Source: Trichuris trichiura (Eukaryota; Nematoda; Enoplea; Trichinellida; Trichuridae). Taken from it: DNA of 64,000 bases. The translations under genes and the position numbers were made by a program. The DNA lies in NCBI GenBank assembly GCA_037903355.1, contig JBAJFE010000011.1, positions 1,745,001 through 1,809,000 on the forward strand, in the 5' to 3' direction. The notes beneath the pieces were generated by a model. That model did no database searches. It had not been told where the DNA came from and saw only the letters and a list, made by a program, of their open reading frames with translations. How positions within the stretch are numbered: position 1 is the first letter of the stretch; each line of letters starts with the position of its first letter. This document shows positions 1 through 64,000 of this stretch, piece by piece.

Positions 1-2981
1 AATTGAAGTTTAATTAGCGCAAGGAAATGAGGTGAAAATCGACCCTGCAGATGAGCGCTCATCGTCGTGTAGGCGCGCCACAGATAATTGTAGTTGGCAG
101 TAGACGACCACTTCCTGACATCGGTCGCCCCTGCGAGCGTCCCACTTATGCAGCCCTCTTGTCCAAGGACGTTGGCCACTCGAAAATTGGAATCGCCGAA
201 CAGTGACGGTGGTAATGGTCAAGGCTGGCGCGCGCCCAATTGGGAAGACAGTCTGCCGTCACGAAAAATGTTGACGTTAATCGTGGTCCCTCCAGCGGCG
301 CCACGTTTTGCACATACGAAGCTGAGCTTCGCAGAGGGTGGTCGCGATGCGAACAAAGTAACACGCATGCGACCGCCGCTGTGCCGGTGAGGGGCGTAGT
401 ACGCGTGCATTCGCTAATTTGTTTGTCGGTTCCATTGCTTGGCGTACTGTCGTCGCTGCGCTTTCAAGAAATAGACGACGAAGAGAGAGTGAGTGAAAGT
501 GGAAGAGAGAGGACGTGATTTTTCAAAAATCGAACTCCCATTCCTGCCTTGCCGCTGTTCAGGAGTGGCTGCGCAGTGAAGCGGGCGATCGATGGCCCCA
601 CAATAGACCGTGAACGCTGCGGCAGCCTAAACGGCAATGGCCAGTTTGATTTGTCGACCACAAATTCTCCCACCGGACAAGAGGCGCTAATTACCGAGGC
701 GCCGCGCATAGTCGCCTCCTATCTTGTTGTTATAGTATACTGTAATAATAAATAACAAGTATCATTAACTAGCAGAACCAAGTTGAACGAGAGACAGCAA
801 GAGAGGACCATTGTTTTAACGGTCAATTTAGTAGTAGAAGTAGTGGTCAACCTTAGTTGCAAACGATCATGGAACCACAGCCACCGCAGCGAGGCCACTC
901 GACCGGCCGAGCGCGATGTAGTCAACTTGGTGCACAATTGCCACGTGAGGCAAATCTGAAAAGGAAGCAATTTCCACGCACCACTTATTCAGCTAGCGTT
1001 TATGGCCGGTCGATTGGCCCGTACGAACTGAAATCCGGTCGCTGGCATCCGTTTTTGCCCTCCGCTAGAACCGGTAACTTTCCAAGTGGACCCCCGCAGT
1101 GGTCCCCCTCCGGCTGACCAGTTTTCCCATCCCGTCAATACACAAAGATTACTGTATATATGCTCGCGACGACAGACGATTGCACAACAAACGAGACAAT
1201 AAGGGAAAAGCCAACGCTGTCTGCTAAGGTTCGTTCACCTTCGCCATTGCCACCTCAGCGTAAAAGTAGGCAGCATTTTGATAGTATCCTAAAATTCGTA
1301 CATGGAAAAATTTAAAAAGGATAAGCGATAGATCAAAAATGCTTTTTTTGCATTGAGGCGGCAATGGTGACGCGTTAAATGCCTGTTGACACTCGTAACA
1401 ACATCCCGTGGTTCATTGTTGTCATGAATGAACTCTATTTGACAACGACGACGACTGCATCTCTCTACTTGTGCTTGCTGTTGTGTCACTCCGCAGGGGG
1501 GTAACCATCGGCGCTAAATGTGGAAACAATAGATGACCAGCCATCATTGACTACGAGCAACTATGACGACGTCGTGTCAGTGTATGGATGCAAAATGGGC
1601 GACCATTGTATACCAGCGAAAGGAGTTGAAAAGGCGAATTTCGCCCCTCGACGCACAATTGCCCAGAATGGAATGGCCGTCGTCGCGGCAATGAGCGCGC
1701 GCGCGCGCGCAGCCGAATGGCAACTGTGGCGCATTTAGCAATAAGCAATGGATGTGCTTGCTCTCCGAGTACAAAGAACGCCTCTTTGGCGGCGGACAAT
1801 TGTGGACGTCGTCAAAGAGGGGAATAAAAGTGCCCTTTGTGCCGCCTCTTTCTTCTCCTCATTGCGGGTTCCCGCCTGGGCCAGTCTGACATTCACTGTC
1901 AGCCAGGATGGTTGCGCGCGCACGCTCTCTCTCTTCCGCTCTCTACCCGTCGTTCATCTCTACCGATTCCTTACCACGTTGACTCGTTGGACGGACGTAC
2001 GCGATTTGGCCTTAATTTATACATGAAAGGTAGGCAATGGAATGCGCGCAGCACATTGCGTGCACACACTTACGATGGACAAAAGGTTGCGCAAACTACT
2101 TTGCATATTCTTATTGGAAAATACGATGTCGTTTTGAGAACGGATGACTTTTACGCGCCGGTAGCAACTTTTTGTAAACATACGTTTTTCGTTAAATGTT
2201 GGTGACGTGCCCGGATAACTTTGCCGCGGGTTCAAGTTCAACGAACGAGGAATTTATGGACGCTGATTGGCCAAAGTAATCGGAGACCATTGGCCAATGG
2301 AAAACGCGTGCGCCCTCCCGGATGCCTTCGATTGGCTTGCGTGACAGGCGAAGCGTCACGACCTAGGCGGCCAGGCATAGCGAAGCAAGACGAGCCTATT
2401 GTGCTCTCCGTGTCGCGCGCTCGCCTGTACAGCTCTACCTTTCGTCGGCGATAATAGGTTCCAGTTTACACAAGCGAGCCTCTGGGAGCATATATTCACA
2501 ATCGACCAACCGTGAGGAGGCTGTGTTGTCGTCGTCGTCGTTGTCGGTTGTCACTTGCTGAGAGTTGTCCTGCTCGCGCCGAATTCTCTCTGCGTCATAC
2601 ACGCGCTGTCGTCGTCGTTGTCGTCGTCGTTGCAGCCGTTGTCAAGAGGTAGCAGTTGTAGTAGTGATAGTATTAGTAGAAATAAGCAGCAGCAGCAGTA
2701 GCAACGTTGAAGCAAAGAAGACACGAGTCTCTCTCTGTGCAGACTACGCTCCAATAACCGGCCAGTCAGTAGTCACTCACTCACTCACTCACTCACTGTC
2801 TCACTCTTTCTCTGCGAGTGACTACATTTTGAAAAACTTGTCAACGAGCTATTGTTGTCGCGGCACCAGCTTTGTGTCACCGCGTATTGTCCTCCTTCCT
2901 CAATCAGCTACTGCTTTGCTGCTGCTCCTGCTGTTGCGGTCTTCTTCTTCTTCTATAAATTTATAAGCGGCAGGGTATAAA
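1..2981. other. 5' flank of the SoxB gene, no gene recognised
   Basis: This stretch of about 3 kb holds no ORF that resembles a known family. The open frames on both strands are short, mutually overlapping and rich in simple-sequence codons. It contains GC-alternating tracts (around 1,697-1,710), CGT/GTC trinucleotide runs (around 2,527-2,545 and 2,605-2,635) and a CACT microsatellite. It probably contains the promoter and 5' UTR of the Sox gene. A TATA-like string lies around 2,489, but I cannot place the transcription start. Confidence 0.5.
2773..2797. repeat. (TCAC)n microsatellite
   Basis: About six perfect copies of the tetranucleotide TCAC lie about 190 bases upstream of the Sox start codon, probably within its 5' UTR. 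Confidence 0.85.
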
Positions 2982-4355
2982 ATGGACACTGAGCAGCAGC
3001 TCAAGGCTGCCGCCATGGCGGCTGGCCTACAGCTACCTTTAATCGGCGGACAGCCGGCTGTCGCCAATTGTGGCAATGCAATGGGAGGCCCTCAGCCAGG
3101 AGCCGAATTAATGTCATTCGGCGCGATGGCAGCGGCCGCCGCAGCCGCGGCAGTAGCTGCCAACGCCGGTGGTGGCCAAGGACCCTATGGTCAACATCCT
3201 AATGCCGCTTTGCACCACCATCAGCATCATCAGGCAACAACGCCTATGCAGCAGCACCCGTCCAGTCCGTCCATGCAACCGTCGACGCCCACAAGCAATA
3301 CGAATAGTTCGTCATCGGTCGGCTACAATGGCAGCCCTTCTTCGCTGTCGTCGCTTACGCCAGCGTCGTGTTCAATGCAAATTGGAGGACCGCAAACCGG
3401 TATGGCACCCATTGGAAGCCCGTCTTCAATGACTATGGGTCACCAAGGGCGTGACGGCCTTTGCTCTCAAGCTGGTAGCGGTGGCGGCAACAGCGCAGGG
3501 AAAAAAGACGATCGCGTTAAGCGTCCCATGAATGCCTTTATGGTCTGGTCGCGTGGTCAGAGAAGAAAAATGGCCCAGGAGAACCCAAAGATGCACAACT
3601 CGGAAATAAGCAAACGATTGGGTCTCGAGTGGAAAAATTTGTCCGAAACGGAAAAGAGGCCGTTCATTGACGAGGCAAAACGGCTAAGAGCCGACCACAT
3701 GAAATTGCATCCGGACTACAAGTATCGGCCGAGACGTAAGCAAAAGACGCTTTTAAAAAAGGACAAATTTATGGGACCAACCGGTCTGTTGGGTGCTGGC
3801 TGTTTGGACCCGATGAAAGCAGGGGCTGTAAGCCATCAACAGACGATGTATCAGATGGCGGCCGGTTACCCGATGATGAGCGCCAGTCCGCCCAATGGCG
3901 CCTACCAAATAGCTGCAGCCAACTTTGGTGCTGCCGATCCGTACCAACAGCAGATGGCCGCATATGCGAGGTATGACCCAATGGCCATGGCGGCCATGCA
4001 GCACATGCAAAGCGGTGCCCAAGCTGTGCCGTCCAGCGTCTATCTTAATGGATCCCTAACGTCTGCCTATCATCAATCCTCCGCAGGCGCCTATGGTGGC
4101 TTGTCATGCGCTGCCGGCGCTCCGATCTCCGCAAACCCGTATGGTCCCACCGGAGGTAGTGGCCAATTGATAAAAAGTGAAGGCAATAGTCCTCAACCGG
4201 GAGCCACCGTTGGCGGCGGCGGCGGTCGGCGAAATGACATTACCGACTTTATCAACGTCTACCTTCAGCCAGGTGCTGCCGAAACGCAACAAAAGTTGCA
4301 GTACATGTCAAACGTCAATGCAGCCATGAATTCCGTTCAACTGAATCACCTCTAA
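2982..4355 (+). CDS. sox-2: SoxB-class HMG-box transcription factor
   Basis: Single-exon gene for a 457-residue nuclear DNA-binding protein. Residues about 176-254 form a full SRY-type HMG box, beginning [20 protein letters not shown] and ending [13 protein letters not shown]. It is followed by the LLKKDKF group-B tail typical of SoxB1 proteins. The flanks are low complexity: a poly-Ala run near residue 50, a His-rich stretch near 77-83, then Ser/Pro/Gly-rich and Met/Ala/Gln-rich segments. Near the C-terminus, [15 protein letters not shown] resembles the short conserved MYLPxG motif of SoxB1 activation domains. The start is well supported: an in-frame TAA lies five codons upstream, and the context AAAATGG is favourable. 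SoxB proteins act in neural and ectodermal progenitors. Assignment to group B is confident from the box; calling it the sox-2 orthologue is an inference. No other gene lies close by. Confidence 0.95.
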
Positions 4356-4882
4356 AGGAGATGAACCCCTGAGCGGAGACAATCAATTCCGCATCAATGT
4401 GACGGGTCTCTCTTTGTCGTTCAGGCAACATTTTCCTTTGGCACCAAATATACAAGTAGTAAGCATTCTTTTTTTTAATGTCCCATCAACGTCAATCCGG
4501 TCCCGGCGTTTGCATGACCGGTCGCCGGCTTTTTACTCCTCATTTGGACATTTCGTTGTCGCTCGCCCAGTCGGCGCTTTGGTAAAAGCTTTACCCATCT
4601 TACTTTTTTTTCCCATTTGCAACAACAACAACGCGTGCCGTTGACGGGCGTTGTTTCTTTCTTTCCTTCTCGTTTTCGCACTGTTCGTATTTTACTTCCA
4701 TTCGTGTACAGAAGCAGCGGACTCTGTTGTAAGTTTTATAGTTGCTTATTCTCACTTTGCTTATCGCCTTTGTTACCGCTTCGTTTGCTACTTGTTGTGC
4801 CCAAAGTCTGAGCCTCCCTTTGCCGCCGCCCGTTGGCACTGGCCGGTTGGACGTCGTTCTTTTCTCTTTTTTTGTCCTTTGG

Positions 4883-4888
4883 AATAAA
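4883..4888 (+). terminator. Poly(A) signal, SoxB
   Basis: A canonical AATAAA lies about 530 bases after the Sox stop codon, at the end of a T-rich stretch that would be the 3' UTR. It is the first clear signal downstream. Confidence 0.5.
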
Positions 4889-7800
4889 TAGATTTTGAAA
4901 AAAGCACCAAGTCGCATTATAATCGTTTGCGTTGATTTTCGGGCCTGCGCGGGTTCAATTTGTACATTGGCTTGGCGCGCAACAAGACGGAAGGACGTGT
5001 TTGCTGCTGCGACGGCAAGACTTCAGCGACCGGTTTCTCTGTCTCTCTTTCAAAATAATGCTACTCTCCTTACTGGCTGAACGCCAACAAGGCCTCCCCG
5101 TATGCGTCGTCGTCGTCGTTAAGATTAAAAAGTTGATCGTCCAACATCGTCGACGCCTATCCGTTTTCCATCTTTCTATTTTGCATACGTAATTTCGCTG
5201 CTTTACCTGCCTACGGCAACAAAGACGAAGCAGAAAGATGGCCGATCGTTGATAAGAACGCACGTTTCTCGGCAGACAGCGCGTCGCCGGTGCCGTACAC
5301 GGTTTACTGTAGTCACATTGCAACATACGCTGACAGCGGCGCTCTTTAGCATGTGTCTAGCATAGCTGCCGTGCACCTGCGCGCCGGCACAGCCCACGCC
5401 CGTTGAAAGCGTAAAAACTATCGTTCAACGCTTCTCTACCCTTGTGTGTATAAGGAATGAATCACACGTGCGCGCGCGCGCATTTCATCGCGCAGCGGCA
5501 CAGGGTTCACGCTATGCGCAAGATAAAGCGAAAAATAGCAATGAAAGAAGGTGATTGTCACAATGGGACAGCTGCCTCGTAGAGTGTTCACACCTTTGCT
5601 CGTCTGATGGGAACGGAGCAAAGAATGCATTAATGCCTGATCATTTGCATATAAACGATGCAATAACGCTCTGAGAAAGAGAGCGGTATCGCAAACTAGC
5701 GCGAGCGCGTAACTTTGCTCATCCGATTATAGCGGATAAACGTCGCTGCAAAGTAATGCTAACGCGTCGTACTGTAACACTATGATCGCCTTGACAGCGC
5801 AGCTGGAATGCGCTCCAACAATGACCAAGTGGGCGATGGGTCAATTGCGGCAGCCCACTTGCGACCAACCATTTCGGAACAATACAACCGACCAGGTCGA
5901 GCGCCGCTGAGAGGCCGATGGTATGCGCTATGGAACAATTAGAGCCGCTTTGGTCCAGCTCCTCAGCTGCGCCTTCCCGTCGCCTCCTCCAATGGTAATT
6001 AGCAAGGATTTCGCAGGGTCGAGGTCGTCGCGCCTTCGATGAACACCACCTGCGCGTCGGCGACCGCCGGAAGATCACCGTTAAGCGGTGCCGCGTTGGA
6101 ACGTACCTTTTTCGGCAATGGGCGCCCCTCCTACTTAACAGCAACGCGTCGGTGTGGTCGATTATCGACGCTCGCTACAAACGTCTCGTCGACGGTGCGG
6201 ACAAAGGGCCCAAGATTAGTATCGGCTTCGTCGATGCGTGGTCATGGCGCATTAGTCAACTCGCCATGCATAATTCAACGATCAACGTCCTGCAGTTTGA
6301 ATAATTTACCTCAGCCGACTGTGGATTTTACTCCCTCTCTCGTGGGGACACTTCGGCCGTTTGCAACCTTTTTTCGATCCCATCCAACATACAGTAGTCC
6401 TGCTCTCTCCGGCCTAGCTGATTCACGCAGCTGACCAACGGAGGAAGCGAGGAGGCGTGAATAGGATGTATCGATTGCGCCTGACATACTGTGCTTCCAA
6501 GAGACCGACTGCAACAAGTGACATTTCGGTTTCAGCCTTTATTAGTCCAAGTGGAAACTGAATGGAGACGGTTCATTAGCGCCGTTACCATGGCGGTCGT
6601 CCGTTGATCACCGGCTTCGGACACGTGCCAACGCGATGGCGTAGTCAATTTTACCTGATTCCCGCTCTACGCGCTCTCGGCAAACAGGCAATATATTCCC
6701 TGAGGCTCACCTCCTACTACTAGCCATAATGCTTGCGCGCGCGACCAAATCCTGTGACCCGTATAAAAGAAAATCTCATTACTATCTGTCAGCCTGTTTA
6801 ATCCGGAAACGAAAGCAACAGTCAGCTTATGGATAGGCGACGAAGCAAAACTGCTCCATATGGTTGCCAGCGCATATTTCTGCCTTATTAGAGATTTCCC
6901 TCATTTTCAACCGACTTCTTCTTCCTCTGCCCCGGTTTCCTTACTCCTACTCATTTTGTTCAACGAAAAGTAGTTTCGCACTTTTGGGCCCGCAGAAACG
7001 GGGGAAAAAAGGAAATCGAAACAGGCAAAGTGCTGACAGAATTTCGTTTCCGGAATGGTTGTTTACGACGGAACGGTTTCGGTAAATAACAATGCTACCG
7101 GCCGCCGCCTGGATCACACATCCTGCTGCCGTGCGAATTGGGTAAATATTTGACCAATTTGTGTGCTACCAAGTTGGCTACAGTCGCGCGCGCGTGCGCG
7201 CATGTTTTCAACCTCATCCATTCGTCGTCATCGGTGACACTCCGGCAGCCGCTTGGAAAAAGTACAGTAACCTTGACAGCTTCTTGTGGATGGCAGCAGA
7301 TTTCTTGCGAAATGTGTGTTCGCGCCGCCGTGATCAAATAACTATTGGAACCGCTTTTAGACGGTGCTAATCATGATCTGATCAATTTGTTCTCCATTGT
7401 GTTACTTCCACGCAGCAGGCCAACTAGTCGGACGAAAGGCCGATCGCCGGTTTCCCTATCCAATTGACGTGCTCCCTTTCAAGTCCTTTGTCCAACTCTG
7501 TTCAGGCGCAATTTTCCTGTTCGCAAAGTGCCTTCGCAATCGATGCACAACCTAACGCGTTCACGCGCGCCTCTATGTATCTCTTCTTGTTCTCTCGTCT
7601 CCGAACCGACCGATCGCTGAAGCATCGAACGGTGTGTGGAGGCACTTGAACTGCCAAAGGCTAACGAATCGCTTCCATAGAGCAAGAGAGAAGAACGTTT
7701 TCAATACTCTCTCTCTGCCTACGTAGCACTAATGGTCTCGCTTAAGGATGGTTCCACTTTTGAGAAAACAAAATTTTCAAAAGCGCCAATCAGCTCACAA

Positions 7801-8531
7801 CGATTCAGAAAAAGAACCGGAAATGACTAGAGGACCACCGCGGCATTGCAGTCGCGTTTGGCCCGCAGTGGACATAAATGGCAACAACAGATACCGTTTG
7901 GTTGTTGTTTGCCCTTTACGCGCAGTCTGCTAACATTGCTTATGAACGAACGGAGAAAATTTTTGCCTCAAACAGTAGGCGAACGTCTATTTGAAGAGTC
8001 ACCACAATATAAGCGAGATCGTTCGATTCGCTTCATTTCGTTCGTTTATCTTCCTCCTCTTCTCTACCGTAAGCGAATATTAGCACAACGACCGACTGGT
8101 ACAATTGGCGTCGTCGTATTGGGGTGAGGCTGTCGGCGAGCAGTCATCATCTCTATGTATGTGACTCACCTGTCCTCCTTTTTCCTGACAGCACCTATTG
8201 TCTGACAGCTACGTTTGCGGCAAAAAGAGGTGGGCGAAATCGGAACGTGACCCCCGAATTAAGCAATCGTTCCCTCTGCCTTTCACCACACGCGCACAGC
8301 GAAAATTGGCTAACGAATACTGTAAACGGCGACGACAGGCCATGGTCAAAATTATCCGTGACGACAATCAGCCAACCTTACAAGCCCACTGACCGATGAT
8401 GCCAAGCTGAACAGCACAACGGATGAGGTCGTTCACTTGGCGATGCAAATTAATTGACCTTGGCGGACGCAGCGGGTCATCCGATGGGATGTGTACTATT
8501 AAAAAGCGGCTGCTGGTCGCTACTATAGGCA

Positions 8532-8545
8532 TATTGTATGCAAAT
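8532..8545 (+). promoter_or_regulatory. Candidate SOX-POU composite site
   Basis: A SOX core (TATTGT) directly abuts a perfect octamer (ATGCAAAT). This is one base shorter than the well-known SOX2-OCT composite arrangement. A second octamer lies 95 bases upstream, at 8,443-8,450. It sits about 4.2 kb downstream of the SoxB stop codon, so autoregulation is possible but unproven. Confidence 0.3.
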
Positions 8546-9506
8546 GAACTAGAACGACAACGACGACGACGACAATGTCGCGCATTTTCGAAAAGTTTTC
8601 AGTGGGTGGCCTGCTTTGCAGACTACGGTAATTCAAGGGACGGTAGGATAATAACAATAGAAGAGGATCATCTCCCGAGGCAGAAACGACTTTTAAAGAA
8701 GCAAGGCGGTGATTCAATTGACACGGCTCATCAAAAGATCCAATTATCCTTTTACTATAATGAAATTTTCCTTGGCGCTACACGCCGACCCTTGACAGCG
8801 CGTTGAGCGGCGCTTGTCCCTCAGGGAGACGTTTGTATCGAATTAACGCAATTACCGATGGGCAAACGACTATAGAAGCTTGGAGACAACGAGTCCCGTG
8901 ACGCAAATGGAAAATCTAATCATAAACAGTGCGAAGAGAGCGACTACAATTGGAAGAGTCACCGCGAGGTCATTTGTCTCAACGGGAAGTGCCTAGTCGT
9001 CGTTTGCAGCATGCCTTTGTGACACTTTTGTCAACGAAAACGGCAAAGGTAAATCGAGTTAAACAAGCAAAGGGAGGACGCTCTTTCAAACCAAAAATGG
9101 ACAAGTGCTGCTAGTTTGCGGATCCATCTATTTTCCTTTCCATTAGGACGACCAAAAAAAAGAAGAGAATGGAAGCACCTTTCCTTTTCGCTTTGGTTCT
9201 GTTGGCCAACTGCCGCCGCCCATTGGAATGAAAATTATAGCCTAATGCTCTCCAAAGGAAAGATGACACAATCGACAAGATGGAGAAGACCATAAATTCT
9301 GAACGCAACTATGTGCCAATTTAGGCGAAAAAGGCTGACCTAATGAAGAAAATAATCGTTCTCCCATTGTATCCTATTGGAAAGGAATTGATGAATGGAC
9401 CAACAGATGGCACCGCGAAGTGTCATTTGGTCGCAAGGTAACTCGGACAAAATCTGAAGCTATTTTCGCAAATTAAAGTCAACACTGCGCGTCGCAGTGA
9501 ACTCGC

Positions 9507-9528
9507 AGAGAGAGAGAGAGAGAGAGAG
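9507..9528. repeat. (AG)n microsatellite
   Basis: Eleven uninterrupted AG units. Confidence 0.9.
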
Positions 9529-12500
9529 TTCGTCAACCACCGCATTTTCCATTCTTATTTACCCGAGGAGAAAGGACAATGAAACTCGACGGCGCAGAGT
9601 ATAATGCCATCCACCCCTATACGATGACAATGAATGAACGGAATAAGCACAATCTTGTCGTTGCAAATGTGTATACAGCTGAACTGGCGTAGGCATAATG
9701 GAGCTAAGATTGTCTCGGCAATGAGAAGAAAAGTGAAGAATTGAAAACTTCTTCGCGTGGCAAAGCGGCCATTCGTAACCACTTTAACAGCTTTGTAAGG
9801 GAGCGCTTAGCATTCAGTAAAAACTTTACGACAGATATCTCGCTTGCGAAAGTCGCCAATTAGAATAACCGCACGCGACTAAACAGCCTTTGCATCGATG
9901 TGATGAAGCCACCATTTTTCATCAAAGTCAGTGAATACAAAACCTTATTAGAGAAGACTTGTTAAGTGACTTTCAAAGTCTCACCAAAAGAGAATAGATG
10001 AGATGTAATTGCTCAGTTGGCACGAACTAAGTTTTCAGAGCGTGTAAAGCACTACATTTCCGTTAGGAAACAGGTTGATGCTATTGTTTTGGCGGAAGAG
10101 CGCCCTTTGCATTCAATCTGACATAAACGGTACATCATCACTGTGTTATGGCGTGTCAGCAGCCGCAGCTTAGAGCACCCATTTGTCGCAAGTGGTTTCT
10201 CCATCCGTATGGGCGGAGTCAACAGGTAGCTGCCAAAGTTCGCGGTCGCAAAACAATACATATTCGAATGTTTTCCTGCATTAAATGTTTCCAAACTAGT
10301 TGGAAAAGCGCTAACGGCTGCTTGGTTTCCTAGTGACCGGGTCGATAAAAGGACATAATGGGTTGGTCCTTTAGGTGACTGCGGAAGAACTTGACGCAAA
10401 CGACACCCTGCATTAGCCTGAGTGCTCTCCATTCTGACTTGAACGGTTAAAAACCAATCGTTTTTCGTTTACGTATATATACGTAAATTATATGAATTAC
10501 GCGGACGAATAGAAAAATGCATAAGAAAAGCTCAAAATTCGGCTGCTTTTGCTAACTTTTTCGGATTTTATATTTTATCAGCATTTGCTAATAGGCACAC
10601 GCGATATATATTCAAATTTTCAGAGCAAGCTCGTTGATAATGCATATGCCCCCATGAAAAAATTAACATGCAGCTACTTACCGAAGGTGACGAAGATGAG
10701 AAGAGAAGAGTACTGACATTCAAATGGATGACATCAGTAGCCAAGTTGAAGAATGCGATAGGGAGAACCTACGAACATATAATAATGAAAAAAGGCGCTA
10801 CGGAATAGTAGCTATGCATTCTTGCTATGCAATTTCAAAAAATGACTTCTTAGACACGTATAAACTTCGTCTTTGAACAGTTTACAGAATACCGCAATGG
10901 AGCTGAGTTTTACGGAAAGCAAAAGTCGGCTACCATTTCCATGTGAAAAATTATTAATGCAAAGAAAATAAGCTGAACGTTAAAAACAATTCGGCTGAAA
11001 ACAAACACACCTCTATTCAAGCGGCCCTTACGACCTCTAACAAACGAGCTGTATTCAATTTTCCATATTTTCGGTGGTTTTATTACACAACTTGTTTTAA
11101 TTGTGAACTACAGAAAGAGATATTGCAGCGAGCCGAGAAAAGTGAATACAAAACTGGGTGAGTGGCGAGTTCGAAAATGAGAATTCACTAAATGACGAAC
11201 AAGATAATTTTGTATATTTTTTATTGTTTTCTCATTACAATTCCCATTGTATTGACAAATCGATCGTGCTGCTTTATCAATGGGATGAGTAATCACCAAA
11301 TTTACATAAGCCGTATGGACACCGCCCCACTGGTTAAGTCACATTCTATCGTAAGTATGACGGTTACGCTTGCCATATTGAATTTTGTATAATTCTTGTC
11401 TAATTATCGACTCTTGAACAAATTGAATTTCTACGACGTTTAGATTAAGCTTTTCCACGGATCTATTCGAAAATGCGTGCAGCGCTAATGAGTTCGCTCG
11501 TTTGCCGCTTATATAAAACAGACAGGCGGATATTGAATGAACGATTGGTTGTCCCGAAATAAGTCGCAAAACGATTACAAGTGCAACGTGGAAGATTTGC
11601 CGTGAACAAAAAGTTCAGGTAACAAAGTAATCATGATTTCTATGCGTTCAGAGAAACAAAAAGACAATTGAGTCTAAAAACACTTTCTTATCTTAAGTAA
11701 AGTAGCGGAAGAAATATGATTTAACGCCAAAATCGTCAACAAAACTAAAAGAGCCCTCCGCGCAAAATTGATAAGCGCATTTTTACATTCGAATTGCAAC
11801 ACGGATAGCTCATCTGAAAAACGAATCACAAGGCAACAAAGTTAATTATCTCTTACGTACTTTTAACCTCCCAAAACTGCAGAGCGCTGATCAGTCTCGG
11901 TATACTTATCGCTTCTGCAAGCAATGCGTAGATGGATTACGAAAGTTTGAACGCGAAATGAGAAACAAAAATTATCTTCAACAAGACAAACAAACTGTTT
12001 AATTGATGTCATCGAATTTCGGACATTAGCGTACGAAAAAGGCGAAAACTTTCTCAAAAGTATGAAAGCATTAGGTCGGTAAAAGCTTAATTATTACGCC
12101 TTGTATCCAAAGGGGAATAGTAATTGGCGCCTATTAGAGAAAGGTGTTAGCCTATTACGCCCAACTGTTGGCGCACAATTAATGTTACTCGCAAATCTAA
12201 AAACAACTTGTATTAGTACAAACGACATCACGTTTATGCTAGAAGATTGACGTTTCGCTAAGAAATGTGTACGTTCTCACGAGGCATATCACGGTAATGT
12301 CTAATTAATGAGATATAAATAATAATAATAACATATTTAAATTTTGTCTTCAGCGAAGGAAAGTTGATAGTTGCACGGGATTTGCTTGTCCTGAAAACTT
12401 CGAAATTATTACTATGCCTTCATCCCATTAAACAGACAATACGGTGATATTGCTCATCAGGACATCGCTTTTACTTCCGATAATTGCACATGCATCATAA

Positions 12501-14762
12501 ATGCATAGAAAGAAGAGGAGAAATTTACATTCTCTATCCTGCTCTACGTCAGCAAGAATACCTATTTAGAAATTGTAAATGATGTCTTTAAACCCTTACT
12601 AATACGTAAGCGACGTTTGAAACCTTTCGCGAAGGATTTCAACAGAAACGCGTACTAGTAAAAGCATAACTGTAAAACAGAACTCGTTTAGAGCACCACA
12701 GCCCATTACTGTTCTAAGTGTAAAAGAGCTAAAACGTGGGGAAAGTAGTATGACCATTTAATCTTGAGAAGATCTACCCAAAACAGAATGAAGTCAAGTT
12801 TTGAACTTATCCACTCAACCTGACGGGTACATGCTCAGAATACCGATTCGTTACATACCTTACAAATGATAAGAAATTATGTGAGATAAAGAGATGAATA
12901 TGTAAATAAAAAATGAGGGACAAGTTTATTTTTTCACTAGCACCATATTGAACTTTTTATCTCATTTCTTTCGCATATGCTGCGTCAACTTGATTCGTTT
13001 GAAAAAAAGGCATTCCAGTCATCAAGCAACGTTGAATAAGCGGTTCGAAGCTCAAACGCTTTTCAACCAGCGGGAGGCCATTTAAAGCTTACATCTTCTC
13101 TCTTATGGCCAACCAAGATAAGAAGCAGACTCAAAAATATCTGCTTTGAGAAAATTTACACGCAATACACGCTTCAAATTTGCATTAAAGCAACTTGAAA
13201 TGTGCGTAAGGCAATGGAAGCTACAGTAATCTTACCTGATTATCATTCTACTTTATTTAACCACTTTTAAGATTCTGACATGTGAATGCGGAGATTTCGA
13301 ACTACTGCACCAGTACATGTGCTGTATGGTAGAAATTATTTTAGCTGTGCTTGTGCGCAAGAGCAGCGCCGACTGCTTTTATTCTTTCTACTGAAGCAGC
13401 CGGCTTGTTTCAGATTTTACAGGGACAGTTTTAGCGACTCCACTTGCCTTTCACTGAGTTTCTGCGTTAACCAGACGTTGAAGATGGATAGAATAAGAAA
13501 TAAAACGAAAGCTACGTCTGTAAAACGTTAGTGGCGTTGCCTGTATGCAAAAAAATAAAAGACTACGCAGTTGTCACAAAACCTCACCAGTTCAAGTACT
13601 TCTCGCCACCGTTGAACGCTGGTAGCGGGAAAAGGAGCTTCTACAAGTGCTAGGTTTGAAAGCTGGAACTACTAGCTTGAAGGCACACTGCCTTTACCGA
13701 CAATGTAATATTCAAATATCTGCCTAACTTACTAGCGGCAAAGAAAAGCACTGCAGATCAGCAATGCAACCAAGGGGCTTACAGCTGCGTCGCAAGAACA
13801 ATAGGTGCAAAACAATACAAGCGGCGAACACACTTGCACAATCGATTACGTCATTCTGCGGTCTAAGTGCACAACGTAAAGAAATACGAGAACGTATTGA
13901 CCCCGCAACTCGACGTTATCACACTGAGCGGCGCTATAAAAACTTAACTAGCCTAATTCAAGATTAAAGGCAATATTATGAGCCTTTAAAATGACTAATA
14001 TATAGGGGATGGTATCTCTGACGTCACTAACCTCACACTGCACTTCAGTGGCGTCACTGGGCGCATATACACGGGATTGAGATGCTATGGTTAGCCATAA
14101 GTCGCCCACATAGAACGTAATCGTATACGAAACTTGCCAGAACCAACCACGCAAATATGTAGGAACAAACTTCCGCAGCTAACGAGCGCCGCCGAGTAAA
14201 ACTTGAAATTCGAAAACGTTTTGGATACAGTAAACATCATGCGCAGGCGAACGTTTGGCATGAATCCAACTTTCAAAAGCGTAATCAATTTACAACAGTT
14301 TTGAAACAATTTCCCACACAGACTATTTTGAAAATGTTTAACAAGCTTATGACTCACACAGTGTTGACAGGAAGTGACACAGTACGTACATACAAAGAAA
14401 CGAACAATTTTCAAAAATAAAAAAAAACTGCACGGCCGTGCCGCGTCATTCGCTTAAGAAATTGTCAATTTGTTATTTATCTGTTCACAACAGTTCTCCA
14501 AACTTAAAAGTAAACTTCACAGACTTGCAGGTACTTACTCTGGGCATTATTCAATTTGAATGTTGTTTCTCTGCTAAAGAAATGTTCATTACGCAGAAAA
14601 AAGTTTAAAAATTACAATTTCTCTGCTGTTTAGACGTAGCGTTTCATAATATGCACCGTATCACCTACACCCACTGTATAAGTAAACACTTAGTCTTTCA
14701 AAATATGCATTCTATAAGAAATGAGCAGCGTATCAAAAGCAGACAGCCTATTACATGACGCG

Positions 14763-14768
14763 TTTATT
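14763..14768 (-). terminator. Poly(A) signal, eEF1B-delta
   Basis: AATAAA on the minus strand, about 50 bases beyond the eEF1B-delta stop codon. Confidence 0.6.
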
Positions 14769-14819
14769 GCAATTTTCGAAATCACAATATTTTTCCCGCA
14801 TTGCTCCACTTTTCAGCCG

Positions 14820-16045
14820 TCAGATTTTGTTGAAAGCTGCGATGTCAACGCTCTGAACCTGAATACGAAGAACAAAGATAGGTAGGAAAACAATTACACT
14901 GTCGAAGCAAAGAGAACTTACGAAATCTTCGAATGCCTCAATTTGTTCACTTAATACTTCCAAAGAAACTTTCTCGTCTTCAACGACACACATTATTTGA
15001 AGCTTTTTTATGCCGTACCCTACTGGGACTAACTTGGCTGAAATAATCAGGGCGGATGAACTTTTGGAATGCAAAGAGATAACGATTACAAGCGCCCCAG
15101 ACGAGACCATCCATTTCTATCGACCGAACACGCGATTCCATTTCTTTCATATCAGTTTCATCGTCCCAAGGTTTCACTTCCAGAACAACGCTACTTTTGG
15201 CAGCGGCAACTGGTTCTGTAGAAAAAATGTTTGTAAAAACAAGTCTTAAAATTATCAAATTGACTTTTAGACTTCTTAGCTTCGTATGCCATTAAACGTT
15301 CCTTTCGAATTCTCTCTTTCTCTTCATCCTAGAGAAGAGCAATACTTCACCGGTTCAATGCACGTTCGAGAACAACAAGCGCTACTTCTTCTGACTCTTC
15401 CTCAGAACCAAACAGGTCTACGTCATCATCGCTTTTGGTCTCTTTCGGTGTTGGAGCAACTGCTTTAACTTCAACCGTCGGTCCAGAATGTGCCTTTTTA
15501 AAGAATTGTTTCTGTAGACATTCCATACATTCCTTTAAGTTGTTAAAACCTAGTAAACGAAGCTACAAAAACTAAAACGTTAGTTAGGCTTTACATTCGT
15601 GCAGTTTCCTGTTTTCTTCCTCTAAACGTTTGACTCTTTCCGACAGGGAAACACCAGTAACAAGCTACGGAAAAACAGGCGAGTGAAGCTCAGGGATTTA
15701 CGGCGTGTACAATCGCACCTCTTCGGCTTTTAAGGATTTCTCAATCTTGTCACGCATTTCATTTATTTCACGCACAAGTGCCGCATGCGGTACGTTGACG
15801 CCCCGATCCTATTTTATTGCCTTTAATATGCTACAAATCTTGTAAAGCAGAAAATAAGCGCCAACCTGGGCAGTTGGACGAGCGACAGACGGGTCCGATT
15901 TCGTGCAAGCCTCCTTACGTTGGCAGGAATTGCTGCAAACACTACTCTGCGCTTCCGGAGGCGCTAGCAGCTGCGCTGCCCGAAGATAAGCATTCCGATC
16001 GAACCAAACACTTTTTGAAAGTTGAGCAAGCGTTGCAGCATCCAT
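14820..16045 (-). CDS. eef1d: Elongation factor 1B delta/beta subunit
   Basis: Guanine-nucleotide exchange subunit of the eEF1 complex, which recycles eEF1A-GDP in the cytosol. I join eight exons (16045-15866, 15808-15719, 15664-15595, 15549-15386, 15328-15265, 15215-15090, 15037-14922, 14858-14820). All introns are GT-AG and 45-62 bases long, giving an intact 282-residue protein, close to the 281 residues of human eEF1D. The N-terminus has the [10 protein letters not shown] segment equivalent to the eEF1D WFDK motif. A leucine-zipper-like helical region follows (residues about 61-135), then the acidic [15 protein letters not shown], then the C-terminal exchange domain with [28 protein letters not shown] and the terminal [11 protein letters not shown]. 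The zipper points to delta rather than beta. The junction between exons 3 and 4 is the least certain. The gene is head to head with the carrier gene beginning near 16,206. Confidence 0.93.
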
Positions 16046-16205
16046 ACGCTGGCGTCACAGCTAAGCCAAGACAATCCCCTCAGGGTAAAAAAACAGTATT
16101 CTCATTGCTGAATCGCAGGTTCCTTGCGTACTGTATAAAAAAAAATAAATTCGTATCTGGGCGTAAACTTTGATCCATTGTTCCGCTTGACTTTGTTCAA
16201 CTTAG

Positions 16206-17542
16206 CTCGGAGTCCTGGAACGTCGGAACCGCGAACCAACCGCTGTTCCCGTTTCACTGGTTCGCCTGAATGCGGTTAATCTCCCGAAGGACTATTTATG
16301 CGGTTGGGGAGCCGCTCTAATTGAAACGACATGCACTTATCCATTCAGCAAACTCGTTGTGCGTCAGCAGTTATATGGTGTTCATCTTTTGCGCGCCCTA
16401 ACTGAAATGCGAACGGAGGGCATCAGCAAGCTCTATCGTGGTATCCTACCGCCCTTGATGCAAAGAACCAGTTCGAGGTAAGCTCGCTATTAATGTCCAT
16501 TTCTCGTCTCCACAAAGACTATCAGCATTCCTGAATAAACTTGGGCATCGCTTTATGGAAAATATTCAATTTTTATAAACCTTAAATGTTTTAAGAAATT
16601 GTTTTTACTCAAACGAATAACGCATCAAGTTTAATCTGAAACATCTTTTATGCTGCAGGTTAACTAGTTGCTCTTCTAGCGGCGGTGAACTTCCCGCGTT
16701 TTATCGTTAACATGCGTGACACCGGTTTCAGCGTATTTTCTATTAGTTAAGACCCACATTTCGATGGGTTTATTTTGTCCTCGTTGCCAAGTATTACTTT
16801 TTCTTCAGCCTGTCTTGATGCCAATTCATTCTATTTTTACGCGTCTCTACATGCTTCATTCGGCTTCAGATGTATCATGTTCGGAACGTACAACCATTAT
16901 CGCCGTTTTCTGGGTTGCAATGACAGCCACCGTTGGACTATACGCACTACGATCGCAGCCTTTCTTGCTGGCTGTACAGAGGCTTTTCTGTGTCCTTTTG
17001 AGCGGGTTCAAACAATTCTGCAAAGTCCAAAATACCACGGTCTGTACAAGAATGCCTTCGACGTTTTTTGGAAACTTCGCAGGCACGGTTTAAGCGAATA
17101 TTACCGTGGTATGTCGGCCATTTTGCTCAGGAACGGTTGTAGCAATGCGCTGTTCTTTCCTTCGCGAGATCCTCTAAAAGAGCTTGTAACGAGAAGATTA
17201 GCATCGTACATGGAAAAGGAGGAACTGAATGTTTCCAATGACTTGATTCACTTGCTTGGTGACTTTGTCACTGGCTGCATTTTGGGTGCTTCCTTATCGA
17301 CACTATTCTTTCCATTGAACATGCTTAAAACCCACGCTCAAGCTTCTATCGGAGGCCCATTCGTGTCATTACCGTCCGCCTTGCTACAGGTTTTCAAGGA
17401 GCGTGGCTACAGTATCAAAAAACTTTACTACGGTGTCCATGCAAACTATACCAGGTCTATGATCACCTGGGGCATCACGAATGCTGCTTATGAATTTCTT
17501 GAACGACATTTGTACCATGACCATCTCACAATCCAGAGTTGA
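16206..17542 (+). CDS. slc25a51: Mitochondrial carrier, SLC25A51-like (NAD+ transporter family), 5' end unresolved
   Basis: Inner-membrane carrier most like human SLC25A51/52, established as the mitochondrial NAD+ importer. Two exons are joined: 16,206-16,477 and 16,870-17,542 (donor AG|GTAAGC, acceptor TTCAG, phase 2). The first carries DYLCGWGAALIETTCTYPFS, VVRQQLYG and LYRGILPPLMQRTSS. The second carries LAGCTEAFLCPFERVQT, YYRGMSAILLRNGCSN, LFFPLNMLKTHAQ, IGGPF and TRSMITWGITNAAYEFL. These match the three carrier repeats and the SLC25A51-specific signatures. The frame is open back to a likely acceptor at 16,205 but has no in-frame ATG, so a first coding exon farther upstream, or an unusual start, is needed. 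The 160 bases separating it from the eEF1B-delta ATG may contain a shared bidirectional promoter. Confidence 0.88.
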
Positions 17543-17601
17543 GCATTACGCAAATTTTCCAACTGCTTACGTTGCAGAGTTATTATTTAATTATTTCCGT
17601 C

Positions 17602-17607
17602 AATAAA
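17602..17607 (+). terminator. Poly(A) signal, SLC25A51-like gene
   Basis: AATAAA lies 60 bases after the carrier stop codon. Confidence 0.65.
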
Positions 17608-18910
17608 TTCTATTGAAGAAAAGCTGCAGTTTCTGTTTCGGCTAGTTAGTGCGCGTTTTCGATGATCAGTGAATACTCGCGTTGGTATTCTGTTTCGCGG
17701 CAGAGAAAGCAAAAGTGTTCTGCCTTCAGTTTATGACTTCATTGAATCTTAGCCTAAGAAACGAACAAGCTTTTTATCGCTATTTAAATGTTGCCATTAT
17801 CCTTTCCTTGCGCGGTTGTAATAGGAGCTGCTCGAAACCTTTTTAATACGAATGTTCATTCTCCCTTTCGCAATTTATTGAAATGAAAAAGGCAAAAGTC
17901 AGCTTGTATCTACCTTTGTCTGCCTTGGATACTGGAGTTCTGCTACAAATATCTTGAATTTGAAATATGTACTTGAGCATTACTTGAAGCAGTCTTTCCT
18001 TTTGAAAAATTCGTTGTCGCCGTTAGCAACGTAGCCGATAGAATGCAGCTAATTACCGTTGTATGTTCGCGAAGGTTTATATTAAGGTTCAGCACTATTG
18101 TTCGCGAGAAGCCGTTTCGTCCGAGTCTTGTCGGTAAGTAGCTGCCATTTTGCGTAGTTCAATCATTGTTCATTTGAATTGTTTGGCTAAAAGGGCGACA
18201 GAGTGAATTTTTTTGCTTCGCAACACTTTTCTTATTTTGACATCATGCCTCTTTACTAAGCGTTGATGTCATAAAAGACGCATCTGCAACGTAATATGCC
18301 TTTTACCTCAGTAGCCGCGTAGAAGCCTTAGTTCTAAATTAACGATTTCAGGTTGCTGCTCTTTTTATTTGATTTCAGTTTCAGACGACTTACTTTAAGG
18401 ACTTGGTGTTCTTCAGTCCCATAAAGTTTAGTGTTAAGCTAAAGCGTAGCATCTTTTCCGTTCATTTAACAGTCTGCGTAGTTATCCTTTCGCTTTGCTG
18501 CTTCATCTGTTTCTGTAAGCGTTTGAGAGAGCGTAATGACGGGAGTAAAGCGACTCACCTTCATAACCCTTTCTTCTTTTTCGTTGGTGAATTGCTCGGT
18601 AATTTTACAATTTTTCCAAAGCTTGGTTCATTAATTCATATTCAACTATAACAACGTCTTGCTTAAACTTTCTGTATATAAATATTATGCTTTTATTTTT
18701 TGCGCTTAAGAAATAATCGCCTGCCTATATGTTATGCTTGCGCGGCTACATATAAGACCATAATGCAAATGCAACCAATTCAGGTAAAGTCGTTTCACGG
18801 CAAAAAATATAACACGTCGAGCGAAGAGTATTCGTGCTGTAAAGTTTTAGTAATCGAATCGTAATAAATGCGCGACTAATAGAGATGCGTACTGTAGCCC
18901 AGATAAGTCT
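17608..18910. other. Intergenic, nothing recognised
   Basis: No coding similarity is seen. There is an isolated strong donor-like string (TCG|GTAAGT near 18,132) and an acceptor-like TTTCAG near 18,378, with no supporting coding frame. A minus-strand AATAAA near 18,692 could serve the thioredoxin-like gene. Confidence 0.4.
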
Positions 18911-19511
18911 TCAGGTTCGTTGAGTTGGCTTTGTTACTTTTCGAACTTTTCCAAAGTCTTCAACGCCAAGGAACTTGGTCAGTCGAGCAAAATTGAAGCA
19001 TTGATAGCCGACAAGGCGTTCATCTGTTCTCCAGTTCTGCAATGTCGGAACGGTAGTCACTTTTACCCTGCATACATTTCGAAAATGGTTGTCCGGATTA
19101 CGGAACTGCTCCACCGTTCCGACCTCAGCGTAGATTAATATCGTCTCTTGCGGCATGTAATATGCTAAATTCTTTATGTATTGTTCCAGCGCAACGCACA
19201 TAGGACACCAGCTGTATCCGTATTGACCTTTGGACCCACAGTAGAGCACGTAGATGTTGTATTGTCGCGGCACTTGCGCTATCAACTGTTTCATACCACG
19301 AACGTCACCAACATAACGAAAATACGGCACCCTTCGTTCTTGAGGAACTCTTGGTGTTGATGGGCGTACTAAAAGTCTCACTGTTTAAAGTTGATAATGG
19401 TTTCAGTTTTATCTTACTTGCTGGTGGCTTAGCTGTACCGCTGCAGCTGTTGAGTCCAATTATTAATAGAAGGCAAATAGATGTTTTCAGTAGGCTACCT
19501 AAAGAGCTCAT
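18911..19511 (-). CDS. Secreted TXNDC17/TRP14-like thioredoxin-fold protein
   Basis: Two exons. The first (19,511-19,418) encodes a signal peptide: MSSLGSLLKTSICLLLIIGL then NSCSG. The second runs to the stop at 18,911. The donor is GTAAGA in phase 1. Two acceptors keep the frame (exon start 19,368 or 19,380); the former has the better TTTTAG and a more usual 49-base intron. The protein is about 183 residues. The core has the TXNDC17 hallmarks: IYVLYCGSKG, the active site SWCPMCVALE (cysteines near residues 86 and 89), then NPDNHFRNVCRVKVTTVPTL. Human TRP14 has WCPDC; here Asp is replaced by Met, which would change redox potential and substrate choice. TRP14 is normally cytosolic, so the signal peptide is notable. 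Family assignment is confident; secretion and function are inferred. Confidence 0.85.
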
Positions 19512-22426
19512 TTTAAGTACAACCGCCTTTTATTCAGTTATGGCTTTTCTCGCTTGGGAACGTGCCTTTAATAGCCTGCTGCTCACACCCATGTATGTCG
19601 CACCTTCCGCCTCATATCTAAGAGTTATTCAACTGCCATTGCCTATAATCAGGAATAAGATAATGAAACTTGCCTGTTTGCCGCAGGCATTTGATTCGTC
19701 AAGTTTCCCAGACACCGTTCTTTTTTTTTAATCATAGCGGACTCAAAATGGAAATTCTCTAACAATTTATGCTGGAAGAGACATGCAGGCGTCTTACGCT
19801 ACAAGTAACGGGGTGTCAATGGCTGCACCCAAACTTTAAGAGACTAAACTATCTTCTGTCCCAAGTAAATGACAATTTATAATTGATGGGCATCGCGGCT
19901 ATATTCCATTGTGACATATTGCCTCGAATGAATGGTCAAGCGTGACCTGCAACAGTTAGCGGTAGTCGATTACCCTGTCAAGTAAACGAGACAGAATCAC
20001 GAAAATCAGTTTTCCCTGCGCCTTCTGTTCCGCCGTTGGAAACTTTTGTTGCCAATTGTTTTTGACATTCCTTCCTTTTCTGAACCTTGACGCACCGTAT
20101 TACAACGTTCCTTGTATTGATTTATCGCGTACTTGGTCTTTTCGCACGTCAGTTTTCGAGTTTAAAAAAGTTGGAAACGAGTCACCCTTGAAACGATTTC
20201 CCCAAGGTTTTTAAAGATTATTTTTAAAATTTTTTACCTTCACGCGGCGGCAAAGATTAAGGCCAGCTCGTCAGTAGACCCAATGCTTTCCCACGACAAG
20301 TTAAACACTCTCTATTGTTAATAGTAGTGCTCTTACTTTTGGCACAATTCATTGTCTTGCGTCTGTCTTGTGTGTCTTATTGAGTATTGAATAAGAGTCC
20401 AAGTGTAACTTTTTAACAGGAGAGCATCTTTCGCCAAACTTGTGCTTGCATTTGGCTTAGCGAATTGACTCCTTTTAAGGCAATGGTTATACTTATCAGA
20501 AGTTACGACAGATCTTTTTAATGCTAATAAAATGAACAAATTCCGGAGATTTTCAATCATCCCTGATTAGTGTTCCTTTTTTTGTCACCACAGAATGCCT
20601 ACATTCCTTGAAGGAAGCTTTTGCAGCACAGTCTGATGAGTGCAAGACCGCAACGGCGAAATTGTTCCATTCAAAGAAGTATCAATTTCAAACGGTCGAA
20701 ACGAGCCCGTTGGAAATATCTTCATTGGCGCTCGTAACGAAAATCGCCTTTGCTTTGCATCGCAACCGTGACATTTGAATAATTGTTCCGGGCTTTTCTA
20801 TCCTTTTGCTCCTTCAAAGTCGGAGGAGCATTGGATAACGGGGATAGCGGCTTCTCTGAAAGCTCTGACAACTTTATGATTTCATTTAATGAAAATTTGC
20901 ATACCTTTTGCAAAAAGCCGTTTACCAAAAAGTAACGTTAAGTTTATCCATTATTCTGCAAAGCTTTTGATCTTGTCGAACAATTGATAATGTAGTTTTT
21001 TGTAGCTAACGTATATGATTTTATAAAAAGTGAGTTACAAGATTATTTATTTACTGGAAGTTGTCAGCCGTTGAACGCAGTAGAAACTGCATTGGATAAG
21101 TAGTTGTAGTTGCAGCCTTTTTTCGCGAATGTTTTAAACCCTAAGGCCTCATGTCAAGTTATGTACAGACCTAACGTCATTATTCGTTGTATATCTCATT
21201 GTTGCGAATTTCGCATGCAGCAATCATTGCCTCTTTAACTCATATTTGCATATAGTTGGATCATTCATTTCTTCGTCGGAGTAACGGGTTCGTCGACCTT
21301 TATATTAGTTTATATTATTTAGTAACGTATTGCTTGAACTGTTCGTAACATATCGGTCCAGTATGTTAAAGCATTACTTGTTTTCCATTCGCGCCAAGTT
21401 ATAGGCAGGTTAGATTTTCTTAATAGCAGTAAGTTCTCATTGCAACTTTATCAAACTGCTCAATGCGCTTAAAGTAAAGAGCAAATGACAATTTATGCAA
21501 ATCAGTAGGTTATTCTCCGTCTCGCGAAAACGAGTTCCTGTCGGAAAAGAGCGTTTGTTTACTTTCAGAAGGGTGGAATGCTGCAAATTCCGTGGGCACT
21601 ATTAGACAACATTCTTGGCGTGCCTTTAAAGCTGAAGCAGCAAAAATAGAAACAGTTGAGCAAAGTGTGGAAGTGATTGCCCATTTCAACTAGCTCGATG
21701 CTTCTTTCAACCGACCATTTCTAATTGAAATTCACGTCTTGCCCACTTTAATAGCTAGTCGAGTTATTGGAAATTGAAAACGTTCGGAAGCTTATTGGTT
21801 CTTTGAAAATGGGAAGCAAGTAGGTCATTGGCGCGTCAAGTGCGCTCTAAATCTGTTGTTTTCCAAAGAGATTTGACCCTGGGAAAACCTGCGTAGGTCA
21901 CTTTTAGCGAACAGGCCACTGGATGCCATCGTGCCAACATTTCAATGTCGACACGCGCTGGATTGGTTCCACGTCGTTTTACCGACCTCTTAAGACTTGG
22001 AATAGTACGACCATCGCCAGTTAGGTCACTTGCAATGGACATACTAACATAGGCTACTGTCCAAAGAGCAGTGACGGTATGGCGATGCGATGCACTTGCA
22101 GCTGCCAAGCGGACAACGCATATGGCGGATGCGGTCTTTGATTTTAAATACCCAATAATAGCAGTTCTTATACAAGACTCTATGGTTGGTACGAGTTTTG
22201 CCTTCTCTTGAATATCAATACTTCCATTGTCCGTCAAGGCTCTGACCTCGGCATTCTTAGTTTATTTGAAGGAATAATGCTCATTTCGATGTAGCTTTGG
22301 TGACCTTTCATTTCTGTTCCTCCTGAAAAACAGTTCGACGAAAGAGAATTCATGTCGGCGCAATTCATGATGGTAGTGATGGTGGCCGGTTGATTTTTGC
22401 ATTCTCCGAAAAAAACCCATTGCATA
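19512..22426. other. Intergenic, no gene recognised
   Basis: About 2.9 kb with only short unsupported frames. Antisense frames at 21,836-22,237 and 22,234-22,461 are open but lack an ATG start (the first begins TTG), and no motif or splice link supports them. Confidence 0.4.
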
Positions 22427-22997
22427 ATGTTAGAGTTGCTTGGTTCCGATTGGCTTTCCATTTACCGCATCGTTGTGGCCATGTTGAGCTCGTTCGCGGT
22501 CATCTTAATTCTGTATTCCGCTTCGGTGAAGCGAGTATATTCAAAGAGACTGTTGCAAGTTGCAGGCCGACGACAATTGTCCGGAAAAGAAAAAGTTGGT
22601 TCGACGAACTCCCAATTGAAGAGTTGCTTTTTATTTCGCGATTCCGCCGCTACAGTTTGGGACTGCTTAGTGGTTGCTTGTACTTGGGCGTACAAGAGAT
22701 TGCATCCACGTTTGGCAATGCCTACCGCTACTCAATGTTCCTTTGGTTTTGAAGGAAGAAAACAATCGAATGACCAATCAAGCCGGTCGTTAAAATTGTT
22801 CGCCGCGCACTATTTCCATGTTTGGTGGCGCAGAACGAAAGCGCTTTTTCCAAAGCGCGATGACCGGAAGTTGCGCGCCAATGAAGCTTTTCAAATCCGC
22901 TCGTTTAGTGTCAGCGAAAATGACCATTCTTTGAATGCTCAAAGTCGACGTTACGTTCCAGCTTACGTCAGACTGCGCTGCAAAAGTCTCCTTCAAG
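22427..22997 (+). CDS. Candidate 5' coding exon of the ajm-1 locus (or separate gene)
   Basis: An open frame of 190 codons starts at ATG (MLELLGSDWLSIYRIVV) and ends at a good donor (CTTCAAG|GTATGT) in phase 1. That phase matches the acceptor of the next supported ajm-1 exon at 26,098. The N-terminus has a hydrophobic stretch (IVVAMLSSFAVILILYSA), and the rest is basic and Trp/Arg-rich. I recognise no domain. Two other frames across the same bases are also partly open, so coding status is uncertain. If the exon is used, the full ajm-1 product would be about 1,623 residues and would begin with a membrane-like segment, which would be unusual for AJM-1. Confidence 0.35.
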
Positions 22998-25900
22998 GTA
23001 TGTAGGCATTATTTGTTGGCTAAGAAATAAACGCGACAAGTCAACGGTTGACTGAGAACAGCAAACAGCCAATTCTCACTGCCGGTTGAACGCGATGTAT
23101 TAATAGTAAGATTATGCTGTTCGACAAACTATTTCCTTGGAAATGCTGTTTGCCGCGGTATAATGTTTACCATATGTCGTTGGAAACAGTGCTTTTGACC
23201 AGTTTCCATTCTATTTCGTTGTGTTGATTCACGCCATGTTTATACGAAATCCCATTGCCGAGTGTCGGCACAAGGCGCCATAACACTTCTTTTGCTTCTT
23301 ATGGATTCGGGTAAGTATTATGTTCTGATCATTTCAGTTAGCACAGTTTTATATATATGCGCATGTGGCTTCGCCCGCGCAGCGTCTTGGACGAAGAGAA
23401 ATTTTCAAAAAGCATTGCGTAAGCGTATTTTGAATTTAGGCTAACTCGAGCCGGCTGTGCTTGTGTACAATGCATGCAGCTAGCTGTTGCGTGTCGGGGC
23501 CCATTTGTTAGAAAGCAGTTTCAATTTTATTGTTGCTTCAGGGTGTTTCACCTTCAAAACAATTTCTCTTCAGTTCTCCCGGGCGACGTAGTTTTGCCTT
23601 TGGAAGAAGCGTGTTTCAATTATATGCCTACAGTTAGCAAGGAGAGCGCATGACGGCAAGCGTGCTGTTATGCCTTCAGCTATTGTAGGTAAAAATAACC
23701 TCTTTCACTGAAGTTGTCGCCCATTAGGCAGCTGGTCCTTCGACTTTATATAATACCGTTGCTTCTTCAAAGGCGAACTGTGTTCAACGGCGGCGAATGT
23801 TGCACGACGATCCTATTTTTCCGACAGGTAGTCTTGACAATATTCGTCGCCGCCTACCTGTCATCTTCAAGCATGGCGACTCATCCGTTCGCACACGTAA
23901 GTGTTCTTGTTATTTATGCTTAAATTCAAGTTGAGCAGATTGGTTGGTGCCCCGTTTGCCATGCTGAGCAATGCAAGCTTGAATTGCTCAACGTAAATCC
24001 GCTGTCCGTTATGTTGACATGAAAACCCTTATGCAAACAGTACAATTACCTCGCCAACGCTAGTCGTTTTTTAAGCAACAAGGTAATATTTTAGCTCCAA
24101 TTTTGTTAACACGATGAAATCTTGCATTTTTGCCATTTCAATTTAAGGGTCGCTTAAGAAGCACCATTAATATCTCTTCACTTTATGTTTCTATAAGGTC
24201 TTCTCACTCGTTCGAATGGAGGAGTCGTTTTAGAATTAGAGAAGGGAAGGAAACGCGTTTTTATGCTAATTTGCTAATCTTGACGAAGAAAGGAATGGGC
24301 TAGTCGATATGTAAATTAAGTTAGAAATGCAAAGAGATAGCATGAAAGCGAAACGCTTAAAATCTTCCATTTCCGCCGTCTTGACGATACGATTATTCTT
24401 GAACCGCGACGAATGGCTTTGTCAATCCTGCATAGTTCTCAGCCTAAACGGTTAGTCGCACGTTGTTTTGAAATACCAATAAAAAGGATTTTGAATGAAC
24501 TAATCGTAATTATTATCTTTCCGCTGTTTAGCTGTACGAATAGCAAAAGCGGATTGGTTGTTAGTTTTGCAATTTTTCTAGTCGTCATAACTTACTAGAA
24601 ATTATAGCATTCTTGTTCTGACAAATGCAGTTATAAGTAGTTTGAAGTAGGTAAATGCTTTATGGAGGGATTAGAAGCATTTCTGCCTCGGTAGGCTAAA
24701 TATACTACTTGGTTCTGAGAGGTGGCGCCGAATAACTAACTTCAGCGCTGATATTGTGCCTATAAATGACTTTTTCAATTCCTGCACATGCCATCGATTC
24801 GTCCATTTCCATCACCCGCAATTTTCGAAATAAAAATGAAGCTTATTACGCTTGTCTGCTTAGCTATGCAAGAAATGGTCTCTTAACCTAAGTATCTTAG
24901 AGCGCTAGTTCGTTTATAAGGTGGTTCTGTAGCAAGTTTTCAAATTTCCATTTCGGCTTGCCTTTGAATTCTGTGTTCGGTATGTATGGTCATCCAGAGA
25001 GACTTCCCGGTGAAGTACAGCCGGCTCGATTTCAAGCAATCACTGACTGGCATTTCCAGACAGCCAGTTGAGAAATTCGCCGTTAACAATCCCCTTTGGC
25101 CGACGCACAGCTGCCTGTTTTGCTTGTTATCTCTCGATGGCGATTTTGGCCTTCCTGTTGTTGCTATTCATAATCTTTACTGCACGGTCAAGTGACAATG
25201 TCCAAAAGCAAAAGTTGGCTATGAAAAAGCGCTTTCTCTTACTAAGACGCTGTATACACGTTTTTTGAATAAGCAGTTATCTTATTGTACGCAGTGAACA
25301 TCTATGTTTGTCCTATGAAGGATGGACGACTGTCGTCCTTGATTAGATATATTAAACGTTCACCGCTGTGCTTTATCCGGTAAATAAAGATCAAGCTTGT
25401 TTGATCAGGTAAACTTTTCGTGATCACCCTGTATGCTTATCAAATAAACGCTCATCACGATTCTTTGACGCAGACATAGACGGCCGACCGCATGTTAAAA
25501 AGATGCACTCAATCATTGTTAGGCGCCTATAGGTTTTTATTGATGCATGCAACTTCCTTTCTTCGCTGCATTCAACCTTATGTTGGTTCAAAGGTCACGC
25601 CCACTAGATCCGATTTGTTCAGTTTGGGATGTCTTGAAGGCTCTGTGGATGGCTCCTTTGCCATCCGTTCGTATTGACCTTCGGCGTGATGTCCCCGAAT
25701 GGCACGAGCAGCCGGCACCGCCTTGCAGCTGAGGGTTCGATTGACCCGACGGGTTTTGTCCAATGGACCGCCAAGAGGCGTCCGATCACAAAATGCTCTC
25801 AAAGAGAGGCAGAGAACGGATGCTGTTGTCAGGATGGCAGGATTGCAGCAGTCGCGCTGCTCTCATGCCTTCATCCTCTAATAAACAAGTTTATTTGTTA

Positions 25901-26097
25901 ACCGTTCACACGGACGTGGCGCTTTGCGTAAATATAGCCGGCTGGCAGTAAGCGACCTTCGCAGTTCACGGCAACAATACGAAAGTCGGCTTGCCTTACG
26001 TGACGTTGCTGTCACTTTTTGTTTCCCACGATACGCGTTGCCCAATGCGGTTTCCTACTGATTGCATGTTCATTTGAACGATTTTTTTTCAATTCAG

Positions 26098-29000
26098 TTT
26101 CGAAATCGTCCAGCGAAGTTAGCCAACCGGAAGCGACGAGGCCTTGTAAGCCGAACGTTAACTGCGATTTCGACGCCTGGCAGCAGGTCTTATCTGGCGT
26201 AACACCAACGCGGGTGCCATATGGACAGTTCATCGACGGCGACAACGACGACCAAGTAGTAGCAGCAGCTACGCGGAATATCAACTGGTTTATAGCGACG
26301 TGTCACAATCGACTGAGGCAATTGGTGTCGAGACGTGCTTGTGCAGCGGACAACAACGACAACGTCGGTGCTGCTTGTTTTAAGGTTATACATTGCCCAT
26401 TTGAAGACAACACAACTACCGCCGCCGCCGTCGTTTCTTGTTCATTCACCAAGTCGGCTGATTGTAGCGCATGTGTAACTTCATTTCCATTGACTGACAG
26501 TGCTGCCAATCGAGCTGTCCTTTGTCGCACCAACAACAAGGAAGGTGAGACCGCCACCGTCGTTAACGACAGGAAGGTAGCTTTGTGTACCTCGTTCAAA
26601 GTCGATCAACCTGCGCCGTCTGTTGACATGGATATTGATCTGGACGGAGCAATACAGCGTTTCGAGCACTACTGTTCAATCTATTCGGACTCGCCATTGT
26701 CCAATTACACGTCCAAGCAACGGTTAAAACGTAAACCGAAGCAAAATGATGAACCCATTGAGGATAAGGAAGAATTGGCTAACAATACTTCCGCCCATTT
26801 GGTTACAGGTAAGCAAGATAACTTTTTCCAACCAACATGGCGCGAACCTAGCCAACGTGATTAATTGTCTATTGTCGGCCGACTATTTAAGGTATGTGAC
26901 CTAAAGAGTAGAAAAAAGGCGATCGGTCGTTGTTGTTTCTATGGAAATTGAAGCAAGAAAGACTCGACCGTCTTTTTCAGCTGCTCGGCTAATTCAATTT
27001 GCGCTCTTGCTCCGATTGGAGCACCTTCTTTCAATCGTAACTTTGTCAAGCAACAGATCAGCTTATCAACGCGGCGAAACATTCTTAAATGTCGTGCGCG
27101 TATTTTTCTTCTCCGCTTAATCATTGCCATGTGACGTGTTCGCCGACCGGCTGGCAGCGAGCGACGGTTGGTCATAAGATTTTTCAACTTTCTCAGCTCC
27201 TTGCAGCAGTCTGCTCGTGTGATTTGTCTGTTAGCCATATTTGGAGCGGCCCCTTCCTTCCTTCCTTCCGTGAAGTTTATTGGAACATTGGTTCGGTTAG
27301 TACGAATTTCACTCTTCATTTCTCATTACGCCAACAGTCTTTGCGGGACGTTGTTATCTCGCTGATATGATTATGTGATTTGTTTTTTCCATTCCTTATC
27401 TTTAGTTAGCTTTTAAAGGCATTTGGTTTCGGCGAATTAAGCGAGTTCCTTTTGCCAGCGCGGTCGTTTTGTTGCTAAACTTGTTTTGCTGCGTACAACG
27501 AGAATGCCTCAGGCTATTTTTGACGGATATTTATCGCTTACACATTATGCTTGCTTCAAGTTGGCAAGTTAGCGGCGTCGTTCTATTTGCGCCAGAAAAA
27601 TGATCCAAGCAAATCCTACGCGTTGAACGTTTTGAATTAAATGCGGACGGTTTAGCTTGCTTGCCGCTGCCATGAGCTGTTTTAAGCTCTTTAGCGCGTT
27701 GGAATTTAATAAAGCTGCGCAACGGCTGCCGATTGCACCTATAAAAAGCCAATGGCTTCTTTTCATGAACAGATGGTCAGCAGTGCCTATGGATAACGAA
27801 ATTATTTTCGTCTCGTTGGTTTTGTTGGTTTCCATAAGCGAGAATGTTCCAGCAACGCGTTAAAAGTTGTATATAGGCACGCAATTTTTTGAATACTGCT
27901 TTTCTTGAAGCAGTTAAAATTAGTGTTAGTTTTTCTGCATTTTGCAGCGGGTGCTATCCAAATGCTTTCCGTTTACGGTCCGACGTTTGACCAGCTTGTG
28001 TTAGCCCCCGAAGGACAGCGCTGCTTCATTGTGGGCCCGTTTCTCGAAAAACATGTTGCTTCCAACGCTAAACAAAACTTGACTCGCCGTGTGCGTGACA
28101 GCAAACGCAGGAAAACTCAATTATTCTGACGAATATTTCTTGTCTGTGATGAATGGAAATTTTTTCGCGTTCATTGCTTCATTGTTCAAAATTGCGCAAC
28201 GATATAGCAAACGACTGGACGCCACAAGTGTCGGCATTGTTCTTGGGCCCGGTTGTGCATGTGAAACGGTCATTTAATGTGCAAACATTGAAGACTCGCT
28301 GACTGAAAATGCTTGCAGAGCTGTCTCCAACAGATCCTCAATTCTTTATTCTCCGTGTGGTGTCTTGTTGTCGTTGTCGTCTGCTAATGTTAAAAAGTGC
28401 ACTTTGGTAAGCAACTTGACATGTGGTCGTCGTCTGCTTTGGCTGAAGAGGAATTAGGTTTGAATTGTTGCAGTAAGCTGCCTTACGGACTGCGTTACCT
28501 TAAGCACCTATCGAAAGATAACTTGTGACGAATAAGTGGCTTCCATCAGGTGGTGCAGTTCCGACTTCATTTTCTTGTTACTATGTCACCTCCATTGATG
28601 TACAAAACGTTCATTATCATAAGGCTTGGTAAGTCCCAATTCCCTTTGCAAAACGAAGTACGTTGAGCGCTTTGCAAAATTTCGCGTATAGTTTTTGCCT
28701 GAAGATCATAAACGAAAGAATTTAATTTGCTCAAAGTGCCATTCGGCGGGGCAATGTTACCTTCTCTTCAATGCCGTACCGCAACGTGCAATTGGATCGC
28801 TCTGGTGACATTTCCACTTTTAACTGTGTTCTCTATGCTCAAAATAGTTTGGTTACTCGCTGTGCCAGTCAGCATGCGCTCACTGGAGGAACTTATACGA
28901 GCTTATAAATGAGACTCCAAGTAAGCCGCTTCGATTTCTCTTCGCCAGCAGTCGAACAACGCGTACGAACCGCTTCGCATTCTTGTGGACGCACCCTGCA

Positions 29001-32000
29001 GGTCTCCCTTTGTCAACATGTAGTTAGTTTCCGTTACTGACTAGGCGTGGAAAAGCGGCCAAATCTAGTTGTCAACAGTCAACGCTGTCGTCTTAGGAAG
29101 ACTGTGCTATTATTATTGCCCAAACATGGCAGCGGCCAACAGTCAATTCATTTTGGCCTCGCTCCGCTCTCGACCTGGAGGGACAGAAATGAGGAGTGCA
29201 TTTCCATGATTGCTGTTTTGGCTTCTCTCTCTCTCTACCTGTTGCCGTTTGCATGTTGCGAAACCAGTTTCCTAGGCGGCCATTTCATTATTTCCAGTTG
29301 ACCTCCATTTCGCTTACGGCCTCTAGTAGTTGCCGTCCATTACTGGAAGAATAATGAATTTTTTATCCTTCTAAAAATGTTAGCATTTGTCGTTTGCTTT
29401 GTTGCGTACATTGCTTTTTATCCACTGAAAACCACTTGACGTAGAATCATGTTACAGCCGCGTGTGCGCGACCTGTTGACGATTGCAATGACGTTTAAAC
29501 GTTGCAGGCAACCGAGGCCGTCTTGCCGGCTTGGCAGTAGACGGCGCTAAGGACATTGATGACAAAAACAGAAAACTGGTCAACGAGCCGACAGTAGCCC
29601 GAGTTGACCGGATTGAGACAACAAGCGGCAATCCTGTAGTAGCGAGCACATCGAACGGTCACTACTCACCGGCAACCGATTCGTTACAACCATATTGTTC
29701 AGGTCACGCTTTGGCTTCGTCCACTGCTTCTTCGGGGCTTCGAGAGTCGTCCGAAAGAGCGAGGGTCACTGAACGAAATTCCCCGCATGCCACCATTAGG
29801 TTGGAGCAACCGGAATTGTCCGCTTCATTGCAGAACGAAGGTGGGCAATCTGATCAAATGGCTCAACCAAATGTGACCGTAATTCGCCATCGGGTGTACA
29901 TTTCTTCTGTCTCCGACGACGGGCGTACCGGTGCTGGTGGTGCCCAGTGGGCTGTTCCCAATTCTGCAAAACCGCCGCCCTATTTCTCCGCGACGCAACC
30001 AATGCAAAGACATACGGACGCCTTACATAGCGCACCTTATTGCAAAAGTCCTCGTCGATCAGCAGTCGTTGTTCAGACGCCGAAAGTAGAAGAAGAAACA
30101 GTACGCAGAGCAGTGGCTAGCCGCGGAAAGGTTGAACAACGTCATTATCCGGTGACTATACGATCTGAGGATATTGAAAAGCTATTGCAACCTATCAACT
30201 TTGCCGATACGAAGCAAGCGAGCGCTCAGCGTTTGCCGCCTAAAAAATTGACCGTATGCACCAATGAACAGCATTACTTGAGCGCTTATCAGAACTCAGA
30301 GACAGCGTCACCAAGCCTTACCTCGATTGAAGGGCCGTCGTCCAGGTCGACTACACCGGCGCAACGAAGTATGCATTCACCGGCGCAAGAATACCGACGA
30401 AAAGAGGAGGATGAGCGGGAATTATCAAGGTCAATTCGTCGCCATAAGTACAAGGCAAAAATTGATCGAGCCAAAAAGGAGTTTTTGGAGAGTCGCGCAA
30501 GCGTGTCCGACTTGTTCAAGAGCCGCGAGGAATTTGCAAAAAAGTTTAAAATTTCCATGGACGACATGGAAAATCAGATGCGCGATCCGGAACCGGCTCG
30601 CGGACCCTACATGGAGTATCTTTCCCGCAGCGGCAATTTGCACATTACGGCCAAGGACGTGCAGCCAAGGTACCTTCCTCCGAGGTCTAAGTACGATCGC
30701 CTTCATCGGGAGATGGTCGATCGAGCCGAAAAGATGTGGGCCAACTATCAAAAACGCAAAGCGGACAGCAGACTTAATTTGTACGCTAGGTCAAGAGCCT
30801 TTAGCACTGGCTTCCTTGAAGCGGCTGCAGCCGAAGAGCAACTATCGCCTGGAAGCTATTTTCAGGTAAAAATTAGCCAAAAGTTTGAATACTTATACTG
30901 TATGCATGCTCTGTTTGTTTACTTAAAGACGGAGGAAACTGACTTGGACGAGGTGCATCAACATGGCGACGATGTATTCGAAACGACAGGTTCCTACTTT
31001 GCTAAGGAATGCCCCTCTCAGGAACATTACCGTGCCAGGAGTGCCGACTTTTTGCTGAGCAAAGCGAATCGAGAACAAGTGGAACCGCCGGAAAATCAGT
31101 TGCGTCGAGTTATGGGTGCCAGCGGCGCATTGGACTATGAGGACGAAAAGGACCGGAAGCTTTCCGAACATGAATTGCGCTTTAAAAAGTCGACCGAAAA
31201 ATTGCATTTGCCCGACTGGTATTTGCAGTCGAAGTATGCCGGCGATGGAAGCCAAGTGTCACCGCGAGGTGACTCGTTGAGCCACAAAGCATCCGGCGGG
31301 CTTGCCTATACGACAACAGAATTACCCGTATCCATACTGAAACCAGCAGTTTCGCCGAACGTGGCCACTCGTTCGGGACAACCGTGGACGTACGGTTTAC
31401 CATCACCTTCAAGAAGTACTGGCCGACTGTACTCGTCAATGCGCGACCGTAGACGCGACGGTCGAGACTTCAACATACCAGTTAATTTCTTCGACAAGTA
31501 CAAAGATGAAATTGAAGAATTACGTAAAAGTCGATCAGAGTTGAACAAAGCGCAGCAGGGTAGTCCGACGGTTTTACCTCCAAAGGCCGCGTCCATTCGT
31601 CCTCCACCGGGTGCTCTTTCCGTACCGGTAGCCGCGGTCAAACCAACGCAAATGCATATCACCGAAACGTATACAATTGAGAAGAAAATTGTTACTGTCA
31701 ACTCTCAGTCGAGCGCTTTTTCAACGGTCAGTCGGGAGACGACCACTACCGATCGACCCAAGGTGGCACCTCCAAAAGCTCCTCCGAAAGAGAAGAGTCC
31801 ATCGTTGTCGACAACCGTTTCCAAGACGAAAGGACCCGGATATACCGTATCAAAACCGCCGCCCAGTTGGAATATTCCAAAGCTGCGTGACAGCGTTGTG
31901 GTCGAAGTGCTTGAATCAGATGTTACTCCACGACCCGGTAAGTTTTCTGTTTAAAATTTTGACGACGCATTCTATCTTCTCATCTAGATTAATGCTTATA

Positions 32001-35000
32001 TGCTCTAAAAGTAATAGAAATGCTACCAGTTGACGAAACTGGAATGTTTATGCTGTATGCGTTGGGCAATTCTAAGTTTCTTCGATTAACTCGATGACGT
32101 CCATCAGCGAACTAGACGCAACGGTCGCCGTCACGAAAAATAGTTTTCTTCTTGGCGCAAATAAGGCGCCAACAATTCAGTCTGTTCATCCGCTTATTAA
32201 GAATGCGTTTGCAGAAATTATTGGCCGTAATCTAGTTTCCCTAATTGTAGTTGTTCTTTTGAAATTTTTCCTTTGTAATGCAGCGAGATTGAGCTTGCAG
32301 TGGGAAGGCGCAGGTTATTTCCAGTGTCTTATTCAATTGAAACAAATTTTAGGCGGAAGAAAGCAGTAGCGACAATGAAATTTAAGCGTTTAAACCATTG
32401 TTAACTCAAGTTTTCATTATTCGGCGGTTTAACCTTTTCCACTCCTGTTCTCGCAGTCAATTTCACCTTCGCATTCGGCCTGATAAATTTTATTTGCATA
32501 TCAGTTTATTTCTTAGTCCCTTTTTATTGTGAATATGATATCCTGCGTTCTTCTACCTTTATAAGGCGCTGTTCTGGTCTTATACTATCTTTGTTACAAG
32601 CTAGGCTTGCTTTGGAATGTTTTGGCGCATTGTAGATTAGACACCTACCGAGTTCGATGTCCGTCTAGCAGTAAAAAAATTGTTAAACTATCTACAAACC
32701 TAAAACCAGAAGGACTTATCGATTTAATTTTGACAGTAATAATGAGACCGACCGAATGCCGAAAGGCATTCAGTTTTGAACTTCTGCAATCGAGAGCAAG
32801 GATACCACGATATTATCATCATAATTCGTACCAAAGTTCGTACTAACATAGCCACTATTTTTGAGTGTAATATGCAAGCGTAGCAAAGGCGCGCCAGACG
32901 TGTTCTTACGGCCTTTGTCATTATCCGCGCATTTGCAGAGGTTTTCCTTTATTTTATTCTGCTTTTAGCCATTTCTTACCCGCTCAGTGGTATCCCTTCA
33001 GCTTCCATCGCAATTTATATTCTGTTGCGACAAGGCGAGCTGCTATGCTCATAACTACTCTTCTAGTTATTATTTTTCAAAATTGGCTTAAAACGGCGAA
33101 ATATCCAGTTAATCTATCATTAAGCTTGCATGGCTTTATAACAGACGATCGTAGATATTGTAGAAACAAAAATAGTCTTTAAAAAAGGAAGCGAAATCGC
33201 CTGCGGTACGTGTGCATTAGAAGTCACGCTGAGAGCATGCGGTCTTCTCAAAAGAAAAAAATGCCGTTTGGTTTGTTTTACCATCGTCCAATACTTTTTC
33301 TTTTTAAGTGGTTTCCACTTGTTCTTTAACGGGATTAGAATTCGTATAAAGAAAAAAAAGCATCATCCAGTACTGTACCTTGTTCATTGAGTGAATGAAA
33401 TTCGATGATTTGTCGCGGACAGAAGTGACTTAGCGCTTAGTAAATTGACCACTGAATGCATGCTACAATTATGCTTGCGAATAAACTTAACCCTTCGACT
33501 GCAGCGCGTTTACAAAGTAGGAAAAAGTCAAAGATGTCAGAAACTTTTTGCCTTTAGCCTATTGTCCATTTTGTTTACCCGGTCACCTCTTGCTATTTGG
33601 GGTTAAGCACTTGTGCTTATTTGCGTACATAAGTAGGGTTACAGTGCCGGCTCACGTTTTCCCTTTGCTTGTCGATTGTTGGCTCTTTCCAAAGGTCCAC
33701 CTAGACAACGGAATGTATTGGTAAACAGGATGAGATATGACCAGCGTTGCTGCTGCGCAAAGTTGGTCAGCGGACATCCGTGACGACTGGCGACCTGTCA
33801 CACATTTATACGACGAAATGATAGGGGCGGCACTTTTCTACTTAGCAGGTAGGCAGCGTAATAAAATCAGTTTGCTTGGAACTTTTTTCTTTCAATTTTC
33901 GCCGACCACTTTATCGGCTGCTTTGAAATTTCAGATGCGTCGGCCGGACCTGGATTCAGCAATTTAACGCTCGAAGAAGCATTGGATTCCATGCTTTCAT
34001 TGGTCGACGCGCCAAGACGTTCGGACAAACTGGAAAAAACGTTAGCGTCGTCGGATGCGCCAAAAATTCGACCTTTGACGCCCACTTCCTTCTATCGACC
34101 TGCTATTTTTGTCGACAATGAAAGACTTATGGAACGTTGCGCAAAAACTCCAAACCTTTGTCGCAAACTGCTACAGGTGGGCATGATTTCTAAGGTAAGC
34201 TAATTGCTTTTTTTGCTTTTTTTTAGAAGGAGACTGTATGGGTCCGTTGCAATAGCTGCGGTAGGATTGAGGAGATGGACAGCGCAAGGGGAAGGTACGT
34301 CAGCTGTCGTCATTGCTATACATACTATTGCGGCTATGGATGTCGCAGCGATGATTGGCAGGAGCATAAGCAGCTGTGCACGTATGCCCGAGTGAATACT
34401 GTCTGTAAAGAGGTGATTATCCGAGTGAAAAAAGATTTAGAAGTTCAAAGAAATATGTCTCTTGTTGCGCAACGTGGTTATGCTGACCGAGGTCGAGGAT
34501 CCGTGAATCTCCGCTTTTTACAACTCCAAGTGGCAAATCAGTATATCGCTCATGGTTGGCCAGCCATTGCTCACGACCGAAAGTGCCTTTCCTACTTGAC
34601 CATCTCTGATTTAATTGAATTGGGCAAAAGTGCCGATTTGATAGCCACCTGTCGCCAGTACAATCCGAAGGAAAAGTTCATCCTTAGTGTGAGCATTCTG
34701 GTAGAAATTGATCGAGTCCCACAAACGCCCAGTTCTCTTCACACCGCTGCCTTCCAATATGATCGCTCGTCCGCTATTGAATCTAAGCCATTTTCCCGAA
34801 TAGCCAATGGCCATCTTCAGACCCGGTCGCTGCCACCGTCACGACGTACGCGCCCGCCAGTTCTGCAACAGCAGCAGTCGGCATCCTCCGTGCTCAAGTC
34901 AGTGCTAAAATCGTTGGAGAACATTGCTCCTGACCAGCCGGAAATTGAATCGCCGCCTCGTCATTTTCGTGAGAGAAATGTTGATTTCAATCGTACAAAT

Positions 35001-35111
35001 CAAATGCGGCATACCATTGGCAGCGGTGGACAACAAACGAGCAGACGCCATTTTTGGCCTGCCAGTGTCCAACTGGCATTTGCTAACGACGTGGATGAAA
35101 CGGAAGTTTAA
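26098..35111 (+). CDS. ajm-1: Apical junction molecule (AJM-1) homologue
   Basis: AJM-1 is a coiled-coil protein of nematode epithelial apical junctions, working with DLG-1. Supported exons: 26,098-26,808; 29,508-30,865; 30,929-31,937; 33,771-33,848; 33,935-34,194; 34,227-35,111. Junctions are phase 1 or 0 and all are frame-compatible. The middle is a long disordered region rich in Ser, Pro and charged residues, with helical RRHKYKAKIDRAKKEFLESR, KLHLPDWYLQSKY and NFFDKYKDEIEELRKSRSEL. The C-terminus has a MYND-like zinc finger (C-x2-C ... SCRHCYTYYCGYGC ... DDWQEHKQLC) followed by the conserved VNTVCKEVIIRVKKDLE, GRGSVNLRFLQLQVANQY and YNPKEKFILSVSILVEID, diagnostic of AJM-1/AJM1. The intron 30,866-30,928 is 63 bases, a multiple of three, and has no stop codon, so it could be retained. 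The exact acceptor at 33,771 is the weakest. The 5' end lies upstream and is unresolved. Confidence 0.85.
26939..27238 (-). CDS. Hypothetical 99-residue basic protein, antisense within an ajm-1 intron
   Basis: Intact minus-strand ORF (MANRQITRADCCKELRKLKN to the stop at 26,939), lying wholly inside the 2.7-kb ajm-1 intron 26,809-29,507. It is very rich in Arg/Lys (for example MIKRRRKIRARHLRMFRR), has four cysteines, and ends in a predicted helix (IELAEQLKKTVESFLLQF). The composition looks like a nucleolar or RNA-binding protein, but I recognise no family. The frame stays open upstream of the ATG. It may be a nested gene or a chance ORF. Confidence 0.3.
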   Translation of the reverse strand: MANRQITRADCCKELRKLKNLMTNRRSLPAGRRTRHMAMIKRRRKIRARHLRMFRRVDKLICCLTKLRLKEGAPIGARAQIELAEQLKKTVESFLLQFP

Positions 35112-35560
35112 TTTGTTGCAATTATTAACAATAGTCATTTGACTACACGTTCAGTGCCAGGAATAATAAGTAATTCCGCATATGCGACTGCGTTAAAAAC
35201 ATTGTAAAAGAGGTTAGTTAACTTTTGTTTCTCGTTGTATAAACAATTTTTATTTTTCTGTGGTAATGTGCTCTTTTCTTTAATGCACCGCGGGAAATCG
35301 AAAAAGAGGTTACTGTAAGCTTAACATCGCGCGACCAATTGTGGCAAAATCGGAAATTGAAGCGTTAAAAAAATTATGCAAATTATTATTATTAAGCTAT
35401 GCCATTGATAAAGTCCCATCTTAAAAGTGACGCTGAAAATAGCACGGCTGTTTTTGCTGCCCAGCGAGTCGTTGCTTATTTTCTGCTTAAGGCCAACTGT
35501 TGTCCCGTTATGTCAGTTTACTTATTATTTTTAACTAGTACGTATATGACAGACTTAGTA

Positions 35561-36911
35561 TTAATAGCTTGTCAGTAGAACTGGATGCCAAGAGACAATT
35601 GCTTGAAGTATTAATGCGACCAACGGTAGCGCGGCTGTGATACTGACCACTGCGGCTGAACTGCGTATCGCTGAAATAGATACATGTGATGTTACGTGGC
35701 TCTTAACGTCTGTGATGTTTTAAGTAACTGGTCGCTGTTTATAAGAAAAGCTTTGGAATTTTACCCTCTTAAGGTAAACATTCCTAGTAAGCATCTAAGA
35801 CGTGGGATAGTGGCTGAAATGTTTTACCTATTTCGCAGAAGTTTCCAGTAAAGCCAGGATCACATTTACACTTGAAGTCGCGCAACTTGTTTTCACATTT
35901 TCCATGATAACTGCAAGTCACCTGCTCGCAATCGTTCTCCGAATCTGTTTTGTAGAAAACTTCCACTGTTTGAGAAGCGGCGACGGTTTGCTGCTTTATA
36001 CAAACCTTCCTTGCATTCCGTTCCTGTGCTTCCCGGAAGACATGCGCACGAGGCTTCTCCTTCGTCATTCATAAAGCATATCCCATTGCTTGAGCAACTG
36101 TTTTTTTTACACTTGTTCTCCCCTGAATTTAAGCGTCAAAGCGTATAGGTTGTAGCGTTGAAGAATCAACTTATTCGCTGCTAAGTGTCGCGAGGATTCG
36201 CGCAGCTTGTAACTTACTTTCTTTACAGAATGGTCCTTCCCATCCAGCGTCGCAGCGGCATTTACGGCCGTCAGGATTACAGTGCTCTAATTTGCTACTT
36301 TTGCATAGCACCCGAACAGCGCCATCATGCGTCTTGCATGAATCTATACTTTCAGTATTGTCTTTGTTCAAGAAGCTGCACATAGGCAGGTTTTTGGAAT
36401 TAACATTTTTATAAGCACTTGGCAGTGCTTCTGGAGTCATTGCAGTTTCGTTAACATCGCCCGAAGTCATGTTCATTGTTATGATGGTAGTAAGGGTACT
36501 TTCTTCTTGTTTGACAGCTTTTTCTATAAGTCTCCAAGGGAGAATAGCGACGCCCTCTACTTTGTTTGTTTCGTTTTCTTTCTCTTCCATGTCCACTGGT
36601 CGCGGATGCAGCATTTTTCCATTGGGAAGATCGTCACACGTTGCAATTGCTTTATCTAAAATGTCAATTTCGTCTGTTGTGTAATAGTTAACGGCAAGCC
36701 ATGTTTTGCAAATGTTTGTATCGTTTACACCATCCCATCCCATTTCCAGTGGACATTTAACCTCAGCATCACTCTGCACCGATGACAAATTTAGTAGGAA
36801 AAGCAACAGCGTAAACAACAAGTATGAGGCCGTTCTTGTTGATTGAATAAAATGGCTACGAACTGTTGGAACAGATGGATTGTACTTGTTTATGCTTACA
36901 GGTCGGTTCAT
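35561..36911 (-). CDS. Surface/secreted EGF-domain protein with hydrophobic C-terminus (paralogue A)
   Basis: Four exons joined (36911-36218, 36122-36006, 35944-35828, 35670-35561), all in phase 1, encoding about 345 residues. It opens with a signal sequence (SYLLFTLLLFLLNLSSVQ after a 29-residue lead). An N-terminal region follows, with CPLEMGWDG and spaced cysteines that I cannot assign firmly; a degenerate C-type lectin-like fold is possible. Then come three EGF modules: the first ends CRCDAGWEGPFC, the second spans CKKNSC to CACLPGSTGTEC, and the third spans CEQVTCSYHGKCEN to CKCDPGFTGNFC. The last exon encodes a hydrophobic tail (SITAALPLVALILQAIVSW then HPVLLTSY), which suggests a GPI signal or a transmembrane anchor. 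It is divergent from a paralogue at 38,931. A minus-strand AATAAA at 35,249-35,254 could end the transcript. Confidence 0.78.
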
Positions 36912-38930
36912 GCAGACTTGATGAACATCATTGCTAGTTTATACTGCGCTTACGAAGGGCAAAAATAAAACACCCAATAAGTTGCTTTAAAATTAGTCGT
37001 TTACTTGTTGGTTTACAGTACGGTGATTCGACAACGAAACAATAAGAAGTCGGTATTTACAATTGCCGGAGTAGAATGTTTTAGGCTATGCTAATTTCAC
37101 TCCCTTAAGCTGATTTCTTGAAGTTCTTATGGCATGGTGAATCCATTGATTTTAATTAGTTCCAACTCTAAGAAAAAATTTCTGCTAACATTGTAGACAC
37201 TGGCAAAATAGGCATTGAAAAATCTGCGTATACACGAACCCTAGACATTCAGATCAAGTCAGCAGTGCTTCTGAATTTGAAAATTTGAGCGTCTGAAATG
37301 CAGGTTGCATTAGCGAATGGGATGAAGAAGGACGTAATGGAAAGAGAAGAAAGAAATTTTACGGGTGTGAAAATTTCTTATCTCTTACCGACTGTTGCTG
37401 GAAGTCGATAAAAATTAGAAATCTGCACAAATGTTACAAAATATTGCCTACCTTCTTTTCTTTTCGCCGTAAGCGCCAAACGCCGGTTCGTGTAGGAGTA
37501 AATTTTAATAGATAAAAAGGAAAATGATGACGGCTCATGGCATTTGTTTTTTGGGAAAATTAAGCTATAAATACCCCGTGGGGGTGACAGTATTCAAAAG
37601 GTGAAATGCAGGTACAGCAACTTAAAAATGACATGTTTGTAATTTTACGAAATAGTTCGCACTAAAACTGCTGAATAAACTATTGTGCTAAGGATTTTAT
37701 CTATTTATTTATTACGAAACCGCAAAAAGCGTTTTTATGTATTTACCAATAAGCAATTCCCCTCAGAACACTTAGAGCCCCACGTTCTCCTCTGTCAACG
37801 ATAACAAATATTAATTTATTTGGCTTGACGCAATAACAGCACTTCTTAGCACAAAATTGACAAGACAGGCGAAACTTAAAAGTACAATTTATTGTACATT
37901 TAAAGCTCTTACGTAGCTCTAAATAAAGAGAACAGAGCTAGAAAGCGTAGGAAGCAAACAGCAGTCTTCAGTTTTGTTGGGAATAAGTGCTTTTGGCCTC
38001 TATCTTCTTCACTCGATTGTCCTATGTTGCAAACTACTTATCAAACTTGAATGTAATTTCGAATTTTGCTTAGCGTCCAGCTGCCAGTCTACGCTGAGCT
38101 TGAATCGTAAAAGACCTCAGAGAAGCTGAACGCGTGCCATTTAAGTTACCATTCAAGTCAGCAGCGTAAAGTCGAGCTCCAATAACATTCAAACCTTGCA
38201 TTTGTATTCAAATTTTTCAACCGGTTAGAAAGATTTTCAGGTTATTGTACCACAAGAGAGAAGATGTGATGATTGATAAAGCACTATAATTCAGCAAGCG
38301 GTTTACTAAAAAGTATTAAACATGTCTTACATTGTAGCTACATTAATACTGTTGGCGGGTTAAAGCCTATCCCGGAAACTTTGTTTTTCTTATTCGAGGC
38401 CGCCAAAATGAACCATACTTTTCAACTTTCACAATTAAGCTTTTAGCCTGTGATTGTTTAGGAATTTGAGCTCCGTCAGTTTTAAAATTCAGTACTTTCA
38501 GACTCGAGATTTTGGTTTCCGCCCCGCTGATAGCTCAGGATTTCATGCTCCGAAATTTGAGCCTCTACATAAAAGCATGGACGGCATAGGTTAAAGCTGA
38601 CTTAGAACAAGCAAGCTAACCATAATACAAATTTCCCGCAAAGTTAGTTGCGGTTACCTATGAAATGTTTATGTTCAGGGATGGAGAATTTATGCAAAGT
38701 TTATCGTTTAGTGTTGAAGAAAATATAGTTCACGTAGTTTAATTGGCAAAGTCTGAATGAACTTTAAAGCGACTGCCAGACGAAAATTTTAAAATACGCT
38801 TTTCCTAAGCACTTCAGCATGTCAATTTTGTTCAAATGAATACGCAGTAGAATGGGAATAGTATTCTCTGCTTAGAGTTGAGCTATAGTCTCGTCTGCGG
38901 CTGCTGAACAGCAGGCCAACACATTTGAAA
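36912..38930. other. Shared 5' region between two divergent EGF genes
   Basis: About 2 kb between the two start codons. It is A+T-rich with no recognised coding sequence. It probably contains both promoters, but no specific site can be named. Confidence 0.45.
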
Positions 38931-40112
38931 ATGTGCAAACCATTTAGGAAAGTCGCTGTGCTTTGTCTGCTCTATTTTTGGTGGTCATCCCCTACAGAGG
39001 CTTTGTGCCCACACGAATTGAACTGGACAAATACGGCTGGCTTTGAATTTGACAAAGGTTGCATAAATGTTCGCTCTTTAAAGGCTGATAAAGATGTGCT
39101 TTTTGATGACCTTGTAAAAATATGCCAAGATAAATTTGGTCCAAGTGCCGTATTGGCTGACTTTGAGAATACAAGTAGAGTAGGTGATGTCATACTCGGA
39201 GGCAAAATTGTTCACATCCTGAAGAAGAATGCGGCTAACTTCACTGCGCTGTGGGTAAATTTTACGGATACAACTTTCAGAGAACGTCAGTTTGCAGTTG
39301 GTGACTGCAATACGGAAGGGAAAAAGCTGCCCCTTTGTATTCTAACTCACAAAGGATCCAAAAAATGCTTTCCCTGTTCATCTCCCATACCAAAAGAATA
39401 CATAAATGGCACGTCCTATGTTTGCTTCACTGAAAACATTACTAAATGTAGAGTAAGAGATGACAAATGTGATTGCGAAGATGGATACGAAGGAGAATTT
39501 TGCCTGAATGGTATTGTTCAGTTGACTAGTCCTTTTAAAGTATTAACAATTAGCATTATTTTGAAAGTCTTCCACCTACCGAAAGTACAAGCTACTTGTG
39601 TTTTATCCAAGCTTAAGTTGTTTAACTTTTTCCTTTCCTAGCCTTTAGTTTTTTTCAGATTATTGCCTTCTTTATTATCCATGCAATGTTTCATCTTTCG
39701 TTTTGTTCAGTCATAGGGAAGTGTACGAATGACGTGTGTAAAAACAAAGGATACTGCGTTCCAATGCCAAACAGCTATAAGTGCATCTGTCCCGGTGGAG
39801 TGACCGGTCAGAATTGTGAATTAGGTATAATGCTTTTAAATTTATATATGCTAAGTTTTGAACAGCTGTTTTTTAGATTTTCAAAATGAATGCACAGGGG
39901 TTGACTGCAGTGGAAGAGGCACTTGCAAAGATTTGGCCAATAACTTTGAATGTCAGTGCGAAAGCCCATACAATGGTTCAATGTGTGAGCTATTACTAGT
40001 GGGTAAGTAATGAAAATTATCCAATATAAGATATGACAAAGCAATAACCGATAAAATACTGCCTTCTGTTCCAGGTTATTTTCTTGTTTTTACATTGGTC
40101 CGAGTCATTTGA
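38931..40112 (+). CDS. Surface/secreted EGF-domain protein with hydrophobic C-terminus (paralogue B)
   Basis: Four phase-1 exons (38,931-39,510; 39,711-39,824; 39,877-40,002; 40,075-40,112), mirroring paralogue A in exon number and phase. The start ATG gives a classic signal peptide (KVAVLCLLYFWWSSPTEA). The N-terminal region has CPHELNW, a later C, ALWVNFTD and LPLCIL, spaced rather like a degenerate C-type lectin domain (tentative). Then come three EGF modules: CRVRDDKCDCEDGYEGEFC; CTNDVCKNKGYC to CICPGGVTGQNC; and CTGVDCSGRGTC to CQCESPYNGSMC. The final exon adds a short hydrophobic tail (ELLLVGYFLVFTLVRVI). Several N-glycosylation sequons are present. Sequence identity with paralogue A is low outside the cysteines. 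Function is unknown. Confidence 0.78.
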
Positions 40113-40248
40113 TCCACTCTTTGGTTTTTTTCCAAGCTTAAAACAATCTGGATGTATTGCTTTCATTAGTTATTAATGTTAACTTAAGTCTGATTTTAAA
40201 AAGCGTATAAATAATTTTTAAAAATGCACTGGCGTGAACCAGTTTAAA

Positions 40249-40254
40249 AATAAA
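40249..40254 (+). terminator. Poly(A) signal, EGF paralogue B
   Basis: AATAAA lies about 135 bases after the stop codon. Confidence 0.6.
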
Positions 40255-41444
40255 GTTGATTCTTGGGAAGCCGTTGCCACGTGTTTGTATTCGTATTTTC
40301 TGCCTGTTTTGGACCACTGTAAGCTTTGTTCGCTAAGACTCTTCAGTCTCAGTTTGCAACAACAAAGCAAAGTCTAGAAAAGGTACAAGATTGTACTCCA
40401 GAAACAAAAACGTAAAAATAGCAGGCCAGAATGACTTATGCCTAGTCAACTATAAGACATTGAAGGAAATTCCTTGAGCTCTGTGGTTTGATCAGGCAGC
40501 AAATTTTAGTCATAAAAAAAACAATAGCGTTTTTACTGGGAGCCCGCGTTGAAAAAGAACTGATAATAAAAGCAAAAGAGGTTCTTCCATTAAGCGGTTT
40601 AACAGTAGCCTGAGCATCCTAATGTCGTACGGTCATCCCCGTTGTTCTCCTGGCGAAATTCCAATATTAGAAGTTTTATAGGATGCTTCACTGTATTTTG
40701 ATCATTATTCCTTGAACTCGACGTGAGATAAATAACAATTGAATGCCGTATATACAATACTGCCAAAAGATAAATCAAGCATGTTTTTAAAAAGCTTTTA
40801 CAAATGCTTGTTTGAAATCGCTTCCGCGTTTTTTGACTCTTAGATCTTGGATAGTCACGTTTTAGATACCGAGCCTCTAACGAGTCACAATCCTTTTCTC
40901 TTTCATAAGCACTATAAAAGCTTGTTCAAATACCGAAAAGCATCATTACTTCAGGGAAGTACAGACCATTTGACTTCATTTTTTTCTACTCTTTCTTTCC
41001 AGTTTCAATTATTTGCTTTTAAGAACAACGGGTAATTTTCAATAGGCGCCAGTTGATTACTGTAAGCGGAAGTACAATCAAGTTCAGTTAGTCCACGCGA
41101 CTGCGTTCAGTTAAACAAAAGTCACTGCTAACTTAAGTTTACTCTTAGGCTATTTGCTGTTCTTAGGTAACACGGTTCTGATTTTAAGCTTAAGCACAGG
41201 CTGCCTGCAGTTGCCTGATCTGACGTATCCTGATTTCAGTTGTACCTACAGTAGTAGCGGGCGTTCGTAATATCTTCATAAGTCATAGTTTGAAATCCCT
41301 GGTCTTCATAACCACGTCCCAAATACCCAACAACATTAGCCTAGTGGCATTTATCACATACGAAAACGGTTCTCAAAGGACCAACAGTTTTCACCTTCTT
41401 CTCTTCAACAATATTACCAGAATCTTTAGGGAATAATAGCACCA
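40255..41444. other. Intergenic, nothing recognised
   Basis: No supportable feature is seen in these 1.2 kb on either strand. Confidence 0.45.
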
Positions 41445-41844
41445 ATGTCTTCAGTTTTTCAAATTCTAAGATTTCTAACTTTCGCTGATTCAGCGGATCG
41501 AAATTTTAAATGTTCAGTCGTACTTTTTCGCGCCAGTAGTTTTTCCTCATTTAACGTTGCCTCTGTGGCAGAAAAGAGAGTAGTAGAATATGCACGTGCG
41601 CTACTTAAATCGAACTTAATGCACTTTTTGCCCATTTTGATAATTATTAGTACGGTAAGTAACTAAATATTACTCCAATGTGCATTCTAGACTTCTTAAT
41701 TGCAAAGTCGTTTAAAAAAATTCACTATTTTTAACATTTCTTCCTGTTAATGCCAAGTTTTCAGAAAGCCGAGCTTCCACAATTGGTAAAAGTGCACTGC
41801 TCGTGTCGCTTCTGTACCCACTGGTATTAGCGCTGAGTTTATAA
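41445..41844 (+). CDS. Hypothetical small membrane protein, two exons
   Basis: Exon 1 (41,445-41,654) runs from ATG (MSSVFQILRFLTFADSADRN) to a consensus donor (ACG|GTAAGT). Exon 2 (41,758-41,844) follows a pyrimidine tract and CCAAG acceptor, in phase 0, to a TAA. The product is 98 residues with two hydrophobic stretches: MHFLPILIIIST, and the C-terminal SALLVSLLYPLVLALSL, which could be a tail anchor or a GPI signal. An AATAAA follows the stop within about 25 bases, and a CTTTAG acceptor-like string lies just before the ATG. These signals together support a real gene. I recognise no family. Confidence 0.42.
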
Positions 41845-41868
41845 TGTATCTTGACCGGATGCGGAAAG

Positions 41869-41874
41869 AATAAA
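41869..41874 (+). terminator. Poly(A) signal, small membrane protein gene
   Basis: AATAAA lies about 25 bases after the stop at 41,844. Confidence 0.5.
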
Positions 41875-42200
41875 CAGAAACAACAACTGCTGGCTTGCTT
41901 GCGCATCGGTAAATTTTTGAGACGCCGCGTAAGAAGGCCTTTTCAAGCATTCAAAGTAGCATTTCGATAAATTCAAAATTTGTACCGCTAGTTTTTGAAC
42001 AAATTTTTAACATGCTTTTATTTAACATTAGTCTCGGTTGGCTGGCTTGGTATTCAGCCCAACGAAAGGGCGAAGCACAATAAACCAGAAACAACTAGTT
42101 GAACTTGCTTTTATTTCATACTGTGCTCAAAATTTCTTTTTGCGGAAGAATGTGTGCGTATGCTTTAATTTTCTATTGTAGTGAAATAGTTGCGAAGTAA

Positions 42201-42755
42201 ATGTCCGCTTTGTCGGAAAACACCGATTACAAGCCTTCGGCGTTTGTTCAACTTCTTAGTCGACTAATAGGGCCAAACAGGTTTGATCAGCGCGGAAATG
42301 AACTTTTAGTACCAAGGACATTTCTACCCCTACCAGCAATTTCGCAGGAAGAGTATGCGTTGCAGACTCTAACTGAGAGTTGTGTATTCAAGTCCGTTTT
42401 GGCGTCCGTAATGGGATTTGGTATTGGAGCAATGTTTGGCGTGTTTACAGCCAGCCTCGACCCGGCTCACACTTTGGGCGATCCTGCCCAACTCACTGCT
42501 CGGCAAGTGTTTCGTGAAATGGGACAACGGTCGTGGTCATACGCCAAAAATTTCGGCGTATTAGGACTCATGTTTGCTGGAATCGAATGTACGGTGGAAA
42601 CGCACCGAGGCAAATCCGATATTTTAAATGGTACTATTTCCGGTCTGGTTACTGGTGGTTTGATCGGTTTGCGCGCTGGCGTCAAAGCGGCTGCACTTGG
42701 AGCTGCCGGTTTCGGCCTTTTCTCCACCATCGTTGACTACTACATGCGTTATTAA
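42201..42755 (+). CDS. timm22: TIM22, mitochondrial inner-membrane translocase subunit
   Basis: Channel-forming subunit of the TIM22 complex, which inserts carrier proteins into the inner mitochondrial membrane. A single exon encodes 184 residues, close to the 194 of human TIMM22. The conserved core is clear: ESCVFKSVLASVMGFGIGAM then FGVFTA, EMGQRSWSYAKNFGVLGLMF, the ECTVETHRGKSD segment, then NGTISGLVTGGLIGLRAGVK and FSTIVDYYMR. Four hydrophobic segments are present, and the paired cysteines (in ESCVF and in IECTVE) match those forming the family's intramolecular disulfide. The gene is followed after only 65 bases by a CISD gene on the same strand, suggesting an operon. Confidence 0.95.
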   Translation: MSALSENTDYKPSAFVQLLSRLIGPNRFDQRGNELLVPRTFLPLPAISQEEYALQTLTESCVFKSVLASVMGFGIGAMFGVFTASLDPAHTLGDPAQLTARQVFREMGQRSWSYAKNFGVLGLMFAGIECTVETHRGKSDILNGTISGLVTGGLIGLRAGVKAAALGAAGFGLFSTIVDYYMRY

Positions 42756-42820
42756 ATGCTTTTGCGTAGTTTTTCTATCAAAGTGGGCGAAAAGACGAAA
42801 CAGTACTAGTAATCATAAAT
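42756..42820 (+). promoter_or_regulatory. Candidate operon intercistronic region (trans-splice acceptor)
   Basis: The 65 bases between the TIM22 stop and the CISD ATG contain a T-rich stretch (AGTTTTTCT), then two AG acceptors (GAAACAG and TACTAG) about 15-20 bases before the downstream ATG. No AATAAA is present. This resembles nematode operon intercistronic regions, where the downstream message is capped by spliced-leader trans-splicing. It was read from the sequence only. Confidence 0.45.
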
Positions 42821-43644
42821 ATGTCCACGAATAGCAGCGGTAAAAAAACACTTTTTGCCAAAGCATCGCGAGTTGCAGGTTCTGGTAAGATATTATGCAA
42901 AGCAGGTGTGTACTTGAAACGCTCTTCTTTCAGTGATGCTTTCTGAAAGCTGCTAGAATACATTTCTTAACGTATACTACGCGAATTTGCTTTTCCCTGT
43001 GCGATGATTTAGTTACTGATTCTGCCTTCTTTCTAATAAGTATTATGAAACAAAATAAGTTTAAATATATATGAATTTTCAAGTGAGATATGATTGGCCG
43101 AAAGGGTAAAATCGCGGCAGCAGTTCTTACTTTTCTCTTTGGGTTGCTTGTAATGTATCCTGCACATAGGGTGTAGCGCTTACTGTAATGGGACCTGTTC
43201 TGTTTTAATGCATCGTACAAGCTGAAATTGGTCCTGAAGAGAAGTAAGTTGGCGACATGTCCGTTCTATCTTTAGGTAGTAAATTTTGCAGTGGACGATA
43301 TTTTCCGAGAAGCCGCTGTTTTTGCGATGGGAGCCGCTGTTGGTTATTTGTTGTGCTACGGCAAAGTGCTTCCTTGGAAGCAGGATAGTCCAATTAATCT
43401 TTCTATTGACAAGGAAAATCCCAAGGTGGTGCACAACTTAGATATTGAAGAAATAGGTGATTTCAAGTCATTGTGCCGGTGCTGGCGTTCCAAGCAGGTG
43501 GATAACGCAATTACAGTGAAAGTCATAAACTGCTATTGTCATAATTCGCATTTCTAGTTTCCGCTTTGCGATGGTTCCCATAAAGAGCACAACGCTGCAA
43601 CAGGAGACAATGTTGGACCAGTGGTCATCAAGCGAAAGGTGTAA
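42821..43644 (+). CDS. cisd: CDGSH iron-sulfur domain protein (CISD1/2 family)
   Basis: Membrane-anchored 2Fe-2S protein of the mitoNEET/NAF-1 family, which acts on the outer mitochondrial or ER membrane in iron and redox handling. Three exons (42,821-42,884; 43,292-43,497; 43,558-43,644) encode 118 residues. The cluster-binding signature is complete across the last junction: CRCWRSK then QFPLCDGSHKEHN, giving the three-Cys one-His ligands. It is preceded by SPINLSIDKENPKVVHN and followed by ATGDNVGPVVIKRK. A single N-terminal membrane segment (AAVFAMGAAVGYLLCYG) precedes the domain. The family features are unmistakable; CISD1 and CISD2 cannot be told apart here. It is shorter than human CISD2 (135 residues), mainly at the N-terminus. 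It is downstream of TIM22 in a probable operon. Confidence 0.93.
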
Positions 43645-43711
43645 TGCGCAGTCAATGATTAAACAGTCAGACTAAAATTAATTTAGTGATTGGCATGTAG
43701 ATTAGTAAATC

Positions 43712-43912
43712 ATGCTTTGCGAATTAAAGCATTCGGGATACGGTATCGCTTTTCATTTGTTTTATAACGCTGGAATCATTAGAATGTTAAAGAAGGAATT
43801 GAAACTGCCCAAAAAGTACGCTAACGGGTTAATCACATTCCAGTTGTACTTAGCAGCTCTTGCTGGTCTGTCAACGCAATTAAGTACTTTTCATAAGCTT
43901 CTGGAAAGCTGA
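43712..43912 (+). CDS. Possible small third cistron, 66 residues
   Basis: ORF starting MLCELKHSGYGIAFHLFYNA, 67 bases after the CISD stop. It has a basic middle (RMLKKELKLPKKYANG) and a moderately hydrophobic end (LITFQLYLAALAGLSTQ). AG acceptor-like strings (CATGTAG, ATTAG) lie just upstream, similar in placement to those before CISD. No family is recognised and no poly(A) signal lies close. It may simply be 3' UTR. Confidence 0.25.
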   Translation: MLCELKHSGYGIAFHLFYNAGIIRMLKKELKLPKKYANGLITFQLYLAALAGLSTQLSTFHKLLES

Positions 43913-46900
43913 TCTGAAAAGGTTGGTCCGTTGTTAATGTGCGTTTATTTCTCTATTTTTGGGGCAAAACGTTAACTCCCATTACGGAAATTAAATTGCA
44001 ATGGCAAATTAACTATTTTGCGAGTCAGTTCTTTATTGATTAATTATTCAAGACTAAAGCAGGAAAACTAACCTCAAGCGTACCTACCTATTCTTTAACA
44101 GTTCGGTTTTACGGTTAGGTTATTGATTTTTTGTTCCCATTGTTTGCCACTGTTTTTTTTGTCTTCGATTTGTTGATATATCATTGTCTTGCTTTGTTTA
44201 GCCTAGTAACGGTTGAATACCACGATTAATGTAATGCCTTGACTGAATTTTAGTTCTCTAAATTTAATGCGTTCACGTATTTTATTCAACTGCAGTTCTT
44301 TTAATTCATTTGAAATAAATTTCATTAAAATTACGACCTAGTACCCACAGCTAAAATGCTTAACGGCGTGCAAATATTTACTGCGATGCATTTTAATCAC
44401 TATAATATGCAATTACCACTTTTTATTTGTGATTTTTGTAGAACGTTTAATGTTAGGTAAGGTAGATTTTTTTGGATTTCATAATCATCTAGCGTCGGGA
44501 AAGCTGCAGTCTAATCGAAGAATATTCTTTCGTTATTTCTTTGCAAAAAGTGATTTCATCCGGGTTATGCTCAATATCTTGAAGAAAGCTAATTCTTGCA
44601 TATGGTCCAGGTTGTCTTAGCCGTTTGCACAGATTAGCTTTTTTCCGTTTTGCCAATGGTCCTTGAACCTTACCGCTATTCGTATGACTCGTTACGTGTT
44701 CATACAGCGCTTTATTCAGTTTTGTTTTTTTAGACGATTGTGTAAAAGCCGCTCAAGACGCTGCTGATGTTAACATACGTAAGTCATGCATTTTCAGTTT
44801 CAAATTATGCGCCTCCGAAATAATTTCACGATCTTTTAGAGAATACAGGAAAGTTCACATCCTCATCTAGTTCTTTAATAATATGACAATAGAATTGGGT
44901 TTGAAGATGTAGTTTTTTCTTAATGGCTCATAAACTTTCAGAATTAAGCCTCTGCCTTCTGTGTGAAATGTATTGGTAAACCCAGCAGAGAGTTTAAATC
45001 CAATTTAAGCAAACTGAGTAAGGCCTAGTTTTGAATAATGTTTAAGAGGCTTAGAAGTCTGCATGAACACATTTGTTCTTCGTGTACGTAAAACCATTGT
45101 AAAACACTTTAAAAGTCCGTCTGTCTTTTTATCCAGTTGTAGATTCTTTTGATATGGTAACTATTTAAGATTCCGTAAGCTGCACTTAAGTTTGCTTCTT
45201 GTGGAAGGAACACTTAGTTGTGCGCTGCCTTCTTGCCCGTCTTAACTACTAATGTTCTCAGCTTTGGTGTACTTATTTGCTGCTAATTTAATAATGTTCA
45301 TTATGATTTATTAGGAAAAATACCATCTTCACTGTATTGTAACCGATGGAGTTTCTCGATCTGTGCTTGTCTCATCTTCTGCGACAAATATTTGCCTTGC
45401 ATTCCGTTCGCATTATGTGATAGTAATAATGCTCTACTGACCTTCTTCAACAACTGCTGCTTTGAAGAAGGCAATGCTTGTTCGATTTGGGCGCATACAT
45501 TGGGTAAAAACGATGGGAACGAGTTACTTTCTGTCTCTCAGTTTAGGTATGCCCATAATGGACTCGTCAGTGTTGAGATACTAAGTGGCTGAAAGGTTAT
45601 AAATGAATGGACGCTTATTATAAACTGAAGTTCAGTTTGACTGATTCCTTAAAATCGATGCTTCACGAAGCAAACGTTTTTTGTGCTAAAGTTTTAACAG
45701 CTTTCTTGAATCCTTTAATTTATTAATGTCTTTCTAATGGTTTCACCTTATCACGGAACTTGTTTCCCGTTAAACAGATGTGTCCTATTGAAGATAATGT
45801 TTTTTATGGTCGCATAAGGTTTCATAAGTCTATAGGAAGCTACACGGGCTATCATCCTTATGTGCCAACGAAGCAGGCAAGATTTAGTTTAAAACTGTGG
45901 AATATTCGAACGTTAACTGTTCTATCATAAGCCACCTTCGTGAAATATGATTTACCATCCGAAAAGTTCATGTTTTTAAAGTAAAGTATTTTTTTGCCTA
46001 ATGGTTTTGTTACTAGGTGAAGCTTTGTGGTACCGTTTCTGGCAAAGTCGTATTCGTTAGTTTGTTTTTCAAATTTGAGCCGATCTAGTATAGTGGCTAT
46101 TCGTCAGAGTGTTCATAATGGACGTATAGTAATTTCTGAAGCCAAACTTTTTTGTTTATCTGAAATTGACTGTGCATTCTGGTCGTAACTTGACAGTTGT
46201 TTGCATTGACATCTTTATTTTTATTATTAGCAGCTTTTCAGAGTGAAGTATGAAGCAGCATCGTGGCTACATCAGTGTAAAGGTGTGCTCCTATACCATA
46301 GCACGTTCATAGCTTTCATCTAAACGTTTGGAGGCTGAGATTGTCCTCGAAACAAAGCTAAGCTGAAAAGTTACAAATAACTGTACGGAGAAGCATGCAA
46401 CGAGGAGCGAAAGTTGAAAATGATCTCGGAACGCTAATACTATTCCAGCAGAAGTAATTCAGGTTTGTATAATTAATTTTAATAGCCAAATTCGCTCTAG
46501 TACTTTTTGAATTCTTGTTAACCGCTTGAAAGCATTCGCTCGCTTAGACAACCACAATCAATGGGTTAAAATTGGCCTTGCCTTATTTTAGTCTCGGAAC
46601 CACGCTAGCTCTATTAACGCTGCAGAGAAAGCGGCTATTTTGTTCAAATTTTTATTATGCAGCTTTGGTTTGAATGTAACCTATTTTCGACAGTTTTCTT
46701 CGCTTGTTTATCTGAATAGGAAGCGAGTTTTAAATGGTGTTAAATCGTAACGTTACTAACCAACCTCTAACGGAATTGAGAATCCGTCTTCCCGCTCACT
46801 TTGTAAAGCTAAAAATCGTAAGCTGCACCGTACAAACAAGCGAACTGACTATTTAGTGCAGCGATGTTGAGCAATTCAGAAGACCGTTTGATACTTTCTT

Positions 46901-48308
46901 TTGTTTATTGGTACTCTTTCATCATGAGCGAAATAGCGAAAAGCTGCTTGAATGGCGCAAAATTGGTTGCCAGTCCTGTGCTTAGTTTTTCTAATGGGCC
47001 GTGGCATGATGAATAGTTGTGTTTTTTCTATGGCATTTATTTATCAGCCAGTCAAGGTTCCACGGATCGAAGCCAATAAGAACTCCATCCAAATGATGGT
47101 CAATGTATTATGTTGCATTATTAGTCTATAGCAATGGCGATGGAGACGACTGATTGGCGAAGTATCAGTAACAGTTTGTCTTTTCGCTGCGGTCAGCCGA
47201 TAAAGATTTGTTGGCGATTATTTCCTTCTCGCCAAATAGGTCTTGTTGAATAATGCCGTACGCCTCTACTGGCATTCGTATGTCGCATCTCGGATTGTCG
47301 AACGAAGTGGCAATTGATAGTAGCTCCTATGCAAATATCTTTCAGTAATCAATGCTTCATCTTTTCTTCTTCAATTCGCTTTCACCAAAACATTGCATTC
47401 ATTTTCTTCCAGTTTAAAGTCAGCGGCGAGTCATTGGTAGAAGTCTTTTTGCAACGTTCGTTTGAATACTTTTCTATCCGTTTATTTTTGCAGGTTTCAC
47501 TGCGATCAGTTTTTTTGGCTAATACAAAATGATCAGTGCAGTTGCCGTTGCTCATTGAAGCAATTTCCTACTAATGGTGGCCATTTTCTTATCACGTTTA
47601 CTAGTTGCACGCATCCGTCCGTTCCCTCTGGCGACGAGTTGAGTCATGACAGAGGAGTGAGTGCCTTCTAAACGAATTGAATGCGCCGTTGCTTTCACCA
47701 AGACATCTCTCCTTATCTCCGAGTCAAATTGCGCCACACTGTTGTCGATACACGCTTTGGAGGTGTTTGGAGGTTCGACATTGCGCGATGGCCATTCGGC
47801 TACTTCAAAAGGACGCCTGAAACTGATGCATCAAGACTTTACCGCCTTCATCGACCACAAGCGACGCTGATAATTTTGACATCGAACCATTATTAGCACG
47901 TCACAGAAGTGCTAAATAAGCTATGACTTTTTCCATTAAAATCCCATTGTTTAGCGACCAGTGAGGGGGCGGATAATGCAAAGTGAAGCGGTTGATCGCA
48001 ATTCGGTCAGTTGTGATTAGTCAGGTGCGAATATGGACGCCATTATGATGCTATCATCGATCCGGATTGAACATGCAGCCGAGAAGTGGCAACCTATCAT
48101 GAAACGAAGCGAGTTAGTTGCCTTTGCCTATTTTGCTCTCGCGTCTCGCTACTTGACAAGAAATCGCTTTGACGGAGTTCCCTCGGGTTGCCGTGGTCTT
48201 GTCGCACTTCCTGGCTGCAATAGTTCACTTTTGGCAACTTCGATCGCTCACAAACATTAATATGACCTCCTTGAAGTCGCTACGTCACCTCATGTAAAAC
48301 TTCCTGTT
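43913..48308. other. Intergenic, no gene recognised
   Basis: About 4.4 kb, mostly A+T-rich. No ORF resembles a known family. One 45-base potential exon (44,734-44,778) with strong splice signals is noted among the findings. The last kilobase is richer in G+C and probably includes the promoter of the WAP/CCP gene. Confidence 0.4.
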
Positions 48309-51283
48309 ATGCGGACCAAGACCGGTTGGACTTGTGTTTTTTTTCTGTCTTCCTTATGCTTGCTGCTTCCCACCGAAGGAGGTATACCGCGCTGCGTGAA
48401 CGTAACTCTTTCACTGGTATGGAGCTATTTCAGCCACTGGTTACGTAATTACCGATTGTCCTATCCGCCCGGAGAACTGGAAGGTTCAGTTTGGTAAACA
48501 TAGGTGTCGCAAATCATGCCTTCTGGATGCTGACTGTGGTCCCAAGCATCAGTGCATTTGCGACCAGGAATGCGGCCTTAGCTGCATTCGAAAAGGTAAA
48601 CTTCATAAACATTTCATGGAATGAGCGCGACGATTTTCATACCTTCTTCGCAGGTTCCCACTGTTCGCTGGTGATTACCGGATTAGCCAACGGTCACGTA
48701 CGTTATCCGAAAGAAGCGATCGTTGGATCCAGTATAAAGTACGAATGTTCCGCTGGATATCGCCTTGTTGGGCCAGCGCGTCGCGTATGTCAGGGCAATC
48801 GCCTTTGGTCAGGTTGGGAGCCTTCGTGCACCACTTCCGGTAAGCGTTGTTCAATTGAAAATTGTGACGAGCAAAAAGCTGTTGGCATCTCCACTGCTTC
48901 GCCTTTTTGGACAACTTCTACACTGAACCGATGAAATGCCTTTGGAAGTTGTCTAACTTGAGCGCTGCAATTCTTGCATGCATTGATTAGTGAAATCCGT
49001 TTAGCCACTTAAAGTGTTAATAATCGAACGGTGACACTGATTCGTTCGGTCATATTGTCAAGAGGCTTTCCTTGCCCTGAGTTCTTTGCAAGAGGGTCGT
49101 CATTTCTTTTTTCATCACTCGCAAATTGACTTAGCCTTCTGTACGGTCTTTGACCAGTCGAAAGTTTATGCTTCTTTGGAAGGCTGTTTCTTAGCTTCTA
49201 ATCCATGATTTGGCATTATATGCTTCCCATTTTGCTTATCTTAAATCTGTATTGTACATCCGGTCAAATCATCACTGATAAGTGTTAGTTAAAAAATCAT
49301 ACTAATTTGTTGCTAAAATTTATTTTTGCTTGTAGACAAGTGCACTAAGCCTCCCGAATTACCTTACGCGAGACACAACGCATCCGAAGGGCTTCCTGTT
49401 CACGATGTGAACACTGTTCTGCGTTACGAGTGCACAAAAGGCTATGACGCTGACGATGGAGGCTTTCAACTCGCTAAATGCCTAATGCACAAGGGAAGTG
49501 CCGAATGGTTTGGTCCCGATATTAAATGTATCGGTATGTGTTTGCTTGTTGTTTTTTTCCAACTTTTGAAATGGCTTTCGTCGCTAAAGCTCGAAGTTGC
49601 GGCCACCCTGGTGAGGTGCTCAATGCTATACGCTTGGGAGAGCAGTTCACCTATCCCAATACGGTAACGTACCGTTGTATCGATGGATTTTATCTGCGCG
49701 GCTTGTCGACGCTCACGTGTGCGGACGATGGACGCTGGGTTGGAGAGAAGCCAACATGCAAACCCATTGAATGTCCTCGGCCCAAAGCCCCGTTGTACGG
49801 ACAAGTGCAAGGTACGTCAGTGGACTTTCAATCCAAAGTAGTCTACTCATGCGAAGAGGGATACCGTATGGTTGGTCAAAAGCAGCGCATTTGCCAAAGC
49901 GATCGTTCCTGGAGCGGTATGGAACCTTACTGCGAAGGTGCGTTGCAATCGCAGCGTTCATTGTCGACAAAGTTTGTTTAGAAGTCAGCTGTCCCACGCT
50001 TGGAGTCCTATGGAATGGATTCATTGATGGGGACGAAACATCGTTTGGAGCGATGGTCATTTTCCGTTGCTTAGATGGAATGACTCATTTAGGCGCTCCT
50101 TACAGTCGCTGTCAAAAGGATGGAAGTTGGTCGCACCCGTTGCCCAGTTGTATGGGTAAGCGAAGTGAAATCGGGAACAGCATCGTTCCTATCTTTATAT
50201 GTTGAAGCACCTTGTCAAATGCCCAAACTTTCCAATGGTCTGATAATGAGGGATGACCTTAGCGAACCGGTACCTCATGGAGAACACGTGATCATTCGGT
50301 GTGCTTCATTTCACGAGCTTGAATATTCGGAAAATCCGGTATGCAATAATGGCTCATGGTCGCATTTGCCACGTTGCGTGCCAAGTAGACACTATTTCCT
50401 TCAACTTTTTCTTTGGAAGTTTTCGTCTCCTTTTCCAGTAAGGTGCAGGAAATGGCCGGAGCCGGTTCGCAACGGTTACGTGCTTTTCGCCAAGACTCAT
50501 CATGGGGCAACGGCAAGATTTGTATGTCATCCGGGATATCAGTTGAAGGGACCTCCGGTAATTCGTTGCTCCTTTGGCGAATGGAAAGGCATCCGTCCTG
50601 TCTGTACAGAAAGTAACGCTGCCTAAGCGCGATGGTTTTGATTTTTGTGTGTTCTTGTTTACGTAGAACATTGTCCGCACCCGAAGACAGTGATTGGAAA
50701 TATTGAACACGGTTTGATCAAACTGGAGGGTTCGCTGGGCTCCTACGAATATAAAGACTACATTCGAGCAGTTGGTGAACATCGGACAATCGCATTTGAA
50801 TGTCATAGAGGTTATGTATTGGAAGGTGCATTATTTATTGCAACTATAATCTAGATTAGATGCTTTTTTTTGCTAGGTCCGGCCAGGGCTACGTGCGTTA
50901 ATGGAACCTGGCAGCCGAATGTTCGCCCGAGATGCGTTCTTCAGACGCATCCATCCTTAAGTAATCGTATTGATTGGGATGTTATCGTTCGAGATAAGCG
51001 TCACCTGTACTGGAAACCCATTCAAGTCATACGCCATTCGCAAGAGATTCAACAAGCCTTCGAAAAGGGTTCCATTCTCAGGGAAAATTCGTTCAAGCGC
51101 AAGCGCGTTGATAATGACGTACATTCATTGAGTAACCGATTCGCCATTTTGACAGACCCAGGCAAAGTGGAACTTGAAAACAAGCTTTGGGCTTCTTCTT
51201 CTTCCGGTACGTTTTTGAGGCAAACGCTGGTCGTTCCGTTTGTTGATGTTATTTTATTTTTACGCCGCTTCGTAGTTTCTTAA
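48309..51283 (+). CDS. lev-9: LEV-9-like secreted WAP + 8 CCP (sushi) protein
   Basis: C. elegans LEV-9 is a muscle-secreted scaffold with one WAP and eight CCP modules that clusters levamisole-sensitive acetylcholine receptors. Ten exons, all joined in phase 1: 48,309-48,381; 48,434-48,595; 48,654-48,839; 49,336-49,533; 49,590-49,937; 49,982-50,155; 50,208-50,384; 50,439-50,612; 50,667-50,825; 50,877 onward. Exon 1 is a signal peptide (VFFLSSLCLLLPTEGG). Exon 2 is an eight-cysteine WAP domain (CRKSCLLDADCGPKHQC, CDQECGLSC). Exons 3-10 hold eight CCP modules, each with four Cys and a Trp (for example YECSAGYRLVG, CQGNRLWSGWEPSC). A basic tail of about 100 residues follows. The last exon either reads to a stop at 51,283 (about 685 residues; LEV-9 is about 620) or is spliced at a GTACGT donor (after 51,206) to the downstream CCP/Ig array. 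Confidence 0.88.
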
Positions 51284-53171
51284 CTACATTCCGCACTGAC
51301 AACCTGCGAGCATTTATTGCTAATGGCACTTTTCAAGCACTTTGCTTAGCGGGCAGATCGATTCTTACACTTTCGATTCCTTAATCCTTTTAAATTTAGC
51401 TTTTCTATTCTCATTAGAAGTGACAAGCGGGAAAACGTTTCTTGAAAGCTTGTTTTCTTCACTGTTCGTGGATTGGAGTTGATATTGACACGGCTAACAT
51501 CAACTGTCCATTATTGACTCTTCTCAATCTGGCTCGTGCTGGAATTGTCAAGTTCCAATAAGGCCACTATAGATGGTGTTGACGTCTCAATTTAATTCAA
51601 GTCAGTTAAACTGATGGCAGCAGGTTGCATAAACGTAAATGTCTGATTTCCTTGGGTATCACACTTTAGCATTGCTAACGAGTTTGAAAACGTGTGAAAA
51701 GCGAACACGAATTGTCATTACCGATCATTGATCACAGCAGACAACATTCAGTTTCCACTTCTTCCATTCCGTTTCTTTAATTCCACATCACTTTGATGTA
51801 TTTAAAGACGGCCCATAATGCGCGCATAAGTAGAGTGCAACTGACCATCAGAACTATTATTGTAGTTGGAAACACTGTGTTCAATCTTGTTTAGCTTTTC
51901 AGCCGCCTCACTCTGATACGTAGCTTTCCTGGGATAGTAATGCATACAGATGAGTAGACTTTGTTTTCTGCGTCTTAAATCGCGAAAACCTTAGTAATTT
52001 CCGATTATCTTGAAATGCAGACGAATCAATGATGTGAACTCACTTAGAGTGTATTGTTTTATTTCATTATGTTTTGCTGTTACACTTAAATCGAAGCCCT
52101 AAGATACATAGCTTTCCTGCTTTCAGTGCCTTCGGATTGGTGGAATAGTTGTAAAAACTGATGAACAGGTACTATTAATATTTACAGTATGTCCTGTTGC
52201 ATTTATGAACAGCTTTTCCGATGTCTAACGTGTGGCTGAGTATTCTTTTGCGCTGCAAATAAGCTGCGATTGACAGTGTGTGCTAATGATGCATTCGTCT
52301 ACGCGTCAGTATACAATTATTGGCACGCAAAGTCAACCACTAGACAGCGTAATGCTCTCATCGCGTAACTTAAATGGATGATCACGTTTCGCCATTCCCT
52401 AAATGGCTTGCATTAATGATCGATCCGTCTTGAACGCTTTGTAAAAGAAATGCCCCCATAGTCTCATCAGACTGAGAAGAACGCAACTAATTCTGTGTTC
52501 ATTTTGTTAACTGAGCATTTGTATTAAAAAAATTTGTTTGGACAGAGTGAACACTTTGTTATTGATGTAATGGATGGCATTATTTGAACGTTTTTTAATA
52601 ATTACGGCCTTTGGTTGGAAATGTCAGAATTTTGATTGGATGAGTAATTTTTCTCATTCTTCCGTGTTCCATTCGGACACAATATTCTCAATAACGGTTT
52701 TATGTTGAGAGCAGCTAATTTGAAAACTTTGTTCCAACAACAATAGGTCGTCTGAAATTGAATTTTCTTTTTGATACGGTGATTGCTCCTTTTGCTGATT
52801 TCAAGAGTGCTGTCGGTTTACCGTTGCGTACTAACATGTTAGAAAAAAGCTTGGATCATCTGACAATTATAAAGGCGCTTTTTTTGTCATGACGCGGAGC
52901 ACGCTGAAAATTTTGCGCATCATAGGTTCATAAAAGATCACTCTTTGTGATATGATGCTTTCTAATGATGCATAGCTGCACTTGAAGGATCACTGATTTT
53001 CAGAAAAGTCATTGTTTCAGTCATGAATATTTCTCGAACTCTGTTCTTTGTTGTGGTTTTCTTAGCATTAATATGATAAAAGGCTTCATGACGTTCCGTT
53101 TAGTTTTTATTGCAAGTTGATGTTTTGTTGATTTCATTATAATTAATAAATTATATGCGGTAATATTTCAG
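51284..53171 (+). other. Intron or intergenic region between the two CCP arrays
   Basis: About 1.9 kb without recognised exons. A start-to-stop ORF with a signal-like sequence (MNISRTLFFVVVFLALI, ATG near 53,026) has no donor that joins it in frame to the next exon. I found no other plausible ATG plus phase-1 donor. There is also no AATAAA close after 51,283. Confidence 0.4.
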
Positions 53172-56100
53172 CATGTACATTGCCAACGAGAGCTAATTCT
53201 TTCTTCGTTATTGCCGATCAAATTGTAACATACGGAGAAGAGGTGCCGGATGGGACCACAGTAAAAATTCACTGTTCACCTGGCCATGTGCTAGAAGGAT
53301 TGCCGGAAAATTTGTGCTTTACGGGCACGTGGAAATTTTCATTTGGCAAATGCTTTCCAAGTATTAAGTTGAATAGCACTAAAGAATGTTGCCCTTTGAA
53401 ATTGATCGACGGTTCTTTAGTACCGTCGCCTGTGGAGGCGAATTGTCCACCTCCTGCGGATTCGGATCGGGTAGCTGTGGTCTGGTTGCCGCCTTTGGAG
53501 CAGGTTGATAACGGCAGCACCTATGAAAGCACTGCAATCCGTCGGATTGCCGTTGGCAATGGAAATTTTTCAAATCGGCGGTATCCAAATGCAAGTATTG
53601 TCAAGTATGCATGCCAGAGGCCGGAGACTAATCGTAGTGCAAGACAGAGACCGCAAGCAATGTCTGTTCAGTGCGTCGACGGGCGCTGGATTGCCTTACT
53701 GAGGCCATGTTGTAAGCTGTTTCACATGTCGTTTTATTACGTTTTTTAAAGCGCCGTTCTGTTTCAAGTTTCCATGGAGTCTCGTCAACTGGAGCCAACT
53801 ATTCGTCGTTTCTCCATGGAAAGTAGTGTCTCCATACCCTCTCTGCTCAGCGTCTCATCACTGCCTCCAATAGTCCGTCGCTCGCGGCGTTGCCTGAAAC
53901 CGGATATTAGAGCACCTTGGGAAGTGGTAGCTTACTTCAGCCACTCCAAAGCAAACAAAGGGGTAGTGAAGCCTCAGGTGAAGACTACATACCGTCAAGG
54001 AGCCACTGTTTATGTAACTCGACGGTGCATACGGCTTTCTTGATTTCTCCTTCCTTAGGTGCGTTGTTCCACAAATAATTTGACAAGTTGGACGAAATGC
54101 GTTGGCGGACGTTGGTCAGAGTTGGACGAAAACCTATGCAAAAGTGAGCAGCAGGCGTTTCTCCATAGGGAGTCTCCCGAAAGATTTTTTTAGATGCTTC
54201 GAGTGACCAACCTCTGATCAGAGAAGGAGATTGTATTTTCAATCCGCTCGACTTTGTCCACATGACCGTTTCCAGTGTTCATTCTGGCGAACAGTTTGTC
54301 TTTACCCAGCATCTACCTGAAGGAACTGAATTAACTCTGCGGTGCGAGCATGTAGGTCTTTTCCAGTTGGTTGGCCCTGGTCAAGTGCTTTGCCGCAATG
54401 GCAGTTGGTTCAGCACTTCGCCAAAGCCTTATTGCAGACCCATCGGTACCACAGTTCCGTCAGGCAAGTGAACAATGCGATCTGATTATTTTGTCGGCAA
54501 AGTAGCCATTAGGACGTCCTCCCGCAATCGTATTTCGGACCGTTCAGGGCGACGCATCGCCTAGTTCATCAGGGGATTTGATAGTCCGGAGGTCGTCCAC
54601 CTTGCAACTGGACTGCCTGTACCCAATGGACAAGGGTCAACCTGCTTGGGTAAACCGCCCCAAACGAAAAGTAATTTTCTAACTTTGTCTCTGCGTTACA
54701 GCATTACACCAGCTCGTATCGGCAATATCCGCAGCATTGGGTTAATGTCTCTGTCGACATGGATCGTTTTCGTGATAGCCACGCAAGCATGTTAACTGGT
54801 AATCCGATCACGCTGAGCGCCTACAGGCTGACTGTCTACATGGCCAGACCGGAAGACTCTGGAACGTTTTATTGTGTTGATTCAGTTGGTCGACGTCATG
54901 CTATACGCGTTATCATCAAAGGTGAGTAGATTCTATTATTATGCGTTATCTTTTCGTCGCAACGAACCTTTGCTAAACTACTCCTCGAGATTCCCCAGAC
55001 AGTATGCATCTGTAAGATAAGAAATCTGTACGTAGCTTTTGATACGCATTGTTAAACGTTAGAGTTTGGTAAATGAAAATAGGTTTTTTTGTGTTAAGAA
55101 CGCTATTGAACCCCGAAATGGGAAATATGCATCAGCTGCCGTACGTGCGCGTTATTCAATCTGACAGCGCACTAAAAGTGCGAGTAGAAGAAGCTTTGGA
55201 AATCATGAGCCAACTAATTATTAATAGCTGTCAGCGGAAGGCGGCATGGTGACTTAGTTTTTGCGAAAGGTTTCAACTGGCTGTCCTGCACCTTTTTGCT
55301 CACATCCATTCTTCAACGTGACGGATAGCGGATAAGCGTTGACTATGAGTGCAAGCTGGTACTGTCGTCGCATCCATCATTGGTGGACGCAGAAAAGAAG
55401 CAAAGATTATCATCCTAAGGCGGATTTCACGCGCATTCGATAACGATGCGCGCATAGGAGTTTTGCAATCAGTAGCAACTTTCTTGACTGGTTTGCTCAA
55501 AGCCAGTTTTGATATTCACTCGGGAGAAGTTTTGCGTGACTAACTGGGCCAGCAAAGGCAAGAAGAAACGGGCTGCCGATATTGGGCTGACAATGCGTGG
55601 GAGTAGCAATGACGACATGCCAAATTGACGTGACAATCGTCAAAATGGCAAACGTTTAGGCAGATAAGCTGTCAAAACTGGTGACAACTCTGCGAGTCGC
55701 GTTCAATCGTATAGGCGTAGCTTCTTTCGGGTGCAATGAGCTCAAGTTTAAGTCACTTCTGGACGCGTCATTCCCCTGCAGTACGCCGCTGTCACAACCG
55801 TTGAAACGGCCTATTAACCGCATTGGCCAAATGGGTCTACGCTACGGAAGGAAGTGTCGAACTGCTTTGCCGAATTTATTGCGAAGAACTTGCGTATTGA
55901 TTGATCCTTAAGATGGCATTGCACTTGGGCCGTTTAGTGTTGATCTTGCTGCTCGGAGTGCGGGAATGTCATGACAGGAAGTGAAACATTGTCGCCTTTG
56001 CCTAGTGCTGACTGCTTTAGTAGTTCAATAGCCTCAGGAAAGCGATAAGCGAATACTAAGGAAATTTTGAATAGCATTTTTGAATAACTCGCTGAAATGC

Positions 56101-59100
56101 CGCCATTGCATTTGGTGGTTTCTAACTGAAGGGTTCCGCTTTTTTTGCGTTTCGCAGGAACAGCAAACGTTCCATTCATTTTTTTTAGTAGGCAACGTAC
56201 TCCAACTTTCAGTACGCGTCTTCTCATCTTTTTTTGTCGATGAACTATCTTAAGAGCCTTAGTTCCCTGTGAAACTTTGTTGAGGATTTCTGTGTTCCTC
56301 ATTTCTTCTCATTGTTGGCAACAAGCTCAGAAGGTTCATACATGTTCGTCTAAGCTGTAGGTTTTGCTAACCAGTACGAGTTAACGTAAACGGTCTATTA
56401 TTTCCTTGCATTCCTTTGGGCAAAACGAAGATGACCATGACTTGTAAATAATCTTTTCTTTACTTTTAATGTTCGTCCCTAAGACAGGAATTCTATACGT
56501 CATGCTCAGGTTCGTATGCTTGAAGTTAGCCTGTAAAAGTTTTATTGTCTCATTCTGTGCGCGAAGGGAAGATGTTATTTGTCAGTTGTTACGCGCTTGT
56601 GCTACCGATGTTAGAAGTATGAAAAACTGCTTTCGATCACATCGTAAAGCGTCCACTAGCGATAGATAGATAAGAGTGAAATCCAATGGTTTTGCTGTGC
56701 TCAACTTCAGTTAATGTAAGCAATTTTTTTCCCACGATTATCTGTCCTTCAAAGTCATCAGAAAAGTAATGACGTCTTCATTTAACGTAGTTCTTTTCGT
56801 AGCTCTTTCAGAGTATTGAGATCTTGAACAAGTCGTGAACTGTTGCGTCCTTTAGCAGAAACTTAAATGACAAATGTATGCGATTAAGGATTTTTTACTA
56901 ATTGTCGAGCAGTTTAGCAAATATTATCCTTTTATAATAAAAACATTCAGCTGAATTTGCCCGCGGTTAGCGTGCCTAACGTCCTCTACGCGTAGCGTTG
57001 AGCCATCTTCACGTGAGAGAATAGAAGAAAAAACTTGGAAAACCGTAGGCGAAAATGTACTGTTGACAGTTCTGTGGGAGCAATTGCATTAAGATCGCAG
57101 CCATACATCACTTTGTAGCGTATCGTTGACTTCCTGCCAGCACGTCCAAGTCACGTTAGGGTCGCACAAATGCAAGGTTCTTGCTGTCGTTCTGACATTC
57201 CATTCTTCTTCATTACTCATCCATAGCGATCGTTGCATTTGGAGTACCGCTTTTCTGTTTTGCGCACACTCTATATCATTATCCTTAAAAAATCAAACCA
57301 AATAGTGATTTGCCAGTTTATTTGTCTTGGTTGGCATTTGCTCAGCAATGCAAAAAGTGACTTCGCGCTTTTCAGTTAGGATTGAGCAGATGTAGCGAAG
57401 GAGCTACTAGTTTTTATTCCAATCGCTGTTTAACTTTTAATAGCACAGTATGACTTTTGTGTGCGCAGGTTCGCCTAGCTAAATACCCTCAAACTTAATT
57501 AGTCTTTTCGTTGGGATTTCCAGCATATCAATCTTTCGCAAATATACCCCCTTTGGCATGAGTGAGTTCAAGAGAATCTCTAGAAATTGCCCTGACTAGA
57601 CACTTTCAAGTGTGCGCATAAATAGTCAGCGTTCGCGATCGTCTGTTGTGGTACACTCTTAACTGCTTGATAGCTGACGCTGCTGGTCGCTTATTCTAGT
57701 TGCAATAGTCACGCTAGATAAGTACTTCATTGTCTGATGACATCCGGGGGTACATGTGAGCACAGTGTACCCAATTTACTTGAACAGTCTTCCCGGCACG
57801 CAACAGCTGTCCATCGCCTGCTGCGTCAATGAGCGTCACCGACGACGATGGTTCCATCATTCATAAGCGTAGTAAAAGAGACTCCTAACGCAGTGTCACG
57901 CGGACAAGTAGGCATCGCTTTGCCAACAAAGAATTATCGAGAAATGTACCAAATTGTACGAGTTGACAGTGTGAGCATCAAACTGATTAAAATTAAATTC
58001 GTCGGCAATAGTTGAGATGGCAAAAAATTGTCTGCCCAACATAAGCGAAAAACAAGGTTTACTATAGAGTAAACGTCGCAGACTGGTGAGAGTGCACCTG
58101 CGACAACGGACAAAACGTTCACCATTTTGTTGCAATTCGTAGTGTCTCATTTCTGATAGAAATGAAAGCTCGTGATTCAAGCGATTGCGCATGTTTCAGA
58201 CATCACTTGCCCGCTGTTGAACCAGGGCCAAGCGATGATTGCCAAAGCGACCAAAGGCAACTACTTCGGCAGCGTTGTTGACTTGAAATGCCGACCTGGT
58301 TTTACACTGATAGGCGCTAGTCGCTTGCGCTGCCTTGAATCTGGCCAGTGGTCACAAGTACCATTGCCGCAATGCCAAGGTATAGATAGACGCTAGTAGA
58401 CATTGAGACAGAATTAGATTCTATTCAACCGACAAAATGAAAGGCAATTTTAAATCACCTTGCAGCTGTACACTGTTCTCCAATAAGAAGTTCACATTCG
58501 GCTCTAATGGTCAACGTTTCTTCGTACGAATATAATGGCATAGCCATTTTCCAATGCAAAACCGGCTTTACAGTCGATGGACCCCGTTATATTCAATGCA
58601 CATCTCATGGTCAATGGAGCGAAGATCCGCCGAACTGTGCAGGTGTTTATACGCTCTGTTGACCAACATTGCCAACATGTTGCTATTACAGTTGTTCGAT
58701 GTACAAACCCCGATGTACCAACCGGAGCGGTGCTGGTACCCCGAAAGGTCCACTACTACTATCGAGACATTGTTCTGTTCAGTTGCTCAAGTGGATATTT
58801 GCTGACAGGCAAAAACTACGCTATCTGCAACAAACATGGAATTTGGACAAATTCTGCTCCCGAATGTACGCCTCGACTAGTCGTAGGAGCTCTTTAACGA
58901 CGCTGCTATACTTGTCAGGTCTTCGCTTTTGTTGGTTTCCGGGACAGCCGGTGTTCGGTGACACTACCTCACCACCGAAAGCTTACTATTTAGTAGGCGA
59001 TACTATCGTCTACTATTGCATTTCGAATAAGTACAAGATGGAAGGAAACGCTGTCACTCGATGCACCGGTACAGGCAAGTGGTCATCAAGCGTACCTAGC

Positions 59101-59124
59101 TGCAAGCCGCAAAGGCCAACATAG
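53172..59124 (+). CDS. Hikaru genki-like CCP/Ig protein (or C-terminal part of the LEV-9-like gene)
   Basis: Ten exons: 53,172-53,711; 53,769-54,013; 54,059-54,143; 54,194-54,445; 54,513-54,649; 54,702-54,921; 58,200-58,379; 58,466-58,642; 58,692-58,865; 58,919-59,124. All are GT-AG and frame-compatible. Four divergent CCP modules come first (for example CSPGHVLEGLPENLC and RCSTNNLTSWTKCVGGRW). Next is an Ig domain split across two exons (LQLDCLYPMDKGQPAW ... LTVYMARPEDSGTFYC). Four clearer CCPs follow (KCRPGFTLIGASRLRC, FQCKTGFTVDGPRYIQC, FSCSSGYLLTGKNYAIC, YYCISNKYKMEGNAVTRC), ending SCKPQRPT. Ig followed by CCPs is the architecture of Drosophila Hikaru genki, secreted into cholinergic synaptic clefts. 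The first exon begins in phase 1 inside a protein, with no signal-peptide exon found, so this may continue the LEV-9-like gene. Confidence 0.8.
54922..58199. other. Large intron of the CCP/Ig gene
   Basis: A 3.3-kb intron between the Ig and the following CCP exons. It includes an antisense open frame (55,934-56,302; 122 codons, basic) that has no recognised homology. No other feature is visible. Confidence 0.5.
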
Positions 59125-59327
59125 AATTGACTTTTCATGACCATCCATCATCATCATCATTGACGACAGGCGGTAGTAGAATGGCAACGAGGGCAGACAG
59201 AAAAAGAGACAGTAATGTCTACTGCGCGCAAAAAAGGAGAAGGTGAACGAGAAGAGACGAAAAGGAAATGGGACAAGACTTATGATGCTACGTCGTCTTC
59301 TAGAAGGCGCGCTAAAAAAGAGAATTG

Positions 59328-59333
59328 AATAAA
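59328..59333 (+). terminator. Poly(A) signal, CCP/Ig gene
   Basis: AATAAA lies about 200 bases after the stop at 59,124, in the gap before the convergent glypican gene. Confidence 0.55.
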
Positions 59334-59690
59334 CATTTGCCAGTGGGAAACAACGAGCAACAGGTTCCCGGAATTTTGAGATTTCTATTGGCCGAATAGC
59401 AACGACCAAACTGTGGACGACAACATTTAAACGGCAGTGCCTGCTGACCAGCGGATGAAACTTCTCACCGGCAACGGTCAGCATTACGCTCAAGCCGCAA
59501 CGGTGCAGCTTTTGCTGCTGCGGCGGCACACGTTTAGCTGCTCTAATGCGTATAAGTACAACATTTAAAATAGGGTCGACGGACCATCGGCGACTACACG
59601 TTTTCTATCCACCGAGTTGACGACGGACAATGCAGGCGAACAGGCCAGCTGGCGCTTCTGCGTTTCTTGCCGGGGTTTTTACATGATCAT

Positions 59691-62600
59691 TCATCCTTGT
59701 ATGTACAAATGGCGTACGGCCATGAGCAAGAGCAAGGTCGACAGAAACACCGAATAGGCATAGGCAGCCAATCGTTGAGAAGATGAAGGCGGAGGGGTTG
59801 CTTCGAAAACGTCGTAGTCCCTTGGTCGACTGAACGGCCTTAGAATGAAAGGAGGAGTAGTGTGCATGCCAATTTCGAAGTCAGGCACTGGCCGACCGTC
59901 CGAATCAACCCAAGGTGGTGGTCGATACGTCGCTAGCGTTAATTGAACGCCGGACATGTCTGCGGTCATGAACAAATCGTCAACATCCATTGGATCCCTG
60001 GGACTATGAGTCACCAAGGATTCGGATGGATAGCCCATTCCACTTCCCGAACCTTGATCAACCCCTTTGTGGCCCACTTGTTTGATTAGATCTTCGTCAT
60101 CCGTTTGCACATGATCGAAAGGGGCTGCAGGTTCGTGACCACCGCTGCCAAACAGGTCATTGGACCCGTAACCGGACTGTTCAATGGCCGGTTCGTAAAT
60201 TGGCGAAGCGGCTTGGACGCCGAGTTTGGCTGACGGCTTCCATGCGGAAGAGGCAACCGGCCGACCTCGTTCCTTCGGATCGAAGGACATCACCTTCTTT
60301 AACTCGTTGACGGTTCGCCGAATACGGGCCACCATTTCTCGAATCGTTGGCTCAATTTCGGCATCCTTTAGCAACGTTTCGGCGTCCCATTGGTCCGGCG
60401 ATACCTCAACGGGTTCTTCGGATTGCTGCTGCAAACTGGTCCCATTCCAGCAATACTGATCCGATCTATTGGAACCGGCGGCAGCGTGAAATTCGACGCA
60501 TAATTTTTTTGGCAAATGCAACCAGAAGCCTTTGGTCGGAATTGCCTTCTCTTTCATGTCCTTTGCCAGCAAGTCCATGCTCGTACCTAGTACGCTGCTT
60601 GGTCTGGCCGAGATGGGACCAAAACGCAGATCCTTTAGCTGATCGACCATTTTGCTGCGACTTTGACGTTTTGTTCTCGTTATCTTTGGTCGACCGCAGC
60701 CAGCAAAGACCTTTAAGGGTTAAACTTAAGTCACACGTTGAAAAAGTATGAGTCATCGTCGTCGTGGTCAATTACCTTATCTGAGATCTCTTTTCCTCTA
60801 TCCTGGAAGATCATTATTGCTTCGGAAATTTGAATATCAATAGGATTTATCACAGATTCAATATTGTAAGGTCCTTCGAGGCGGTCGAGCAATTGCAGCA
60901 AGCTTTCTAAATGTGAACGCTTAGGCGACTTTTTAAAAAGAGCAAACCGAATTACCGAGATACTCGTTCCAATGGCGATCGAAGACAACGTAAGAAACAA
61001 GGCAACGAGACGTGATGGCCAGGCAAAAGCTGTTGCACGGTTTCTGGCCAGTCAAACCTTGACAACTTGGGCAGTAGAGCATTTGCGTCAGCTGCGATAC
61101 GCATTCGGTGCTTGGCTTCATCTGCGAAAGAAAAAACATGAAGCTTCAATTTTCCGAATGGAAAATGATCCGCCTCGTCGACGTTTGGTCGAATCGATGC
61201 GCGCATCCTCCTGGGTGGCACCGCTGCCGTTACTTTGGCAGGAAATCAATCTCCTAATCGTCTTGGCCGTTCAAAAATACCAAACATACTGCCGGCCGGC
61301 GGCGTATATCCGGTATCGTTGCAAGCAAAAATAATTACCTCCCAACCGTGCCCCGCTTGCGCCTCTCCGTAAACCGATATTCGATAGAAAGGGACAGTTA
61401 AGGGTAAATGACGTGCTGCCTACCTTGAGCATATCGGATATGACGTCACTGCCAACCGTGAGAGCGTGAATGAACGTTCTTGCAGCCGAAAATGCCTTCA
61501 AAACTTGCAACTTCATCTTCTCCGGAACTTGACCAAACGGTTGCAACTGATGCATGTGACGACTCATGCATTGCCAGTAATCTTCGTCCAATTGATACGG
61601 TTGATTTAGCATGCGAAACATACGTCTGTACAGATTCTCGTAGAATCTGTCCATGACGAAATCCAAATCGCCGCTGGCCAAAACGCTGCCGTCCGCTTTT
61701 CGTTTGTACATGTAGTATGAGGTAAGATTGTCGAACAGCGAAACGAACAAGTCGGAATTCTGTTCGTACAAAATACCGTACGTTTTCATGAACATTGTGT
61801 GCAAGTCACGCTGCGACTTTGCCAAAAGCTCGCGAAAGAACCCTATCAAAAGGAAGCACGTGTCAACAGCGCTTGCACAAGTTGTTGAGGACAAACAACG
61901 ACGTTTCAGTCTACAAACAGTTCGGCTAACGGCAGACCAACGGTCCGTGACCTCGCGCGCTCAAATAGTACCATGCGGAAGTGTTCCCCTTCCGCTAACA
62001 ATGGCCAAGGCTGAGCGCCACTTAATTCTAGCTTACAGGCAAACATTGCGGATAGCACACAAATGTACGGGATGTGCCGCCTCGGATGCTTGACACTGCC
62101 TCCCTATTTAGCATTAAATGGACAGCTGTATTATCAGCACACGGCAGCCGGCCAGTGGGTCTTATCCATGCACTTTGGCTCCCCTGTTGAGCTGAACGGC
62201 CCATGACCGCTAATGGATATCAACGGGGGGTCCACGTGAGCATAATTAAGACGGCTCGGTAAAGGGCGGAAACAAAAACTCATTGGCATGAAGCGCGTTG
62301 ACAAATATAGTAAAGGTCATTGACCGTTATTGTTCTATTAGAGAATAATGGTTTTACGGTCCATTCAACATCGCTGACTTAGGATACCGACAATGTGAAT
62401 GATCCCTGGAGCGCCAACTTTCGGTCGCTCTACCCCCTACGATGCTAAACACATCTGTCGACGGGTGCCCTCTTAGAAGAATGAATGAATAGCAGTCTAA
62501 CGACATTGCAATTAATGTTCAGCGTACAGAATGAGAGACGTTGGCTCTCTAGTTACAACGTCACATTGAAACGGAACTTTGAGGAGTTGTCCAGAGAGAC

Positions 62601-63488
62601 GACAAAGAGATGAGACATTCAGTCTGGAATGTCAACGATGACAAATTGAGAACGTTTGCGACCTTGCAAGGCAATCTTTTCGTGCACGCTAGTAAACGAG
62701 AAACAGTTTTACAAGCGACACGTCTGCCTAAACAATTAACATCTCGCGACCAATAGGGTAAAATGCGTCGAGGGTCCCTTGGGTTGGCGCGGACAACAAC
62801 CGGGTGCGCGCGCATTACTTTCGCGTCAGGTGAAATGTTGACATTTAGCACAGGGTCCCGTAAGGGGAAAAAAGAATGTATTGCCCTCATGCGCCTCACT
62901 GAATTGGTGTAAAGGAAGGAAATAAGAAGAAACTTGCTACCCCCTATTGGTGACAGCAGCTGTCCGCGGAAACCGGTCGCCAAGGATGACGACCCTGACC
63001 ATTCAGAATATTTTATCGAATGGTCACTTTTCAATGGCGTCTTCAACCAGCCAGTGTTAATATTGGAAAACGAACAACTAAAAAGAATAACTCTTACGAT
63101 CAAAGCCGTTCGTGCGACTCTTGAACGCCAACACCAGATTCATGATGCTGTCCTGGACAAGACGCCGGAACTCGTGTTGCGAACGGAGAACAAACTGGTT
63201 TTCCATTTCTTCAGTGCAACAGGTGAGGCCCTTAGCGCATACCTTGAGACGATGGTTGACGAACGCATCAGTGGGCAATGATTGTTTTGAAAGGGCATTC
63301 GAACCCTCCAAATCCGCAAAGCTTTTGTAAAAATGGTTACGCACTTGGCCGCAAGTTTGGTTCCAGCTGTCAGCTGTTCCAACTGAATTGACCATAATGT
63401 CCACTTCCTTGCCTTTGCCAATGGCCAAACGGCCAAATAGAATCGTGAGCTGGCAGTAAAGTAGCAGAGAGACCGGCAAGGGTGCCAT
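59691..63488 (-). CDS. Glypican (GPI-anchored heparan sulfate proteoglycan)
   Basis: Glypicans are cell-surface proteoglycans that shape Wnt, BMP and Hedgehog signalling. Five exons (63488-63098, 61842-61424, 61121-60956, 60906-60776, 60710-59691) join in phases 1, 0, 1, 0 to give about 708 residues. Exon 1 has a signal peptide (LPVSLLLYCQLTILFGRL) and the CAKGLTCCTEEMENQF motif. Then come FFRELLAKSQ, MFMKTYGILYEQNSDLF, CPSCQGLTGQKPCNSFC, RLEGPYNIESVINPIDIQIS and VFAGCGRPK, all glypican hallmarks. RTKR near residue 384 could be a convertase site. GSGSG near residue 590 and other Ser-Gly pairs beside acidic residues are likely glycosaminoglycan sites. The C-terminal YAYSVFLSTLLLLMAVRH fits a GPI signal. 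The sequence resembles the GPC4/6 branch more than GPC3/5. An in-frame ATG at 63,530 is an alternative start. Confidence 0.93.
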
Positions 63489-63530
63489 TCTCCTGGTGCC
63501 TCCTTTAATCGTGGGAAAACTGTCCACCAT

Positions 63531-64000
63531 GAAGGGAAAGCACTCACGATGGAGCACGACCAGCAATCCATGACCCTAACCTGCGAGCGAACATAGCGCA
63601 CGCAGCGATTTCTCCTGCGACAATGGTCAAATAGTTGTCCGTGCGACAAGGCCGACCAACAGCGACCGCAGCGCCCTTGAATGTCGCAACGGGGGAACCG
63701 GCCCACAGTAATCATCAACAGTAGGCTAAGTACCTACATTTTATCTATAATTGCGCCAAAAAATAATGAACGTTTCTTGCCAGTCATTCTTGATCGTTTG
63801 CACAGATGTCTAAGAGCGACCAGCTGAAGAGTGTCGTACGCCGAAGGCAGCGAAGCAATTGGAAGATAGAAATGAAATGGAATCCACCCATGTCCGTAGG
63901 AATTGATGTCCCTTGCCGTCACAGATTTCATCTCAGCTCGTCAACAGCAAGATAGCAGCAGCTGGTGCTAAAAACAAAGTATACTTATAGTGAAAAGAAC
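63531..64000. other. 5' flank of the glypican gene
   Basis: No separate gene is seen. The sequence upstream of the glypican ATG probably holds its 5' UTR or promoter. A donor-like GTGAGT lies antisense near 63,548, so a 5' non-coding exon is possible. Confidence 0.4.

Follow-up and report, generated by a model that had tools for sequence, protein, structure and literature searches.

The interval from 48309 to 59124 of the 64,000-nucleotide Trichuris trichiura window (that is, the whole stretch of DNA analysed here) very probably constitutes a single full-length gene of the LEV-9/Hasp type, whose product would be one secreted precursor of 1378 residues, probably cut by a convertase after CCP8 to leave a LEV-9-equivalent piece and a Hig-like piece. 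This reading is supported by a single spliced frame that stays open throughout, by the order of the domains, by collinear homologues, by a conserved basic motif and by the absence of another LEV-9 or Hig-like Ig match in this genome; taken on its own, the gene is orthologous to known proteins.

The spliced model runs along the forward strand in 21 exons, with 18 of its 20 introns in phase 1, and yields in order a putative signal peptide, a WAP domain, eight CCPs, a basic linker, four CCPs, an Ig domain and four further CCPs, each of the 16 CCPs carrying four cysteines (Table 1). It replaces an earlier model of 20 exons (1398 aa), which was abandoned when the T. suis protein revealed an extra intron in exon 11; the Sushi scan and the first homologue searches, with the whole chain and with the second half alone, used that older version. 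A donor at 54670 was discarded in favour of 54649, as the resulting 31-bp intron would be improbably short, and T. suis reads PAWHYTSS there. The most hydrophobic 11-mer of the entire protein lies in exon 1 (2.70, by hydropathy only), and the WAP piece, scanned alone, scored 21.5 bits against PF00095, where the cut-off is 20.8. With the eight stretches scored as Sushi, this upholds the assignment, in the initial annotation, of a WAP domain and eight CCPs to the first array, the N-terminal arrangement of full-length nematode LEV-9. The poly(A) signal reported at the gene end is likewise present, and the model encodes the 16 CCPs, WAP and Ig that had been envisaged for one protein.

Table 1. Features of the LEV-9/Hasp-type gene in the window.
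Feature	Position	Strand	Basis
Exon 1: ATG, putative signal peptide (MRTKTGWTCVFFLSSLCLLLPTEG)	48309..48381	+	hydropathy; T. suis P0003 start similar
Exon 2: WAP domain, 8 Cys	48434..48595	+	PF00095 score
Exons 3-10 (part): CCP1-CCP8, 4 Cys each	48654..50935	+	8 Sushi stretches
Exons 3-10, individually	48654-48839, 49336-49533, 49590-49937, 49982-50155, 50208-50384, 50439-50612, 50667-50825, 50877-51206	+	
Basic linker without cysteine (remainder of exon 10)	50936..51206	+	
RDKR, convertase-type motif RX(K/R)R, aa 589-592	50990..51001	+	
KRKR, second basic cluster, aa 624-627	51095..51106	+	
Phase-1 intron, 1965 bp, between both arrays	51207..53171	+	same junction in T. suis protein
In-frame stop reached on exon-10 donor read-through; candidate short form, unsupported	51281..51283	+	
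Exons 11-15: CCP9-CCP12	53172..54445	+	
Exons 11-15, individually	53172-53360, 53421-53711, 53769-54013, 54059-54143, 54194-54445	+	
Second basic linker RRSRR, preceding CCP11	ends 53890	+	
Exons 16-17: immunoglobulin domain	54513..54921	+	exons 54513-54649, 54702-54921; fold from homologue only
Exons 18-21: CCP13-CCP16 and stop codon	58200..59124	+	
Exons 18-21, individually	58200-58379, 58466-58642, 58692-58865, 58919-59124	+	
AATAAA poly(A) signal, ~200 bases past stop	59328..59333	+	

The composition proposed for the second array, an Ig domain between two sets of four CCPs, agrees with the spliced model. Because the Pfam Ig profile stayed below cut-off in the window sequence, in Auanema and in one insect homologue, a structure model was used, and the Ig fold was found on that of an Angiostrongylus homologue rather than on the window sequence itself; the VIA-align list for this model bears chiefly on the Ig and on residues 469-713, and hardly tests residues 1-366. 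The 50 Foldseek matches listed were complement-type or other CCP proteins, as judged by name, and a search of solved structures returned only complement and other CCP proteins among the best 60 of 86. Searching with the second half alone gave just two rows, one from an amphipod (a fragment) and one from a mollusc, the length filter having probably excluded the closest homologues; the amphipod fragment (P0001), Hig-like in look, aligns over the Ig and four CCPs at 32%. In an unrooted tree of this Ig-CCP4 segment, 17 nematode rows cluster together (100/99), adjoining eight arthropod WAP-type rows (99/99), and the single Hig-like row sits on a long branch of 1.51.

Given the long collinear homologues in nematodes and insects, we regard the locus not as a new fusion but as encoding a full-length LEV-9/Hasp-type protein. 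The search of Trichuris and Trichinella models that had been recommended returned such homologues in T. suis and Trichinella, and in an alignment of 12 the identity was 93% for T. suis, 57 and 55% for Trichinella, 37% for Auanema and 30-32% for the arthropod WAP/CCP proteins. Of 39 rows, 23 were nematode proteins with a length of 1250 aa or more and a coverage of the query of at least 93%. The source of the query itself is counted among these, as are several isoforms from a single species, and the search scored only the 7992 candidates with most words in common. Two proteins collinear over the whole chain are themselves named LEV-9 (Oesophagostomum dentatum 'LEV-9', P0112, 1346 aa; Brugia 'lev-9', P0126, 1340 aa), and these share the second CCP set, the Ig and the last four CCPs in addition to the first array. 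Among the nematode rows found, the common layout of the long form is WAP-CCP8-linker-CCPs-Ig-CCP4, which is seen also in arthropod WAP/CCP proteins, these long homologues being mostly or wholly gene predictions of which some could be merged models. By cysteine count, six CCPs lie between linker and Ig in 11 of 14 other nematode rows (three have 22 Cys), as against four in Trichuris and Trichinella. The 90% cluster of the C. remanei protein P0118 has 16 members.

The insect WAP/CCP proteins P0016, P0018 and P0021 have a WAP domain, 8 CCPs, a basic linker, further CCPs, an Ig and four CCPs, as does the Trichuris protein. Their CCPs number about 17 by alignment and cysteine count (Pfam scores 16 Sushi stretches in P0016), in agreement with the 'up to seventeen' that the literature gives for Hasp and compared with 16 in Trichuris, which likewise joins WAP and CCPs in one protein; the comparison with Hasp is made through insect homologues, the dipteran P0021 standing in for Drosophila Hasp. 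The insects further differ in two or three extra cysteines in the first array, and their linkers measure 192-343 aa. The passages of PMC9083331 consulted do not mention an Ig in Hasp; Hig is described there as a separate protein of five CCPs and one Ig, and it lacks WAP and first array. The order of Hig, Ig and then CCPs, resembles the second half of the Trichuris protein; that half belongs to LEV-9/Hasp as its C-terminal part, true Hig being no more than a relative of it. Among the titles and abstract openings covered, neither a long LEV-9 nor an Ig in Hasp was mentioned.

In 33 of 36 homologues a convertase-type motif, RX(K/R)R, begins 9-22 residues past the last cysteine of CCP8, where shuffled linkers lead one to expect 2.6; this range was fixed after the motif positions were already visible, and the homologues were chosen by hand, many from related species, such that the 33 are not independent events. 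All 28 nematode rows scored have the motif after CCP8, as do five of eight arthropod rows, the remaining three having it only at a later linker position. The count leaves aside Mesorhabditis belari P0123 (without anchor), 12 nematode rows comprising isoforms, fragments and some others (P0117, P0120, P0124, P0129, P0132, P0138-P0144), and most arthropod and vertebrate rows of the whole-chain search. The second cluster, KRKR, is shared with T. suis and missing from two Trichinella rows. The Trichuris protein carries a basic processing motif where LEV-9 has one, a statement about the motif and not about cleavage. According to PMC9083331, C-terminal cleavage of LEV-9 is required for receptor clustering, and Hasp and Hig are likewise processed. 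Exons of subtilisin-type proteases are present in the same genome (C22, C1 and C7).

From the sequence, we infer transcription into a single mRNA that would direct the synthesis of the one secreted precursor. A kexin/furin-type convertase would probably cut the basic linker after CCP8 at RDKR, and possibly at KRKR too. The N-terminal WAP-CCP8 piece would then equal C. elegans LEV-9, the acetylcholine-receptor clusterer, and the CCP4-Ig-CCP4 piece, Hig-like in make-up, would remain in the cholinergic cleft matrix, expression and a synaptic role being presumed for both. C. elegans functions with the first half alone, which counts against such a precursor.

The C. elegans LEV-9 record (P0145, 626 aa) has in common with the Trichuris protein the WAP, eight CCPs and the basic motif after CCP8, and matches this locus in seven stretches of 35-49% identity. 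It is collinear with a long C. remanei protein to residue 620 and terminates inside a ninth CCP. This record and that of Panagrellus (630 aa) finish soon after CCP8, both just before the second-Cys position of the ninth CCP, as expected from intron retention at one site, and a single gene with alternative 3' ends, giving a short LEV-9-only form that stops at 51283 beside the long form, may be contemplated on these grounds. We consider it unlikely, if not negligibly so: no poly(A) signal lies near 51283, the read-through tail appears intron-like, and both records stop elsewhere, within a ninth CCP for which Trichuris has no counterpart (no Sushi match to a hidden ninth-CCP exon was obtained in the long intron among 26 candidates scored). 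Such alternative ends are, in any case, compatible with the one-gene precursor.

That the two arrays form one large gene across the 1965-bp intron, as the initial annotation had proposed, is supported at the sequence level by the T. suis gene model, which connects the same residues over it, and by the long homologues. SL operons are found in clade I nematodes, and the gap between the arrays could instead separate a LEV-9-only gene from a downstream Hig-like gene, perhaps in an operon resolved by SL trans-splicing. The intron does hold two weak candidates for a signal exon (ATG, hydrophobic stretch and phase-1 donor, at 51796 and 52574, scored without a shuffled control). Apart from these two, no signal-peptide exon was seen for the second array, as the initial annotation had it, and the array follows the first from a phase-1 acceptor; together with the long homologues and the T. 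suis junction, this speaks against a separate secreted protein of Hig type with its own start. Shorter records named Hikaru genki also exist (P0129 of Angiostrongylus, which has only the C half, and P0130 of Toxocara, which sets in at CCP6), but they begin mid-domain or mid-array and resemble partial models. Furthermore, no poly(A) hexamer occurs within 1.2 kb downstream of the first array, as had been noted before, and the gap is exceeded by another intron of the gene (3278 bp). The stretch between the last cysteine of CCP8 and the next cysteine is only 22-23 residues long, with no hydrophobic stretch, in Brugia, Steinernema, Toxocara and Bursaphelenchus, so that a second gene start is hardly possible there. 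With the collinear long homologues of nematodes and arthropods, these observations make two genes very improbable. Least credible of all is a lineage-specific fusion of independent LEV-9 and Hig genes in Trichuris/Trichinella, for although C. elegans LEV-9 is short and flies have Hig and Hasp as two distinct proteins (PMC9083331), the same layout across many other nematode genera and arthropods already contradicts it. Of the earlier idea of a shared ancestral locus or a fusion, what holds is that LEV-9-like and Hig-like modules share a locus; they are neither a fusion nor a side-by-side pair here.

Textbook LEV-9 (WAP and eight CCPs) looks exceptional beside these single-gene long forms, since most of the other nematode and arthropod proteins found have roughly double its length and continue, past a conserved basic site, into a second half that is Hig-like. 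As judged from sequence, this suggests that the well-known short worm LEV-9 may be a shortened version of a longer, ancient protein, which a protease may split in two. We would tentatively go further, at somewhat less than even confidence, and postulate that LEV-9/Hasp is an ancient two-product precursor, giving a LEV-9 piece that clusters receptors and a Hig-like piece for the cleft, with a convertase site between them that nematodes and arthropods have both retained; C. elegans LEV-9 would be a derived or alternative short product in which this site persists together with a remnant of the ninth CCP, otherwise lost, and Hig a stand-alone copy of the second product. If true, this would account for the need of LEV-9 for C-terminal cleavage. 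The comparison ties together three cholinergic scaffolds that have been studied separately, LEV-9, Hasp and Hig, and it opens the reason for that cleavage to direct tests in laboratory worms and flies.

Elsewhere in this genome, the C. elegans LEV-9 query matched just one CCP (on C7), and the Hig-like and Ig-CCP4 queries matched no other Ig. Two CUB clusters considered as LEV-10 candidates were set aside by eye, one on C7 and one on C6, the latter having astacin with CUB/EGF and appearing Tolloid-like by eye. A gene of LEV-10 layout is present on C33; its CUB rows number four above the cut-off and five by eye, and it has an LDLa and, by eye, a membrane segment.

The gene at the window locus is the whipworm full-length orthologue of LEV-9 and Hasp, real and ordinary in kind, and the sequence comparisons support a conserved precursor that would combine a LEV-9 half with a Hig-like one and from which the short LEV-9 of C. 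elegans would be derived. The spliced exon chain contains one open frame, with 18 of the 20 introns in phase 1, and its cysteines number eight in the WAP domain, exactly four in each of the sixteen CCPs, two in the Ig domain and none in the linker following CCP8. The initial annotation had located the start codon, the splice sites of the long intron, the stop codon and the polyadenylation signal correctly; it had overlooked one further intron.

Coordinates of features within the window
Feature	Position	Strand	Remarks
LEV-9/Hasp-type gene	48309-59124	+	1378 residues
Start codon (ATG)	48309	+	
Donor, long intron	after 51206	+	
Acceptor, long intron	53172	+	
Overlooked intron	53361-53420	+	spliced out in T. 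suis P0003
Stretch with RRSRR	53711-53890	+	second basic cluster, N-terminal to CCP11; ends at 53890
Stop codon	59122-59124	+	
AATAAA	59328	+	
Glypican	59691-61960	-	PF01153, E 6.6e-38; convergent with LEV-9 gene
SOX-type HMG-box gene	2967-4355	+	HMG_box 1.3e-27, SOXp
Mitochondrial carrier protein	16751-17542	+	
AJM-1-like open frames	29492-31954, 34227-35111	+	apical junction molecule type by eye; MYND finger right at Pfam cut-off in the second
Secreted-looking protein	36171-36938	-	EGF-like Cys tail at end
Secreted-looking protein	38889-39641	+	similar tail
Tim17/Tim22-family protein	42201-42755	+	

With the whole window protein as query, 109 rows were returned, headed by T. suis (1395 aa), Trichinella zimbabwensis (1449 aa) and two T. 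pseudospiralis proteins (1405 aa), the Trichinella rows carrying the name Hikaru genki. An Auanema protein of 1332 aa stood at row 7, and several arthropod proteins further down were scattered among numerous CCP proteins, vertebrate or unnamed, whose layout, judged by names and domains, differs from that of the window protein. When 990 residues of the Auanema protein, starting in CCP5, served as query, 23 of the 39 rows were nematode proteins 1250 aa or longer with at least 93% query coverage: Auanema itself, Oesophagostomum, Diploscapter, Necator, an organism whose name begins 'Ha', Nippostrongylus (three isoforms), Caenorhabditis (two species), Dictyocaulus, Mesorhabditis (two), Halicephalobus, Brugia, Setaria, Steinernema (two), Bursaphelenchus (two), Pristionchus and Ditylenchus (two rows). 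Identity to the window protein in a 12-sequence alignment was 93% for T. suis, which points to Trichuris as its genus, 57 and 55% for Trichinella, 37% for Auanema and 30-32% for seven arthropod rows. Two weak signal-exon candidates turned up when the window's long intron was scanned loosely. Brugia, Steinernema, Toxocara and Bursaphelenchus have just 22-23 residues, none of them forming a hydrophobic stretch, from the final Cys of CCP8 to the one after it, which leaves hardly any room for a second gene start.

Counting Cys residues gives 8 + 4 + Ig + 4 as the layout in Trichuris and Trichinella. The stretch from linker to Ig holds 24 Cys (six CCPs) in 11 of 14 other nematode rows and 22 in the remaining three; it holds 20 (five CCPs) in the six arthropod rows complete there, whose first arrays have two or three extra Cys. 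Pfam marks 16 Sushi stretches in insect P0016 and, for Auanema, 14, so it is Cys and alignment that yield the totals of 17 and 18 CCPs.

The sections of PMC9083331 drawn on here describe LEV-9 as WAP plus eight CCPs, Hasp as WAP plus up to 17 CCPs, and Hig as five CCPs plus Ig; the insect rows agree with that account of Hasp, a match by description. The unrooted Ig-CCP4 tree places 17 nematode rows in one group (100/99) and eight arthropod WAP-type rows in a second (99/99), with the Hig-like amphipod fragment P0001 on a long branch; being unrooted, it is compatible both with a split of Hig from Hasp and with Hig as the earlier form. P0013, P0017 and P0019, whose organism names are incomplete, were counted as arthropod because they group there. 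From its Ig and the absence of the first array, we would guess P0001 to be Hig.

C. elegans LEV-9 (P0145) aligns with P0118, the long protein of C. remanei, through residue 620 and ends after six non-matching residues, within the counterpart of the ninth CCP of P0118. The Panagrellus LEV-9 record P0146 stops almost at that position, so the short LEV-9 bears a stub of the longer protein. Both records break off immediately ahead of where the ninth CCP would have its second Cys, as if an intron there were retained.

The linker motif RX(K/R)R was sought in 36 chosen homologues with a findable CCP8 end (28 nematode, 8 arthropod; P0123, lacking an anchor, was left out). It starts 9-22 residues past the last Cys of CCP8 in 33 of these, against 2.6 expected from shuffled linkers, although this range was set after the motif positions had been seen and related species among the 36 are non-independent. 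P0013, P0017 and P0062 have it further along. The window protein carries RDKR, C. elegans RKKR, and Brugia and three insects RRRR. As reported in the parts of PMC9083331 and PMC4220116 drawn on here, C-terminal cleavage of LEV-9 is required for function, not for secretion. Additional cleavage at RRSRR, before CCP11, is possible.

Elsewhere in this genome, C. elegans LEV-9 matched one CCP on contig C7, besides seven stretches at the window locus. The Hig-like query and the Ig-CCP4 query taken from the window protein found further CCPs on contigs C5 and C7 only, and no second Ig was matched by either in an exon-wise search, which is limited for distant copies. Locus L024 (G000:C33:530500-536500) is a candidate LEV-10 orthologue: it has four CUB rows above cut-off (five by eye), an LDLa domain (31.4 bits vs 24.1) and, by eye, a hydrophobic membrane segment, the arrangement that PMC9083331 describes for LEV-10. 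Subtilisin-type protease exons lie on three contigs.

Among the window's other genes, the glypican has a C-terminal tail that by eye is hydrophobic, as for a GPI anchor, and the two secreted-looking proteins are perhaps an inverted pair.
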